From positions 1 through 64,000 of the forward strand of contig CAWUCO010000199.1 of the NCBI GenBank assembly GCA_963920705.1: DNA of 64,000 nucleotides. Reading direction: 5' to 3'. Shown in pieces: positions 1-64,000 of the stretch. The notes below the pieces were generated by a model. That model ran no database searches, was not told the DNA's origin, and saw only the letters and a program-made list of their open reading frames with translations. The position numbers and the translations under genes are program-made. Position 1 is the first letter of the stretch; every line of letters begins with the position of its first letter. The DNA comes from Odiellus spinosus. Taxonomy: Eukaryota > Arthropoda > Arachnida > Opiliones > Phalangiidae.

Positions 1-4
1 AGCT

Positions 5-2394
<2,390 letters not shown>

Positions 2395-2395
<1 letters not shown>

Positions 2396-4959
2396 CAATC
2401 CTTTGCGTGAGTGAAGCGGTTTGCGCGGACTGCATTGATCAAGACGGGTCGGATTTCGCTTGCAACAGATGTGGGCAATTTGGATCACGTTTAAATCGGT
2501 TCTCGGGCGCAACCCCCTGTTAGAGGTTTCCTAGACTATCTCCAAAGGTTACACGCGGTTAAAAGCGTCGTGTTGCTATCGCATAACTGGTCGAATTACG
2601 ACAACCAGCTGTTAATCAGAGAAATAATGCGTAGGGACTGGTCCCCCGAACTTATTGTAAATGGTACCAAGATTCTGAAAATGAAACTTTCCAACCTCTT
2701 GTTTCTCGATTCCTGTAGTTTCATTCCGACCGCTTTATCGAAGTTTCCAACCACCTTTGGGTTGAAGGATAGCGCTAAAGGGTACTTCCCCCACTTCCTC
2801 TTTAACGTGGTAAACCACGAATATAACCTCAAACGCTAGTCGGAATGTAACTGCATTTTAGAAAAGACGTTACCCCCGCCGGAAGCTTACGGCTATCAAT
2901 ATTTGATCGCGCAGCCCAAGCCAAATTTTTGAAATGGTATGATGCGGAAACCCTCGCGGGCAAAGGTTTCAATTTCTTGGCCGAACTTGATTTTTACTGT
3001 AAAAATGACGTCGCCCTCCTTAAGGCCGGCTGCCTAGCATACCGCCGAATGTTGCTAAACATCGCTGACGTTGACCCCTTTGCATGCGGGGCGATAACCC
3101 TACCGGGGGTTTGCTCGTACGTGTTTCGCAAAAAATATTTAAAGATTCGATAGGGATTTTACCCCCGAACAATTACAGGCTTAAAGAAAACCAAAGCCAT
3201 GTGTCCATTCAGTGGCTTGAGGGGATCGCTTATCAACGTGGTATTGTCATTCAATCGGCCTATAACGGCAAAGAAGCTAGAATAAACAAGTTAAAAGTCG
3301 ACGGTTTATACGAGCAGGAAATATTCGAATTTATGGGGAGTTATTATCATGGGTGTACCACTTGTTTCGAAGTTAACCTTCAGCAAACGTTACAGGGGAC
3401 CCTAGTCAGACCATGAATACCAGATACAGCCGAACCGTAAAAAATGTTGTTAAGCTGAAATCTCTCGGTTACAAAGTCACGGTAATTTGGGAATGCGAAT
3501 GGACTGCCCAAAAGAAAAACAACCCTGAAATCGAAGCTTTTTTAGCACAAGAGGACATAAAAATCAAAGTTGTGAACCCCTAAACCCACGCGACGCATTT
3601 AACGGTGGACGTACAAATGCCTTAAAGTTGTACCACCAGGTAGAGGGCGCTGACAAGTTGTTATACCTTGACGTAACAAGTTTGTACCCGTTCATAAACA
3701 AGACGGGTAAAACCCCCATAGGCCACCCTCAGATCCTGTTGAACAATATACCCGATATATTTTCCTTTGACGTTTTATTAAAATGCGAGGTCCTCCCCCC
3801 CCCCCCCAAAAAATTATACCACCCCGTGCTTCCCGCAAAAATCAATGGTAAACTAGTCTTTACACTATGCTACACGTGCGCCGCAACTAAATACCAAGGT
3901 GACTGCGACCATGCCGATGATTTGAGGAAATTAACGGTGGTATGGGTCATTGACGAGCTTAGACACGCGGTCAAAAGAAATTACGTCATTCTCCGATCGT
4001 TTGAAGCTTGGTCGTACCAGGTGACTCAGTATGACAAAGAAACAGGGCGTGGTGGATTATTTAAAGATTATATAGACTCGTTTCTAGTGTATAAAACTCA
4101 GGCGAGCGGGTTCCCCGCAGAGTGCGTCAGTCGGGAAGACAAAGAAAAATACGTGAAATTGTACAGGGACAATGAAGGCATCCAGTTAGATATAGCCAAG
4201 AACGATGGTAAGAGGAGCATATCAAAATATTTTTAAAATTCCTTTTGAGGGAAGCTAGGCCAGCGTGTGCGCTCCCCCCGCACGGAACTGATAAAAGAGC
4301 CTAGCAAGCTATACGAGCTACTTTTGAACCCGGACATCGAGGTGAAATCAATTCTTCCCATAAATGAAGAAACTATTCTCATCAAGTATGAACCCACTAT
4401 CGAAAATGAGGGGACCCTTAAACACGCCAGCGTGACTTTAGCTGCCTACACTACAGCCCTTGCACGCCTTGAGTTGCTCAAATACCTCGAGATGGTCGGC
4501 AGACATGCGTTTTATTGCGACACTGACTCCCTGATATTCTTAGCTCCCGGTGGAGAGTCGGTAATAAAGACCGGTGATTATTTATGGGATATGAAGAACG
4601 AGCTTGAGGGGTAAGGTCCTCGAGCCTACATTAGCGAACTTGTATGTGGGGGGCCCAAGAACTACTCCACTCGCATTCACAACCCCGACACCGGTGAATA
4701 CCACGGCGTCACTAAAATCAAAGGGTTCAGGATTAATAGCTCAAACGAAAAATTTATAAACTTTGATAATTTGAAGCGTTTGGTGGGCGTTGGGGGCGAG
4801 AAGGTAGATGGCTACCAAATTCCTATACCCAAACAAATTAGGCGATTGCAAGACCACACACAAATTTCGAGAGATGAATCTAAAATTTACCGCGCCGTAG
4901 TCGACAAGGTGCGAGTATTACCGAACTTAGAAACGGTACCTTACGGTTATGTCGGCTAG
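2395..4959 (+). pseudogene. Protein-primed type B DNA polymerase relic (virus-like)
   Basis: A single ancestral polymerase is spread over several plus-strand frames (2,395-2,523; 2,570-2,839; 2,929-3,153; 3,084-3,416; 3,628-4,236; 4,267-4,614; 4,771-4,959). It holds a Cys-rich segment, an exonuclease-type block with SHNWSNYD, INGTK/FLDS-like strings, motif A (DVTSLYP near 3,675), motif B split by a TGA stop (NSF then GKLGQR near 4,236-4,260), and motif C (CDTDSLIF near 4,520). The C-terminal end YGY is usual in this family. At least four frameshifts or stops are visible. It differs strongly from the Polinton polymerase at 37.5-41.9 kb, so it derives from another lineage of linear-DNA virus or element. 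The lineage is not resolved. Confidence 0.85.
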
Positions 4960-5159
4960 ATTACTAATTGTAAATAATATGCATTAATTGTCCATAGTCT
5001 GTCATAACTTTAAATGTTTTGAATGCAATTGTAAATAACCTGTAATAACTTTGAATAAAAATAGATTTTTGTGAGACTTTGTCTTTGAAACTACGTTTGT
5101 TATTTACTAGCTCAAGCCTATCTTTTAAACCTATCTTTTTCTAGGACACCTACAGGGTG
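4960..5159 (+). other. 3' flank of the polymerase relic
   Basis: AT-rich DNA with repeated TGTAAATAA-type words and an AATAAA signal near 5,053. It could be the old 3' UTR of the polymerase relic. Nothing else is seen. Confidence 0.4.
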
Positions 5160-5395
5160 AGACACAGTAGAAGCCGGAGGGTACCGGAATGCTACCCGCT
5201 GGCAGATTTTAGGGGGGCGAGTGTCCTCCCTGTTGGCGGGGGAAGGGGAAAAAGTGCTCCCGGTTGGCACACTCTCGGAGGGGGGTAGGGATGGGGGAAA
5301 GTGCTCCCGGTTTGCAGACTTTAAGGGGGGTAGGGATGGGGGCCAAATTTGAAGGGGGAGGAAAATGGGGAAGCACGGAAATCTCGCTCTGCCAA
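5160..5395 (+). repeat. G-rich degenerate tandem repeat
   Basis: Repeated words GTGCTCCCGGTT(G/T)GCA and GGGGGTAGGGATGGGGG recur two to three times at roughly 60-bp spacing. G runs of four to six could form G-quadruplexes. Its base composition is sharply unlike the AT-rich surroundings. Confidence 0.7.
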
Positions 5396-5737
5396 TGGGT
5401 AGCCTCTTCTCTGACGATATATCCTCCTATTATATATAATTAGTCATTATAACGCTTCAAGATATACGTTCTCTAGTTTTTAACACACTCCGATACGAAA
5501 TTCAAATGGATAGAGCTTTAGAAAGAAACGTGAATTAATTTTATTATTATTATGATATAACGCCTTTTAATTTCTAAGCCAAAGGTTAAGAAACGCTATA
5601 GTACAAGTTAACCAGAAAATTTAAAAATGCGTAACTAGAGCTTTAAAACCGAAGCAGAGATAACGAGAGAGACGTGAGAGGAGTGATGGCCACCAAAACG
5701 CCCGAGGCGGGAGCGCAAAATCACCAGATTTCCCGTT
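5396..5737. other. Unassigned AT-rich spacer
   Basis: I see no ORF, repeat match or clear structure in this stretch. Confidence 0.5.
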
Positions 5738-5884
5738 TTGGTTCAATTCCGAATAGATTGAAGCCTCAATTAAACGCTATAATTTTACTAAGCATTAGTA
5801 AGCATTAAGGATCAATAGGCCTATAAAGCAAAATAGTGAAATGTGGAAAAGGTGTATATTTCTGGTGAAAAAGGAATAGAAATT
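5738..5884 (+). repeat. Dispersed repeat beside MITE A, copy 1
   Basis: This stretch is nearly the same as 22,140-22,284 (shared words GAATAGATTGAAGCCTCAA and GTGAAATGTGGAAAAGGTG). Both copies end at the left terminus of a MITE A element, so either the element is longer than its inverted repeat or the two loci share a duplicated flank. Confidence 0.8.
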
Positions 5885-6382
5885 AACAAAAAGGAGGTTG
5901 CTTCGCACCCTTAAAAGCGGCTCTTTATCTAACTCGAATTAAGCACGTGAAGGGACACAAGTTATTGTTAGAGAAAGAACACTTTAGTACCTTTAATATT
6001 ATAGATAGTAGATTTATTCTACTACTTCATGGTTTTTATTATAATTGTATATTTTTCAAAAAAAAGACGACCTAGGAAACATTCCTCTGTTATTGATGTT
6101 ATTTTTAAATTCTACCAGTATCACTAATAAAAATAGCTAAAGACGAAGTTCCTTTAATGTATATATATTCGTCATTATAGTCCTAGATCGTCTTTATCCG
6201 TGTTTTGGAAAATATATAATAATAATAAAATCTTAGAATAGTAGACTAAATCTACTAATTATAATTTTAAAGATATTAAGTTGCTCTTTCTGTAACATTT
6301 ATTTGTATAATTTCAATGGCTTGATTCTAGTTAGATAAACAGCCCTTTTTAAGGGTGCGAAGCAACCTCTTTTTTGTATAAT
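5885..6382. mobile_element. MITE A, short internally deleted copy
   Basis: Foldback element with termini AAAGAGGTTGCTTCGCACCC (left form slightly degraded) and its complement near 6,350-6,380. The arms match the outer arms of the 2.7-kb foldback at 22.3-25.0 kb. The centre is occupied by a nested small MITE (6,063-6,195). The junctions suggest it is a deletion derivative of the longer element. Confidence 0.8.
6063..6195. mobile_element. Small MITE nested in MITE A, copy 1
   Basis: About 130 bp bounded by the inverted repeat AAGACGACCTAGG / CCTAGATCGTCTT. A second copy sits in the right arm of the large foldback at 24,698-24,828. Confidence 0.8.
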
Positions 6383-6442
6383 TTATATTATGCTTAAATA
6401 TCACATTAATATAATTCCAATTATAGCATAGGACTAATTAAA

Positions 6443-6466
6443 ACAACGCCGTTAGGCGTTGTTTAT
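6443..6466. repeat. Perfect hairpin (10-bp stem, 4-nt loop), copy 3 of a family
   Basis: AAACAACGCC, loop GTTA, then GGCGTTGTTT. It is preceded by ATTA and followed by TTTAT...ACGAGTTCATCA, the same layout as the hairpins at 18,677 and 18,739 although the stem sequences differ completely. The downstream 200 bp resembles dispersed repeat H. Confidence 0.75.
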
Positions 6467-6837
6467 TTATACCCAGTCACGAGTTCATCAAAAAATTTAC
6501 ATTAATTTCCCTATAGGAGGCTTTTTTGTCGCTGACAACTGAAATCTTCTTCTTCTTCGTCCGACCACTGTTTGTCCCATGGAAAAGAGTTAATACAGCA
6601 AAAGCCGGGGATGGAATCAAATTGTGAGAAATAAAGACCGTGGCAAATATATTTTCATGTTGAATAGTTTTTGTCCCGTGGAAAATAGTTAATGGAGAAA
6701 ATGGCGGAAAAGAAACAAGGCATTAGAAATAAAGATCGTGGCAGATACATTTTCATGTTGAATATTCGTTTTCACTCAAACAATTAAGCTTGCATTGGGA
6801 GACTAGATTGGATTCCCACTATATTTATAATATTTAA
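6467..6837 (+). repeat. Diverged copy of dispersed repeat H plus duplicated tracts
   Basis: Shared features with 18,763 onward: CTGAAATC followed by a CTT-type triplet run, then a GTTAATACAG word. The stretch also has two local copies of a segment (TTTGTCCCATGGAAAA near 6,570 and TTTGTCCCGTGGAAAA near 6,670). No coding potential is seen. Confidence 0.5.
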
Positions 6838-7553
6838 TTATGCAAAAACATTGCTTTGCGTCGCAATTTTAAAAAGTGCATTTATACAAACCGATGGTCG
6901 ACCAAAGCCGTAAAGGTACAGAAATTAAAAATTCAAAACTGTGAAGGGTCGGAAATAAAAAATTATCGGTTAAAGAAATAAGAAAGCAACAGTCTAAGAA
7001 GTTAGTACGTTATACTTTTAGATATTAATATGAATAAAAATTATGCAAAAAAAGACGTATAAATTCAGCAAATGGAAAGTTTAAATTATGTAGTCATTCT
7101 ATAGGGAGACAGCAAAGAGCCAAGTGGGAAAGAAAGCCCGGCGTCAAGGAATCCCTAATACTGTAAATCCCTCACTAAGAGGAATGACACCGATGTGAGA
7201 GATAGAAAAATCTGATGTACCAATGTCTACTCTATAGTAGAATCCACCATGGGTTTTTTACGCCACCCCTATATATGTAAAAAGTTAAGGGTGAATCTAC
7301 TATTAAAACTTTCCATAGGCCGAATTTATACGTCTTTTTTTTATAATTTTTATTCAGATTAATATCTGAAAGTATAACATCCTATTTTCTTAGACTGTGG
7401 CTTTCTTCTTTAACCGTTAATTTTTAATTTCTGACTCTTCACGGTTTTGAATTTTTAATTTCTGTACCTTTATGGCTTTGGTCGACCATCGTTGGGTGTA
7501 AATCAACTTTTTTGGAATTGCGAAGCAAAGCTACGTTTTTGTATAATTTCTGT
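6838..7553. mobile_element. MITE B foldback, copy 1
   Basis: Long inverted-repeat element: the left arm carries ATGGTCGACCAAAGCCGTAA, and the right arm its complement near 7,480. The termini read ATTATGCAAAAAC...GTTTTTGTATAAT. The loop contains unique sequence around 7,090-7,290. A second copy lies at 13,593-14,127. The ends resemble those of MITE A. Confidence 0.85.
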
Positions 7554-7899
7554 TTGCTTTTTATGGATTGAAGTTATGAACTTCAATTAATGAAAGAAAT
7601 TAAGATACGAATAAAAAGCCAATGATAAGCTTCGTACGTGCTGCAAAAGAAGGTTGAACAATTGTAATAAACCGTTGATAAGGCTAAAGCTCAACTAATA
7701 AGGCACTGGGCAACTAGATTGGATTCCCTCTATCTATATCTTAACCAAGGCAATGGTAAGAGATAGATGGGTTTGTGGCTTCTAAAGTGCTGCAAAAGAA
7801 GGCTGAACAATCGTAAAATTTGACGATGTTGTTGAACAAACAACGAACACTCTCTTTAATTAGAGTATAGAAGTAATAGAGCGAAAGTTAACAAATACT
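7554..7899 (+). other. Spacer with local duplication
   Basis: A segment containing GTGCTGCAAAAGAAGG(T/C)TGA occurs twice (near 7,638 and 7,786). The phrase CTAGATTGGATTCCC here (7,710) also occurs left of MITE B (6,803). No gene is seen. Confidence 0.5.
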
Positions 7900-8190
7900 A
7901 ACGCACTATGCTATTGCTTAAAACAGAGAAGACAGTACATAGCATTCTACGAATTGTTTTAAATACAAGACGGAAAAATAAGTAAAGTGTCGGTTGAATA
8001 TTTTTGTCATTTTTTATGAATGGTAAATAATCTCTGGTATTTGACTGTTTGGAGCTGAAGAAATAAATATTTTTCTACCTTCTCCTCCTGTGCCAACCCA
8101 AGTTAATGAACCCTCTGATTCTGATATTTTTTTAGACGAGCATTTCTTATTTGTTTAGTTTACTTTGCCGGACCATTTCGTTTCGTATCA
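7900..8190 (+). repeat. Direct repeat flanking the transposase inverted pair, copy 1
   Basis: Matches 13,230-13,520 in the same orientation (shared: TTTACTATGCTATTGTTTAA-like start, GAATATTTTT, GGTATTTGACTGTTT, and TTTCGTATCACGA at the end). The pair brackets the inverted transposase structure. Confidence 0.75.
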
Positions 8191-8240
8191 CGAAAGAAGT
8201 AGGATAAAGTATTTAATTAATTACCTATATTAATAGTACC

Positions 8241-9926
8241 AAAGAACAACAGCAACTCCCCATAAGAATCTGGGTCCACGTAATGTTAAAAATTTTCGTC
8301 TCTTTTATGATAAATTCGTATTATATTATTAAAATAGGGTAGTTGGGGGATAATTTAAAGCTAAAATTCGAGCTCACAACTGTAAATTTTGGGAATTACA
8401 ACGAATGGAAGGTTTCTTCCATAATGTAAAGAATAGGAAGAATCTATGACTTCCGTGCCGGATATGAAAGCCTTCCCCCACACGAAAATCTTGAACGGTT
8501 ATTATTTTAGATTCATAATTATGTTAGGAAAATATTAGGAAAGAATTATTTTGTAACTGCCACGGGTATAGTGCTGGCGGCAAAATGAAATTGGTATATT
8601 TTTGGTCTACTATGCCTCGAAATCCTCGAAAACGCCTGTAGAAGTGTTCCACTTGTCAAGCATTCATGCAGTAGGCTTTTGCTAGCTTTACAGGGGCCGT
8701 GCAAAGACTATATAGCTTACTTGAATAGTCTTTGGTGTATAAGAAACTCGAAAAATAAATAGAGAAATCATACCAATTAGAAGATACTGGAGTAGTATCT
8801 TTAATTTTTATTTCATATTAAACAAAACACACTTGTATAAAACGGACAAATTATTCATTTAACGCTAAGGTTTTCTACGTTTAACGTATGTCTGGTAGTT
8901 CAAGCTCAGTGGCATCTTCACACACTACACGCAATTTTGACTGGTACCAACTGCCTCGATCTTCATGGCGACGATAACCAAGATACCAGATTACGCTGCT
9001 AACGTGAACACAAGTACCTATCGTCAAACTACCACCTTTGCAATTGCAATACCAGCCTTTAATGGCATTTGCACCTGTCCCGTTCGGTACATAACGAATT
9101 AGAGCTTGGTGAACAGCTGAGGTGGAAAATTGACCAGGCACGCGTATACGAATTAAGTCATGTTCAACTTTGGACACTTCGACGCTGAAAGAGCCGGATT
9201 TCTCTATAGTCAACGCCACATAAGATTCAGCGCGTTTCGTTTTAAAGTCGCTCATTACCACCTCACGTACATCACTTTCACGAAGTACAGGGAAGTCTTG
9301 AAATTCACTATCCTCAATTCGTTGCCATTGAGGATTTTCTTTCGTAGAGACTGTCAGCATTTTTTTCGACGGAGTCTTCCCAGGAACCTTTAAGATGTAA
9401 CTCCGGGTGGTAGGCGTTCAACAGCGCAGCAGCAATTTGAAGAAGTTCCGGAACTAATGGTAACATATGCACAGGTATACGGTTTTGAAAAAAACGATAC
9501 ACCGTCTGCAAATGCCCATTCCTAACTTCAACCGGCCACCTGAAGTACGTTACTTGTCGGGAACGATTAACTTCTTGCGTGTTTACTTGCTTCTCGCCTT
9601 TAAACAAGAACGAAGGCATTTGTAAATCCACACCCAGTTCAGTCAGTACGCTGTTGGAGTCTCGAAAACCGCGGTCTGCCAGTACAACGTCACCAACTTG
9701 AAAGAAAGACTGGAGTTCTTCTCTCTTTTTGATAGAATGGTTTAAAATGCGCGCGTCGTTATTGCGGCCATTAGCAAAGTAGGGTCCGATTATATCTATT
9801 ATGTAACCCGTAGTTGTTACCATTAACATTGGCTTGAGGATATGCTGGCCTTTGTGCACACAGAAGGATTTGTGAAGAACGGTATAGTCCTTGGATCTTC
9901 CAACCTTGATATAGGTGCCATCTACA
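8241..9926 (-). mobile_element. Inverted partial copy of the DDE/SWIM transposon
   Basis: This is the reverse complement of about 11,193-12,922: the transposase 3' half plus the 3' flank. It faces the plus-strand copy head to head across about 1.27 kb, so the pair could form a long hairpin. Divergence is low, with a few substitutions, one single-base insertion and a roughly 54-bp deletion. Confidence 0.85.
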
Positions 9927-10000
9927 TATATTAAAGACGTCTTTAATATTTTTTGCCAGCCAGGTTGGCGAAAAATAATTAAACCTGTTTTTATAAACAT
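8881..10000 (-). pseudogene. DDE_Tnp_4-type transposase, 3' half, frameshifted
   Basis: Two overlapping minus-strand frames (9,314-10,000 and 8,881-9,360) form one broken transposase C-terminal half. The first frame has the catalytic aspartates in VDGTYIKVG and VLADRGFRD and the glutamate region PVEVRNGHLQ. The second has the SWIM finger (CNCKGG...CVH). Against the plus-strand copy it has an extra A in an A run near 9,364 (frameshift) and lacks about 18 codons (LKEVVERDNLLRKPSK region). It keeps the AAG lysine codon where the other copy has a TAG stop. Upstream of the first aspartate the sequence diverges from the plus copy, so the N-terminal half is absent here. Confidence 0.85.
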
Positions 10001-10089
10001 TAAAAAAATTGTAATATCTGGTTTGAACCATGATCTTAAGAACTTTCCTTATCAATAACATCAATGTGAGAGTCACTTGGAATTTGGAG

Positions 10090-11286
10090 ATGGCTCCAAA
10101 TACATGTTACGCGTGCAATCGGAAAGTTACCAATAGTACAAGTAGAGGTATAGGCACTCACGTAAAGGCTGGCTTTGCTCGTTTTCTTCGTTTTAGTGAA
10201 GGGTTATTACCACTTGTAATTAATAGCAAAACAACGAAGATTTGTTTAAAGTGCTCGGGTCTGTCACGAAAGTTTCAACCGTTCTTAAATGCTAGCAAAT
10301 CGTCCTTCAGTAGTGATCATGGCTCTTCAACGTCATCGTCTCCACCACAAAAACGAAGACAAATGACGCAAGTATCTAATCCATCAACGTCAACAGTACC
10401 TGAGCCATCAACGTCCACAGTACCTGAACCAACAAAGTCCACAGTATCTAATCCATCACCGTCACCAATACCTCAGCCATCAACGTCGCAATTACCACGA
10501 AAGCGTACGTCATCAAACACTATTGCCATAAAGCACAGTTGTGTTCGGCCCCTGCCAAAGACTTGCTTCATTTGCGGTGTTAGTACACGAACCAGGGTAA
10601 AAGCCGAAGTGAGAACAAGTATATTTGTGGAAAGAGCCATATTTATTCATCGGGACAACCGAATGTGCTCCACGCATCTCGTTAACGGAGAGCTTCCCAC
10701 CGAAATAATTGCTGGAATTCAGGTTTCCGCTAGATCAACCATTATGACTGCCACGGACATTGAGCAACTATTACAGGACCTCAGGAAATGTGTTAACGAC
10801 CTACGGACGCCGAGCTTTGACAACTTCATACAAAGTGATGAAGACTGTAAAGTATTAACTTCATTGTCCCTGCACGAGTTCCTAGAGTTGCATTCGACTA
10901 TTGAGGACGTTATTCGTACCATCAGATGCTGTTCGTCGAAGACAGCTCTAGCAGTATTATTGGTGAAATTACGATTGGGTATCTCCAATAAGGTGTTATC
11001 AACTTTATTTCATTTAACTGAAATATCGGTATCAAACATGGTAAAAGCGGTTATTATGGCTTTATCGGAGCATTTCGTGCCACATAATTTTCGCCTGCAA
11101 CACTTATCACGTGACAATCTGATAACAAACCATCAATCTGGAGCAGCAGTAAAACTCTTTGCTAACAACAAGCCTAATTGTCTTATTACCATTGTAGATG
11201 GCACCTATATCAAGGTTGGAAGATCCAAGGACTATACCGTTCTTCACAAATCCTTCTGTGTGCACAAAGGCCAGCATATCCTCTAG
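10090..11286 (+). pseudogene. DDE transposase N-terminal part, ended by a nonsense codon
   Basis: The frame is open from 10,030. I prefer the ATG at 10,090 because it leads directly into a Cys pair finger (CYACNRK...CLKCSG). Residues about 90-150 are a low-complexity Ser/Thr/Pro linker built from a 24-30-bp tandem repeat (STSTVPEP type), followed by a second Cys cluster (CFICG...C) and a helical region resembling a helix-turn-helix. The frame ends just after the first catalytic aspartate (VDGTYIKVG) at a TAG (11,284-11,286). The inverted copy has AAG there, so this is a recent nonsense mutation. The protein would be a cut-and-paste transposase if read through. Confidence 0.85.
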
Positions 11287-12922
11287 CCAATGTTAATGGT
11301 AACAACTACGGGTTACATAATAGATATAATCGGACCCTACTTTGCTAATGGCCGCAATAACGACGCGCGCATTTTAAACCATTCTATCAAAAAGAGAGAA
11401 GAACTCCAGTCTTTCTTTCAAGTTGGTGACGTTGTACTGGCAGACCGCGGTTTTCGAGACTCCAACAGCGTACTGACTGAACTGGGTGTGGATTTACAAA
11501 TGCCTTCGTTCTTGTCTAAAGGCGAGAAGCAAGTAAACACGCAAGAAGTTAATCGTTCCCGACAAGTAACGTACCTCAGGTGGCCGGTTGAAGTTAGGAA
11601 TGGGCATTTGCAGACGGTGTATAGTTTTTTTCAAAACCGTATACCTGTGCATATGTTACCATTAGTTCCAGAACTTCTTCAAATTGCTGCTGCGCTGTTG
11701 AACGCCTACCACCCGGAGTTACATCTTAAAGGTTCCTGGGAAGACTCCGTCGAAAAAATGCTGGCAGTCTCTACGAAAGAAAATCCTCTTAAGGAAGTAG
11801 TCGAGCGCGATAATCTGCTTCGCAAACCGTCTAAATGGCAACGAATTGAGGATAGTGAATTTCAAGACTTCCCTGTACTTCGTGAAAGTGATGTACGTGA
11901 GGTGGTAATGAGCGACTTTAAAACGAAACGCGCTGAATCTTATGTGGCGTTGACTATAGAGAAATCCGGCTCTTTCAGCGTCGAAGTGTCCAAAGTTGAA
12001 CATGACTTAATTCGTATACGCGTGCCTGGTCAATTTTCCACCTCAGCTGTTCACCAAGCTCTAATTCGTTATGTACCGAACGGGACAGGTGCAAATGCCA
12101 TTAAAGGCTGGTATTGCAATTGCAAAGGTGGTAGTTTGACGATAGGTACTTGTGTTCACGTTAGCAGCGTAATCTGGTATCTTGGTTATCGTCGCCATGA
12201 AGATCGAGGCAGTTGGTACCAGTCAAAATTGCGTGTAGTGTGTGAAGATGCCACTGAGCTTGAACTACCAGACATACGTTAAACGTAGAAAACCTTAGCG
12301 TTAAATGAATAATTTGTCCGTTTTATACAAGTGTGTTTTGTTTAATATGAAATAAAAATTAAAGATACTACTCCAGTATCTTCTAATTGGTATGATTTCT
12401 CTATTTATTTTTCGAGTTTCTTATACACCAAAGACTATTCAAGTAAGCTATATAGTCTTTGCACGGCCCCTGTAAAGCTAGCAAAAGCCTACTGCATGAA
12501 TGCTTGACAAGTGGAACACTTCTACAGGCGTTTTCGAGGATTTCGAGGCATAGTAGACCAAAAATATACCAATTTCATTTTGCCGCCAGCACTATACCCG
12601 TGGCAGTTACAAAATAATTCTTTCCTAATATTTTCCTAACATAATTATGAATCTAAAATAATAACCGTTCAAGATTTTCGTGTGGGGGAAGGCTTTCATA
12701 TCCGGCACGGAAGTCATAGATTCTTCCTATTCTTTACATTATGGAAGAAACCTTCCATTCGTTGTAATTCCCAAAATTTACAGTTGTGAGCTCGAATTTT
12801 AGCTTTAAATTATCCCCCAACTACCCTATTTTAATAATATAATACGAATTTATCATAAAAGAGACGAAAATTTTTAACATTACGTGGACCCAGACTCTTA
12901 TGGGGAGTTGCTGTTGTTCTTT
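11193..12922 (+). repeat. Right arm of the transposase inverted pair
   Basis: Complement of 8,241-9,926. The arm includes about 640 bp of noncoding 3' flank (12,283-12,922), with AATAAAAATT close behind the stop codon as a likely polyadenylation signal. Confidence 0.85.
11290..12282 (+). pseudogene. DDE transposase C-terminal part with SWIM zinc finger
   Basis: This is in the same frame as the preceding segment and continues it after the TAG. It contains the second catalytic aspartate (VLADRGFRD) and the glutamate region (PVEVRNGHLQ), giving the D-D-E layout of DDE_Tnp_4 (PF13359; HARBI1-like) transposases. It then has a SWIM-type finger (CNCKGG...CVH) and an IWYLGYRRH string common in multicopy insect transposase-like proteins. 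This copy retains the 18 codons missing from the inverted copy. Only the single stop separates it from a full-length enzyme of about 730 residues. Family placement is from motifs. Confidence 0.85.
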
Positions 12923-13049
12923 TATTGATAATTTCTAGGAATATTACATTTTATTTAATCCCACCTGTGCTTTTTGGAAAAGCGGATTTTAATATCACAA
13001 TTCCACCAAAACTAAGTTTCAGATATTACCGTGTTCGGTTGAGTATTTT

Positions 13050-13230
13050 ACAGCGGATGGGTAGGAATAAGTACTGTTTTTATTCTGGGTGCCAAAGCAA
13101 GACACTCCAAAGCGACGAAAGTGTGAAATTCCCAAAGCAGTAAAATGCGTCAAATGTCTACAAATTTGGCAAAAAACGTGTCCACCAAGTGTTGTAAAGG
13201 AACAAAGGTTTCTCTGTCCAAAGCAATGAA
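13050..13230 (+). pseudogene. Possible THAP-type zinc-finger fragment
   Basis: From about 13,056 one frame reads GRNKYCFYSGCQSK...SVKFPK. After a frameshift near 13,140 another frame gives KCVKCLQIWQK...RFLCPKQ. The C-x4-C start, the FPK string, a Trp and a terminal C-x2-(H/Q) resemble a THAP DNA-binding finger, as found on several transposases. The final His is replaced by Gln and the frame is broken. It lies directly beside the DDE element but seems unrelated to it. The call is tentative. Confidence 0.4.
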
Positions 13231-13520
13231 AATGCACACGTTTTATGCTATTGTTTAAAAAATATAAGCGTATGCGTAGCTTTCTACGAATGGTTTTAAT
13301 ACAAGACGGGAAATAAGTAAATTGTTGGTTGAATATTTTTATAAATTTTTATGAAGGGTAAATAATCTCGGGTATTTGACTGTTTTGGAGCTGAAGAACT
13401 AAAGATTTTTTTCAAGCTTCTGATCTGAAAACCGGAGTAAATGAGCCCTACTTCTGATTTATTTTAAATAAGCGTTTTTATTCGTTTCTTTATTTCTTTC
13501 ATTTCGTATCACGATGGAGA
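13230..13520 (+). repeat. Direct repeat flanking the transposase pair, copy 2
   Basis: Partner of 7,900-8,190, same orientation. It is followed by GGAGACC and a hairpin TTAACCC/GGGTTAA near 13,533-13,555. Confidence 0.75.
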
Positions 13521-13592
13521 CCCCATTATATTAACCCGATGTAGGGTTAACTTATTTAAGTTCATAACTTCAATACATAAAGAGCAAACAGA

Positions 13593-14127
13593 AATTATAC
13601 AAAAACGTAGTTTTGCCTCGCAATTCAAAAAAAGTGCATTTATACCCAACGAAGGTCGACCAAAGCCGTAAAGGTACGGAAATTAAAGTTTAAACCGTGA
13701 AGAGTCAGAAATTAAAAATTAACGGGTAAAGAAATAAGAAAGCCACAGTTTAAGAAATGAGGATGTTATACTTTTAGATATTAATATGAATAAAAATTAT
13801 AAAAAAGACGTATAAATTCGGCCTTTGGAAAGTTTTAATAGTAGATTCCCCCTAAAAAGTAACTTTTTACATATGTAGCTGTGGCGTAAAAAATAACCGG
13901 TCCTATGGTGGATTCTACTATAGGGTAGATATTTTTTTTTTCATCTCTAGGTGTCATCCCACTTAGTGAGGGAGTTACAGTATTAGGGGTTCCTTGACGC
14001 CAGGCTTTCTTTCCCCCTTGGCTCTTTGAATTTTTAATTTCGGTACATTTATGGCTTTGGTCGAACATCGTTGGGTATGAATGCACTATTTTTGAATTGC
14101 GAAGCAAAGCTACATTTTTGTATAATT
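13593..14127. mobile_element. MITE B foldback, copy 2
   Basis: Termini AATTATACAAAAACG and its complement, then GTAGTTTTGCCTCGCAATT. The arms match copy 1. The loop differs and is shorter. Flanking sequence beyond the left end (AGAGCAAACAGAAATT) is found in inverted orientation beside copy 1. Confidence 0.85.
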
Positions 14128-14177
14128 AGAAACTTGATTGCAAATGAAGATATGGATTTTCTCACTCCATATCATAT

Positions 14178-14465
14178 CAAAAGTCTACGACTTTTTTCCA
14201 TAAAAGTAAACAACGCCCCGTAGCTTAATACTATCAGCAAAGGTCACGGTAATTGTACTAAATGATTCTGCAAGATTCAAGACATTCTATCGGGATGAAG
14301 TCCCCACGTGTAAATAGTGAACGGAAGAAGCGACACTCTGCGGAGAAATTCCGACAAGTTGGGGGAAGACAATATAGGGAAGCGCGGCCCGCCTAAAGTC
14401 CAACACTCTCTCCCGATTCAAAATATCGAGTTGAAGAGTCCAAATCAAAAGTAATTGACTTTTGC
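14178..14465. mobile_element. MITE C, copy 1
   Basis: Starts CAAAAGTCTACGACTTTTTT and ends with a related complement (ATTGACTTTTG). The internal sequence (AGCTTAATACTATCAGC, TTGGGGGAAGAC, TCAAAATATCGAG) is shared with copies at 16,963, 52,593 and 62,913. Confidence 0.8.
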
Positions 14466-14640
14466 AGATATAAGAGAATTATTAGTGTAGAAAGAGACCG
14501 GCCTTCCTGGCTCTGCCCGTAGAAAAGTACCCTTTCTTAAAGATACGTTATATAATCAACCAATAAAAATTCATTAGAACAAAGTAATCTTAGTACCTCG
14601 GAAATATCTCGAGCTTGAAGGCTCAATGTGCTAAAACTGG
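14466..14640. other. Unassigned AT-rich spacer
   Basis: Nothing recognisable is seen. Confidence 0.4.
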
Positions 14641-14654
14641 AAAAGATTTAGACG

Positions 14655-15180
14655 GCATAATTCGACGAGATTTTAATTTCATCCATTCAATATTAATTAT
14701 ATATATTTATCATCAATTTAAATTTTACAAATATTCATTTCGTAGAGTGCTTCGGTCATCATTCAAACGTTTTAATTTTCTTCAATCAATCATCTCTTCT
14801 GTCGGGTCAATGATGACCAACCCATGACCAAACAATCATTAAAAAATAGTTTAATAAACATAATATTTCATTCTGCTTAAAGCGAAGGTGCGACCGAATT
14901 TTCATGAACTCCAAATGGAAATTGTGTTTTTTTTTCGGCTTGATCGTTAAAAAACAATTCAAAATATATAAATACATATCAAATAGAACAAAATTACAGC
15001 ATTACTAAAACATATTTTACAATCGTCCATTTTCGTAATCAAAATTCCCCGCAATCTACGTCATCATTATGGTCGCGTGATTTCGTTATTCTTAGAGCCT
15101 ACAGTTGATTCTCGCGCGTAGTTCTGACACCAGCGATAAGGTCGCTTTCGCGCGGTCTTTTTCGTAAAAGTACTTAATCT
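14655..15180 (+). repeat. Dispersed repeat D, copy 1
   Basis: Words AATATTCATTTCGTAGAGTG, AAAATTCCCCGCAATCTAC and GGTCGCTTTCGCGCGGTC recur at 26,440-26,790 and 62,360-62,500. A diverged noncoding repeat with no ORF. Confidence 0.7.
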
Positions 15181-15242
15181 AATCTCTCGTATGAAAATTT
15201 ATATATTTTAAATATGGCTTTTTAGTCTCACTTTAAAAGAAA

Positions 15243-15385
15243 AATTTGAACTTTATGACAATGTTGACATCAACTTTAGTTTGAAGTAAAATATTATGAA
15301 AATATTTGCTCGAATATAAATGAGATTTTCATCACAATCTTGATGGCGTGAAACTTTGGGATACATCAGAAGGATATTATATGAG
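15243..15385 (+). repeat. Dispersed repeat F, left part, copy 1
   Basis: Nearly identical to 52,428-52,571 (TTGAACTTTATGACAATGT ... GGGATACATCAGAAG). In the other copy the sequence runs directly into what is here 16,940 onward, so 15,386-16,940 is an insertion here or a deletion there. Confidence 0.85.
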
Positions 15386-16940
15386 AAGTGTAACGAATAT
15401 TTTCAGTACGATTTAATTTCGTATTTTATAGTTGTAAAAGGAAGGCCTATTTCTCCATGGGGGTTTTCCGCGGAACCCTCGGAATAGAAATGGCTTTCCT
15501 CATCTGGAAATGGTTATCTTACATCTTTGATTTTTGAAGCCCATCCTAAAATCCCTTTTGTAAATAGCCTCTAGAGTTGAAAATAGAGAACCCCGTAACA
15601 ACGCCCAAGAACCCTCGTTTTATTTCTTTTATATTAAAAAAAAAACATGTTACGCCTTGAGCCTGCTTTGAACTTTTCGTAAACTTTTCGTAACCTATCT
15701 AGATGCGGATACGAAGTAATAAATTGTCAAACTGTTCACTTATTAGTGTTGACATTTTTAGTGTATCGCGCGAATCTAAAGCGCCGCTAAATACTTTTAG
15801 GAAAGGAGTGTATGCCGCCAATTATTTTAATGAATGCATGGGAAAATACATGTGCATGCTTTTTGTAGTTTTTATTACCCGATGCCAGGGTAAAGGCCCG
15901 TTTACAAAAGAGCGGCAAGCTTAAGCGTAAGCCGATGCATGGAACAATAACAAGAGGAGGCATAGGTTCCAAAATCTCATTTTTTAACGATGTATGAACC
16001 TATGCCTCCTGTTGTTATTGCTCCATGCATCAGATTACGCTTCAGCTTTCCACTTTTTGTAAATGGGCCTTTAGTCATTCCGACCGGATGACCTTAGAAA
16101 TTGTTAAGAAGTGGTGCGCGAACTTTCTGCCCCCTTCATGTCGTTGGAAGATGTTGCCATCCCGGTCCCTGATTGGCTAAAGAAGAACGGACCGCGGACT
16201 TAAAAATTAAGTTGGTCTTGGCGGGAAGTGAAAGGTTGGTTTTGGCGGGAAGTGAAAAATAGAAAAGGAGGGAAGGAGAAGCTAGATCGGACGCTCGGAA
16301 GATCAGAAGGAGCGGGAGGAGAAAATCTCAATGTTCTCACATCGAATACCGAAGATCAAATCGGTTGAGAATTCTAGCTATGTCCAGTGAGCATCCAAGA
16401 AACGTTTCGCGTTGGTCGGTACGACTATTGGAGACTCTATCAGAATGAGCAGGAGGATTTTCCGTTCTAAAATCATCTAGTCTTCCCCAACACCAACCAT
16501 CACATCTCGACCGCCTACCTGTCACGACAATGGACTCCGTTACGAAGAACTGTGATAAGTACAATAGTAGTTAAGGAGTGTAGATATAGTAGTAATTTAG
16601 TAGCATCGGTCGATTAAGTTTGCATGTAGCATGTATATATTATTTTGGAGGGTATGTTAATAGTAGTGTAATAATTTTGTAGTATAGTTTATAGTTAGTG
16701 GCGCAATTATCGTAGTGTAGGTTTAGTAGTTAAGGTTTATAATTGGTCGATAGAGAACCAATGTATAAGTTGATTTGTAGTAGGAATTGTTGGTATGTCA
16801 GATATTAATTAAAACAGACTCATGGTATGGCAAGTTACATTTCATTATTCCCACTTAATCTTAAGCTAACCATTTCATAGTAGTAGGAATATCAACGCTT
16901 GGCAAGGTTAGGCCGCTGGTAGTAAAAAGCGTTATAGAAG
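15386..16940. other. Segment absent from the second copy of repeat F
   Basis: About 1.55 kb with no convincing gene. It contains a foldback (15,891-16,073), a tandem TTGGTxTTGGCGGGAAGTGAAA word (16,213-16,258) and an AT-rich tail full of TAGTA words. It may be an unidentified element or its remains. Confidence 0.5.
15891..16073. mobile_element. Short foldback MITE
   Basis: Starts AAAGGCCCGTTTACAAAA and ends with its complement. The inner arms GGAGGCATAGGTTC and GAACCTATGCCTCC pair across a loop of about 30 bp. Nearly perfect palindrome of 183 bp. Confidence 0.85.
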
Positions 16941-16962
16941 GTTTTCCGAAGAAACCACTTAT

Positions 16963-17329
16963 CAAAAATCTATCACTTTATTCCATAAAAGTAGCTTAAT
17001 ACCCTACAGTTTTACGTCATAGCACGTCTTTTAAAACTACCCAAAAAGTCATCACCTCTGTCTGGCTCCAGTGATTTAGACTCTTCAGTTCGATATTTTG
17101 AGTCGGGATTGAGAGATACGGAATTAGACTGGCCGCGCTTGCCCTCAACTCGGCGGAATTTCTCCTAAGAGTGTCGCTTCCAATTTCTCTATTTACATGT
17201 GGCGACTGCGGCCGCTAGAGTGTCTCGAATCGTGCAGAATCTGCCGGTACAATTGACCCGGACCAAATACTGATACTATTAGGTACGTGGTGTTGTTTAC
17301 TTTTATGGAATAAAATCATAGACTTTTGG
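16963..17329. mobile_element. MITE C, copy 2
   Basis: Bounded by CAAAAATCTATCACTTTATT and the complement ending GACTTTTGG. It lies inside repeat F; the copy at 52,593 occupies the same position in the second repeat F, so insertion predates duplication of F. Confidence 0.85.
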
Positions 17330-17570
17330 TTTGAATTTAAAGTTTGAAATCGATTTGGATACGCTAGACTGGATGTAGGTTAAATTATCTCAATAATTCC
17401 AATAAACATTTTTCGGTTTATCAATGATAATGAAGGCATCTTCGGGCTGTGGCGTCCCTCTAACTTGGCAGTAAAAATAATTTCATCGCTTTTAAATCAA
17501 CTTATCGAGTGACGTGTTAGTAGAAATCCAGTATTAAATTGGAGAATTTATTTTTAAAGTTCATGAATCA
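17330..17570 (+). repeat. Dispersed repeat F, right part, copy 1
   Basis: Matches 52,880-53,105 almost base for base (TTTGAATTTAAAGTTTGAAA ... AATTGGAGAATTTATTT). Confidence 0.85.
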
Positions 17571-18660
17571 ATATTGATTAATTTAAACGAAGTTTAATCT
17601 CGCTTGAAACTTTTGTAATATATTAATGAGTTGCTTTCATAATTATTATCAAAATTGTACTTTTTCGAAAGTAATTAAGACTCGCTCACGAGATGCGGAA
17701 GTATTAATGTCATATAGGATTAAAATATAGGTTTAAATAATGAAAGGTAGTTTTAAAAGGTCAAATATTCATTGTTACTACGCAATTAGCGAGCTTACAA
17801 TCTTATAATCATTTACCATTATCATCTCCTATTTCATCAGATATCTCATTTTTAGATTAATTTTTAGGAATTTAAAGTGCAATTTGTGAATAAATATAAT
17901 AGTTATATCTGTAGGGATTTATCTATTATGCTTTATCTATTGAAATTATAATGTATCCTAATAACAAGTGTTTTTTATCAATTCCTTATCGTTTAAACAG
18001 GCCTTATCCAAAAGTAAACTAAATTTACAAACAAATAACAAACTAGAAATAAATTTAAATCTTACCCAAAAATTAGACTTAGCTGAATTCATGGAGATCA
18101 ACTGAATTAATTCGCGTTGACGTTTCAGCGACCAATTACATTGGATGAGAAAATTCTCAAATTATTCAATGGTTTTGAACTAAAAAATTAAAATAATTTG
18201 GATAACCCTTCGCGTATGGAATTTCGTTGGCTTCTGATAATAGATAAATATGCATGTTGGTTTTATCCGAAGCTTAATAATCTATAAACAACTTATTCAA
18301 AATACAAACATATTGCTTCTAGATTACTAATAAAATTAAAATTAATTCAAATTCAATTACAATTCAAAGAAATTAAATAAAACAATGAAATTAAACCTTC
18401 TAATAATTATGAAAAATACGAAAGTTAATTGCATTAACTAGAATTAATAAAAAAATATCACGAAAATAATTGCATTAATTTAAATAAATAAAAAATAATT
18501 AAGTTAATTTCATTAAAATAAAGAAATTAACGAATTACTTACCCAAATTACGATCCAAACTTGCAACCTTCAATGTTTGGCGCTGTATATGGGCTGACAA
18601 AATGAAATTAATTTCTATTTGAATACAGCTAGTCGCCTTTTAAACTTCACTAATTTCCTA
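17571..18660. other. AT-rich noncoding region with a relic near 17,950-18,160
   Basis: Mostly low-complexity AT sequence with no gene. About 17,950-18,160 is a diverged copy of 49,905-50,135 (shared ACAAACAAATA(A/T), AACTAGAAATAAATTTAAA, TTCATGGAG, AGCGACCAAT), the stretch between the Helitron end and the BEL pol relic. Confidence 0.6.
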
Positions 18661-18676
18661 AGTCAAAATTAAATTA

Positions 18677-18762
18677 GTACACCCACTACAGTGGGTGTAC
18701 CTTTATATAAACTCAAATTTCATCAGAAACCGTAATTAGGATAAACACGTTTGTGTTTATCC
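18677..18762. repeat. Two hairpins of identical geometry in tandem
   Basis: Stem GTACACCCAC, loop TACA (18,677-18,700), and stem GGATAAACAC, loop GTTT (18,739-18,762). Each is preceded by ATTA and followed by CTTTAT(A/C)TAAACTC(A/G)AATT. The stems differ but pair perfectly, so the structure rather than the sequence is kept. Confidence 0.85.
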
Positions 18763-19400
18763 CTTTATCTAAACTCGAATTTCATCAGAAACCGTAATGT
18801 CTTTTCCAATGGACCCGCGGCGCTTGATAACTGAAATCGTCGTCGTCGTCGTTTCCCTCTTCCCACCGTCCACTGAATTCGAATTAATACAGACAAAGGT
18901 ACTTTTGAAAAAATTTGATAAGACTTCGTTCGGGTACAAGAGTATCTCTAGTTAAACACAGATTAAAATAATGAAATGTTGATTAAGTATATGAAGTAAT
19001 AGAAAGTAAGGTGCCTGAATGGGTTACAATAGGATGAAATCTTAAGCTTAGCCGAGCTTCACTAATTGCTTCAAAATGATAAACAATTTTTTTTTCTTAA
19101 ACAGTAGAGTTATAATGAATATCCATCGAATTCGAGTTAGAGAGACAGATATGTATGGGTGACGAAAAGGGTAAAACATATAACTAGCCGAGCTTTATTA
19201 ATTGGCTTTAAATTGATAAACAAAAAAAGATTTTATTAAACAGTTGATAAGCTTTTTTTAATGGTATTTTTTATCGTTAACGGAAAATTGCATTTATTGG
19301 GTTCTTTTATTAGGGTAGCCCTCTTTAGCCGTCTAATTTTGACTATTATGTCATATAATGAGTATCCCTTTAAATTCACCCTAATTCACCGTCCCTCTTC
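18763..19400 (+). repeat. Dispersed repeat H, copy 1
   Basis: Contains two degenerate units of about 230 bp (GAATTCGAATTAATACAGA start, AAGTATATGAAGTAATAGAA, TAGCCGAGCTT, GATAAACAA) and ends TTCACC-GT. Other copies: 19,628-20,873, 25,019-25,245, and inverted at 57,709-58,165. No coding potential. Confidence 0.85.
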
Positions 19401-19627
19401 AGCGGTCTAATATTGACTAAATGCTTAAAAAATATATTTATCTAGCATATAAAAAGGGAAGCTATTCCTTATCTGTCTTTATAATGACTAATACAGCTGA
19501 TGTAGAGACATTCAAGATGACGGCGAATGAGAATGGTATCTTGACCTTTCCCTTTTTGTGTTTAAGAAAATCACGATTAAAGAACGCATTTTATTTCCTC
19601 CATGTAGAAAGAGCTATTATTGGGGAT

Positions 19628-20873
19628 AAACACTCGAATTTCATCAGAAACTGTAATGTACTTTCCAATGGACCCGCTACTGAAATCGTCGTCGTTTCCC
19701 TCTTCCTACCGTGCACTGAATTCGAATTAATACAGACAAAGGTACTTTTGAAAAAATTTGATTAAGACTTCGTTCGGGTACAAGAGTATCTCTAGTTAAA
19801 CACAGCTTTCAATAATGAAATATTGAAAAAGTATATGAAGTAATAGAAAGTAAGGTGCCTGAATGTGTTACAAAAGGGTGAAAATATAAGCTAAGCTGAG
19901 CTTTATTAATTGCTTCATAATAGTAAACAAAAATTTTATTTCTTAAACAGTAGAATGATAAGGAATAACTATTGAATTCGAGTTAATAGAGAGAAAGTAT
20001 AGTTTATTGAGTACGAGGGCTTCTCTTGGTTAAAGACCGAGGCGAGAGAAAATTTCAGCCCCCTTCTCAACATCCAAGCCGATTGGCCACCCCTGGAGCG
20101 CGTGTACGGTCGCTCTTTTGTTAGGTTCGAAAGATGTTCCCCTATCATCGTAGTGGTGACCACTTTCTTTGATTTTCTTATATTATTTATGCGTTTGTAG
20201 TCAGTACCGCTGTTGGTTCGGATTTTCCAAACTTTTTCTTTTTTTCTATTCTTCTCCGAAAATACACCTGTTTTGCTTATCAGGGGATCAATTATAAAAT
20301 AACCGACTTTCGGAGAAGAATAGAAAACAAAGAGTTCGGAAAATCCGACCCAACAGCGGTACTGCTGCAGGTGTTCGCTGACTACAAACGCATAAATATA
20401 TAAGAAAATCAGTGAAAGTGGTCACCACTACGATGATAGGGGAACCTCCTTCGAACCTTACAAAAAGAGCAACCGTGCACGCGCTCCAGGGGTGGTCAAT
20501 CGGCTTAGATGTTGAGAAGGGGGAAGGAAATTCGCGCACGAGAATAATTTTCTCTCGCCTCGGCCTTTAAACAAAGATTTCAATAATGAAAGATAAATAA
20601 GGTATATGAAGTTATTGAGAGAAACGTGGCTGAATGGGTTACGAAAAGGTCAAAACATAAACCTAGCCGAGCTTTAATAACTGGTTCTAAATCGATAAAC
20701 AAAAATTTAATTTATTAAACATTATATAAGCTTTTTTTAATGGCATTTTTTATCATTAGCTGAAAATTGCATTCACTGGGTTCTTCTACTAGGGTAGCCC
20801 TCTTTAGCCTTCAAATTTTGACTATTTTATTATATCCTGAGTATCCCATTATATTCACCCCTATTCACCGTAA
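19628..20873 (+). repeat. Dispersed repeat H, copy 2, interrupted by a foldback
   Basis: Same order of words as copy 1, with a 533-bp foldback inserted at a TTAA (20,034-20,566). The open frame at 19,421-19,765 runs across the junction into this repeat and is not considered a gene. Confidence 0.85.
20034..20566. mobile_element. Foldback MITE with TTAA target duplication
   Basis: Terminal inverted repeats AG(A/G)CCGAGGCGAGAG continue as arms of about 250 bp around a short loop near 20,260-20,310. TTAA lies immediately outside each end (20,030-20,033 and 20,567-20,570). TTAA duplication with AG ends fits Kolobok or piggyBac-type mobilisation; no transposase is encoded. Confidence 0.8.
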
Positions 20874-20934
20874 TTAAAAAGTTGGCATGATTTTCTTATC
20901 ATTTGATTTTTTAACTTTAATAATATATCTCTTC

Positions 20935-21480
20935 TCGGCCTATATAAACGAGATTTGCAGATTCGGTACTCACTGTACCAATGCGTGGTTTACGTTAGCG
21001 TTTAAAATTGTGGCGAACCCTCTCGTTTATGCAATGGTGACGTCTTCGATTGTCTAGGCAATCGTTTCTCACCTATATTTCGGTGATAAGAGACCTATTT
21101 CTCACTATCTTTTGGGTTGAGTACTCGAATAAACCGAGGCGATTGAATGTAAATCGCATTACCTAGAAATGTGGCCAATTTAATATATTAAGTCACTGTA
21201 AAAACATTTCACAATGAGAGTTCTAGGGATTAAATATCACTTGAGTTGGACTTCATATCCTGCCAAGTGCTCGATTACACATGAAATTTATAGTTTAACG
21301 TTCTCAGTCTCTACTTTATTTTTTAAAATACTTGAGTTTTGCGACTAGGATGTGCTTTAGATCCAATAGCTTCGTCATTACTACTACGTAATAACGTTGC
21401 TATTATGTAGTTGTTTGAAGTCTGTATCTAAAGCACATCTAACTTAAATATAATAAAAAATAAAGATTTAGAATGTTAAA
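20935..21480 (+). repeat. LTR-like or promoter-like repeat, copy 1
   Basis: A TATATAAACG box is followed about 30 bp later by a TCACTGTACCAAT word. Near 21,330 is TACTTGAGTTTTGCGACTAG, and then an imperfect hairpin formed by GATGTGCTTTAGAT and ATCTAAAGCACATC. A diverged relative lies at 60,300-60,790. A solo LTR is possible but no target duplication was identified. Confidence 0.35.
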
Positions 21481-21649
21481 TAGGATATACAAAACGGAAA
21501 TTGATGTCGGCGAGTTAAATAAACGGCCACATACTTCTGGTCTCCAGAATTATGTTCTCTTTTTTCAAAGAATTGTTTCGCTTTCCATGCTCATTTTTTG
21601 TCGATGCGATTCAATATTATAAATTTAATCTCTAGCTCGGTCTAGCCCG

Positions 21650-22130
21650 TAACTCTTGTAATATTTTAGGTAAGGCTAGGTTAGTTAATCCCTCGACCTC
21701 CCCCGTCCATCTGGTAATCTTTAAGGTGAGGTTAGGTTAGTTAATCCCTCTAATTAGCCAATCCCTCCAACTTGTTAATCCTTAGCTCGGGCTATTTGTA
21801 ATATTTTAGGTTAGGTTAGTTTAGTTAATTCTTCGAATTAGTCCATCGTTCCAACTAGTTAATCCCTCGGGTTACCCATTCCATCATGTAATCTTTAAGG
21901 TTAAATTAAACCCTGGAAATAGCCCATCCCTCCAACTAGGTAATCCCTATAACTCGGGCTAACCCGTTCCTCTTGTAGTATTTTAGGTAAGATTAGTTTA
22001 GGTTAGTTAATCAATTGAACTAGCCCATCCCTCTTTTACAACTTAGGTAAGGTTAGGTTAGTTAATCAATTGAACTAGCCCATCCCTCTTTTACAACTTA
22101 GGTAAGGTTAGGTTAGTTAATCTCTGTCTT
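21650..22130 (+). repeat. TTAGG-like minisatellite
   Basis: Degenerate tandem units built from GGTTAGGTTAGTTAATC and CTAGCCCATCCCTC, with two nearly exact 56-bp units at the right end. The word resembles the insect telomeric TTAGG repeat but is much more complex; the same GGTTAGGTTAG word appears at 30,005, 56,185 and 61,870. Confidence 0.85.
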
Positions 22131-22139
22131 TCGAGATTT

Positions 22140-22284
22140 GTACCAGGGTCTCAATTACGAATAGATTGAAGCCTCAATTAAACGCTTTAATTTTTATTCA
22201 GCTTTAGTAAGAATTAAGGTTCAATAAACCTATAAAGCAAAATAGTGAAATGTGGAAAAGGTGTATATTTTTGGTGGAAAAGGA
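22140..22284 (+). repeat. Dispersed repeat beside MITE A, copy 2
   Basis: Partner of 5,738-5,884. Confidence 0.8.
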
Positions 22285-23193
22285 CAGAAATTATACAAAA
22301 AAGAGGTTGCTCCTTACCCTTAAAAAAACTCTTTATCTAACTCGAATCAAACCCGTGAAGCGACACAAATTATTTGTTAGAGAAAGAGCAATTTCATATC
22401 TTTAAAATTATAGTTAGTAGATTTAGTCTACTACTTCAAAGATTTTATTATTATTTTATATTTTCCAAAAAACGGATAAATAGTACAGGCATTCTAAGGT
22501 TGGACCCGGAACAAATTAGAACGGTTACGAAAATTTCCATACTTATAGAATCGAATGCGTTCTTTAACGTGGTGAGGTCTCCCAATCTCGCAGGCGTGGG
22601 GAAAATCCGCCATCTTTTAAAATGGCCGCCAAAATTACTAAAACTATACATAACTTTAGATGTAATTATCGGATTGACTGATAGTTAGGCTCAAAATGTA
22701 GCTTAAGACACTCCGCACAAAATTTGTTTTATGCATGTTTAGCGTTTATCAAACCGTAAGCTCGCAAATATGCATTGAAACTGGTGGAATGGAAAAATTT
22801 AGGGAAATATGAAGTTTCCACGGAAAACCATTTAAGATTTTGTTATAATTTCGCTGTTTCAATAATAGGACACGTTTTTCTAAGTATTGTTGCCTTTAAA
22901 ACGTTTAATGAAGAGAAAATATTCCGCCATTTTGGAAAATGGCGACCAAAATTATAAAAACTTCATAACATAACCAGGTATACTTAAAATGTAGTTTAGT
23001 TATTTAAGTTCATTTGCTACCAGTTTTAACGGTTCAGCTAACCTAATTCCAATAACTTTGGACTTATTTTTAAAAGAAGTGTCGGGAAAAAAAAAACGTT
23101 TCGAGATCAAGCCACGTTAAGCTTAACAGCATTGGGCACGCTATAGTAGCGGTTACAAGGCCACGTTCTTTCATATCCAAAATTCAGTTGGGC

Positions 23194-23988
23194 TTAGCCG
23201 TTCATCTCCACAAGCAGATCGGGTCGCGTTACGTTATTGACTATTACCGATGACAATTTCTCGGGCAACATCAAAACCATCTCTACCGCTTTAATGTATA
23301 GTGGTTGATCAAACGTAACTACACAAGATTTCTGGTCATATCGATGGCATTGGTCGACGGCAAATAAAAGAGAAGTGTAAATTGTTTTCAAGTTCGACGG
23401 ATTTAAGTTAATAAATGGCAGTATGATTATTTTGCTTATAGCGTAATTATTTTCACACTTTGAACTTAATTGCATGTAACCATTCCATTCTGGGCTAGGA
23501 CTTGGCTGCTTCAATATATATCCACACATCCATATGAAGTCAAGTAATTTGGCATTTTCAAGCTCTGTAGGAATAGCGTCTTCCGATAATAAGGTTTTTA
23601 CGATAATTTTGCTGAGACCGGATGTACTAGGCTTTTCATAGGGTATAATATTAACTTTTCCAAATGATCCAATAACGCTAGCTGGAATATCTTCTACTGT
23701 TCGTGACATTTTTAAAGTGGTCTTAACAGCGGAAGAAGGTGTAACACACATTATTCCTCCCATGGAATGGAAGGTTCCTAATCCGTCAAGGGTTCGAATA
23801 TTAACGTCCGCATTGTCAAAAACAAATTGTTTAAACGAACAGTCCAAAATTTGGGACTCATTAGACACCAAAATACTGTTCTCAAATTTCGTTACTTCCG
23901 TGTAGGATGAACAGAAACCTAGATTGGATATTATGTCAATAACGTAACGCGACCCGATCTGCGCGTGGAGATGAACGGCTAAGCCCAA
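23194..23988 (-). CDS. Captured ORF of unknown function in foldback loop
   Basis: Open frame of 264 codons without internal stop. A central motif (DNADVNIRTLDGLGTFHSMG, around residues 58-77) resembles a motif I associate with multicopy uncharacterised invertebrate proteins linked to mobile DNA; I cannot name the family. The first 17 or so and last 17 or so codons lie in the inverted arms, so both ends come from the repeat rather than from the original gene. No signal peptide or membrane segment is seen. It is most likely a fragment of a larger protein trapped between foldback arms. Whether it is expressed is unknown. Confidence 0.5.
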   Translation of the reverse strand: MGLAVHLHAQIGSRYVIDIISNLGFCSSYTEVTKFENSILVSNESQILDCSFKQFVFDNADVNIRTLDGLGTFHSMGGIMCVTPSSAVKTTLKMSRTVEDIPASVIGSFGKVNIIPYEKPSTSGLSKIIVKTLLSEDAIPTELENAKLLDFIWMCGYILKQPSPSPEWNGYMQLSSKCENNYAISKIIILPFINLNPSNLKTIYTSLLFAVDQCHRYDQKSCVVTFDQPLYIKAVEMVLMLPEKLSSVIVNNVTRPDLLVEMNG

Positions 23989-24697
23989 CTGAATTTTGGA
24001 TATGAAAGAACGTGGCCTTGTACTATAGCGTGCCCAATGCTGTTAAGCTTAACGTGGCTTGATCTCGAAACGTTTTTTTTCCCGACACTTCTTTTAAAAA
24101 TAGGTCCAAAGTTATTGGAATTAGTTTAGCTGAACCGTTAAAACTGGTAGAAAATGAACTAAAATAACTATACTACATTTTAAGTATACCTGGTTATGTT
24201 ATGAAGTTTTTATAATTTTGGTCGCCATTTTCCAAAATGGCGGAATATTTTCTCTTCATTAAACGTTTTAAAGGCAAGAATACTTAGAAAAACGCGTCCT
24301 ATTATTGAAACAGCGAAATTATAACAAAATCTTAAATGGTTTTCCGCGGAAACTTCATATTTCCCTAAATTTATCAATTTCACCAGTTTCAATGCATGTT
24401 TGCGAGCTTACGGTTTGATAAACGCTAAACATGCATAGAACAAATTTTGTGCGGAGTGTCTTAAGCTACATTTTGAGCCTAACTATCAGTCAATCCGATA
24501 ATTACATCTAAAGTTATGTATAGTTTTAGTAATTTTGGCGGCCATTTTCCAAGATGGCGGATTTTCCCCACGCCTGCGAGATTGAGAGACCTCACCACGT
24601 TAAAGAGCGCATTCGATTCTATAAGTGTGGAAATTTTCGTAACCGTTCTAATTTGTTCCGGGTTCTCCCTTTTTTTGGGCTAGAATGCCTGTACTAT

Positions 24698-24828
24698 AAA
24701 GACGACCTAGTTAACGTTACTCTCTCATTGATGTTAATTTTAAATTCTATCAGTATCACTAATAAAATTAGCTAAAGATGGAGTTCCTTTAATGTATATA
24801 TATTTATCATTAGTCCTAGGTCGTCTTT
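24698..24828. mobile_element. Small MITE nested in foldback arm, copy 2
   Basis: Inverted ends AAAGACGACCTAG / CTAGGTCGTCTTT. The opposite arm of the foldback shows the empty site (GGATAAATAGTAC), proving an insertion after the arms were formed. Confidence 0.85.
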
Positions 24829-25018
24829 ATCCGTTTTTTGGAAAATATATAATAATAATAAAATCTTTAAAGTAGTAGACTAAATCTACCAACTATAATT
24901 TTAAAGATATGAAATTGCTCTTTCTCTAACAAATAATTTGTGTCCCTTCACGGGTTTGATTCGAGTTAGATAAAGAGTTTTTTAAAGGGTGCGAAGCAAC
25001 CTCTTTTTTGTATAATAT

Positions 25019-25245
25019 ATTTTCCAATGGACTCGCGGCGCTTGATAACTGAAATCGTTTCCTTCTTCCCACCGTCCACTGAATTCGAATTAATACAGAG
25101 AAAGGTAATTTTGAAAAAATTTGATGAGACTTTTTTCGGGTACAAGAGTATCTATAGTTAAACACAGATTTCAATAATAAAATATTGATAAAGTATATGA
25201 AGTAATAGAAAGTAAGGTGCCTGAATGGGTTACAAAAGGGTGACA
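25019..25245 (+). repeat. Dispersed repeat H, partial copy
   Basis: Begins TTTTCCAATGGACTCGCGG, as inside copy 1, and ends in GGTTACAAAAGGGTGA. It starts exactly at the foldback's right end. Confidence 0.8.
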
Positions 25246-26435
25246 GACTTTTGGAACTATAATATCTTTTTAACAGACAATATTTTGGGTTACGTATAAA
25301 GTAGTTTAGAAAAAACCCGACGTCTTACCAACCCTAGTGACGTCTTCCTTCTTATATCTCCTTTTGGATATACAAGTTTTCTAAATAGAAGTTACGAATG
25401 ATTGAGCCACGGATATTTTAATCAGTTTTTATTGATTTTCTATTCGCAGTACTAGACTTTATTTATACTAGACCGCTATATTAGATCAGAACACAAAAGG
25501 CATTTGTGTGAAACATTTTCAAGTCGCGAAAGAAGAAAGAGTTCTCGATTTAACTGAAATAAATTTAATATATATGTGACGAAAATAGCAGTTTCTCGGG
25601 AATCTTGATAAAGAGAGTCACAACTGTGTGTGACGAAATTCAGTTACTAACAAAAATTTAGAATTTACTTCAATTTACTAGTTACAGTTTACTATTTAAG
25701 AATTAAAAAAGCTTGTATTGTAAATAACTGATAAAAAGTTTGTTTTAAATCTCTAGTTATTGCAGGTTTGATTCATTATTATGAAGTAATTAGTTCACAA
25801 GTAGACACTGCATTTTAAGTAATAAATTTATTTATCCACGTTTTTTCATCCTTGGATCAACTATATTTAAATAAAATTTTATTAGGCCTAGTTAAAGTAT
25901 ATTTTCTCCTTATGAATTAATTACTTGATAATAATTTGAAGGATATTTTAGTCCCAAACACTATGCATGCACTGTTTTCCATTAGATATATATTGAGCAG
26001 CTGGCCAAATTGAATTTAATTTAATCTTGAGAAATTTGAAGAATTTTCCAATAATATGATTGGCCCAAATTTATATTCACTCTAAATCAAATTTTACCAA
26101 ATTTTAAAAATTAATTTAAACACCAAAAACGAGTCTAAAAATTGTTTGAAAAAATTTAAAAATCCGGAGAATTCAGAAATAAATTCAAAAGCTGTTTTAA
26201 ATTTAGCTCCGAGTTTCACTTTCGTGAACTTGGCGTTAGATTAATTTTACAAGCTGCCCGCGAATAATATCTTTCAAATTAGCTTCAAAATGGTTTTCAA
26301 TCATACTTTGAAAGTGCGATCAGATGTGAGTTTTTTTAATCTTTACTACGATAATATTGAAGTTTAAAATAATAATATAACAGATATTTGATGATTTTAA
26401 TGGCACGGACCAATGGCGATACATGTCGCGGTACC
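25246..26435. other. AT-rich noncoding region
   Basis: No ORF, repeat match or structure that I can support. Confidence 0.5.
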
Positions 26436-26439
26436 TCGA

Positions 26440-26790
26440 GAAAAGGTACCATTTTAATTTTATCCATTCATTATTTATTACTTATATCTATTTAATTAAC
26501 ATTTATTTTAAGAAATATTCATTTCGTAGAGTGCTTAGGTCAACTTTGTGCCGTATGTTATTTTCGTAGATGTAGAATCAAGAGTAGATTAAATTGAATC
26601 TGTTACGAATTTAACAGGAACTTCAAATTGAAATTGAGTGATATTTTCGAAAAGATCGTTAAAAAACGACTCAATATTTATACATATCAAATAGAACAAA
26701 ATAACAGCGATGGTAGAAATACATATTGTTTTGTCGACCATTTTCGAAATTTTTAAAATCAAAAATTCCCCGCAATCTACACAGAGAAAA
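26440..26790 (+). repeat. Dispersed repeat D, copy 2
   Basis: Diverged partner of 14,655-15,060 (AATATTCATTTCGTAGAGTG; AAAATTCCCCGCAATCTAC). Confidence 0.7.
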
Positions 26791-27302
26791 CAACGTTAAA
26801 ACCTAAACCTTTCCCAATACACTAACAAGGAGACTGCCCGAGGTGTTTATCACCGATTTTGTCCAAAGTCTGCTATAATGTAGACCTATATAAGACATGA
26901 AAATCCCCAAAGGAGACGACGCACTACCCATTAGTTTGGCCATTTCAATCGAAAAAATCTCCATTGCAACATTTTAAAATTTTAAAATTGTTTCGAAATT
27001 GTTTAATGGGCAATATGGTTCGTATCTAGGTAAAATTCATCAAGTGTGATTAAATTGGGACTTTGTTGGGGTAAAATTGTTAACATTTTTGGGAAAAATA
27101 TTGAAAAGAAATTTCGTATATTTACCAGCCCATCGCGTTAGCATGTTTAAGTTAATATTTTATTATTGCTAGTATGTTGTTATATGTTTTTGAACCAAGA
27201 GCGTCCCCGTTTTAAGTGTTATGTTTACTGTTTTAATTAGTGTTTAACCTTTAATAAATCTGACTATTGAATATTATTCCAAGAGAAAACTCGTTGAATA
27301 TT
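26791..27302. other. Unassigned spacer
   Basis: Nothing recognisable apart from AT-rich sequence. Confidence 0.4.
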
Positions 27303-27417
27303 ATTTTATTATTAATGATGACATTTATTCCTTAAAATATATTATTATTATTAATGATGACATTTATTCCTTAAAATATATTATTATTATTAATGATGAC
27401 ATTTATTCCTTAAAATA
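27303..27417 (+). repeat. Tandem repeat, 39-bp unit, three copies
   Basis: The unit contains TTAATGATGACATTTATTCC and is repeated almost exactly three times. Confidence 0.9.
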
Positions 27418-27931
27418 ACTATTCCCTAGACAACAAACCATTATATATTATCATCAACCTCTACATATTAATACTAGTTATTATTAGCCAACTCTTTGTA
27501 AAATATTAGAAAGAAAAATGTCTCAAAACCTTCCAGTTCTAATGATTAATGCTACCATCTTTATTGGTATAACGTACAAGCTATACTGGTCAAACCTATC
27601 AACTTGAGTTGTCAACGTCATCTTATCAAGAGGTAGACTGCTCCAAATGTATCTATCCCTCGGGTCGTGTAGCCGATCTATTGACATTTCAATATTGCAA
27701 TTAAATCTGTTTAACAATACATAAACTTGTGATAAGAATAATATGTTTCTCCATAATAGGCTTCGTATCTGTCTCTAAATAGTTCGTTACCAATCTTTAA
27801 ATCCCACTCACAACAACAGTCTATGGATTTCTTGTTTAGGCCGGGCAATAGAAACATTTCTATTTTTTAAAAAACTTTCTCAATGTCTTCCTACTCTTTA
27901 GAAAGCTGGTATTAAAATCTCCAAAAACCAC
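27418..27931. other. Unassigned AT-rich spacer
   Basis: Nothing recognisable between the tandem repeat and the LTR. Confidence 0.4.
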
Positions 27932-28421
27932 TGTTGGGACTGGAACGAGAGCATGGTGCCACTAAACCCCCAGGATGAGAGGGGGGCCAGAAAAAGAAAA
28001 AGAAATGCGTTCATCTGATACTGGGGGGAATTTCCAAGCTAGCCACATACCTAGCTACCTGATAACTCTCCCTTCCCTTCTCCCCACAACCCGCAAAAGA
28101 AAAGAGGTAGTTTTTGTAAAGAAAAGCTTTACTTTTTACTCTTAAACCAAGTTTCGAATGTAGTAGTAGGCTCCCAACGAGCAGTAAATCACCAACCAAA
28201 TTTTAGAAAATAAACAATTTAGAACAATAAAACCTAGTTCTTAATTTAACCGGTGCCAACCGCACCATCAAGACCGATTAGAAATTAAAAAGTAACAAAT
28301 TAAAATCCGAATCCACGGTGTTTCAGTCCGCCGTTCGCTCTCCCAAAATTTAGACTCCGATTAGGCCCGGAATAAAAATAGAAAAAACTAAAGGTAGAGT
28401 TGTGGCAAAAAGCTCGCTACA
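27932..28421 (+). mobile_element. BEL/Pao 5' LTR
   Basis: Begins TGTTGGGACT and ends GCTCGCTACA (TG...CA), directly followed by a tRNA primer-binding site and gag. The last 46 bp recur at 29,936-29,981 behind gag, as expected for a 3' LTR remnant. Start inferred from the TG; length about 490 bp. Confidence 0.75.
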
Positions 28422-28424
28422 ATT

Positions 28425-28442
28425 TGTTGCCGAAACCCGGGA
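28425..28442 (+). promoter_or_regulatory. Primer-binding site for tRNA-Phe
   Basis: TGTTGCCGAAACCCGGGA, three bases after the LTR. It pairs with the 3' end of an insect-type tRNA-Phe (acceptor GCCGAAA) with one mismatch. It would prime minus-strand DNA synthesis. Confidence 0.75.
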
Positions 28443-28490
28443 CTAATCGCGAAGTGAAAATATACTAACTTGGATTCGGAAGTATAAACA

Positions 28491-28829
28491 ATGGCCGATG
28501 AAGATGAAAATTTCAAAGATACCATGAACGAAATGGATTTAACCAAAGCCGAAAGATTGACCGCGGCAAAGGGGACGAGAAGAGGAGTAAGGACGTCCAC
28601 CACAAAACGCATTAGTAACATAGACGACCTATTAAATAAGGACAAATCAACCGCTGAAGAATTGGATGACCAATTAGACCTCCTTCGTATGAGAGAAGAA
28701 TCCCTAAAGAGATTAGACCTTCAAGTTAAATACTTCACAGAAAATGAAGGCGAGCTAGAAGCGGATATAGACCGAGTAATGAAGTACAAGGACGATATAT
28801 TTAGCCTTGGGTTAAAAGTCAGCTTCTGA
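28491..28829 (+). pseudogene. BEL/Pao gag N-terminal fragment
   Basis: Acidic, helical, coiled-coil-like frame of 112 codons beginning at an ATG 49 bp after the PBS. It would be the N-terminal part of Gag, which packages the RNA genome. The frame stops at 28,829. An AATAAA and an (ATT)n run (28,878-28,912) then intervene, and the next gag segment resumes in another frame. The position between PBS and the DUF1759 segment supports the call more than the sequence itself. Confidence 0.65.
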
Positions 28830-28879
28830 CTTAGCCCTTCCCAACTTAATTTATGTAAATGTTTGTAATTAAACAATAA

Positions 28880-28912
<33 letters not shown>
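28880..28912 (+). repeat. (ATT)n microsatellite inside gag
   Basis: About eleven ATT units split the gag frame. Confidence 0.95.
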
Positions 28913-28914
<2 letters not shown>

Positions 28915-29055
28915 ATGCTCACCAAAAGGAAATTAGAGAGAAGAATTAAGAAAATCAGACCCATGTCGAAAAAAACCCCATCGGAACACGGCTAACAGGC
29001 ATCCGGAAATTCAAGTTCTTGCTGCCAATCGAACAGTTGTGGCAACCGTGGAAAA

Positions 29056-29960
29056 AGTGTGGTAACAAAATTACCAAAGTTAGAAATTCCAACTTTTAGT
29101 TGCGACATTACGGAATTTAAACCATTTTGGAGTAGATTTAAGGTCGCCGTTCACGACACGGAAATTTCAAAGATAGAAAAACTTGATTACCTTCTGTCTT
29201 ATTTAACTGGGGAGTCCAAAGCGGCCGTAGTTTGTTATAGCGCGACAGAAGAGGCTTACGACGAAGTAGTAGAACTTTTAACAGACCGTTTAGGTAGAAA
29301 TGATTTAATAGTTCATTCCCACATTAACAAAATATTAAATTTTGAGCCTGTGCGCAAATCTAGCGAATTAAAAGCATTGCGAAAATTATTAGAAACCTGC
29401 GACATTAACTTACGTAGCTTGAAGGCCCAAAAAATATATATAGCATCCCCCGCTAGTTGCCTTTGCCCTCCCATTCTGAAAAGCCTACCCTCCGATATAC
29501 GGCTAGAATACAGTAGTATCCGTGAAAAGGATTCAGAATGGAATGCCCAAGGACTAATAGAATTCCTAAGGAAAGAAATAAAAAGCCGGGAACGCTCGAA
29601 TTTACTCTGAGCTTCCATAGATAGCGAAAAGATAGAGAAATTCGAGCCCGCATCACAACCGAGGTTTTCTAGATATGAAAACAAACATAACGATTTCAAG
29701 CCGTGCAAGGTGTCAACCCAAGCTCTAGCAACTCAAATAGAGCAAAGAACCATTTATTGCTTATTCTGCGACAACCGCAACCACCAATCTTTAGATTGCA
29801 GGTTCAATACGCTGGAAGAAAAGCGAAATAAGGTTAGAGATTCACACCGATGCTTTAATTGCTTGCGAAGGGGACATTCGGGAGCGGAATGTAGATCTAG
29901 ATTCAGAAACTGCAAGCTTTGTCAAGGCAAACATAAAATAGAAAAAAATAAAGGTAGAGT
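29056..29960 (+). pseudogene. BEL/Pao gag: DUF1759 domain and zinc knuckles
   Basis: One frame interrupted by a TGA at 29,608-29,610. The first part has the PKLEIPTFSCDITEFKPFW start, LDYLLSYLTGESK and a long helical tail, the pattern of DUF1759 (PF03564) in BEL/Pao Gag. After the stop come Cys/His knuckles (CLFCDNRNHQSLDC and CFNCLRRGHSGAEC, then CKLCQGKHK), which bind nucleic acid. Immediately after the last knuckle the sequence jumps into the LTR end, so the whole pol gene has been lost. With the upstream segment it forms a gag-only internally deleted element. Confidence 0.85.
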
Positions 29961-29981
29961 TGTGGCAAAAAGCTCGCTACA
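29936..29981 (+). mobile_element. BEL/Pao 3' LTR end remnant
   Basis: 46 bp almost identical to 28,376-28,421 (AAGGTAGAGTTGTGGCAAAA) and ending at the same CTACA. It marks the right edge of the deleted element. No clear 5-bp target duplication was found. Confidence 0.75.
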
Positions 29982-29989
29982 CTACCTAC

Positions 29990-31050
29990 ACATTGTCATA
30001 ATTACTTTGCCTAACCTAACCTAATTTAAATTAACCCAACCTAACCTATATTAAACTAAACTAACCATAATTAAACAGAAAATAAACAAATTTAATATTG
30101 TGGTTTTATGTATTCACGAAAATAATTTTTCAATCTTGGAGTCGTTGTTTGCTACATTTTAGGGTCCCTGTATTCTTATCAACCTTTTAACAGTAACGTG
30201 CTAATTTGCTTAGAAAAATTTAAGAACCAAAGGTTAGCCTCCCCAAAATTTCTGGGAAATTTGTACTTCTCGCAAGTTCTCGGGAAGATGGGAATTTTAG
30301 TGAGCATTGGGCAAGCCTTGGCGCATCGCTATTAATTAAGCGCGTGTAACTTTCTTAATAATAGTTTGCGGTGAATAATTTTTGCACCATAATTTTACTC
30401 TTATTATTCTCTTTCAGAATAAAGGCACCCCCCCTCCAAATGTTTTCAGTTGCTATTCTACAATCTACTCCCCTTGGGATATGAATAATACGTTTCCCTG
30501 TAACACGCTTCATATCGGTCTCGAAATTATTTGTTTCCAAACGACAAGTCTAATTGACAATGATAATCTGTAGAATATTTTTCTTCGAGATCTGGCATAA
30601 GTAATATATATCGTATGATTCAAAGAACTTCGTCAGAGCCGTTTAACTTTTCAAACAGTTGATATTGAAATCTCAAATAACAACTGTTGGGATAGATGAA
30701 CCATATTTAGCATCAAGCAAAACTCGTAACGGCTGACTTGTACAACAGTACTACACATACGAGCTCATTTTTAATAGAAACGTCTAGCCAACAACGTTCT
30801 ACATGAGAATTTTTGAGCGGCCTGTCTTTAGTAAAACTCTGTTATCTAGGGCATTAACAATATCGATCAGCTCCCTACTTCCCTGTAGGATGGCACATCC
30901 TACAAAAAATTGTCTGTTTTCCACGTTTCAACGAAACATAATAATTGTCTCGTTAATATAACGTTGTCGGCTAGAATATCTTCCAAGTGAGCATTTAAGG
31001 ATTGCACATTGCTAACATAAATTAACACCGGTTTTTTCAAGAATGGAAGC
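29990..31050. other. Noncoding region with TTAGG-like tract
   Basis: Contains CCTAACCTAACCTA-type words at 30,008-30,060. The rest shows no gene. The Helitron 3' terminus (minus strand) should lie here, but I could not identify a convincing CTRR end with hairpin. Confidence 0.4.
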
Positions 31051-32600
31051 TCAATACTTTTTTGTGTTTCTCAATCTTTTGAGTTCCAATTCTACACCGT
31101 TGTTTTTAGGGGGATTTGGAACTTGAAATTTACCATCAATATACAAACCAGAGGCTGACCTTCCTCTATTGCATGCAACATACAATGAAGCCCTTTCTAG
31201 TTTCATTGCTGCTTTAAAATGAACCACCACCGAAGAGTACGTATCTCCCTGGCTTTTATGTATAGTAATAGCTTCGGAAATTACCAAAGGAAATTGTTTC
31301 CTAGACACTGTAACATTCTTCTACCTCCATTTTCTCGCAAATGTTTTGGTTACTTTTTGAACGGGCGTCCAAGACGGACTAAAGTTATTTAACCTACACT
31401 ACCCGTAACTTCGTTGCCTCAAATTTTTCCCAACATTTTGGTCATCAAATTCGATCCAAACTCTTGATGGAAACTGACCTCCGTTTCTATTAGTACCGTA
31501 TTCTCTTTTTCGTAACCAACCAGTCGCCCCTTTCGTTAGTCCGACTGCAGTATCAACATTATTAGTCATCATACATCTAATGCCACACGCCAGTTTCAAT
31601 TCTCTTGGAAAATCATAAGTTTCGGAAGTTTAACTTTTTCTAAAATATCCCTCTTAACTTTGGTACTTAAGTCTTCATTTACAAAATCTATTGATTCCGA
31701 ACAAGTCTTTTCAGTTTCCATCCTAGCAAGTTTCTGAATTAAAGCGGTTCACCTCATTATTAGTGGCGAAAAGATGAACAACATCCTTTGGAGGGTTCCT
31801 GTTCCCATTTATTTCTAAACTAGCGAAAAGGTCTTTATTCTTTCATGTCATTTTACCGACTGCCATGTTATTCAAACCTTCTGCAAATATTTTATCTTTT
31901 TGCGTCATTATTTCGTTGAGTTCTGAAAACAGGAACTCCTTCCATATAGGGTTTCCAATCAACGAGACATAAGGATTTTCAGCTTCACTTGGTGGCTGAA
32001 AAGCGAAATAATCACGTACAGGTCTAAGTTGATTGAAATCGCCAAAGAGCAAGACGGACACTCCACCAAAATACTCCGGGCAACCCATAATTTCTTGCAA
32101 TCTCGCACTAACTCTATTAAATATTTTGACCCTACCATAGAAATTTCATCAATAATTAGCAGTTTTAATTAAACGTACAGTAGTCTAGATTTGTATAGAG
32201 TTTCATTCTCCAACATTGACATATTTCCAGCAAACTGACTTTCAGTTAAACAAAATGTACTGTGCAAAGTAGCTCCACCTATATTGATAGCCACTTTACC
32301 CGTTAGTGCACAGTGTATAGCTTTCGCTTCTGAAGGATTACACACTAGTTGTTTGCTGTAAAATCTAGAAACAGCCCCGTAAATAGCACTAATCAATAGG
32401 CTTTTTCCAACACCGGCTCCCCCGGTAACCAAAAGATGTAAAGGCGTTTCTCGAGTTTTTAAATGAAAGAAAGCATGATAGAGTATCTCTCTTTGTTTCG
32501 AATTAAACTTTCTAACAATATCTTTGTATTCTGAGTCATCAACCAAAGTAACTGACGGCGAAATCGTTTTATCAGAATTTCCATTAATTAGCTCTCTATT
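31051..32600 (-). pseudogene. Helitron PIF1-type helicase half
   Basis: Several minus-strand frames (32,546-32,169; 32,100-31,843; 31,599-31,399; 31,308-31,051) together carry the PIF1 helicase motifs in order: Walker A (VTGGAGVGKS near 32,420), motif II with LFGDFNQLRPV (near 32,035), a GLTKGATG strand, then AITIHKSQG and YVACNRGRS near 31,260 and 31,165. In Helitrons this domain unwinds DNA during rolling-circle transposition. Stops and frameshifts separate the segments, so it is inactive. It continues from the Rep half upstream at higher coordinates. Confidence 0.85.
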
Positions 32601-32719
32601 GATATTTCCTACAGCGTCTTGCTCACTAATAACTAGAAATTCAGAATCTTCGGTAGCAACCGATGTATCTAATTCATTTTGATGTTCAAATTAGGGTTGC
32701 ATATTTGTAAGATCTGATT

Positions 32720-34885
32720 CTATGGCTTCGTTCTCAAATCATTAATGGCCTGATCAAGCGCCATTTCATCAATTTCATCGGTAAATTCTTTTCTGACTTC
32801 CTTAATATTTTCTAGACAAACTTCATACTCTGATTTAAAATCCCGATCTAAGATATTTTTGGTTTCATCGCGCCAAGAAGTAAACAACATAATTTGTTCT
32901 GTATAAACGTTTTCTGGATCATTTTGCAAATTAAACCTTCGATATCGTACTATTTTAGAATGGCCACGTTTTCGAACGAACCCGGAAGAGTCCTTATGTT
33001 TTAGCCACTTACCATACGATTCGACCTCATTGTTTTTTACGTCATATACATTGGTTTGGGTATTAGTGACCGCTCTTCGAACGAGCGAAGGTTGTCACTC
33101 CAACTCATCAGGTCTATGTACATAATGATCTAAAACCCAGTGGAAAAGACCTTGTCACTGTCTTCTGGCAGCTCTTGAAGCGCCACTTGGCTTTTAAGAA
33201 TGTGTACACGGTTTTCGGGCAAATTTGTATTAATGAACGTACACGCTTTACTAGACCTTGACACAGGAATTTGTAAACAAGAACAAGCCGCCTCCTGAGC
33301 ACTTATCTCGTGCGAATTTAAAAACTTATCCGCCATAACATTCAATTTCTCTTTAACTGCACATTTTTTCTTTATTTGCTTGTTTCGCAGCTGTACGCAA
33401 GAGGTCCGACATGCCTCTTTGCGATTTTCCAATATAAGATACGATGTACATAACGCAAGCGTAGGGATCGAGAACATACTGAATATCCATATTTGCTTGC
33501 CAAAGCCCCAAAACTTCCTTATTATAGGGATTAACCCTAGTATCTTTAAGATTTGTTTCAATAGAACTGTTTTTTTTTATATCGTATGTTACGGCAGAAA
33601 TATACTCTTCTTCAGTCATGTTTGATTTCGCTAACAATTCCTCAAATGTATTAGCCCAAAGTTCCTTTTCCTTAGTTTGCAATGTATGGTACAAACATTT
33701 ACTAATTTCTTTGCATTTATTTTCTACCTCCACCGTTCCAACCACCCTTTCCTTTGGTTCGTATATTAGAGTACAAGGCATGGATGGAAAAGTAATTCCA
33801 AAGGGGCAAATTGATCTATTATTAACCTTTTTTTACACGTTGTCGTGTGTCTATGAAACTGTAGCCGTGTCAATTAATTTAAGTTTTAATCGTCATGCTC
33901 ACCAGCGCATGCAATAATCTTATCGACAAACGTTTCTACTTCTTTGACATTAGAAAAGTCGTCCTTCAATTTTGGAGCTCCTATTATCCATATAAGTCAA
34001 TGTTGGTGCGGAGAGCCCCTTTGCTGTATTTCTACTTTAAAGTAGTAATCTTGTACTATACCAAGGGGACCTAATTTTTGAAGAGCTTAAAGCAAAGCTC
34101 GGAAACGGTAGTCAAAATAACGAGCGCAAGTAACTGGGTCATCCTGAATAAGCTTCGCTTTTTCGGCGTAACTTAAACTTAAAACCTCTTGGTTTTCTAA
34201 AGTTTCTTGCTCAAAAGTTGGGCGCAATACGTTTAAAAGCTCGGGCCATTTACTTTCCGCAGCTAAAAGCGTCACAAAAAGAGTAGCTGTCCCAAGTTGT
34301 CTTATCATCGCCAGCATCTCTTTTTGCCTGTGTTGCCAATAAGACGGAGAAGATTGTAAACTTTCGAGAACTCTAAAACCATCATCCTGCTTTATAAGCG
34401 TATCAATGGCCCCCTCTGAGGCGTGATACCCGGCCGTGAAATTCGACCCGTCTATTTTTTTTTTTTTTTTTTTTACTTTTTCTCATACGCACTTGTATCG
34501 ATTGACTAATTTTGCTCGTTTCTAATTTAACCAAAGAATAAAATAACTTCGAACGGATTCTTCGCACATCGGCGATCGGCATTTCGAAGTTCCCACTTAA
34601 CGATATACCCATAGCTACTTTTGACATTGAGTTCTCTTTTTTCACCAACATAAATTCTCGGGAAAGATAATTCCTCCGAATCCTCGTCAAATAACAATTA
34701 CATTGGTTTTTGCCCTTCTCCTATGGCAAATTTAACTCGCAGAGTATCAGGTGGTAAAAAATCGGACAAAGAAACTAATAATGTGTCCCACTTTGATTGA
34801 TTAACAATATCGGGCTCATTCCATAAATCATCGCTGTCTATATCGTAATTTTTAACACCTTGATCACATTCTGGGTTAACCTGTG
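32720..34885 (-). pseudogene. Helitron Rep (HUH nuclease) half, N-terminal part
   Basis: Broken minus-strand frames. From high to low coordinates: a lead region (34,885-34,690), a helical segment (34,690-34,490), the Helitron_like_N block LAMIRQLGTATLFVTL with ESKWPEL (34,317 on), a conserved LGPLGIVQDYYFKVE string leading to the HUH metal site (RGSPHQH, near 34,000), then DPYACVMYIVSYIGKSQRGMS (about 33,470-33,410) with the tyrosines expected to cut and join DNA. A stop directly follows PHQH. The piece nearest the start is separated by the Polinton insertion and lies at 49,720-49,950. Confidence 0.85.
34880..34885 (+). repeat. 6-bp target site duplication, left copy
   Basis: CCTGTG directly before the Polinton; identical to 49,714-49,719. 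Confidence 0.95.
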
Positions 34886-35628
34886 AGTAAATAAAAAATG
34901 AGAGTTGACTATCACGGGGTGGCAGTTTTGATCATGGGTTCTATGGGGTGGTAATGTTAATTTTCCTTCGACGGACATTTCCCCGGATATTCTCCCGGCA
35001 ATTGAAAGGCGGTATAGCCGCAGACCTATGCCAGCGACACCCCGCAAAGGGGTGTGATAAGACTCCGCTGTTTCGGAAGCTCACAGCGGCAGATAAGAAA
35101 TCGTGAATATCGGGGTGGCAGTTTTGGTCTTGGGTGCTATGGAGTGGCAATGCTAATTTGGCTTCGACGGGTAAGAGCGTCGATTTAACGTCGGGTAGAG
35201 AAGAACGTTCACCCCGTGGAGAGCTGCCCTTGGTTCTACGTATAGAGGGTGTGATAAGACGCCGTAGTTTCGGAAGCTTACAACGGCAGATAAGAAATCT
35301 GGAATATCACTAGTTCCAAATGCTTATCAGCGTTCGAGTTCGGTGTTTATCTTTTGAAATAGAGCTAATAGGGAAAGAAGGCTGCTATGATTAAACGAAT
35401 TATTTATTCTTAAAGTCTTAAAACAGAGGAGAGGGCGAAAGGGTGTCATCCCGCGACGTGTGGGTAATTAACCGCGCGCGTTTTAAATTAGAATCGGTAG
35501 ACTGACGGGAAAACCGAAATATTTCACGTCGGAAATTCTTGTAGGCTTAACCGGTATTATATTTTAGGCTTATATATAAATGAAAAGTGATTGGTGATAA
35601 GTGTTTTCAAGAGGTAATGTAAACAAGC
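34886..35628 (+). repeat. Polinton left terminal inverted repeat
   Basis: Matches the complement of 48,974-49,713. By eye I saw one substitution (near 35,227) and one 3-bp length difference (near 35,593). It holds two tandem subrepeats of about 200 bp (starting near 34,915 and 35,111), each with GGGGTGGCAGTTTTG and GTTTCGGAAGCT(C/T)ACA words. Confidence 0.95.
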
Positions 35629-35633
35629 GCTAG

Positions 35634-35641
35634 TATAAAAG
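35634..35641 (+). promoter_or_regulatory. TATA box of first rightward gene
   Basis: TATAAAAG just inside the TIR, about 100 bp before the ATG at 35,735. Position predicts transcription start near 35,665. Confidence 0.6.
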
Positions 35642-35734
35642 GTCTCGACGATGAGTCTGGGTGAACATATTCGCTACGTAAGTAACCGTTTTCACACGGA
35701 GAATTAACCGTATTCCGAAAGGCTGTTAATTCTG

Positions 35735-36202
35735 ATGGCGAAGACATGTATTCTCGAAGCTAGCTTCCTGCGGGCTAATGGCGAGTACATAATAAAGGAA
35801 TTGGCGTACTACATCGTGGAAACGGGAGAGAATGGAGTCTTCTCCTTTAAACCGCCATTTCGGTACAACGAGCTCAGCTACAAAGACAGGCGTTTGAACG
35901 GATGGATTACCCGTAATATAGGAGGGATGTTTTGGTGCGACGGAGAATATAATTACAAGGACTTCGAAGATATTTTAAGGGGTCTTTTACAAAAAGCAAA
36001 CGTGTTTTGGACGAAGGGACTCGATAAGTCAATTTTCCTGTCGAGATATCTCGGTCATGACGTAGGAAATGCTGAGTCACTTGGCTGCCCTAAATTTACG
36101 AGAGAACCGATATTTGATTATTGTAAATACCACAAAAATAACGCCCAGTGTTGCTCTTTTAAAGCTTATAAATTAAATTTGTGGTTTAAAAAACAAAGTT
36201 AA
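35735..36202 (+). CDS. Polinton exonuclease-fold-like protein, 155 aa
   Basis: Uninterrupted frame from ATG 35,735. The layout (an N-terminal strand with CILEASFLRANGEYI, FKPPF, a W-rich middle, VFWTKGLDKSIFLSRYLG, GCPKF, then a C-terminal Cys/His group C-x2-H-x6-CC) matches a family I recall as recurrent in arthropod mobile DNA with an RNase H/exonuclease-like fold. The usual acidic active-site residues are not obvious, since the first strand has E where D is common. It is the first gene beside the left TIR and has its own TATA box. A role in DNA processing is inference. Confidence 0.6.
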   Translation: MAKTCILEASFLRANGEYIIKELAYYIVETGENGVFSFKPPFRYNELSYKDRRLNGWITRNIGGMFWCDGEYNYKDFEDILRGLLQKANVFWTKGLDKSIFLSRYLGHDVGNAESLGCPKFTREPIFDYCKYHKNNAQCCSFKAYKLNLWFKKQS

Positions 36203-36367
36203 GTGTTTGTATATAAATAAATAAAATTCGATTCGCACTCTTACTGATTTCTCAATTTAGTATAAAATACAAACGAACTTACTTTAAGTGTTTACCAATG
36301 ATATACTTAGAAAAACTACCCATATATTAGAGTACTTCAGTTATCGTTCGCGAACGATTTTATTTGG

Positions 36368-36375
36368 TATAAAAA
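36368..36375 (+). promoter_or_regulatory. TATA box of second rightward gene
   Basis: TATAAAAA 63 bp before ATG 36,431, spacing suited to a start near 36,398. Confidence 0.6.
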
Positions 36376-36430
36376 GGAACGGTATAGATTGGAAATATTA
36401 TTCTCTCGTTGGTCCCTTCTCATAGTAACT

Positions 36431-37281
36431 ATGGATGCTAAGAACCCCCTCCCAACCATCTGCAGTTTGTTGTATACCGCCACCCTAGGATTAATATCAC
36501 AGAACCTTGAATTAACATTCAAGGTTTTTATGATAATAATCCAAAAATATCATAAGCGCTGGCATAACGGGATCTACCCCAACGAAGCTACAGGACAAAT
36601 CAGGGTGGATCTCCCATATAACGCGAATCTGGAGAACGTGCGGACTAACGGCCTAAAAGGAAGTCAAAAATTTATATCCGTAAGATTATTTTTTAAAAAT
36701 TACTATGCTAGTTGGGTACTTTAAATTATTATTAAGTTTATTCATTAATATGTCTTTATCAGGTAAAAAAAATCGATATCCCGGTCGAAGGTGAAGCAGA
36801 GGTGGCTGACATCCTGAGTTCTCTAGGGATCGAGGTTAATATCTCCAAGCAGGGTGTTCCGATTCCCGCCTCCACCCAGTTGTCAATCCCTGCGGCGATA
36901 CCCATCCCACAACAAGAACCCATTCCGACAACGTCACAGGCTCTGGACCTCGTACAACTGTTGAAAGACAACAACGGTGTTCAAACGTCTTCCACGATCA
37001 CCCCGCAGGTGATATCTCAAATCAGGGAACCAGATGTCCCCAGTCTCGAGAATTTGATCGTTCCAGACTCTGCTCAGCCTCGCACTGGGGTTTTAGCGTC
37101 ATCGGGGACCTCAAAAATCCTCGAATCTAATCCTCGGAAAAGATCTAAATCCGCGGATAAGGTTTTGATTAAAAAGAGAGCCCGGAAATCTAAGCCTGTT
37201 ATCGAGACGGATGATTTACAGCATTTAATCAGCCTGGAACAGATCTGCCAATCGATCTTGGATGACCCCGAGGGTGATTAA
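36431..37281 (+). CDS. Polinton protein of unknown function, two exons
   Basis: I propose exon 1 36,431-36,679 and exon 2 36,763-37,281, joined in phase 0. The intron (36,680-36,762, 83 bp) starts GTAAGA and ends TTATCAG, and without it the frame stops at 36,724. The product is about 255 residues: a structured N-terminal half (HKRWHNGIYPNEATGQ), a Pro/Ser/Thr-rich middle (IPIPQQEPIPTTSQ) and a basic, nuclear-signal-like patch (NPRKRSK...KKRARKSK) near the C terminus. Its place between the exonuclease-like gene and the polymerase suggests an early, DNA-related role. A terminal-protein role is possible but unproven. I do not recognise the family. Confidence 0.6.
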
Positions 37282-37380
37282 AAAAAAAATAATAATAAAA
37301 AAAAAAAAAATAAAAAAAATAAAAAATAAAAAAATAAAAAAAAATATATATATATATGTATATTAAAATATTTTCAGTAA
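37282..37380 (+). repeat. A/T-rich simple repeat
   Basis: Runs of A broken by single T residues, then (TA)n, directly behind the stop codon; AATAAAGTT lies just downstream (37,398) as a likely polyadenylation signal. Confidence 0.9.
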
Positions 37381-37474
37381 AGAATAAACAAAATGAATAA
37401 AGTTTTCCTTTAATATCTATCTCTTCTCTCGAGTATATTCGAGAATTTCAAGTTTACTGATAAACGAGGGCTGA

Positions 37475-37484
37475 TATATAAACC
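37475..37484 (+). promoter_or_regulatory. TATA box of polymerase gene
   Basis: TATATAAACC about 75 bp before ATG 37,551. An ATG at 37,509 is followed by an in-frame stop, so it is not the start. Confidence 0.55.
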
Positions 37485-37550
37485 CACCCAGAATTTTTTG
37501 TTTCATTATGGACTACAACATCGTAAAACTAGTAAGTACTTTATAAAAAT

Positions 37551-40383
37551 ATGTTTCCCTGTGGGGTTTGCGGCTGTGAATTTAGGAGAAAAGATGTGTT
37601 AACGAGACATGTTCGCGAACAACATGAGGGGGTCAAATACACTTGTGATACATGTGGAAAACTTTTCGCGCGTAAAACACATTTAACGCGACATTCCCGG
37701 ATACATAGAAATTCTCCTGTTACCCAACCTGTAAACGACGCTTCGTCAACCGAAAACCTATCTACGTTGCCCGAGAATGGTTCCATGCCGTCCGAGGATG
37801 AACCCACACCTCTTGAAAAGGATGCAATTCGCCCTGAGGAGATTCTCGTCCCTGTCGAGAATGATTTTGCCTCCGGTGCGGAGGAAATGTTAGCCTTAGG
37901 GGATGCGATTCTAAGTGCTAGATTCACCCCACCTGATTGTCAGACGGACCTTGAACAATTTATGACCCCGCTCATCCCTAGTTTAATCAGATATTTGGAG
38001 CAACAGCTTATTAAAAGAAAGGGAATTAAATGGAATATTATAATAAGAGTCCGCTATATTAAAGTACTACCCAACGGTGATGAGATGGAGCACATCCCGT
38101 ACCTACGAAGTAGAACTCAGACTACACTCTTAGCGGATGAACTCGAAAATCAGATCAACGGGTGCGTTCAAACCATTTCTAATCAGATGCAAGAATTCCA
38201 GGAGCTAGGGAGCAATTGGGTGGTAGATAGAATTCTATACCTCCAAGTGGATGTTATCAAGTATCTACCCCTTGTCGCAGGCTCCTACATAAACACCCCC
38301 GAGGGGGTTATAGAAACAAAAAGCGTTCTCAACATAAAATCGAACGATGGGATGTGTTTTAAATGGGCCTGCTTAGCCCATCTTCATCCTGTTGAATTGA
38401 ACGCCAATCGTGTCTCCGGATATAAACAATATGAGAACGAATTAGACTGTTCGGAAATAAGCTTCCCCTTTTTACTCCACAATATGAAATTAAAAAAATT
38501 TGAAGTTAAAAACAATCTCTCGATTAACGTGTTTGCTTGGGAGGGAGGAGTCTTCCCCCGCTACGTCAGTGAACAGATAGTAAGCGAGGAAAGGGAGATT
38601 GATCTCCTGCTTCTGACTGAAAAAGATAAAAAACATTACTGCCTTATACGAAGCCTAAGTCGACTTCTGTCGCATTTTACCAACCACAACGGAAAAATAT
38701 ATATATGTAGAAGATGCCTACATAGGTATTCCGGGGCAAACGCCAAAAAAAATCACGCCGAACATAAAAAACATTGCTCCATCCACGCACCCCAACGAAT
38801 TGAGATGCCCCTCAAAAAGCCTGTTCTATATTTTGAAAAATTCGAGTGGATGCAGAAGGTAAATTATTTTCTAAATTCTAGTCGGTTTCCCTATCTTACA
38901 CGCTATTCGTTTAGTGTCCGTTCGTTATTTACGCCGACTTTGAGAGCATTTTAAACCGTTATCAAACTTGTTCAAATAACTCGACTCTTTCCTCCACCAC
39001 AAAACTCGCCGAGCATGTCGCCTGTGGGTTCAGCTACGTAGTAATCGGACAAGATGGTAAGTCTCTGGCTTCTTGACGTCGACCTAGTTTCTAACCAATT
39101 TCACCAGGTAAGCCCCGGCTACCTGTCACGTATCGTGGGATAGACGCTGTCGAGGTGTTTCTTGAGAGTTTACTAATGGAGGAGGAAAATATATTGGAGA
39201 TTCTACAAAAGAACATTCCAATGGACTTAACCCCGAATGAATTAGAAGCCAGTAGAAAATCAACACACTGCTATATATGTACTGGAATTTTGACGACAGA
39301 GGATTACGGGGTGAACGACCATTGCCATCTAACAGATGAGTTTTAAAATTATTTAGCTTATTAGTTCTGTATTTCATTATCCTTCATTTTAAGTAGTTTT
39401 CGGGGTCGCGCTCATAACAGCTGTAACCTCAAGATGCGGATGGACAAAAAAATACCTGTTGTTCTTCACAATATGTCCAAGTAAATATCTCCAATCCCAT
39501 TATAAGTACTGATTATTTTTATAATCTTCACCCTCTCTTTAAAGCTACGATTCGCATCTGATCCTACAGAAGATGGGTATTTTCAAGGAGCAGAATATAG
39601 AGGTCATCCCAAATAACTCCGAACGATATATCTGCATCGGATTTAGCTGTCTACAATTTATAGATTCAATGAGATTTATGCCAGCCTCGCTCGACACCCT
39701 GGTTCAAAATTTGGCTCAGGACGGGATCAACAAATTTAGCATCCTCGCTGCATCGTATAACCCTGAGCAAGTATGTTTAGCTCTCAAGAAGCTGTCATAC
39801 CCCTATGACTATATGGACTCGATGGCACGGTTTGAGGAGACTCAATTACCACCTAAAGAAGCTTTTTATAATATTCTAACTGACGAGCATATATCCGATG
39901 AAAATTACCAACACACTCGGGATGTTTGGGAGAAATTTGAAATAAAAAATCTAGGAGATCTTCACGACACATACGTTCAAATTGATACGCTACAGTTGGC
40001 GTGTGTTTTCGAGGAATTTAGAACCATGTGTTTGGATTATTATCGCTTAGACCCTGCACATTCATACACAGGACCAGGATTAGCCTGGGAAGCCGCCCTC
40101 CTGAAGACAGGTGTAAAATTAGATTTGCTGTTGGATCCGGATATACATCTCTTTATCGGTAGTTTCATTTATATTTATTTTTAATACTTGACATTAATGT
40201 TTTCCTGTATTGTAGAACGTGGGATTAGAGGTGGTGTATCTCTGATAAGCAATCGATACGCCGAAGCTAATAACAAATATCTCCCCGATCACGACGAATC
40301 CAAACCTAGCAACTATATCGTATATTTAGACATAAACAATTTATATGGTAAATATAATAATTGGAAATCTTCAATAATTTCAT

Positions 40384-40431
<48 letters not shown>

Positions 40432-41889
40432 AAGGCAAAGTTATGAAGGACTACCTCCCGATGAACAACTTCGGGTGGATCGACCCCGATAGTGATCTTC
40501 TGGCCTACACACTGAAGTATATTTTGGATCTGCCAGACGATTCACCATATGGATTCATCCTAGAGGTTGATTTGGACTACCCGGAGGAGCTACACAACAC
40601 ACATAATTGTTTCCCTCTCGCACCGGAAACGAGGAAAATAACGATCGACATGTTTTCCCCGACCTACAAATTGCTAATGACGAAGAACGGCCTTCCCTTA
40701 AAAGACACACTACCTAAACTCCTACCGACCTTAAATAACAAGTCGAACTACGTTACACATTATAGGAATCTTAAATATTATATCTCTCAGGGTTTGAAAT
40801 TAAAAAAAGTACATAGAGTACTATCGTTCGGTCAAGGACCTTGGCTTAGTCCATACATTGATTTCAACACGGAAAAGAGGAAGATCGCCACTACAGAATT
40901 TCAACGGGATTTTTTTAAGCTGATGAACAACAGGTATAAAGCGCACGGAATTAATTCAATTATTTTTATTAATCTCTGTAATACATTAGCGTTTTCGGTA
41001 AAACGATGGAGAATTTGCGAAATAGAATTGATTTCACCCTCGTGCAGACAGCTGAAAAAGCAATCAAAAAAGCATCGTCGCCCGCCTTTCAAAAGTTCAT
41101 TGTGTACCATAATGAATTGGTCGGGATTCAACGAGCTAAATCATTTCTTTATCTAAATAGACCCATATTCACGGGCTTCTCGATTTTAGATCTCGCCAAG
41201 TTATTTCTGTATAAATTCCACTATGACTTTATCAAGGAGAAATACGGCGGTAACGCGGTACTACAGTTTACTGATACGGGTATTAGTTTATCTTTCACAC
41301 TATTTGCCGCATACTAACTTTTTCATTCATAGATAGCTTAATGTACGATATAAAAACCGAGGACGTGTACGCCGACTTCAAAAAGCATGGCGATCGGTTT
41401 GATTTCTCGGGCTACCCAAAATCGCACAACCTTTTCAGCGACACCAATAAGAAGGTTCTGGGTAAAATGAAAGACGAGATGAATGGTGGGATTATAAAAG
41501 GTGATTTTTGTGGATAAGTTTCTGTATTAAATATGTGCTAATGTATTTTTCTATCTCTATTAGAATTCGTCGGACTTCGACCGAAACTTTATTCCATTTT
41601 ATCTGAGGTGGGGGAGAAGAAGACTGCAAAGGGGATCTGTCGCCGTGTTGTGAAACGTTCTATCCACCACTCAGATTACCGTGAATGCTTATTCGGTGAG
41701 GCTGAGACATCCTGCGTTATGAAAAGGATTGTCAGCGACAAGCACAACCTATACACAGTTAGCCAAAGAAAGAAGGCGCTATCCGCCTGCGATAACAAGA
41801 AATACATTCTTCCTGGGGGGATACGAACCCTATCATACGGTCATCGTTTAATAAAAAAATTTAACGACCGAGTTAGGGAAATTAAATAA
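37551..41889 (+). CDS. Polinton protein-primed DNA polymerase B, ten exons
   Basis: Proposed exons: 37,551-38,858; 38,915-39,056; 39,108-39,339; 39,397-39,480; 39,545-40,158; 40,216-40,347; 40,435-40,933; 40,990-41,279; 41,333-41,500; 41,564-41,889. All nine introns are GT-AG and 51-87 bp; exon lengths sum to 3,795 nt (1,264 codons plus stop) with phases consistent throughout. Domains in order: two C2H2 fingers (C4, C7, H20, H25; C32, C35, H48, H52), a long N-terminal region, exonuclease I motif (YADFES, exon 2), an endonuclease VII-like Cys/His segment (CYIC, DHCH, then HNSCN across exons 3-4), exonuclease III ([10 protein letters not shown]), motif A (DINNLY, exon 6), motif B across exons 7-8 and motif C, whose DTDS is split by the intron between exons 8 and 9. 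It replicates the linear element using a protein primer. No inactivating change is seen. Confidence 0.9.
40388..40426 (+). repeat. T homopolymer in polymerase intron 6
   Basis: About 39 consecutive T residues form the polypyrimidine part of the intron that interrupts the region just after polymerase motif A. Confidence 0.95.
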
Positions 41890-41953
41890 ATAAAAATAAT
41901 AAAGTTGGAATAAAAAATAAGTATTGAAGATTGTTGATATGAAATTAAATAAA
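41890..41953. terminator. Convergent 3' ends of polymerase and protease genes
   Basis: Only 64 bp separate the two stop codons. AATAAA-type signals occur on the plus strand (41,886-41,900) and TTTATT words (minus-strand signals) near 41,960, so the transcripts probably overlap. Confidence 0.55.
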
Positions 41954-42415
41954 TTATAATTTTATTGAATATCTTTTGTACATAAATTCTTTTATCATAT
42001 TGTCGTTAGAAATTGTGTTCTTAGAAAACCTGGATATAATGTTGTACATTTTAACACCGCGACATCTATTGAGACTGAAATATATCGAATACCCCCCACA
42101 GGTCCAACTCTTATTCCCTTGTAACTGCAAAGAATTATACGAAATCATTCGACTATTTTTCTCCGCGAATTCATTAAATTTAAACACGTCGGGAGGGTTT
42201 CCATAACTTTCAAAAAACTCTAAGTTTTTCGAGCTAGTAAAATACATAAGACACCAATGTTCTCCGTTCTCGCTAGATGATGCGGTATTTACGATAAAAA
42301 GCGATGGGAATGATTGCACGGTTTTTGGTAGAGTATTTGCCGCGAACACACCACGAAAAATATCCCTGGTGTATTTATCGTTCTCCAATATGTTCTTTAT
42401 TTGCGTAGTGTCCAT
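41954..42415 (-). CDS. Polinton adenain-like maturation protease, 153 aa
   Basis: Start chosen at ATG 42,415 (MDTTQI), which comes one base after the stop of the capsid gene; the frame is open further upstream but there it overlaps the capsid gene. The triad layout of adenovirus protease (C5 peptidase family) is visible: His53 in GEHWCL, acidic Glu69 in FFESYG, and Cys106 in SWTCGGYS, with Gln99 positioned for the oxyanion hole. The protein would cut capsid precursor proteins during virion maturation. Last gene of the leftward group. No defect is seen. Confidence 0.88.
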   Translation of the reverse strand: MDTTQIKNILENDKYTRDIFRGVFAANTLPKTVQSFPSLFIVNTASSSENGEHWCLMYFTSSKNLEFFESYGNPPDVFKFNEFAEKNSRMISYNSLQLQGNKSWTCGGYSIYFSLNRCRGVKMYNIISRFSKNTISNDNMIKEFMYKRYSIKL

Positions 42416-42416
42416 T

Positions 42417-43742
42417 CTAATCAACGACGATAACGGTTCTGTTCTTATCAATTTCAATGAGCGACTGAAATTCAGCGTAAACAATTACAGCCACAGTCTC
42501 CGTAAGAGGGGCGGCGAATTTTAATTCAAGTCTTAAATTCCCGTTTTTAACCAAATGGAAATGGGAAGCGTTTGAAGTCAAATCCACTGTGAGATCGAAG
42601 CAATAAAGGCAGTTACCGCCGGCAAAATCATCCCGACTTATTTGATTACCCTCGTCAAGTTGGAACTGCCCGGTCATTAGAGTTAGATTATTATACGCCT
42701 GGATAAAACTATTCTGACCGAAATTTGGAGTAAGTGGTTTGTGGGGGACGCTACTCCCGTCGATAGACAGCCCAATATGATTTAAATTAAAATTTTGAAA
42801 GTTAAACGGACATAACTTTAGTTCCCCTAAGTAGGCGCTTTGCGAGACTAGGCCGATAACAATTTTCTTGGGGGTTGAGCCTGTGAAAAGGTGATCTTGA
42901 ACTACGCTCATATTTCCCGTAGGTATAGAGAAAGACGTACACTCTGTTCTATTAATTGGATATTTCGCTCTAGCTACCTGCATCACTTTGGCGTGTGCGA
43001 GACCGATTTCGGGGATAAGCTTCATTTTTCTGATATACAGCGCGGCGGACTTAATTTCAACGCGACCCGTTACATCACCGTGTAGACAGAAATCGAAGTT
43101 CGGCTTCCCGAAAACGAATTTCAAATCTACTAGATTTAGTAGATATCGCGGTTGTTGACATAAATCCAGATGCAAACCACCGATCATATCAATTACACCA
43201 CTCTGGGCAAATTTAGCTCTTTTTTGAAACCCTTCGTTAGCGTTAAAATTATCGAAAAATTCCGCTGTATCCCGATAATATAGAGAGCTCGTCAGATGGC
43301 TATTTTTAGCCGGATCCCCGTATGTTAACAGCGTTTGAATCATACTTTTATATGGATAATTTTGAGCCGAGGGTGTAACGGACTTCTCGTTTAAATACAG
43401 GTGAACCTCGGGGAACATACTATGTAGAAATAAATTGGTTGGAGCCAGATTATCCATCAGGGTCGCTACAGTACCGTCAGCGGCAAAAACCGTAGCTAGC
43501 GGGTGGGAGCCGCTGCTTTTCTTAATTTCCACTTGAACGTGCAGCAGAGTTTTTGATAGATCGACGTAAGTCTCGGAGTTCCCGTTGATGTGGAATGTTA
43601 AAGATGAATTATTCGAAATACTTGATATTGGATTATGCTCAACCCATTCTCCTGATATGACACTCGTCTGGGTCATAGGTACTTCGAATAGGTTGAGTTC
43701 GGAATTTACGCAGCTATTCGAGTGGGGGTGTAGCAAAGCCAT
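42417..43742 (-). CDS. Polinton major capsid protein, 441 aa
   Basis: Uninterrupted frame from ATG 43,742, two bases after the stop of the pX-like gene. It is beta-rich with few long helices, as expected of a double jelly-roll hexon-type protein, and begins with an ELNLFEVPMTQTSV segment that I associate with Polinton capsid proteins. Size, the position between pX-like and protease genes, and co-occurrence with a penton-like protein and packaging ATPase support the call. It would form the capsid shell. A structure prediction would settle the fold. Confidence 0.85.
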   Translation of the reverse strand: MALLHPHSNSCVNSELNLFEVPMTQTSVISGEWVEHNPISSISNNSSLTFHINGNSETYVDLSKTLLHVQVEIKKSSGSHPLATVFAADGTVATLMDNLAPTNLFLHSMFPEVHLYLNEKSVTPSAQNYPYKSMIQTLLTYGDPAKNSHLTSSLYYRDTAEFFDNFNANEGFQKRAKFAQSGVIDMIGGLHLDLCQQPRYLLNLVDLKFVFGKPNFDFCLHGDVTGRVEIKSAALYIRKMKLIPEIGLAHAKVMQVARAKYPINRTECTSFSIPTGNMSVVQDHLFTGSTPKKIVIGLVSQSAYLGELKLCPFNFQNFNLNHIGLSIDGSSVPHKPLTPNFGQNSFIQAYNNLTLMTGQFQLDEGNQISRDDFAGGNCLYCFDLTVDLTSNASHFHLVKNGNLRLELKFAAPLTETVAVIVYAEFQSLIEIDKNRTVIVVD

Positions 43743-43744
43743 TT

Positions 43745-44185
43745 CTATCTTGAAAAAATATCCGAAGGAGAGGGGAATCGTCGAGGTGCTCTCTTCTTCC
43801 TAGCCTTCCTTAATGTGGTCGGGGATTTTTTGGCACGCTTCTTTTTAAGTCCCGAACCTATCATATCTTGGATGGCTTCGGAGGCGGCGGAAATAGTTTC
43901 TTTCCCTGCCATTTTCGAGCGGGATCTTAACGACGCTTTCACAGGTATACCACTCGCGACATCACCCACGACCTTCCCTCCTGTATTTAATAATTTCTTC
44001 CCCAAGTACGATAAACCCTTTTTAAGTAACGGCATAGCGCTGCGAAAGGCGGACGCTAAAATGTTACCCAAACCATAACCCCTTTGTACGCTTATGCCCT
44101 GATATACAGGAATCGAACCGTATCCGGCCTGATTTAAAAATAAATTTTCATATTCCTCCACGGTATGGTATACCGGCGTCCTCAT
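43745..44185 (-). CDS. Polinton pX/pVI-like minor virion protein, 146 aa
   Basis: Begins at ATG 44,185. The N-terminal part is Gly/Tyr-rich (GYGLGNILASAFRSAMP), followed by an amphipathic, lysine-rich stretch and a strongly basic tail (KKKRAKK, RKARKKRAPRR). Adenovirus pX and pVI have this mix of a membrane-active or cleavage region and DNA-binding tail. GYGLGN could be a protease target, but that is inference. It probably condenses DNA or cements the capsid. Next to the capsid gene, 2 bp apart. Confidence 0.7.
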   Translation of the reverse strand: MRTPVYHTVEEYENLFLNQAGYGSIPVYQGISVQRGYGLGNILASAFRSAMPLLKKGLSYLGKKLLNTGGKVVGDVASGIPVKASLRSRSKMAGKETISAASEAIQDMIGSGLKKKRAKKSPTTLRKARKKRAPRRFPSPSDIFSR

Positions 44186-44244
44186 GATGTTGACAGTACG
44201 TTTATCTCTATACGAGTGACCGCTGATAGAGGGGTGTCTTACTA

Positions 44245-45012
44245 TTATAGCCGAAACCAGGATCTCAGAGGTCTGAAATGCAGAGTCGCGTGAATCTTAC
44301 CACGCTCGAATTGAACAGGGTTTCCGAGGTCATCCATAATATTTATTTCGATTGTCTGTATTTGGTGTGACGCCACGGGAATATAGTGCGGTCGTGTAAA
44401 TATAGCGTCTATCGTCTCGCCGTCCTGTCCCCTAACACTAATTAATCTAAGAAGTGGAACGTTACGATCCCCCACGATTGTTTTCTCAGCGACGTCTGAG
44501 TATACGAACAGGGAATGTAAGGACGCGTTCATGTCAATCGCATACGGTGCCCTTGCAGAAGATTCTATCCTTATAACCTCCCCCGTATCTTCGCGGGTGA
44601 AGCCCAACATATTAGCAATGTGGGTGGGTATGTCCAATTTAACCCCATCTTTTAGCTCGACGGAAACACGTTTACTGAGCACCTCGTAACTGAACGTCAC
44701 CCCGTTCCCACTACTAAGTTCAATCATCTCCAGAAGTTCGTGAACCGTGTTATAATTTCCAGGTGGAATCTGAATTAACCGCTGAAATTTGAATCCTGGG
44801 TCCCCGGGTTTACCTTCAGTCCAACTACGTATGAAGTACTCTTGCTTTACGTTGTTCCAACTATGGGGGTAGGATAACTCTGAAAGGCCTACTTCGTAGG
44901 GTCCCGAAAATTTCACTATTTCCGGGAGATAGGTTCGGAATTTGCTGACGGTATTATTGGGGAAGTAATTCATCGATGAATCTGAGGGGAGCGTGATATA
45001 GAAACTGCTCAT
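44245..45012 (-). CDS. Polinton minor capsid (penton-like) protein, 255 aa
   Basis: ATG 45,012 overlaps the TGA of the integrase gene by 4 bp (ATGA). The N terminus FYITLPSDSSMNYFPNNTVS is characteristic of the Polinton minor capsid protein, and the whole protein is beta-rich, consistent with a single jelly roll. It would form the pentameric vertices. No stop or frameshift is seen. Confidence 0.82.
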   Translation of the reverse strand: MSSFYITLPSDSSMNYFPNNTVSKFRTYLPEIVKFSGPYEVGLSELSYPHSWNNVKQEYFIRSWTEGKPGDPGFKFQRLIQIPPGNYNTVHELLEMIELSSGNGVTFSYEVLSKRVSVELKDGVKLDIPTHIANMLGFTREDTGEVIRIESSARAPYAIDMNASLHSLFVYSDVAEKTIVGDRNVPLLRLISVRGQDGETIDAIFTRPHYIPVASHQIQTIEINIMDDLGNPVQFERGKIHATLHFRPLRSWFRL

Positions 45013-46079
45013 TGTAGATCAACTTCTCTAACCCAATCGTTAAAACGAGAATTATAGCCCAGGAACTTTACAAAAAGGTCAACCGTGTTGTCGGGATTTC
45101 TTCTTCTCTTTATTACTTTTTCGATCTTAAACGCGAATGTGGCTAGGTCTTTGTAAACCTTTAGAACCTGCTCGGAGTAAAAAGTTCCTAAAACTGGCTC
45201 AGACTTTAAATCCTCGAGCATATATACCGGCGGTTTCCGCGGTAGTCTTTTAACCACCCTGAACAGCTCCTCCGAAAAGTTTGGTTGGTACCCCTTTTCG
45301 AAAAGCCGCTTACTCCTACTTATTCGAACAATATCCCCCAACTCCAGCGTGTAGGGAATTGGCATAGTCGGTCTTTGATCTCCGTATAGTATTTCCCAAA
45401 CTCTTTTGGTGTTTTGTGACGTCACTTCTACCGGTTTGCATTTGATAGCGGAATGGTATGAATTGTTGTAGCTAGAAACCAAATCTTGAAGGACGTCTGT
45501 GTATTTTAATGTACCCTTACCCGTAAAATATCGATACATTTTTGTTTGTATTGTACGATTCCATCTCTCGATCACGGCACACTTAATTTCCGAGTGATGG
45601 GTATAGAATTTTATTCCCCGTTGTTTCAACTCTTTTTGCACTGCTTGGGCTATAAACTCGGATCCATGATCTGTATTCAAAGAGGCGGGGCTTCTCCCCC
45701 GATCGAATATTTGGACCAGCGCCTTGGCGATCGTCTCACCCCTCTTGTTATTGACGGCTTCGATGAACCCCATTTTACTAAAAACGTCAATACAGGATAA
45801 AAGATAGCGTTTCCCCTCGTTATGTTTGGAAATACGTTGCACGTCGATTAAATCGGCCTGCCAGAGGGCGTCTACACCACTAGATATAGTTTTATTCCGT
45901 TGAAACCGTATTCTTGCGGGCTTATGTAAACCGTATGCATCTTGGTGGGCCAGATATTCTCTGACGTTTTTTATCGTAACATCAAGCCCCCTTTCTCGGG
46001 CCGAGCGATATAGCCCTAAAACACTGGCGTACCCTCCAGGATCTGCGACATTATAATAAATACCGTCTAATTTATCCAT
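45009..46079 (-). CDS. Polinton retroviral-type integrase with chromodomain, 356 aa
   Basis: Start ATG 46,079 overlaps the end of the membrane protein gene by 8 bp. The rve-type core has Asp76 (WQADLIDV), Asp137 (NTDHGSEF) and Glu171 (VIERWNRT), with 33 residues between the last two. No HHCC finger is seen at the N terminus. A chromodomain-like module (FKIEKVIKRRRN...VKFLGYNSRFNDWV) occupies about the last 50 residues and may guide target choice through histone marks. It inserts the linear DNA and makes the 6-bp duplication seen here. The catalytic residues are intact. Confidence 0.92.
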   Translation of the reverse strand: MDKLDGIYYNVADPGGYASVLGLYRSARERGLDVTIKNVREYLAHQDAYGLHKPARIRFQRNKTISSGVDALWQADLIDVQRISKHNEGKRYLLSCIDVFSKMGFIEAVNNKRGETIAKALVQIFDRGRSPASLNTDHGSEFIAQAVQKELKQRGIKFYTHHSEIKCAVIERWNRTIQTKMYRYFTGKGTLKYTDVLQDLVSSYNNSYHSAIKCKPVEVTSQNTKRVWEILYGDQRPTMPIPYTLELGDIVRISRSKRLFEKGYQPNFSEELFRVVKRLPRKPPVYMLEDLKSEPVLGTFYSEQVLKVYKDLATFAFKIEKVIKRRRNPDNTVDLFVKFLGYNSRFNDWVREVDLQ

Positions 46080-46266
46080 TTAAAGTGAAATTGTTATTAC
46101 CGGTCTCGCGAGGGTGTGAGAAGTACTCAAATAAAAAGTCGGATACTTGTATTATAATTATTACTAATAATATTAATAGAGCTGTAAGAGCTTTTGGGGA
46201 TTTTCTAAAAAAGTTGAGAAGTTGTGTTAACGTAGAAGCGGTCAAAACTTCCGCGCAACCTTCCAT
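46072..46266 (-). CDS. Polinton single-span membrane protein, 64 aa
   Basis: The frame is open from 46,347, but I choose ATG 46,266 because it gives a compact protein (MEGCAEVL start) and avoids overlap with the upstream gene. Residues about 31-50 form a hydrophobic helix (ALTALLILLVIIIIQV). Small membrane proteins at this position are common in Polintons and adintoviruses; the role is unknown, possibly capsid or membrane attachment. Confidence 0.6.
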   Translation of the reverse strand: MEGCAEVLTASTLTQLLNFFRKSPKALTALLILLVIIIIQVSDFLFEYFSHPRETGNNNFTLNG

Positions 46267-46331
46267 GTTAGTGTCTACAATTGAAATAAATGATATCGGT
46301 GGAGGGTAAAATGTTTTATTTGCTAAAAATA

Positions 46332-46925
46332 TTATACATAAACCCAAGTCTTCGATCTTGATGGTGGAGTGTTTAAAATAATCGAATTAATAAACGATTT
46401 TCTCGCCGGGTTTTTTATGATCTTTTTTGGGACATTATATTTATTTAACATCTTGTAAAACATCTCGAAACCTTCAGGGTTCGTTACACCGCTGCTTTTC
46501 CTAACTCCATCGTAAATTAAATCAACTACATTCGTTCCAGTTACAGGATGCCCGGAAATTTCCAGTTCACCCAGTTTGGACCATGTTAAATCCTTTTGCC
46601 TCTCGATCCAGTTGTATAGCGTTATCCCGTCATTAACCAGGCTACTGGGTAATCCAGTAGCAATCTCAGCAATCCAGGATGTCTTTTTCTCTGACGGCTT
46701 TTCCGTCGCTGTCTTCTCCACGGTTTTTCGATTGGAATTTAGATGTCTTTGGAGAGTTTGGTTATATAGCGCTAATTTGTCTGACCCTGAAATTGTGTTA
46801 TTCTCTAGGATATTTTTCATATCCCTATCAAGACTAGGTGCTTCGAGCTCCTCCCTTTTTTCTTCCGAAGAGTTTTTTAACCGCTTAAGAACATCCTCCG
46901 AAACCAATAACATTTTTCTAGCCAT
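46332..46925 (-). CDS. Polinton virion-type protein of unknown function, 197 aa
   Basis: Starts at ATG 46,925, with an AT-rich TATATAAATATA box 15-28 bp upstream. The N-terminal third is charged and helical (LKRLKNSSEEKREELEAPSLD), followed by a more ordered region ending in NPARKSFINSIIL. I recall similar proteins next to the ATPase or integrase in other Polintons, but without assigned function. The frame is intact. Confidence 0.6.
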   Translation of the reverse strand: MARKMLLVSEDVLKRLKNSSEEKREELEAPSLDRDMKNILENNTISGSDKLALYNQTLQRHLNSNRKTVEKTATEKPSEKKTSWIAEIATGLPSSLVNDGITLYNWIERQKDLTWSKLGELEISGHPVTGTNVVDLIYDGVRKSSGVTNPEGFEMFYKMLNKYNVPKKIIKNPARKSFINSIILNTPPSRSKTWVYV

Positions 46926-46956
46926 TACTGTGTTTTAATTATATTTATATATTTCG

Positions 46957-47304
46957 CTAGATGGCCCTGCTTATAGCCGCACCTGTTACAGATCCTAATA
47001 CCGAGAGCAGGGGTGCCAATAACAGAGGTAAAAAACCACCTTTTTGTACTAGAATTTTTTTCTTTTTAGAAACTGGAATATTTTCTGAAATACTTCGAAT
47101 AAATTCGCGATGTTTAGCTAGCCGTTTCTTCTCTGCGACTGATAATTTGACATTCCCGCTTAGTATATTTAAACAACATTCCGTCAAAGCTAGAATCTCA
47201 TCCCTTTTGGCTAGCTGTATTATGGCTCGACGCTGTTTGGTGTTACATACGCATAAAAACTTTAAAAACTCGATATTGTGCTTCAATTTTTCTGATTTAT
47301 TCAT
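46957..47304 (-). CDS. Polinton small basic/hydrophobic protein, 115 aa
   Basis: ATG 47,304, just behind the ATPase stop at 47,308. The N-terminal 75 residues are basic and helical with several Cys. The C terminus reads KKKKILVQKGGF followed by a hydrophobic LPLLLAPLLSVLG stretch. This basic-then-hydrophobic ending recurs in adintovirus and Polinton late proteins and suggests a membrane-active virion component. The function is inferred. Confidence 0.6.
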   Translation of the reverse strand: MNKSEKLKHNIEFLKFLCVCNTKQRRAIIQLAKRDEILALTECCLNILSGNVKLSVAEKKRLAKHREFIRSISENIPVSKKKKILVQKGGFLPLLLAPLLSVLGSVTGAAISRAI

Positions 47305-47307
47305 GTC

Positions 47308-48002
47308 TCATTTAGGTAGAAACACAGCCGCTTCCTCTCCTGGTATGATACCGGTCCGCAGTCTATGTTCATCTGAGGTATTTGGTTTCAGATCGATGAA
47401 TAAATACCCATATTTTTTAGCTACAGCCTGTTGGAAGGCGTCTATAACGTATTTAGTATTTGTCGGCGATATTTGCTTGGCTAGGGTATAAATACTCGAT
47501 TTGTCTCTAGGTGTTGCAAAGAGACATATATAGTGGGAGTTTAAATTCAGGGTTCTTATTTCTTTCCCCGGGTAGTATAAGTTTTGCATTAAAATTAAAA
47601 CACTCGTATTTCGATGATGTGAGCCACGTATGAATAAATTTGTAATGCTTTTATTATTGGCTACTTCACAAAGCAGATCGTCGATAATAACTAAATTTCT
47701 AGTCCCAGAGTTCAAATCATTATCATCGAGCAAACCCTCGTGAAATTCTACCGAAGGAACCTTTTCATGGATCCAATTAAATAACTTAGGTTGAAATTCT
47801 GTATAGCAATAAATTATTCTTTGTGGACAGGGATTTATAGTTACTTCCTTATGCGCTATAAGATTCGCTACGAAATAGCTTTTCCCGCTCTGAGTACCTG
47901 AAATTAGATAAATTGTACGTTTCTATGCGGTTGGTTGTAAATTTATTTGTCCATACTTCCTGCGATCAGACCGGTGAATGGGTGACTCAGACTTAGGTCC
48001 AT
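47308..48002 (-). CDS. Polinton packaging ATPase, two exons
   Basis: Proposed exon 1 48,002-47,957 and exon 2 47,897-47,308 (211 residues). The intron (47,956-47,898, 59 bp) begins GTATGG and ends TTTCAG. Unspliced, the frame stops after 19 codons. Splicing assembles the Walker A loop, with STQSGKS right after the junction; Walker B is NLVIIDDLL. This places it in the FtsK/HerA-type (A32-like) ATPases that pump DNA into capsids. A HPFTG start before the P-loop is typical of the Polinton group. The intron immediately before the P-loop is unusual. No defect is seen. Confidence 0.87.
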
Positions 48003-48036
48003 GATTGTAATGAGACCATCTCCGTAGGTACGATAG

Positions 48037-48044
48037 GTTTTATA
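48037..48044 (-). promoter_or_regulatory. TATA box of ATPase gene
   Basis: TATAAAAC on the minus strand, about 35-42 bp before ATG 48,002. Confidence 0.5.
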
Positions 48045-48093
48045 TTAAAATTAAAAATTAGAGACTCGGTTCGAAAATGAAGGATTGATTTTA

Positions 48094-48813
48094 TTAGGGT
48101 GTAACATCTTCAGTTTTCAATAGTAATTTTTTGGAGATACAGGCAATATTACAAAGTATATATTCGCAGAATTGTTCACCCAGAAATGTATTCGATACGA
48201 ATTCATCCGTGATCTCGGAGTAGCTCATCTTACCCATGGCCGTTGCGTAGTTCATTTCCACCCGGGTATTCCAGTCGTACATCACGCAGTCGTGTTTTGT
48301 TTGGGATGGGTGGTCGGTTTCACACCCGTAGCACATTGCGGTGATTGTTTCCGATAACTGCCCGAGTACGCTTTTTTTAATTTTATCATAGACCCGTTTG
48401 ACTTCTTCCAGGAAGGTTATAACCTCGTCGAATTTCTCCAAGAAAGATCGCCATAGGAGTTTTGAAATGGCAAACCCAACTCTTGTGGGGTATAGTTCGC
48501 CGTAATTTGCCCCGCTACCAGGTCGCATCTCTCGTATGTTGAGAATTCTGATGTCTCGAAATTCGGTTAACTCAACTCGCTTCGTTTCAGACCCCTCGAA
48601 GAACCAAGCAGGCGGGGCAATTTTCTGATCCTCTAGGAATGACGTGATATCCGCTCGAGCTCGGTATAGCTCCAGGAATTCTGCCTCGGTCAACGTTATT
48701 AGGGAACTTCCATTCAGACATCCTAGTTGAATTTCGCAGTTCGGCGTTACCCCAATTCCTTTGAGGGGTGAGATTGGAAATATTTTGGCGGTGAGCCTAA
48801 ATAGAAAATACCG
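48094..48813 (-). CDS. Polinton protein of unknown function, about 200-240 aa
   Basis: The frame is open from 48,813 to the stop at 48,094 and protein-like throughout (SPLKGIGVTPNCEIQL, then LTEAEFLELY, PPAWFFEGSETKRVE, and a Cys-rich C-terminal part), but has no ATG near its start. An acceptor-like TTCTATTTAG lies just inside (48,806-48,797), so a short first exon may be spliced on; a TATATAAAG box sits at 48,848-48,856. Another ATG (MSEWKF) at about 48,721 is in a different frame. Similar proteins are, from memory, frequent in arthropod Polintons; the function is unknown. First leftward gene beside the right TIR. Confidence 0.6.
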   Translation of the reverse strand, partial: RYFLFRLTAKIFPISPLKGIGVTPNCEIQLGCLNGSSLITLTEAEFLELYRARADITSFLEDQKIAPPAWFFEGSETKRVELTEFRDIRILNIREMRPGSGANYGELYPTRVGFAISKLLWRSFLEKFDEVITFLEEVKRVYDKIKKSVLGQLSETITAMCYGCETDHPSQTKHDCVMYDWNTRVEMNYATAMGKMSYSEITDEFVSNTFLGEQFCEYILCNIACISKKLLLKTEDVTP

Positions 48814-48847
48814 TTATTCCAAGTCCGGCTATCGTCTAATAAGCTAC

Positions 48848-48856
48848 TTTATATAC
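48848..48856 (-). promoter_or_regulatory. TATA box of first leftward gene
   Basis: TATATAAAG on the minus strand, about 120 bp inside the right TIR boundary; predicts a start near 48,825. Confidence 0.55.
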
Positions 48857-48973
48857 ATACATTTTCAATCCTTTCGCAGTCGATGAGAGAATAAGTAAAA
48901 ATTTAATTGTATATTTCTTTTATACTACCGGTTGTTTACTTTTCAATTTAAAAAGCCCCTCCTACACGTAACT

Positions 48974-49713
48974 GCTTGTTTACATTACCTCTTGAAAACA
49001 CTTATCACTCACTTTTCATTTATATATAAGCCTAAAATATAATACCGGTTAAGCCTACAAGAATTTCCGACGTGAAATATTTCGGTTTTCCCGTCAGTCT
49101 ACCGATTCTAATTTAAAACGCGCGCGGTTAATTACCCACACGTCGCGGGATGACACCCTTTCGCCCTCTCCTCTGTTTTAAGACTTTAAGAATAAATAAT
49201 TCGTTTAATCATAGCAGCCTTCTTTCCCTATTAGCTCTATTTCAAAAGATAAACACCGAACTCGAACGCTGATAAGCATTTGGAACTAGTGATATTCCAG
49301 ATTTCTTATCTGCCGTTGTAAGCTTCCGAAACTACGGCGTCTTATCACACCCTCTATACGTAGAACCAAGGGTAGCTCTCCACGGGGTGAACGTTCTTCT
49401 CTACCCGACGTTAAATCGACGCTCTTACCCGTCGAAGCCAAATTAGCATTGCCACTCCATAGCACCCAAGACCAAAACTGCCACCCCGATATTCACGATT
49501 TCTTATCTGCCGCTGTGAGCTTCCGAAACAGCGGAGTCTTATCACACCCCTTTGCGGGGTGTCGCTGGCATAGGTCTGCGGCTATACCGCCTTTCAATTG
49601 CCGGGAGAATATCCGGGGAAATGTCCGTCGAAGGAAAATTAACATTACCACCCCATAGAACCCATGATCAAAACTGCCACCCCGTGATAGTCAACTCTCA
49701 TTTTTTATTTACT
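48974..49713 (-). repeat. Polinton right terminal inverted repeat
   Basis: Complement of 34,886-35,628 with only two visible differences, so the insertion is young. Confidence 0.95.
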
Positions 49714-49719
49714 CCTGTG
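49714..49719 (+). repeat. 6-bp target site duplication, right copy
   Basis: CCTGTG, identical to 34,880-34,885. Confidence 0.95.
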
Positions 49720-49950
49720 GTACCTCGATGTCAAGTCTCTGAGAATCATTTGCATCAACAATAAATTCTAACTCTTCCTGAATTGGATCTAATATATTGC
49801 GATTAATCGTTATTTCATGCTTCTGATACAACGTTGTACGGGTAGTTTTGAAGAATAGCTGCTGGTGCAAAATTTTTCCTCCGCAAACCATTATTAAAGG
49901 GAGAATGCAACCTAACAACAAGTAATTTTTTATCGATTCCTTATTGTTTA
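49720..49950 (-). pseudogene. Helitron N-terminal piece split off by the Polinton
   Basis: Minus-strand frame reading LLGCILPLIMVCGGKILHQQ through LDIEVPQ, ending at the target duplication. When the Polinton and one duplication are ignored, the same frame continues at 34,885 into VNPECDQG and the Rep half, so both pieces were one reading frame. About 49,905-50,135 recurs at 17,950-18,160; within it, minus-strand CAG/GTAAGT (near 50,015) and ATTTTCAG (near 49,965) may bound an old intron. Confidence 0.75.
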
Positions 49951-50135
49951 AATAGGCCTAATCCACTACTGAAAATATTTACAAACAAATATTAAACTAG
50001 AAATAAATTTAAAACTTACCCTGAAAATAGGCTTAGTGGGATTCATGGAGGTCCTGTTTTCCTCGCGTGTATGGTCTAGCGACCAATCGCACGCGACGTA
50101 AGTCTCGTGGAGATCTCATTGGAAGTTCTGTGTCC

Positions 50136-50377
50136 CAATCAATACCTTCTACCCACAATTTTTGAAACAGACATTTTACTCGTATAAAAAAAAATGGCGA
50201 AAATAGACCAATGGGATCAAAAACTCGAGCTGATGCTAGTAGTACGCTTCTTTTAGTGTTTTTCTTGGTCTTCAAAAACTCCACTAACGCCGACACGTTG
50301 AAGGTTAACTCGTCTGTCTCAGAATTATACGAAATCACAAGAACCTTCAATGTCGAGTTTTCGGAGGTTAACGCCAA
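50136..50377 (-). pseudogene. BEL/Pao pol: RT-RNase H connection fragment
   Basis: The frame contains TKRSVLLASARVFDPIGLFSP and CLFQKLW...GIDWDTELP, a hallmark of the BEL/Pao polyprotein after the RT. The sequence beyond GIDWDTELP leaves the family and enters the repeat shared with 17,950. It continues, after frame breaks, from the RT fragment upstream. Confidence 0.8.
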
Positions 50378-50422
50378 AGATCTTTCTTCGTGAGCTTCTT
50401 GTTCTTCCCATCATTTTGACAA

Positions 50423-51330
50423 CTACTTCGAGTTGGAAACCCATTTACGAAGGTTCATGCCGGCTCGAGCTAGTATGTCTTTTGACTGATGGAATAATGT
50501 CTTCGCTTCTTCAATGCCGGGTGGGCTAGTTACCAAATCGTCCACATAAAGGCTTCTCATAAGTTCCTTGCAGGTATCGGGATATTGATGCTGATATTGG
50601 GCGAAATGGTATTTCAACGTTGCAGCCAAAAGGAACGAACTCGACCTGACACCAAACAGGACTCTGGCCATCCGAAAGAGAATGAATTGAATGCGTTCGT
50701 TTGGACTTGGCAACGACTTTATCCATAGGAATCTGGTATATTCTCGATCTTGAATGCCTTTTCGATGTCCGCCATAATAGCTAACTTGCCCATTCGGAAT
50801 CTCATCAAAATTACCAAAAGATCCGGATTCAAGTTTGGACCAGAGCTTAAGAGCGAGTTTAATGACGGTAGTTTCTTTTCATGAGCTGCTGCATCGTAAA
50901 CGATTCGGAATGTTGTCGTCTCCTTATACTCTCTAAATACCGGAAAGTGTGGAATATAATACTTTGGTCTTTCCGAATTTATCATTCCTGGCGGTACTTC
51001 TTCTACTATGCCTTGTATCTTGATATCTGTAGTATAGTACAGGACTTTGCTGAAACTTCTTGGCTAAACCTTGCATTCGTCTACTAGCCAATCCGTAGTT
51101 GCTTCCCAGGCAGTGTTGACTTTCTTTCCATGGTAAATGAACCATCTTGAAACCGGACTGTGGAATTAGGCTTGAATAGTATTTCTTCATCCGTCTTTGA
51201 GATAGGCTTTTATTCTTTAATCCCTAGGGATTCCAGTTCCCAGAATGCTTTTAATTCAGTGTTGGTTTCATCTTCGAGTTCGACTGATACCTTCATGATG
51301 ACTACGGCTTGAGCGAAAACGTTGGACGTC
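50423..51330 (-). pseudogene. BEL/Pao reverse transcriptase fragment
   Basis: Broken minus-strand frames: FWELESLGI and PNSTVRFQDGSF (near 51,230-51,140), YYIPHFPVFRE...FRIVYDAAAHE with LPSLNSLLSSGPNL and MADIEKAF (50,985-50,719), then FGVRSSSFLLAATLKYH and the catalytic YVDDLV (near 50,545). These are the BEL/Pao RT motifs in order. Several stops and frameshifts are present. It lies between the protease fragment and the connection domain. Confidence 0.85.
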
Positions 51331-51386
51331 ATGGACGCTGGACCTTGTACTCAGTTTGGAGATTTCTAAAGCGCTATGTCGTTTCT

Positions 51387-51399
51387 CACATAACGTACT
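51387..51399 (+). repeat. 13-bp target duplication of the GC-rich insertion, left
   Basis: CACATAACGTACT, identical to 51,861-51,873. Confidence 0.9.
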
Positions 51400-51860
51400 C
51401 ATCAGGTGTGATTGTTAAGGGGGTGCTCCGTAATCAAGTACAATACACCCCCGCCAATCCTTGCGGCTACATCATTTGTCCCTAAAGTGCCGCACGCGAA
51501 ACCGTGCCCGGAACGGGTAACAAGGCCAAAAAGCGGGAACCGAAGAACCCCAGACCAGTGCTCCCACACACACGTGAGGAGGCTAAGGCAGCAGAAGGAA
51601 AGGTATATGGCTTGGCGACCAGAACCCACACAGCAGTACCATACGGCCCCAGTAATATAACCGTGACCCAACAAGACCGACTCAAAGGCAGAGGGAGCTG
51701 CCAGGGCCCAGTTCGGGCCCTGCGAGTCGGCCGGGTGTGGGCGAGACGGCCGTGTTCCAATTCGCGGAACTAGGACGGATCCTAGAACTCGGGCCCCCTC
51801 ACCACGACAAGGATGGAACACTACCCCACCCTGCGCACGGACAGGTGGGGGGGAGGGGGT
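51400..51860. mobile_element. GC-rich retroposon inserted in BEL pol
   Basis: 461 bp with much higher GC than its surroundings, exactly bounded by a 13-bp direct duplication and lacking inverted repeats. That points to target-primed retroposition (SINE or truncated LINE). Overlapping long open frames here on both strands are effects of composition, not genes. I found no clear tRNA promoter boxes. Confidence 0.7.
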
Positions 51861-51873
51861 CACATAACGTACT
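51861..51873 (+). repeat. 13-bp target duplication, right
   Basis: CACATAACGTACT. Confidence 0.9.
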
Positions 51874-51925
51874 GCCCATCCAAGTCTGCTCTCCATTATA
51901 ACAAACGAATCGTTGAGTCGATGAA

Positions 51926-52421
51926 TTAAACCCGTGACATGGATATGTCCTTTTGAACCGCTTGCCCTTGGATTTCATAGATATCAGCTAGTTGGACTCC
52001 TCTTTGGGCCATTCTCCGTCTAATATCTTCTCGGGGCATGCTGATAACTGCCCCTAGTATCTTGGGACTCTCAAAAACTGACAATTCGAAATGGCTGGTC
52101 GGACCGTATACGTTTCTCAGAATGACCTTGACTTTTCTTCGTATTGATATTTTTGATTTATTACTCTCGAAACCTCCGACAGAGATCGTTCCTTGTCCTA
52201 TCACCGGTAAGTTCAGTTTTTTTTATTACGTCTTGCGTTATGAACGACCGTTGCGCCCCTTTATCTAGCAGACATCTTATAGGCTGCCTCGTACCATTTC
52301 CTTCAACGTAGACTACGATTGTTTGTAGAAGGACTTGTTGTTGTTCCTTTATAGGAACATTGAGACTGTCGCTGTATTGTCTTCCGCTCGTTTTACTTCT
52401 GCTTGTGCTGAATTTTCGCAT
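51926..52421 (-). pseudogene. BEL/Pao aspartic protease fragment
   Basis: Two minus-strand frames (52,421-52,161 and 52,204-51,926). The first has VVYVEGNGTRQPIRCLLDKGAQRSFI, the DUF1758 retropepsin site, with Lys replacing the Ser/Thr of D-S/T-G. The second continues SISVGG-like strands and PREDIRRRM. It would have cleaved the polyprotein; the active-site change and frameshift near 52,200 inactivate it. The gag region is absent: repeat F starts at 52,428. Confidence 0.8.
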
Positions 52422-52427
52422 GAAAAA

Positions 52428-53105
52428 TTTGAACTTTATGACAATGTCGACATCAACTTTAGTTTGAATTCAAATATTATGAAAATATTTGCTCGAATAT
52501 AAATGAGATTTTCATCACAATCTTGATGGCGTGAAACTTTGGGATACATCAGAAGTATATTATATGAGAAGGTTCTCCAAAGACACCACTTATCAAAAGT
52601 CTATCACTTTATTTCATAAAAGTAGCTTAATACTATCAGCGCAAATGTCCCCCTACAGTTTACGTCATAGCACATCTTTTAAATCTAACCAAAAAGTCAT
52701 CACCTCTGTCTGGCTCCAGTGATTTAGACTCTTCAGTTCGATATTTTGAGTCGGGATTGAGAGATACGGAATTAGGCTTGCCGCGCTTGCCTATATCGTC
52801 TTCCCCTCAACTCGGCGGAATTTCTCCTAAGAGTGTCGCTTTTGTGGAATAAAATGGAATAAAATGATAGACTTTTGGTTTGAATTTAAAGTTTGAAATC
52901 GATTTGGATACGCTAGTGTGGATGTAGGTTAAATTATCTGATTAATTCCAATAAACATTTTTCGGTTTATCAATGATAATGAAGGCATCTTCGGGCTGTG
53001 ACGTCCGTCTAACTTGGCAGTAAAAAATAATTTCATCGCTTTTAAATCAACTTATCGAGTGATGTGTTAGTAGAAATCCAGAATTAAATTGGAGAATTTA
53101 TTTCC
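52428..53105 (+). repeat. Dispersed repeat F, copy 2
   Basis: Matches 15,243-15,385 joined to 16,940-17,570, including an embedded MITE C (52,593-52,879). Confidence 0.85.
52593..52879. mobile_element. MITE C, copy 3
   Basis: CAAAAGTCTATCACTTTATT start and GACTTTTGG end; internally deleted relative to copy 2. Confidence 0.8.
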
Positions 53106-53270
53106 AATGACTTCTTCACGGAAATAATTTCATTATTCGGGAGTTTAATGTTTTCCACTATTTTACGAGATTTGGCCTTTGCATTAGTTATCTCATTAAT
53201 AATACACCAAAGTTTAGATTTATCATTTCCAACAGCATTGACTTTTTTGAATAGTACTCTCATTTTACTT
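53106..53270 (-). pseudogene. Scrap of a non-LTR retrotransposon ORF2
   Basis: A 54-codon minus-strand frame containing NDKSKLWCIINEIT and KLPNNEIIS. This is the helical linker between endonuclease and RT in many LINEs (Jockey, RTE or related). It has no flanking domains. Recognised from pattern only. Confidence 0.5.
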
Positions 53271-54565
53271 TTTTTACCTTATCACTAGTATAATCAATAA
53301 TAATTAATGAGAAGTACTTGCAGTGCTTCCTCTTGATTTTTTTAATTGAATAATTCCTGAAAAATTATGGTTTATCATTTAACTAATTCAACTTTTGTAG
53401 ATTAAAAGTTTATTTGATTAAAATTTATTTATATATTCAATTAAATATTAGACAATTAGTTTAATTAAGCTAGTTATTTAAAAATAACTAGACATTTATT
53501 TACTGATTTTTTCATATATATCCCTCTCTTCTACAAACTTTAGGTATTTTGATTTGGAGGATTTATCTTATCTCCTGGAAAAATCCTAAAACTTGCCCCA
53601 AAACTAGAGAATATGCCAAATCAAACGCGTAATAAAAGGCAAGCAAATGATACACGCACGTGAACATGGGAACCTCCAGTTTCTGAAAAGGATAAATATT
53701 TCTCTTTCAAATCCCTCTTTTCACCCCCACCAGTTGTTACTCTGGGTTTTCATTCAGATATTATTAATGTCAATTAAAGCATAAAAATTTCTCCCTGAGC
53801 GAAAATAGATAAATATTTTCTACCTTTGTTAACCTTTAACCTTTGGGTTTAAGTTTTGTTCCAAAAATTTGATGAGTGCAAACGTTTTATCATAACTGCT
53901 GACTGGTAATAACTGCAGAATTGACAAACTATGATGTTTTGACGGTCCATAATTAAGTCAATTCCAGCTACTAAAACAAGAGAAAACAATGCAACGAAAT
54001 TGAAATTTTGCAATAATATTTTTCAAAGTGTTATCAACTTTTGGTATAATCAAATACGGCGTGGTATTTTAATCACATTACAATAATAATTAGTGTTATA
54101 ACTTAAATTATAATAAAACATTAAAATAATTTACAAGACTGCTACTGCATGGTTAAAAGCAACGATTTATTAAATATACGTTTGTAGGACTGGAAAAGGA
54201 GAGATTTCCTTTTCAATCCTCCTAAATTTACAAGAAAACAAAACTCGTTCTTCATGAGAAACTTGAAAAAAGATGCACAATAGGAAACTACATCACACTG
54301 GACATAGCTGTATAGACCACTTCGACGGTAGAAAAGGGCATCCTTCAGTATCAGGGATACAAAAGGGGGTGAACCCCGCGTTCTCACTCCATATGAGCTC
54401 ATGTTACCAGCTTTTCTACCGTCAAAACGGCTTATTGTGTGTGCTCCCCCTATAGCAGGCATTTAACATTCCATCAAAATTTTACTTAACCCCTTCAGTG
54501 GCAGTCTTGAAAATTATTTTAATATTTTAAGTTATTCACCAAGAAATTTTTGCATAGGATTAAAT
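53271..54565. other. AT-rich noncoding region
   Basis: No gene is seen. A perfect 13-bp inverted repeat (GACGGTAGAAAAG near 54,323 and its complement near 54,411) brackets about 75 bp. Confidence 0.5.
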
Positions 54566-54832
54566 CTTATTGATATTATAATTTAACTCTTATTGATATT
54601 ATAATTTAACCGTTACTGATATTTTAATTTAACTCTTATTGAAATTTTAATTTACAAAAATTGATATTATAATTTAATTAAAATTTATATTATAATTTAA
54701 CTAAAATTGATATTATAATTTAACTAAAATTTATATTATAATTTAACTAAAATTGATATTATAATTTAACTAAAATTGATATTATAATTTAACTAAAATT
54801 GATATTATAATTTAACTAAAATTGATATTACT
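54566..54832 (+). repeat. 23-bp AT-rich tandem repeat
   Basis: About eleven degenerate units of ATTGATATTATAATTTAACT. Confidence 0.95.
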
Positions 54833-54904
54833 CAAATTTGACCATTTTGAAAAGTTTCTTGCAAATAAATTTATGCTTATACAGGAGTTGACGATGATTA
54901 CTTT

Positions 54905-55155
54905 TTAAATATGAAGTTTATTATATAGTATCAGTCCACTTCAGCGCAGGCCGAATTGTTAACTCCTTTTGAACTGAAGTATATTCTTTATTCTGTGCCA
55001 AAATGTTTGGAAAACCGGTTGGGGGTAGTACCATGTGTCCCCAGGTTTAGGCACAGAATAAAGTTAAAGTATATTCTTCAGTTCAAAAGGAGTTTGCAAT
55101 TCGGCCTGGGCTGAGGCGGATTGATAAAATATAATAAACCTCGTATTTAAAATGT
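54905..55155. mobile_element. Foldback MITE
   Basis: Arms with CCGAATTG, AACTCCTTTTGAACTGAAG and TTCTTTATTCTGTGCC pair around a loop of about 50 bp (55,000-55,050). Ends AAATAtGAAGTTTATTAT and complement. Confidence 0.85.
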
Positions 55156-56140
55156 AGTCTGTTGAAGACGAGTTTTTTAGAAGGGAAATGAGAAAAAATA
55201 GAGAGTAAGAGTTTCAGCCACGGCGAAACTCCATCCCTGCCCCAAAATTGTACATCGGACGCGGGGTGTATTTAAAATTTTGTCGAACGAAACGTTGAGG
55301 CTAGACGTTCATGCTTTAAACGTTTAAGGATCCGCCCATATAATAATTTAAAATTGGTTTGAAACCTTTATTGCTTATAATACGATAAATTTAATTTACT
55401 AATTTTCGAAAATAAATCTAATTTGATTTTTGATGAAAATCAATTTGGTAATAATCATACATCAAAACCAATGGTGAGAGAACAGTTTGAAATGCTATTA
55501 AACCAATTAACCAACGCGGCCTAGACGTTTTTGTCCGACGTTTAACAGTTGTTTAAACTCTAATATATAAATACAACTTACTATTTAGCTGTTTTCTAAA
55601 AATGAGGAAAATCTTCCACGTAAATACTACAAAGATTCCAAATAATAATACAAAAAAATATTTAGCTTTCTATCTGAAACGTTAAATGTAGTAATATTCA
55701 AAAATATTAATCAACTTACCAAATTATTATTCACCATTTATTATTGTTTTGGTTCTTCACATGATATCTTCACTTCTCACTTGGTCCAAAAATATTTGAG
55801 GGACAATGATGGACGCGCAGTCACCGCAGTTCAAGTTCAACGCGGACTACGCGGTCGCGGTTTATATGGAATGGATTCACTGAATTTTCATTCTTGTCGA
55901 TTGCGAATGGGGCTCTCTTCTTAACACTCCGTCGTTTTGCAAATATCCCTATTTAAGACTGTGTTGATGAACCAAACAAGCCCGTCAAAACAATCACGGT
56001 GTCTGAGTTGATCATGACGTCATAGGAGAAACTTATTCTCCTAAAGTTTTAAGGTTTTTTAAGAATTGTTCTGTAAATGTATATTATACTTTCATTCAAA
56101 TATGTTAAAGTGTTTATATAATATATAGAGAAAAAATACA
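55156..56140. other. Unassigned AT-rich region
   Basis: No supportable gene, repeat or structure. Confidence 0.5.
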
Positions 56141-56144
56141 AGTT

Positions 56145-56215
56145 GGGAAACCAAAATGTAACCTCCCCTACCCCGACGTTAAGGTAATCTAACCTAACCT
56201 AACCCTACCTAAAAT
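56145..56215 (+). repeat. Repeat end with TTAGG-like words, inverted partner at 61,863
   Basis: CAAGTTGGGAAACCAAAAT then ACCTCCCC and TAACCTAACC; the complement occurs at 61,863-61,940. The two could be ends of one 5.8-kb element or separate copies. Confidence 0.6.
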
Positions 56216-56348
56216 AAAAGATGAAAAGAAATGTAGAGTATTGGATGAGTAGAGGAAACAGCGTGCATTTCAATCATAATTCTCTATTTTACGGAGTATA
56301 AGTATTTTCCCTTAACCTCAAGGATACAGAGAATGCAAAAGAGAGTCA

Positions 56349-56475
56349 TGCGTTACCCATAATTACATGCGGCAGGTCGTAGACTCTTTAATATACACAC
56401 CAAATGAAATGTCCTGCGTTACCCATAATTATATGCGGCATGGCGTAGATTTCTTAATAGACACACCAAATGAAA
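56349..56475 (+). repeat. Tandem duplication of about 65 bp
   Basis: TGCGTTACCCATAATTA(C/T)AT ... ACACCAAATGAAAT occurs twice in a row. Confidence 0.9.
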
Positions 56476-56728
56476 TTTATTTTCTAAATAAATATGTAAA
56501 ATACATGTTCTTATAATATAAATTATCATTAGAGCATAGGCTGTACTGTGTGATTATCTTTGAGATAATCCACTGATTTGATAAAGACGAAGGATTTAGT
56601 CTGGGATGGCAATGAAGACAAGGAATTAAAACGACGAAGATTTTGTAGCAAGTTCCTCTTAGACAAACCAAGAAATATTGTAGACTGAATGTTTCATTTA
56701 CAACCCATTTTCGGTAGATGATGGGCAA

Positions 56729-57160
56729 TTACTTCAGGTACAGTTTTCGTCTAAAATTCTTGTTTTGACGTGCTAATAGAGGACCATTACTGATATTTTC
56801 ATCATGCAAGTGATCCCAGTAATTGGAAGAATCAAAGGATTGAGCTGGTCGAGAGGTTATTTTCCAAACCGGCTGACAAGACGTTAGCTTCCACTCCTAT
56901 GATAAAAAAAAATATCTTGAATACTGAAATAGACTAATTTCCATACCGTTAATATTTATACTTGAATAGCTCCTTTTATGTTTAGAATAACGAGGCCGTA
57001 TGAAGAACTGTTGAGCTTTTACTGACTGTAAGAGTCTCATATGTCGAGTCCGAAAACACTCACTGCTTGCATGTTTCAATTCTTCGTAGCCAGGCCGTCT
57101 CTTTCCGGTGATAAATGAAAGCCGTGTCGCTGCTCTGTTGACTTCAAATGGTGATGACAT
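56729..57160 (-). CDS. Possible two-exon gene of unknown function
   Basis: Exon 1 from ATG 57,160 is an open, protein-like frame (MSSPFEVNRAATRLSFITGK; LRSYSSIN-type end). After a T-rich tract and acceptor (ATCATAG, ending at 56,897) another frame runs to a TAA at 56,729 and also looks protein-like (WKITSRPAQSFDSSNYWDHL). The obvious donor (ACG/GTATGG, near 56,945) joins them out of phase, leading to a stop after about 22 codons; an in-phase donor (TCA/GTAAAA) lies further upstream. So this may be a real small host gene, a frameshifted remnant or chance. I do not recognise the product. Confidence 0.3.
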
Positions 57161-57444
57161 TCTGCGCTGGTTGATTTTCTCACTTAAGTCACTATAGCTC
57201 TCTTTCGTCTGGTCTCGTCTCCTGGTCTGCTAACGAAGTTCACTCTACACGGCTACTGTTGATTATGAAAATAATCGGAAATGTTTCTTGGTTTTATAGT
57301 GGAGAAATCTGAAGTCTATTTTTTTTTCCAACATCAGATAACCATTTTTTATTCAAAACTGATGTTTTTTTAAACACGGGAAACCTACTGTACTTCTGTC
57401 CAAGGAGAGTTTTCACGACTATAATTTTTCTTAAGAGGTTTAAC

Positions 57445-57705
57445 ATTTTGTATCAATCCGCCTCAGCTTTAAATCTTATGTCGTTTCTATCTTGGATGCC
57501 CGTGTAAACGTACCTTTATTTAGATTCTTCAATCCACCCAAGTTTGCAGCAAGCCTTAGCCTATACTGCCCGTTATACCTTTGCTTTTTGGACTAAATCA
57601 TATATGGAAAACAGATTAGCGCGTGTTGCCAATCAAGCTGGTATTAAACGGTCACATTTTATTAAATTTTTGGGAAATTTCTTAAATAGCTTATCTACAG
57701 TTTAA
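57445..57705 (+). repeat. Dispersed repeat E, copy 1
   Basis: Shares TTTATTTAGATTCTTCAAT, AGTTTGCAGCAAG, TATACCTTTGCTTTTTGGAC and TGGTATTAAACGGTCACAT with 58,173-58,375, and in inverted form with 60,005-60,185. Confidence 0.85.
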
Positions 57706-57708
57706 TAA

Positions 57709-58165
57709 ATAAAATTTTTGTTCATCAATTTAGAACCACTTAATAAAGATCGCTAGGTTTATGTTTTAACCTTTTCGTAACCCATTCAGCCACCTTTCTC
57801 TCTATTACTTCATATACCTTATCAATCTTTCATTATAGAAATATATGTTTAACTAAGAGAAGCACTCGTAAACAATAAACTATACTTTGTCTCTATTAGC
57901 TCGAATTCAATGGTATTCCTTATCATTCTACTGTTTAAGAAATAAAATTTTTGTTTATCATTTTGAAGCAATTAATAAAAATCGGCTAAGCTTATGATTT
58001 CACCCTTTTGTAACCAATTTAGGCACCTAACTCTCTATTACTTCATATAATTTATCAATATTTCATTATTTCAATCTGTGTTTAACTAGAGAAACTCTCG
58101 TACCGAAAGAAGTCTTATCAAATTTTGCCAAAGTACCTTTGTCTGTATTAATTCGAATTCAGTGG
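57709..58165 (-). repeat. Dispersed repeat H, inverted copy (two units)
   Basis: Complement of the words of repeat H, with two units of about 230 bp ending at CCTTTGTCTGTATTAATTCG. Confidence 0.85.
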
Positions 58166-60190
58166 ACGGTGGGTGTATACGCACTTTTATTTAGATTCTT
58201 CAATACACCCCAAGTTTGCAGCAAGACTAAGCCTATACTGCCCGTTATACCTTTGCTTTTTGGACTAAATGATATATGGAAAACAGCTAAGCGCATGTTG
58301 CCAACTCTAGCTGGTATTAAACGGTCACATTTCATTAAATCTTTGGGAAATTTCTTAAATATCTTCTAAACTATCTCGAATTTTTAATTGATTTTTCAGC
58401 TTCTTTATTAATTAGATTCAGTTTAACAATATTATTATATTAAATTAATATTTAAATGAATTATACGCTTCAATTCACTAAAAGATATCGCGGCATAAGG
58501 CCAAAATAGTTAGGGCATGGAAAAGGGGTATATATCGCTAACCTTTATTCACCGAGCGAGTAACCGAGAAGAGTTGGGGAAAACCCCCCCCCCCCTTCTC
58601 AACGTCTACACGTTTATCGTAACCCGTAGAGGGAGGAGATGACTGGAGTGGAAGGTTGATGTGGACTATATTAGTATGGCCCGCTGAGATCGGATACTAG
58701 AGGTTGGACCTTGGTGTGAGGATGGTCGGAGGTGATTATAACAGTGGGAGACGTCCCATTGCGTATAATCGCCTTCAACTGTCCAGTAAAGTGGATGGTG
58801 GAATGCGATAATATACAATTGGAGACGTCCTGTTGTATATAATTGCACGACACCTGAAACTCATTGTGGCAGCCACGCTTAAAGGAGGTAATTCCCGTTA
58901 AACGGAATTGAACGATAAGCTGGTATGATAATGTCTCTAGACTTTTGGCTCCACGAGCTAGGTCACAGGATATCCGCTTACACAGGAAGTGACACACACA
59001 CAGACACGACCAGTGTAAAATCTCCCCCTGAACTAAAGTGCAGTCGGGGAGGTAAAAAGTTTTTGTTATTCAGTTAAGGCACCTACGCAAATCAAGCTAC
59101 GCTTAATGGGGGCCAACAAATATCTAATAAGAGAAAAATAAATAATAACAATGATAATTAAAAATCCCTATTGCTAGGACGCTAAACACCTAGGCAAATT
59201 TTAAATGATTAATTCATATATTGGACCAAAAAAATGTGCGCCGCTGCTGTGTTAAAGTATTTTTTTACCTCCCCGAGTGAACTTGTTCACGGGGAGGTTT
59301 TACGTTCGTCGTGTCTGTGTGTCTGTGTGTGTGTCTGTCACTTCCGGTGTAAGCGGATATCCTGTGTACACTATTTCCGGTGTAACCGGATATCACGTGA
59401 CCTAGCACGTAGAGCAAAAAATATGCCATCTTATCGTTCAATTCCGTTCAACGGGAATTCCTATAATCCACATGGATAAGCTTCAGGTGTCGTGCGATTT
59501 TATGCAACCGTGGACGTCTCCCATTGCATATTATCGCCTTCCACCATCCACATCAAACCTCGATGCTGGGCAGTTGAGTATACACAACGGGACGTCTCCC
59601 ACTGTTATAATCACCTCCGACCATCCTAACGCACCAAGGTTCAACCTCCAGTTTCCGATCTCAGCGGGCCATATTAGCGAGGCGTCCCTCACTAATATGG
59701 TCCACATCAATCATCAACTCGCCCCCTCTACGGGTCAGATTTTCGTTCGTAGCTACACTGAGCGCCTGGTGTAATAACTACCTCCAGACATTGAACTTTA
59801 AGTTACAGATACCTAATAATGTTTTTCGATCGCCTTATATACCACTTTTTTTACACTAACGCGTTGTAGCCTTATGGCGTGGTATCTTTCAGTGAATTGA
59901 AACGAAATGTTCATTTAAACTATAATTAAAATTTCTTAAATTACTTAACTTAGTCTAATTAATAATTTCGCTGAAAATTAAATTAAAATTAAATGTTATT
60001 TTAGAAGATATTTAAGAAATTGTCTAAGAATTTTGTGAAATTTGTGTGTTCAATACCAGCTCGAGTTGGCAGCACGCGTTAAGCTATTTTCCATGTACCA
60101 TTTAGTCCAAAAACATAGGTATAAAGGTATTGTAGGCTTAGGCTTGCTGCAAACTCAGGGTGGATTGGAAAACTAATACAGTTCAACTTC
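58165..60190. repeat. Large imperfect palindrome
   Basis: Outer arms: 58,165-58,500 (repeat E) against 59,860-60,190. Inner arms: 58,590-59,060 against 59,257-59,790 (shared GCCCGCTGAGATCGGA, GGATATCCGCTTACAC, CGGGGAGGT). Loop about 59,060-59,257. The arms are diverged, with indels. Overlapping open frames in the inner arms (58,666-58,997 and 59,234-59,774) mirror each other and are not genes. A (GT)n tract lies at 59,318-59,338. Confidence 0.8.
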
Positions 60191-60299
60191 TACGCATATG
60201 GAAGTAGTCTTGTTTTTTATCTATTTTAATTGATTGATTTAATTTTTTAGCTTAGCCTCAGTTATTAAAATGTATAGGTGTTTTTTTTTATTTTGTTTA

Positions 60300-60790
60300 T
60301 CGCATATATAAAAGCGTGAAATACTATTTAGGCCGTCAGAGAAAAAGCTGGGATCGAAGAGCTGGTTACCTTTTCGCTCGCTGTACCAATTCACTAGTGT
60401 GATGGTAATTCGACAGCGGCTCTTAGCTGCTTCGACTGGCGTTTCTCTCCGTGGAGTGATACCTCCTTTACCTCGGTGTCGAGGAGAGCTAATACACGTG
60501 TGTTTGGGCTTCGTACTTGTACATAACCTTAAGGCCTGCGTAAAAGCCTCATATAATGTAAGGTCTTATGGGTGATTTGCACTTGACTTTTGGAGCGAAT
60601 GTACCCGTATATCTAACTTAAACTTCTCCATTACCTACTTTGATTTTCATGTACTTGAGTTCCGTGACTGGAATGTGCTTTAAACCCAATCTTTAATAAT
60701 TCGCCATTGAATAACAAACCAACTATTACCACGTAGGATAGGAGACATGATAATTGAGGTCTACATGTTGAATAACCTGCCACAAACTTG
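60300..60790 (+). repeat. LTR-like or promoter-like repeat, copy 2
   Basis: ATATATAAAAGCG box, then CGCTGTACCAATTC and later TACTTGAGTTCCGTGACTGG, paralleling 20,935-21,480. Confidence 0.35.
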
Positions 60791-60884
60791 TTAATGCCTA
60801 CTGTCGTTTATTTTCGGTGACATTTTAGCTAGTGTGTAGTCACGTAAAATAACGTTTGTTTCACAACTTGTGTTGTACACTAAA

Positions 60885-61640
60885 GCCATGTATAGGTTCA
60901 ATTTGATATAACATTTTGCCTTTTACGTTACTTGGTCTACAAATACTCTACAACCGTCAAAATTCTGATATTGTTTTAAAAGAAGAACCTTGACCTTGTG
61001 TATTTAATCTCATATCGAGATTAAATGTTTTTCGCATCTAATTTTAATTGGTTTATCAATATGTTATTTGTATAGATATTTTTTTAAGATTTTATATTTT
61101 TTAGATTAAAATAAATTTATTATTCAGGAAGATTTTGTAGAATCTAGTTCTCAGGATTACCGGTGTTGAAAATTTATTTTGCTAATGTTATCTTGATGTC
61201 TGTGTTTTCTGCCCGCTATTTGGTAGTGGTAAGATTAATATTTTTCATTTTAATTAATTGACTTATTTGGCGTTTATTTGATAATTTGCTTTACTTAAAT
61301 TGTTCGTGTAAGGGCTATTTTACATATTACCAAAGATTGCTAATTTCAGTTGTCTTAATTCTGATTTTTTTGTTTTAATACTGAATTATGGACTGGATTA
61401 TTTATCTTGAAATCTATGTGGTTATATCTTATTTATTTTCCTTTTTTTCTCTAGTTAGGTTTGGTTTTAAGTAGAGAATTATTTAGGGTTTTGTTGGTAT
61501 ACTGAAGAAATGCATATAGGTTCAATGTGATATAATATTTTGCCTATTGGCGTTACTTGGTCTGCAAATACTCTAGAGCCTTCAAAATTATTATATGGTT
61601 TTAAAAGAAGAACCTTGACCTTGCTTATTTTACTCGATAC
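60885..61640 (+). repeat. Pair of direct repeats of about 130 bp
   Basis: 60,890-61,020 and 61,510-61,640 share ATAGGTTCAAT(T/G)TGATATAA, GTTACTTGGTCT and AAAAGAAGAACCTTGACCTTG. The spacer is AT-rich and noncoding. Confidence 0.85.
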
Positions 61641-62359
61641 GCATTTATATTAAAATTAATTCATTATTCAGCAAATTTTTTTTCCGACTCTGGTTCTCAA
61701 AATTTTATTTTGAATTAAGTTTGATTCTTTTGCATTCAAATTTATCTTGATAACAAGTATATTTCTGATCTGAATTATTGGTTTAATATATTTGGTGTTT
61801 AATTGAGATATTATTTCTTTTTGCTTTCAATCTTCGTCTTCCACAAATGCCATAAATTTTAATATTTTAGGTAAGGTTAGGTTAGTTAACATCACGTGGT
61901 TGTCGGGGAGGTAATATTTTGGTTTCCCAACTTGTTTAATCAACAACTGATGTCACATGCTTCTTAAAACCAATCATTAACAAGTTAAAACAACATTAAA
62001 ATTGAGGAATCTAAACACCTTCGTTTAGACCAGTTTATTTTTTAACCGCCTTCTTTTCTTCCCCCAGTTTTACAAAAATGCCTCTAGCTTAACTAAACAC
62101 CTGTGATGAGGAACCAAATGCACTCGTTTAGATCATGTTTTTTTATTGAAGACGTTTAGGGTTTAAATATGTTTAAGGTTAATTTGTGGGCTTAAAAAGT
62201 GTTCAGTTCGCAACCGTTTAGCTTTTAAACTTAATTAGTTTGCTCCGTTTAGGTTTAAAACTTGTGATACATTGAGTGTTTAGATTAAAAACGTGATTAA
62301 CATTGAGTGTATAGGTTTAACTTTGGTAGAAACGTCAAATACCTAAACGTTTTTTTTTC
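61641..62359. other. Noncoding region
   Basis: Contains the inverted repeat end 61,863-61,940 and repeated GTTTAGGTTTAA-type words at 62,150-62,340. No gene. Confidence 0.5.
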
Positions 62360-62500
62360 TGTGTACGTCATCACTATGGTCGCGTGATTTTGCTATTGTT
62401 GAGTCTACAGTTGATTTTCGCGCGTAATTATGGCATAAGAGTAAAAAGGTCGCTTTCGCACGGTCTTTTTCGTAAAAGTACCAAATCTAGATAAAGTCAT
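62360..62500 (+). repeat. Dispersed repeat D, partial copy
   Basis: ATGGTCGCGTGATTT, CTACAGTTGATT and GGTCGCTTTCGC words match 15,060-15,180. Confidence 0.75.
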
Positions 62501-62912
62501 ACCTTTCCTCGCATGATAAAAAAACCCCTACACTCGATATAGAGTGGAATAATTAGAAATCCATAAATTCTTGTAAAATCATGATTAATCTACTCTTGTT
62601 ATAATTATCCATTTTGAAATGGATTTCCTTCTAATATCATTGAATTTTTGAGGATGCTGTGGTAAAATTCTCAGAATATACAGGCGTGAATTTGATGTTC
62701 AAATTGAAAATGAATTTCACGAGTTACTTCTCGAGGTATGTTGAAGTAGTGACGATAACCGCAGCTCCAAAACCATCAAGGTTCTCCACCACAAACATTC
62801 TTGAGATAGACTCTATTGTAAGTTCTCGCGCGGTATCTTTGACTGTACTAAAGTGATTGCGTAATTAGTCGTTTGGGTCATGTGACTCCTTTTCGCTCTA
62901 TCCCATTATTAT
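62501..62912. other. Unassigned spacer
   Basis: A 65-codon open frame (62,659-62,856) has no recognisable feature and is not called. Confidence 0.4.
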
Positions 62913-63181
62913 CAAAAGTTTATGACTTTATTCCATAAAAGTAAACAGCGCGCGGTAGCTTAATACTATCAGCAGGGGTCCGGATAAATGTACCGGCATA
63001 TTCTGCAGGATTCGAGACACTCTAGCGGCCGCAGTCACCACGTTGGAGGACTTCGAAGTTGGGGAAGACGATATAGGTAAGCAGGGCCCACCTAAATTCC
63101 AACTCTCCCTCGGACCCGACTCAAAATATCGAGGAAGAGTCCAAATCACTCGAGGCAGACGGGGATGATGACTTTTTTTGG
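62913..63181. mobile_element. MITE C, copy 4
   Basis: CAAAAGTTTATGACTTTATT start; internal GCGGCCGCAGTCACCA and TCAAAATATCGAGG shared with other copies; end near GATGACTTTTTTTGGC. Confidence 0.8.
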
Positions 63182-64000
63182 CTATTTTTAAGCTAGTACC
63201 TATGCTGAAAGAATTAAGCTACGGGTGTTAAAACTTCCATTGTACAAAGTTATTTGATATATGTTCCCTTTGCTCTGATTTTTGTAACGTAGGAAAATTT
63301 GAATGATGTTTTGTATTATATGTCCATTTAATTAAATAATAAGATGAATCTTGTAATGTATAATTTTTAGGGTATTTTGTTTTAATTTTTAAGGGATAGT
63401 TTGTTTCCACAATCCAGTAGAATGCATGTTTTTATAGTCAAGGCCTTTTGGAAAAAATATAGGCACAGAACTAGAAACCAGTTTTGAATAGAAGAAAGTT
63501 AGGGCCAAGGCCCCTCGTGGCAGAAGTAACTATTTTAGATAATAGGAACGAATGTTCCGTGACGTGTGTCGTTTGGGGAAAACTCGAGAAACCCCCCCAA
63601 ACAATAACGTACGTCACTGAACACCTGAATGAAGGCGTTAGGCGAAAGGGGCGCAACGCGCGCTTAGAGTATTAGGTAGGAATCGCCCCAAAAGAATGAA
63701 AAGGGGGTTTGTGAGAAAAAAGTAGAAGCTATAGAGTATAGGGCAGTTCGTTTCTGGTTTTTATAAAAAAAAGGTTAAGGAGTTTTCGTTGGACTGCGGC
63801 CCTTCGAAAGGAAATCCTTTAGTTTAAGAAAGAGTTATAGAAGATAGAACAGTAGTTTAAGTCCCTATTAAAGCTAGGGTAAGGGCAAGCTAAAGTAATA
63901 AGTAGAAATTAGCAATTTTGAATTTGATCCAATAAAAAAGTAAAGTTTGAACTAAACAACGCCTAAGTTTTTAACTCAAAAATCCACTAACCCCACGTGC
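63182..64000. other. Unassigned terminal region
   Basis: Short mirrored open frames at 63,471-63,675 on both strands lack any family feature. The last 150 bp (AATAAAAAAGTAAAG, then CCACTAACCCCAC) could be an LTR end, but the window stops here. Confidence 0.4.

What the first reader, a model, noticed from the sequence alone, without database searches (positions are those of the whole stretch)
34880..49719. Young, apparently complete Polinton/adintovirus-like element with exact ends
Both ends are fixed by a perfect 6-bp duplication (CCTGTG). The 740-bp TIRs differ by about one substitution and one 3-bp indel, and every main ORF is open, including polymerase, integrase, ATPase, protease and three capsid-type proteins. 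An intact copy with all structural genes may still be mobile or able to make virions.
Basis: partly seen in the sequence, partly recalled or inferred. Interest (0 to 1): 0.9.

Follow-up and report, generated by a model that had tools for sequence, protein, structure and literature searches.

The report
Complete Polinton with intron-rich polymerase gene
This is a complete, probably recently inserted virus-like giant transposon (a Polinton, or adintovirus-like provirus) whose DNA-copying gene appears to be cut into ten exons by nine small introns, an arrangement not seen at these sites in the distant relatives sampled and not reported for intact vertebrate elements.

Summary
The ends are as described: a perfect 6-bp duplication (CCTGTG) and TIRs of 743/740 bp that differ by one substitution and one 3-bp indel. 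The element is 34886-49713 (14,828 bp).

"Every main ORF is open" is not literally true: the polymerase lies in ten pieces in different frames and the ATPase in two. The breaks look like introns, not decay. All nine polB breaks are GT..AG, 51-87 nt, in consistent phase. Exons searched apart match 81 of the 120 listed PolB relatives with all ten, 80 of them in order; seven of nine junctions have a median gap of one residue, the split codon. In 21 related DNA loci, 0 of 132 testable sites hold a 40-150-nt insert and 100 have exactly the 3 nt of the split codon. The ATPase and two terminal genes also look spliced. Nine genes, including the major capsid protein (double jelly-roll fold), appear intronless.

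A vertebrate survey reports intact Mavericks as intronless (PMC8097293, passages). This is a known kind of element in an unusual intron-bearing variant. Splicing, activity and copy number are untested; the genome search did not complete.

The parts
34880..34885 (.). left target-site duplication CCTGTG
49714..49719 (.). right target-site duplication CCTGTG
34886..35628 (+). left TIR (743 bp), begins AGTAAATA
48974..49713 (-). right TIR (740 bp)
35634..35641 (+). TATAAAAG, 5 bp inside the left TIR, 101 bp before the first gene; candidate promoter
   Evidence: motif match only
35735..36202 (+). ORF of 155 aa, unknown function, single exon
   Evidence: no Pfam match
36431..37281 (+). ORF36k: two exons (36431-36679, 36763-37281), 255 aa in all, unknown; intron 36680-36762 GT..AG, 83 nt
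   Evidence: no homologue at hand, so this intron is inferred from frame and splice sites only
37551..41889 (+). DNA polymerase B gene, ten exons: 37551-38858, 38915-39056, 39108-39339, 39397-39480, 39545-40158, 40216-40347, 40435-40933, 40990-41279, 41333-41500, 41564-41889; CDS 3795 nt including stop
38859..38914 (+). polB intron 1, 56 nt, phase 0
39057..39107 (+). polB intron 2, 51 nt, phase 1
39340..39396 (+). polB intron 3, 57 nt, phase 2 (weak donor GTTTTA)
39481..39544 (+). polB intron 4, 64 nt, phase 2
40159..40215 (+). polB intron 5, 57 nt, phase 1
40348..40434 (+). polB intron 6, 87 nt, phase 1; contains a 39-T run (40388-40426)
40934..40989 (+). polB intron 7, 56 nt, phase 2
41280..41332 (+). 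polB intron 8, 53 nt, phase 1; interrupts the catalytic TDTDS motif inside the second Asp codon
41501..41563 (+). polB intron 9, 63 nt, phase 1 (weak donor GTGATT)
41954..42415 (-). protease candidate (adenain-like by recalled motif); similar ORFs in L006, L019, L020 in the same contig as a PolB
42417..43742 (-). major capsid protein, 441 aa, F54H12.2-like family, double jelly-roll fold
43745..44185 (-). 146-aa basic protein, core/pVI-like by recall
   Evidence: no Pfam match
44245..45012 (-). 255-aa penton (minor capsid) candidate by position
   Evidence: no significant match
45009..46079 (-). integrase: rve core plus C-terminal chromodomain-like part
46072..46347 (-). 91-aa ORF with a hydrophobic segment
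46332..46925 (-). 197-aa ORF, unknown
46957..47304 (-). 115-aa ORF with hydrophobic C terminus; similar stretches next to the ATPase match in L010 and L020
47308..48002 (-). packaging ATPase, two exons (48002-47957, 47897-47308); intron 47898-47956, 59 nt, splits the Walker A loop
48094..48862 (-). PC4-like gene (Pfam PC4 below cut-off); intron 48797-48860 would split the ATG; weakest of the intron calls
48917..48924 (-). TATAAAAG, 62 bp before the PC4-like start; candidate promoter
   Evidence: motif match only

Best explanation
A structurally complete Polinton/Maverick of the adintovirus type, inserted recently (by integrase, leaving a 6-bp duplication) among older transposons in an animal genome. 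Shown from sequence: exact ends, near-identical TIRs, an integrase, a double jelly-roll capsid protein, and a polB gene whose ten in-phase segments, each free of stops, tile full-length PolB relatives. Inferred: RNA polymerase II transcribes the outer genes from TATA promoters just inside the TIRs and upstream of each gene; the host spliceosome removes the introns to give polymerase, ATPase and two proteins of unknown role; the polymerase copies the linear element from its TIR ends by protein priming; the packed, partly overlapping, intronless block of eight ORFs between polB and the ATPase (protease, capsid proteins, integrase and small ORFs) supplies virion and integration functions. The introns were probably gained in this lineage after it split from the relatives sampled, and would make the element dependent on nuclear splicing.
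For: Ends and TIRs. Nine of nine polB breaks are GT..AG in consistent phase, total CDS 3795 nt divisible by 3, 0 stops in exons. A random interval of the element meets the same splice-site and frame conditions 4.2% of the time. Exons searched apart against the 120 PolBs listed of 242 found: 81 match all ten, 80 of 81 in order; at junctions E3/E4 to E9/E10, 79-81 of 81 have gaps within -1..3 residues (median 1); E1/E2 and E2/E3 are looser (30 and 54 of 81; medians 6 and 2). Nine of nine introns would shift the frame or add a stop if retained. Of 90 residues invariant in 24 PolBs that I picked from the 120, 84 are kept, 3 differ, 3 are unmapped. DNA of 21 relatives: 0 of 132 testable intron sites hold a 40-150-nt insert and 100 have exactly 3 nt; 120 of 132 are spanned by one ORF. 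MCP family and fold. Integrase.
Against: No RNA evidence of splicing. Two donors (GTTTTA, GTGATT) are weak. The introns of ORF36k and the PC4-like gene have no homologue support. No close PolB relative was found: exon 1 had 12 hits, two of them to zinc fingers only, the rest 28-37% identical, so the timing of intron gain is loose. The 21 comparison loci are distant and come from metagenomes. Nine of 132 sites fall outside -9..24 nt, most by overlapping or misplaced matches; one, L019 site 6, has an apparent gap of 158 nt, and L019 has stops near that site and about 128 extra nt with a frame change inside the exon-7 region, so L019 may have decay or an intron of its own. The genome could not be searched, so copy number, empty sites and mobility are unknown. 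Activity of the proteins is untested.
Confidence: 0.83

Rival explanations
1. The polymerase is dead: frameshifts, stops and small insertions broke it, and the element is a non-autonomous copy moved by another element's enzymes.
For: No ORF over 467 aa in the polB region; a 39-T run looks like an insertion. A second polB-like region in the window (2495-4956) also lies in several frames; I did not work out whether by decay or otherwise.
Against: All nine breaks are GT..AG intervals of 51-87 nt with the right phase, and at seven of nine the homology abuts to within the split codon; by-chance rate 0.042 each. The TIRs are near-identical and the capsid, integrase and protease frames are open.
Confidence: 0.06
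2. Introns are ordinary in polB of arthropod or other invertebrate Polintons and merely under-reported, so the element is an ordinary member of its group.
For: Several insect PolB homologues are gene models with isoform labels, which suggests exons. The library lacks the founding papers. L019 may carry an insert of its own elsewhere in polB.
Against: 0 of 132 testable sites in 21 relatives carries a 40-150-nt insert, but those loci are distant and not known to be arthropod. A vertebrate survey found intact Mavericks intronless and says this agrees with the 2006 description (PMC8097293, passages).
Confidence: 0.35
3. The polymerase was captured back from a host-domesticated, intron-bearing copy, so the element is a chimera of a host gene and a Polinton.
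For: Introns are concentrated in polB (9 of 12) and none was seen in the eight-ORF block between polB and the ATPase.
Against: Three other genes also appear to carry introns; polB sits facing the capsid genes, as in vertebrate Mavericks; all ten exons match Polinton-type PolB.
Confidence: 0.08

Closest known systems
Polinton/Maverick self-synthesizing transposons (intact vertebrate Mavericks, PMC8097293, passages)
   Same: Long TIRs, 6-bp TSD, PolB, integrase, packaging ATPase, MCP, protease; modules on opposite strands facing the centre; length within the reported 12,723-24,620 bp.
   Different: Those intact elements have intronless ORFs; here polB has nine introns and three more genes look spliced. 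The ATPase here lies on the capsid-gene strand, not with polB.
Adintoviruses (as defined in PMC11071296, passages)
   Different: That paper's one mention of introns concerns giant viruses. Two C2H2 zinc fingers stand before the OTU-like part; C2H2 fingers occur in 3 of 24 PolB relatives scanned.
Maverick-derived genes linked with bracovirus loci (PMC2646287, passages); Cotesia sesamiae bracovirus protein R9XLG5
   Same: R9XLG5 is the best hit of the MCP model in the viral library (E 8e-33, 34% identity, TM only 0.38). That it is one of the Maverick-derived genes is my inference.
   Different: The array in the paper lacks terminal repeats; this element has TIRs and a TSD.

Membership tests
Polinton/Maverick | 6-bp target-site duplication | tested here: met
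Polinton/Maverick | long terminal inverted repeats | tested here: met
   743/740 bp
Polinton/Maverick | protein-primed family B polymerase | tested here: met
   all ten exons match 81 of 120 listed PolBs; 4 of 24 PolBs scanned score DNA_pol_B_2; protein priming itself not testable
Polinton/Maverick | retroviral-type integrase | tested here: met
   PF00665 E 8.7e-14; solved integrases E 1.4e-5
Polinton/Maverick | packaging ATPase | tested here: met
   matches ORFs beside PolB in L007, L010, L020; Pfam Pox_A32 only below cut-off
Polinton/Maverick | adenovirus-type cysteine protease | tested here: inconclusive
   similar ORFs in L006, L019, L020; no useful Pfam or PDB match; catalytic motif recalled
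Polinton/Maverick | double jelly-roll major capsid protein | tested here: met
   pLDDT 81.7; top PDB rows PBCV-1 and Sputnik MCPs (E about 1e-15 to 1e-16, TM to query about 0.55-0.65), mavirus MCP from rank 27
Polinton/Maverick | penton (single jelly-roll) minor capsid protein | tested here: inconclusive
   candidate by position; no significant Pfam match, no relative in viral contigs; fold not predicted
Adintovirus | OTU-like domain at the N terminus of PolB | tested here: inconclusive
   [not shown]
Adintovirus | integrase with C-terminal chromodomain | tested here: inconclusive
   Chromo E 0.005 and Tudor-knot E 0.0035, both below Pfam cut-offs
Intact vertebrate Mavericks | intronless ORFs | tested here: not met
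   nine polB introns; a reported trait of those elements, not the definition of Polintons

The most novel reading that the evidence does not exclude
A virus-like DNA transposon lineage has taken on a full set of spliceosomal introns in its replication and terminal genes while the central block of capsid, protease and integrase genes stayed intronless. That would mean long residence as a germline nuclear element and two gene classes expressed in different ways: spliced outer genes with their own TATA promoters, and an unspliced, overlapping capsid-gene block.
Probability: 0.45. Interest if true: 0.68.

Novelty: new variant of a known kind. Interest (0 to 1): 0.52.

Why it matters
The 2021 survey states that Maverick particles had not been observed (abstract). 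An intact copy whose key enzyme needs host splicing would tie its expression to the nucleus, give a simple RNA test of activity (spliced polB reads), and be a tractable case of intron gain in a DNA mobile element. It also warns that scans for long ORFs can wrongly score such elements as dead.

Tried and rejected
Decayed polymerase: my first reading, dropped after reading the break points and the exon tests. Retroposon insertion at the T39 run: dropped, it lies inside intron 6. Introner-type alike introns: best pair score 18 against a mean best score of 18.7 in 30 shuffles. Relatives in viral contigs by MCP, polB exon 7, integrase and penton: none confirmed. PDB sequence search for MCP and protease: nothing useful. 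PHROGs: at E 0.001 only transposase families for the integrase. The 'in-frame stop' column printed is a dummy and was not used; one search replaced it. polB exons against the rest of the window: no hit at E 1e-3, so the second polB could not be compared exon by exon. My notebook says more than was shown: that the second polB's breaks are decay because the ORF pieces lie close together. The spacings are 14, -76, 115, 15 and 3 nt, but stop-to-stop pieces can run into introns, so this shows nothing and I dropped the contrast. Intron concentration: 0 introns in 5754 nt of CDS against 12 in 5904 nt, nominal 0.0003, but the split is post hoc and nine introns share one gene. Literature: one search was too loose (20 of 2,344 papers listed, none of the 20 naming Polintons). 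In one search no fold is excluded by absence from the list.
Full report
Check of the observation. The two ends are exact. CCTGTG stands at 34880-34885 and 49714-49719. Inside it, TIRs of 743 and 740 bp match except for one substitution and one 3-bp indel. The element proper is 34886-49713, 14,828 bp; the interval 34880-49719 has 40.5% GC against 36-37% on either side. It sits among other transposons: a Helitron piece on the left (Helitron_like_N, 34090-34482) and a reverse transcriptase piece on the right (50426-50878; RVT_1 E 0.0012, below cut-off).

The polymerase. The ORF list shows no polymerase-sized frame: the longest piece is 467 aa. Reading the break points showed donor and acceptor sites that restore the frame. 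With the boundaries fixed there are ten exons and nine introns of 51-87 nt (median 57), all GT..AG, with phases 0, 1, 2, 2, 1, 1, 2, 1, 1, no stop inside any exon, and 3795 coding nt. The exons were compared separately with 120 PolB proteins, the best-listed of 242 found through two partial relatives. Of these, 81 matched all ten exons, 80 of the 81 in order. At junctions E3/E4 to E9/E10 the median gap is one residue, the split codon, with 79-81 of 81 within -1..3. The first two junctions are looser (30 and 54 of 81; medians 6 and 2). A random interval of such a length within the element shows GT..AG with a matching frame, within 3 nt at each end, 4.2% of the time (200,000 draws), so nine of nine is not chance if the junctions are treated as independent. 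Each intron, if kept, would shift the frame or add a stop (9 of 9). Of 90 residues invariant in 24 PolBs that I picked from the 120, 84 are kept, 3 differ and 3 are unmapped, two of these in split codons by eye.

Relatives' DNA. DNA for 21 related loci was found, 2 in viral contigs and 19 in prokaryote genome records, presumably mis-binned. Of 132 testable intron sites, 100 had a gap of exactly 3 nt, 123 lay within -9..24 nt, and none lay in 40-150 nt. 120 of 132 were spanned by one open frame; the 12 that were not lie in seven loci (L003, L004, L015, L017, L019, L020, L021). Against the reading: L019 site 6 has an apparent gap of 158 nt. A second match places most of that surplus, about 128 nt with a frame change, inside the exon-7 region, and there are stops near the site. 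L019 may therefore be decayed or have an intron of its own elsewhere.

Other spliced genes. The ATPase starts with a short exon (48002-47957), and a 59-nt intron splits its Walker A loop. Of three relatives checked, two have such a loop in one frame (L010, L020); in L007 my pattern found none. The 36.4-kb gene (two exons) and the PC4-like gene (start codon split) have plausible introns but no homologue to prove them. The 12 introns are not alike. Nine genes show no sign of introns, judged by intact frames only. TATA-like sites lie 62-101 bp before four outer start codons; this is a motif match chosen after the fact, and the scan listed 41 such matches on both strands, many overlapping.

Capsid and integrase. 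The MCP belongs to the F54H12.2-like family: 244 homologues, of which 120 are listed; the best are 76, 74 and 63% identical and the others compared 48% or less. In a tree of the window and those 120, the window and the best three form a clade with support 1.0, within a group of 24 that includes spider sequences (support 0.93; midpoint rooting). The host is therefore possibly an arachnid, but this is weak. The predicted fold (pLDDT 81.7) matches double jelly-roll capsid proteins: PBCV-1 and Sputnik lead, mavirus appears from rank 27. The integrase has the rve core and weak chromodomain-like similarity below the Pfam cut-offs.

What is known. A survey of vertebrate Mavericks reports 134 intact elements with intronless ORFs, TIRs and 6-bp duplications, and says the lack of introns agrees with the 2006 description (PMC8097293, passages). 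The 2006 paper and the 2021 adintovirus paper are not held. In ten library searches (one search was uninformative) I saw no title or abstract start about spliceosomal introns in a Polinton polB. I saw passages of eleven of the listed or cited papers and a term count of zero for introns in one more (PMC4028283); the others I saw as listings only. One describes group I introns in protist polinton-like viruses (PMC12220804, passages), and one giant-virus genes in a protist genome that mostly lack introns (PMC11244446, passages). The library is open-access only, so this is not proof of novelty.

Age. One substitution in 740 sites is 0.14% divergence. With a recalled rate near 3e-9 per site per generation this is of the order of 0.2 million generations, with a wide error; assembly collapse of the TIRs would make it look younger.

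How it most likely works. Inferred: outer genes are transcribed in the nucleus and spliced; the polymerase copies the linear element from its ends; the integrase inserts it with a 6-bp duplication; the packed block between polB and the ATPase, whose ORFs overlap or lie within 59 nt of each other, makes the virion proteins. None of these steps is shown here. Copy number and mobility could not be tested because the genome search did not complete.

Noticed in passing
2495-4956 (+): A second polymerase region of the DNA_pol_B_2 type lying in several frames; decay or introns not worked out; probably an older Polinton or linear-plasmid remnant.
   Followed up: partly
40388-40426: A run of 39 T in polB intron 6, an extreme polypyrimidine tract or an expansion; sensitive to assembly error.
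   Followed up: partly
37280-37344: A 65-bp A-rich tract directly after the stop codon of the two-exon 36.4-kb gene, which looks like a poly(A) remnant although the gene keeps an intron.
   Followed up: no
34915-35308 and the mirror in the right TIR: An imperfect (about 70%) tandem duplication of about 198 bp inside each TIR.
   Followed up: no
[not shown]
   Followed up: partly
8241-9926 and 11193-12922: An inverted pair, 97% identical, containing DDE_Tnp_4 transposon sequence.
   Followed up: no
L003-L021: Adintovirus-like polymerase genes sit in contigs filed under bacterial and archaeal genomes, presumably binning errors.
   Followed up: partly
L019:9914-10439: The polB of this relative has stops and about 128 extra nt with a frame change in the exon-6/exon-7 region: decay or a different intron.
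   Followed up: partly
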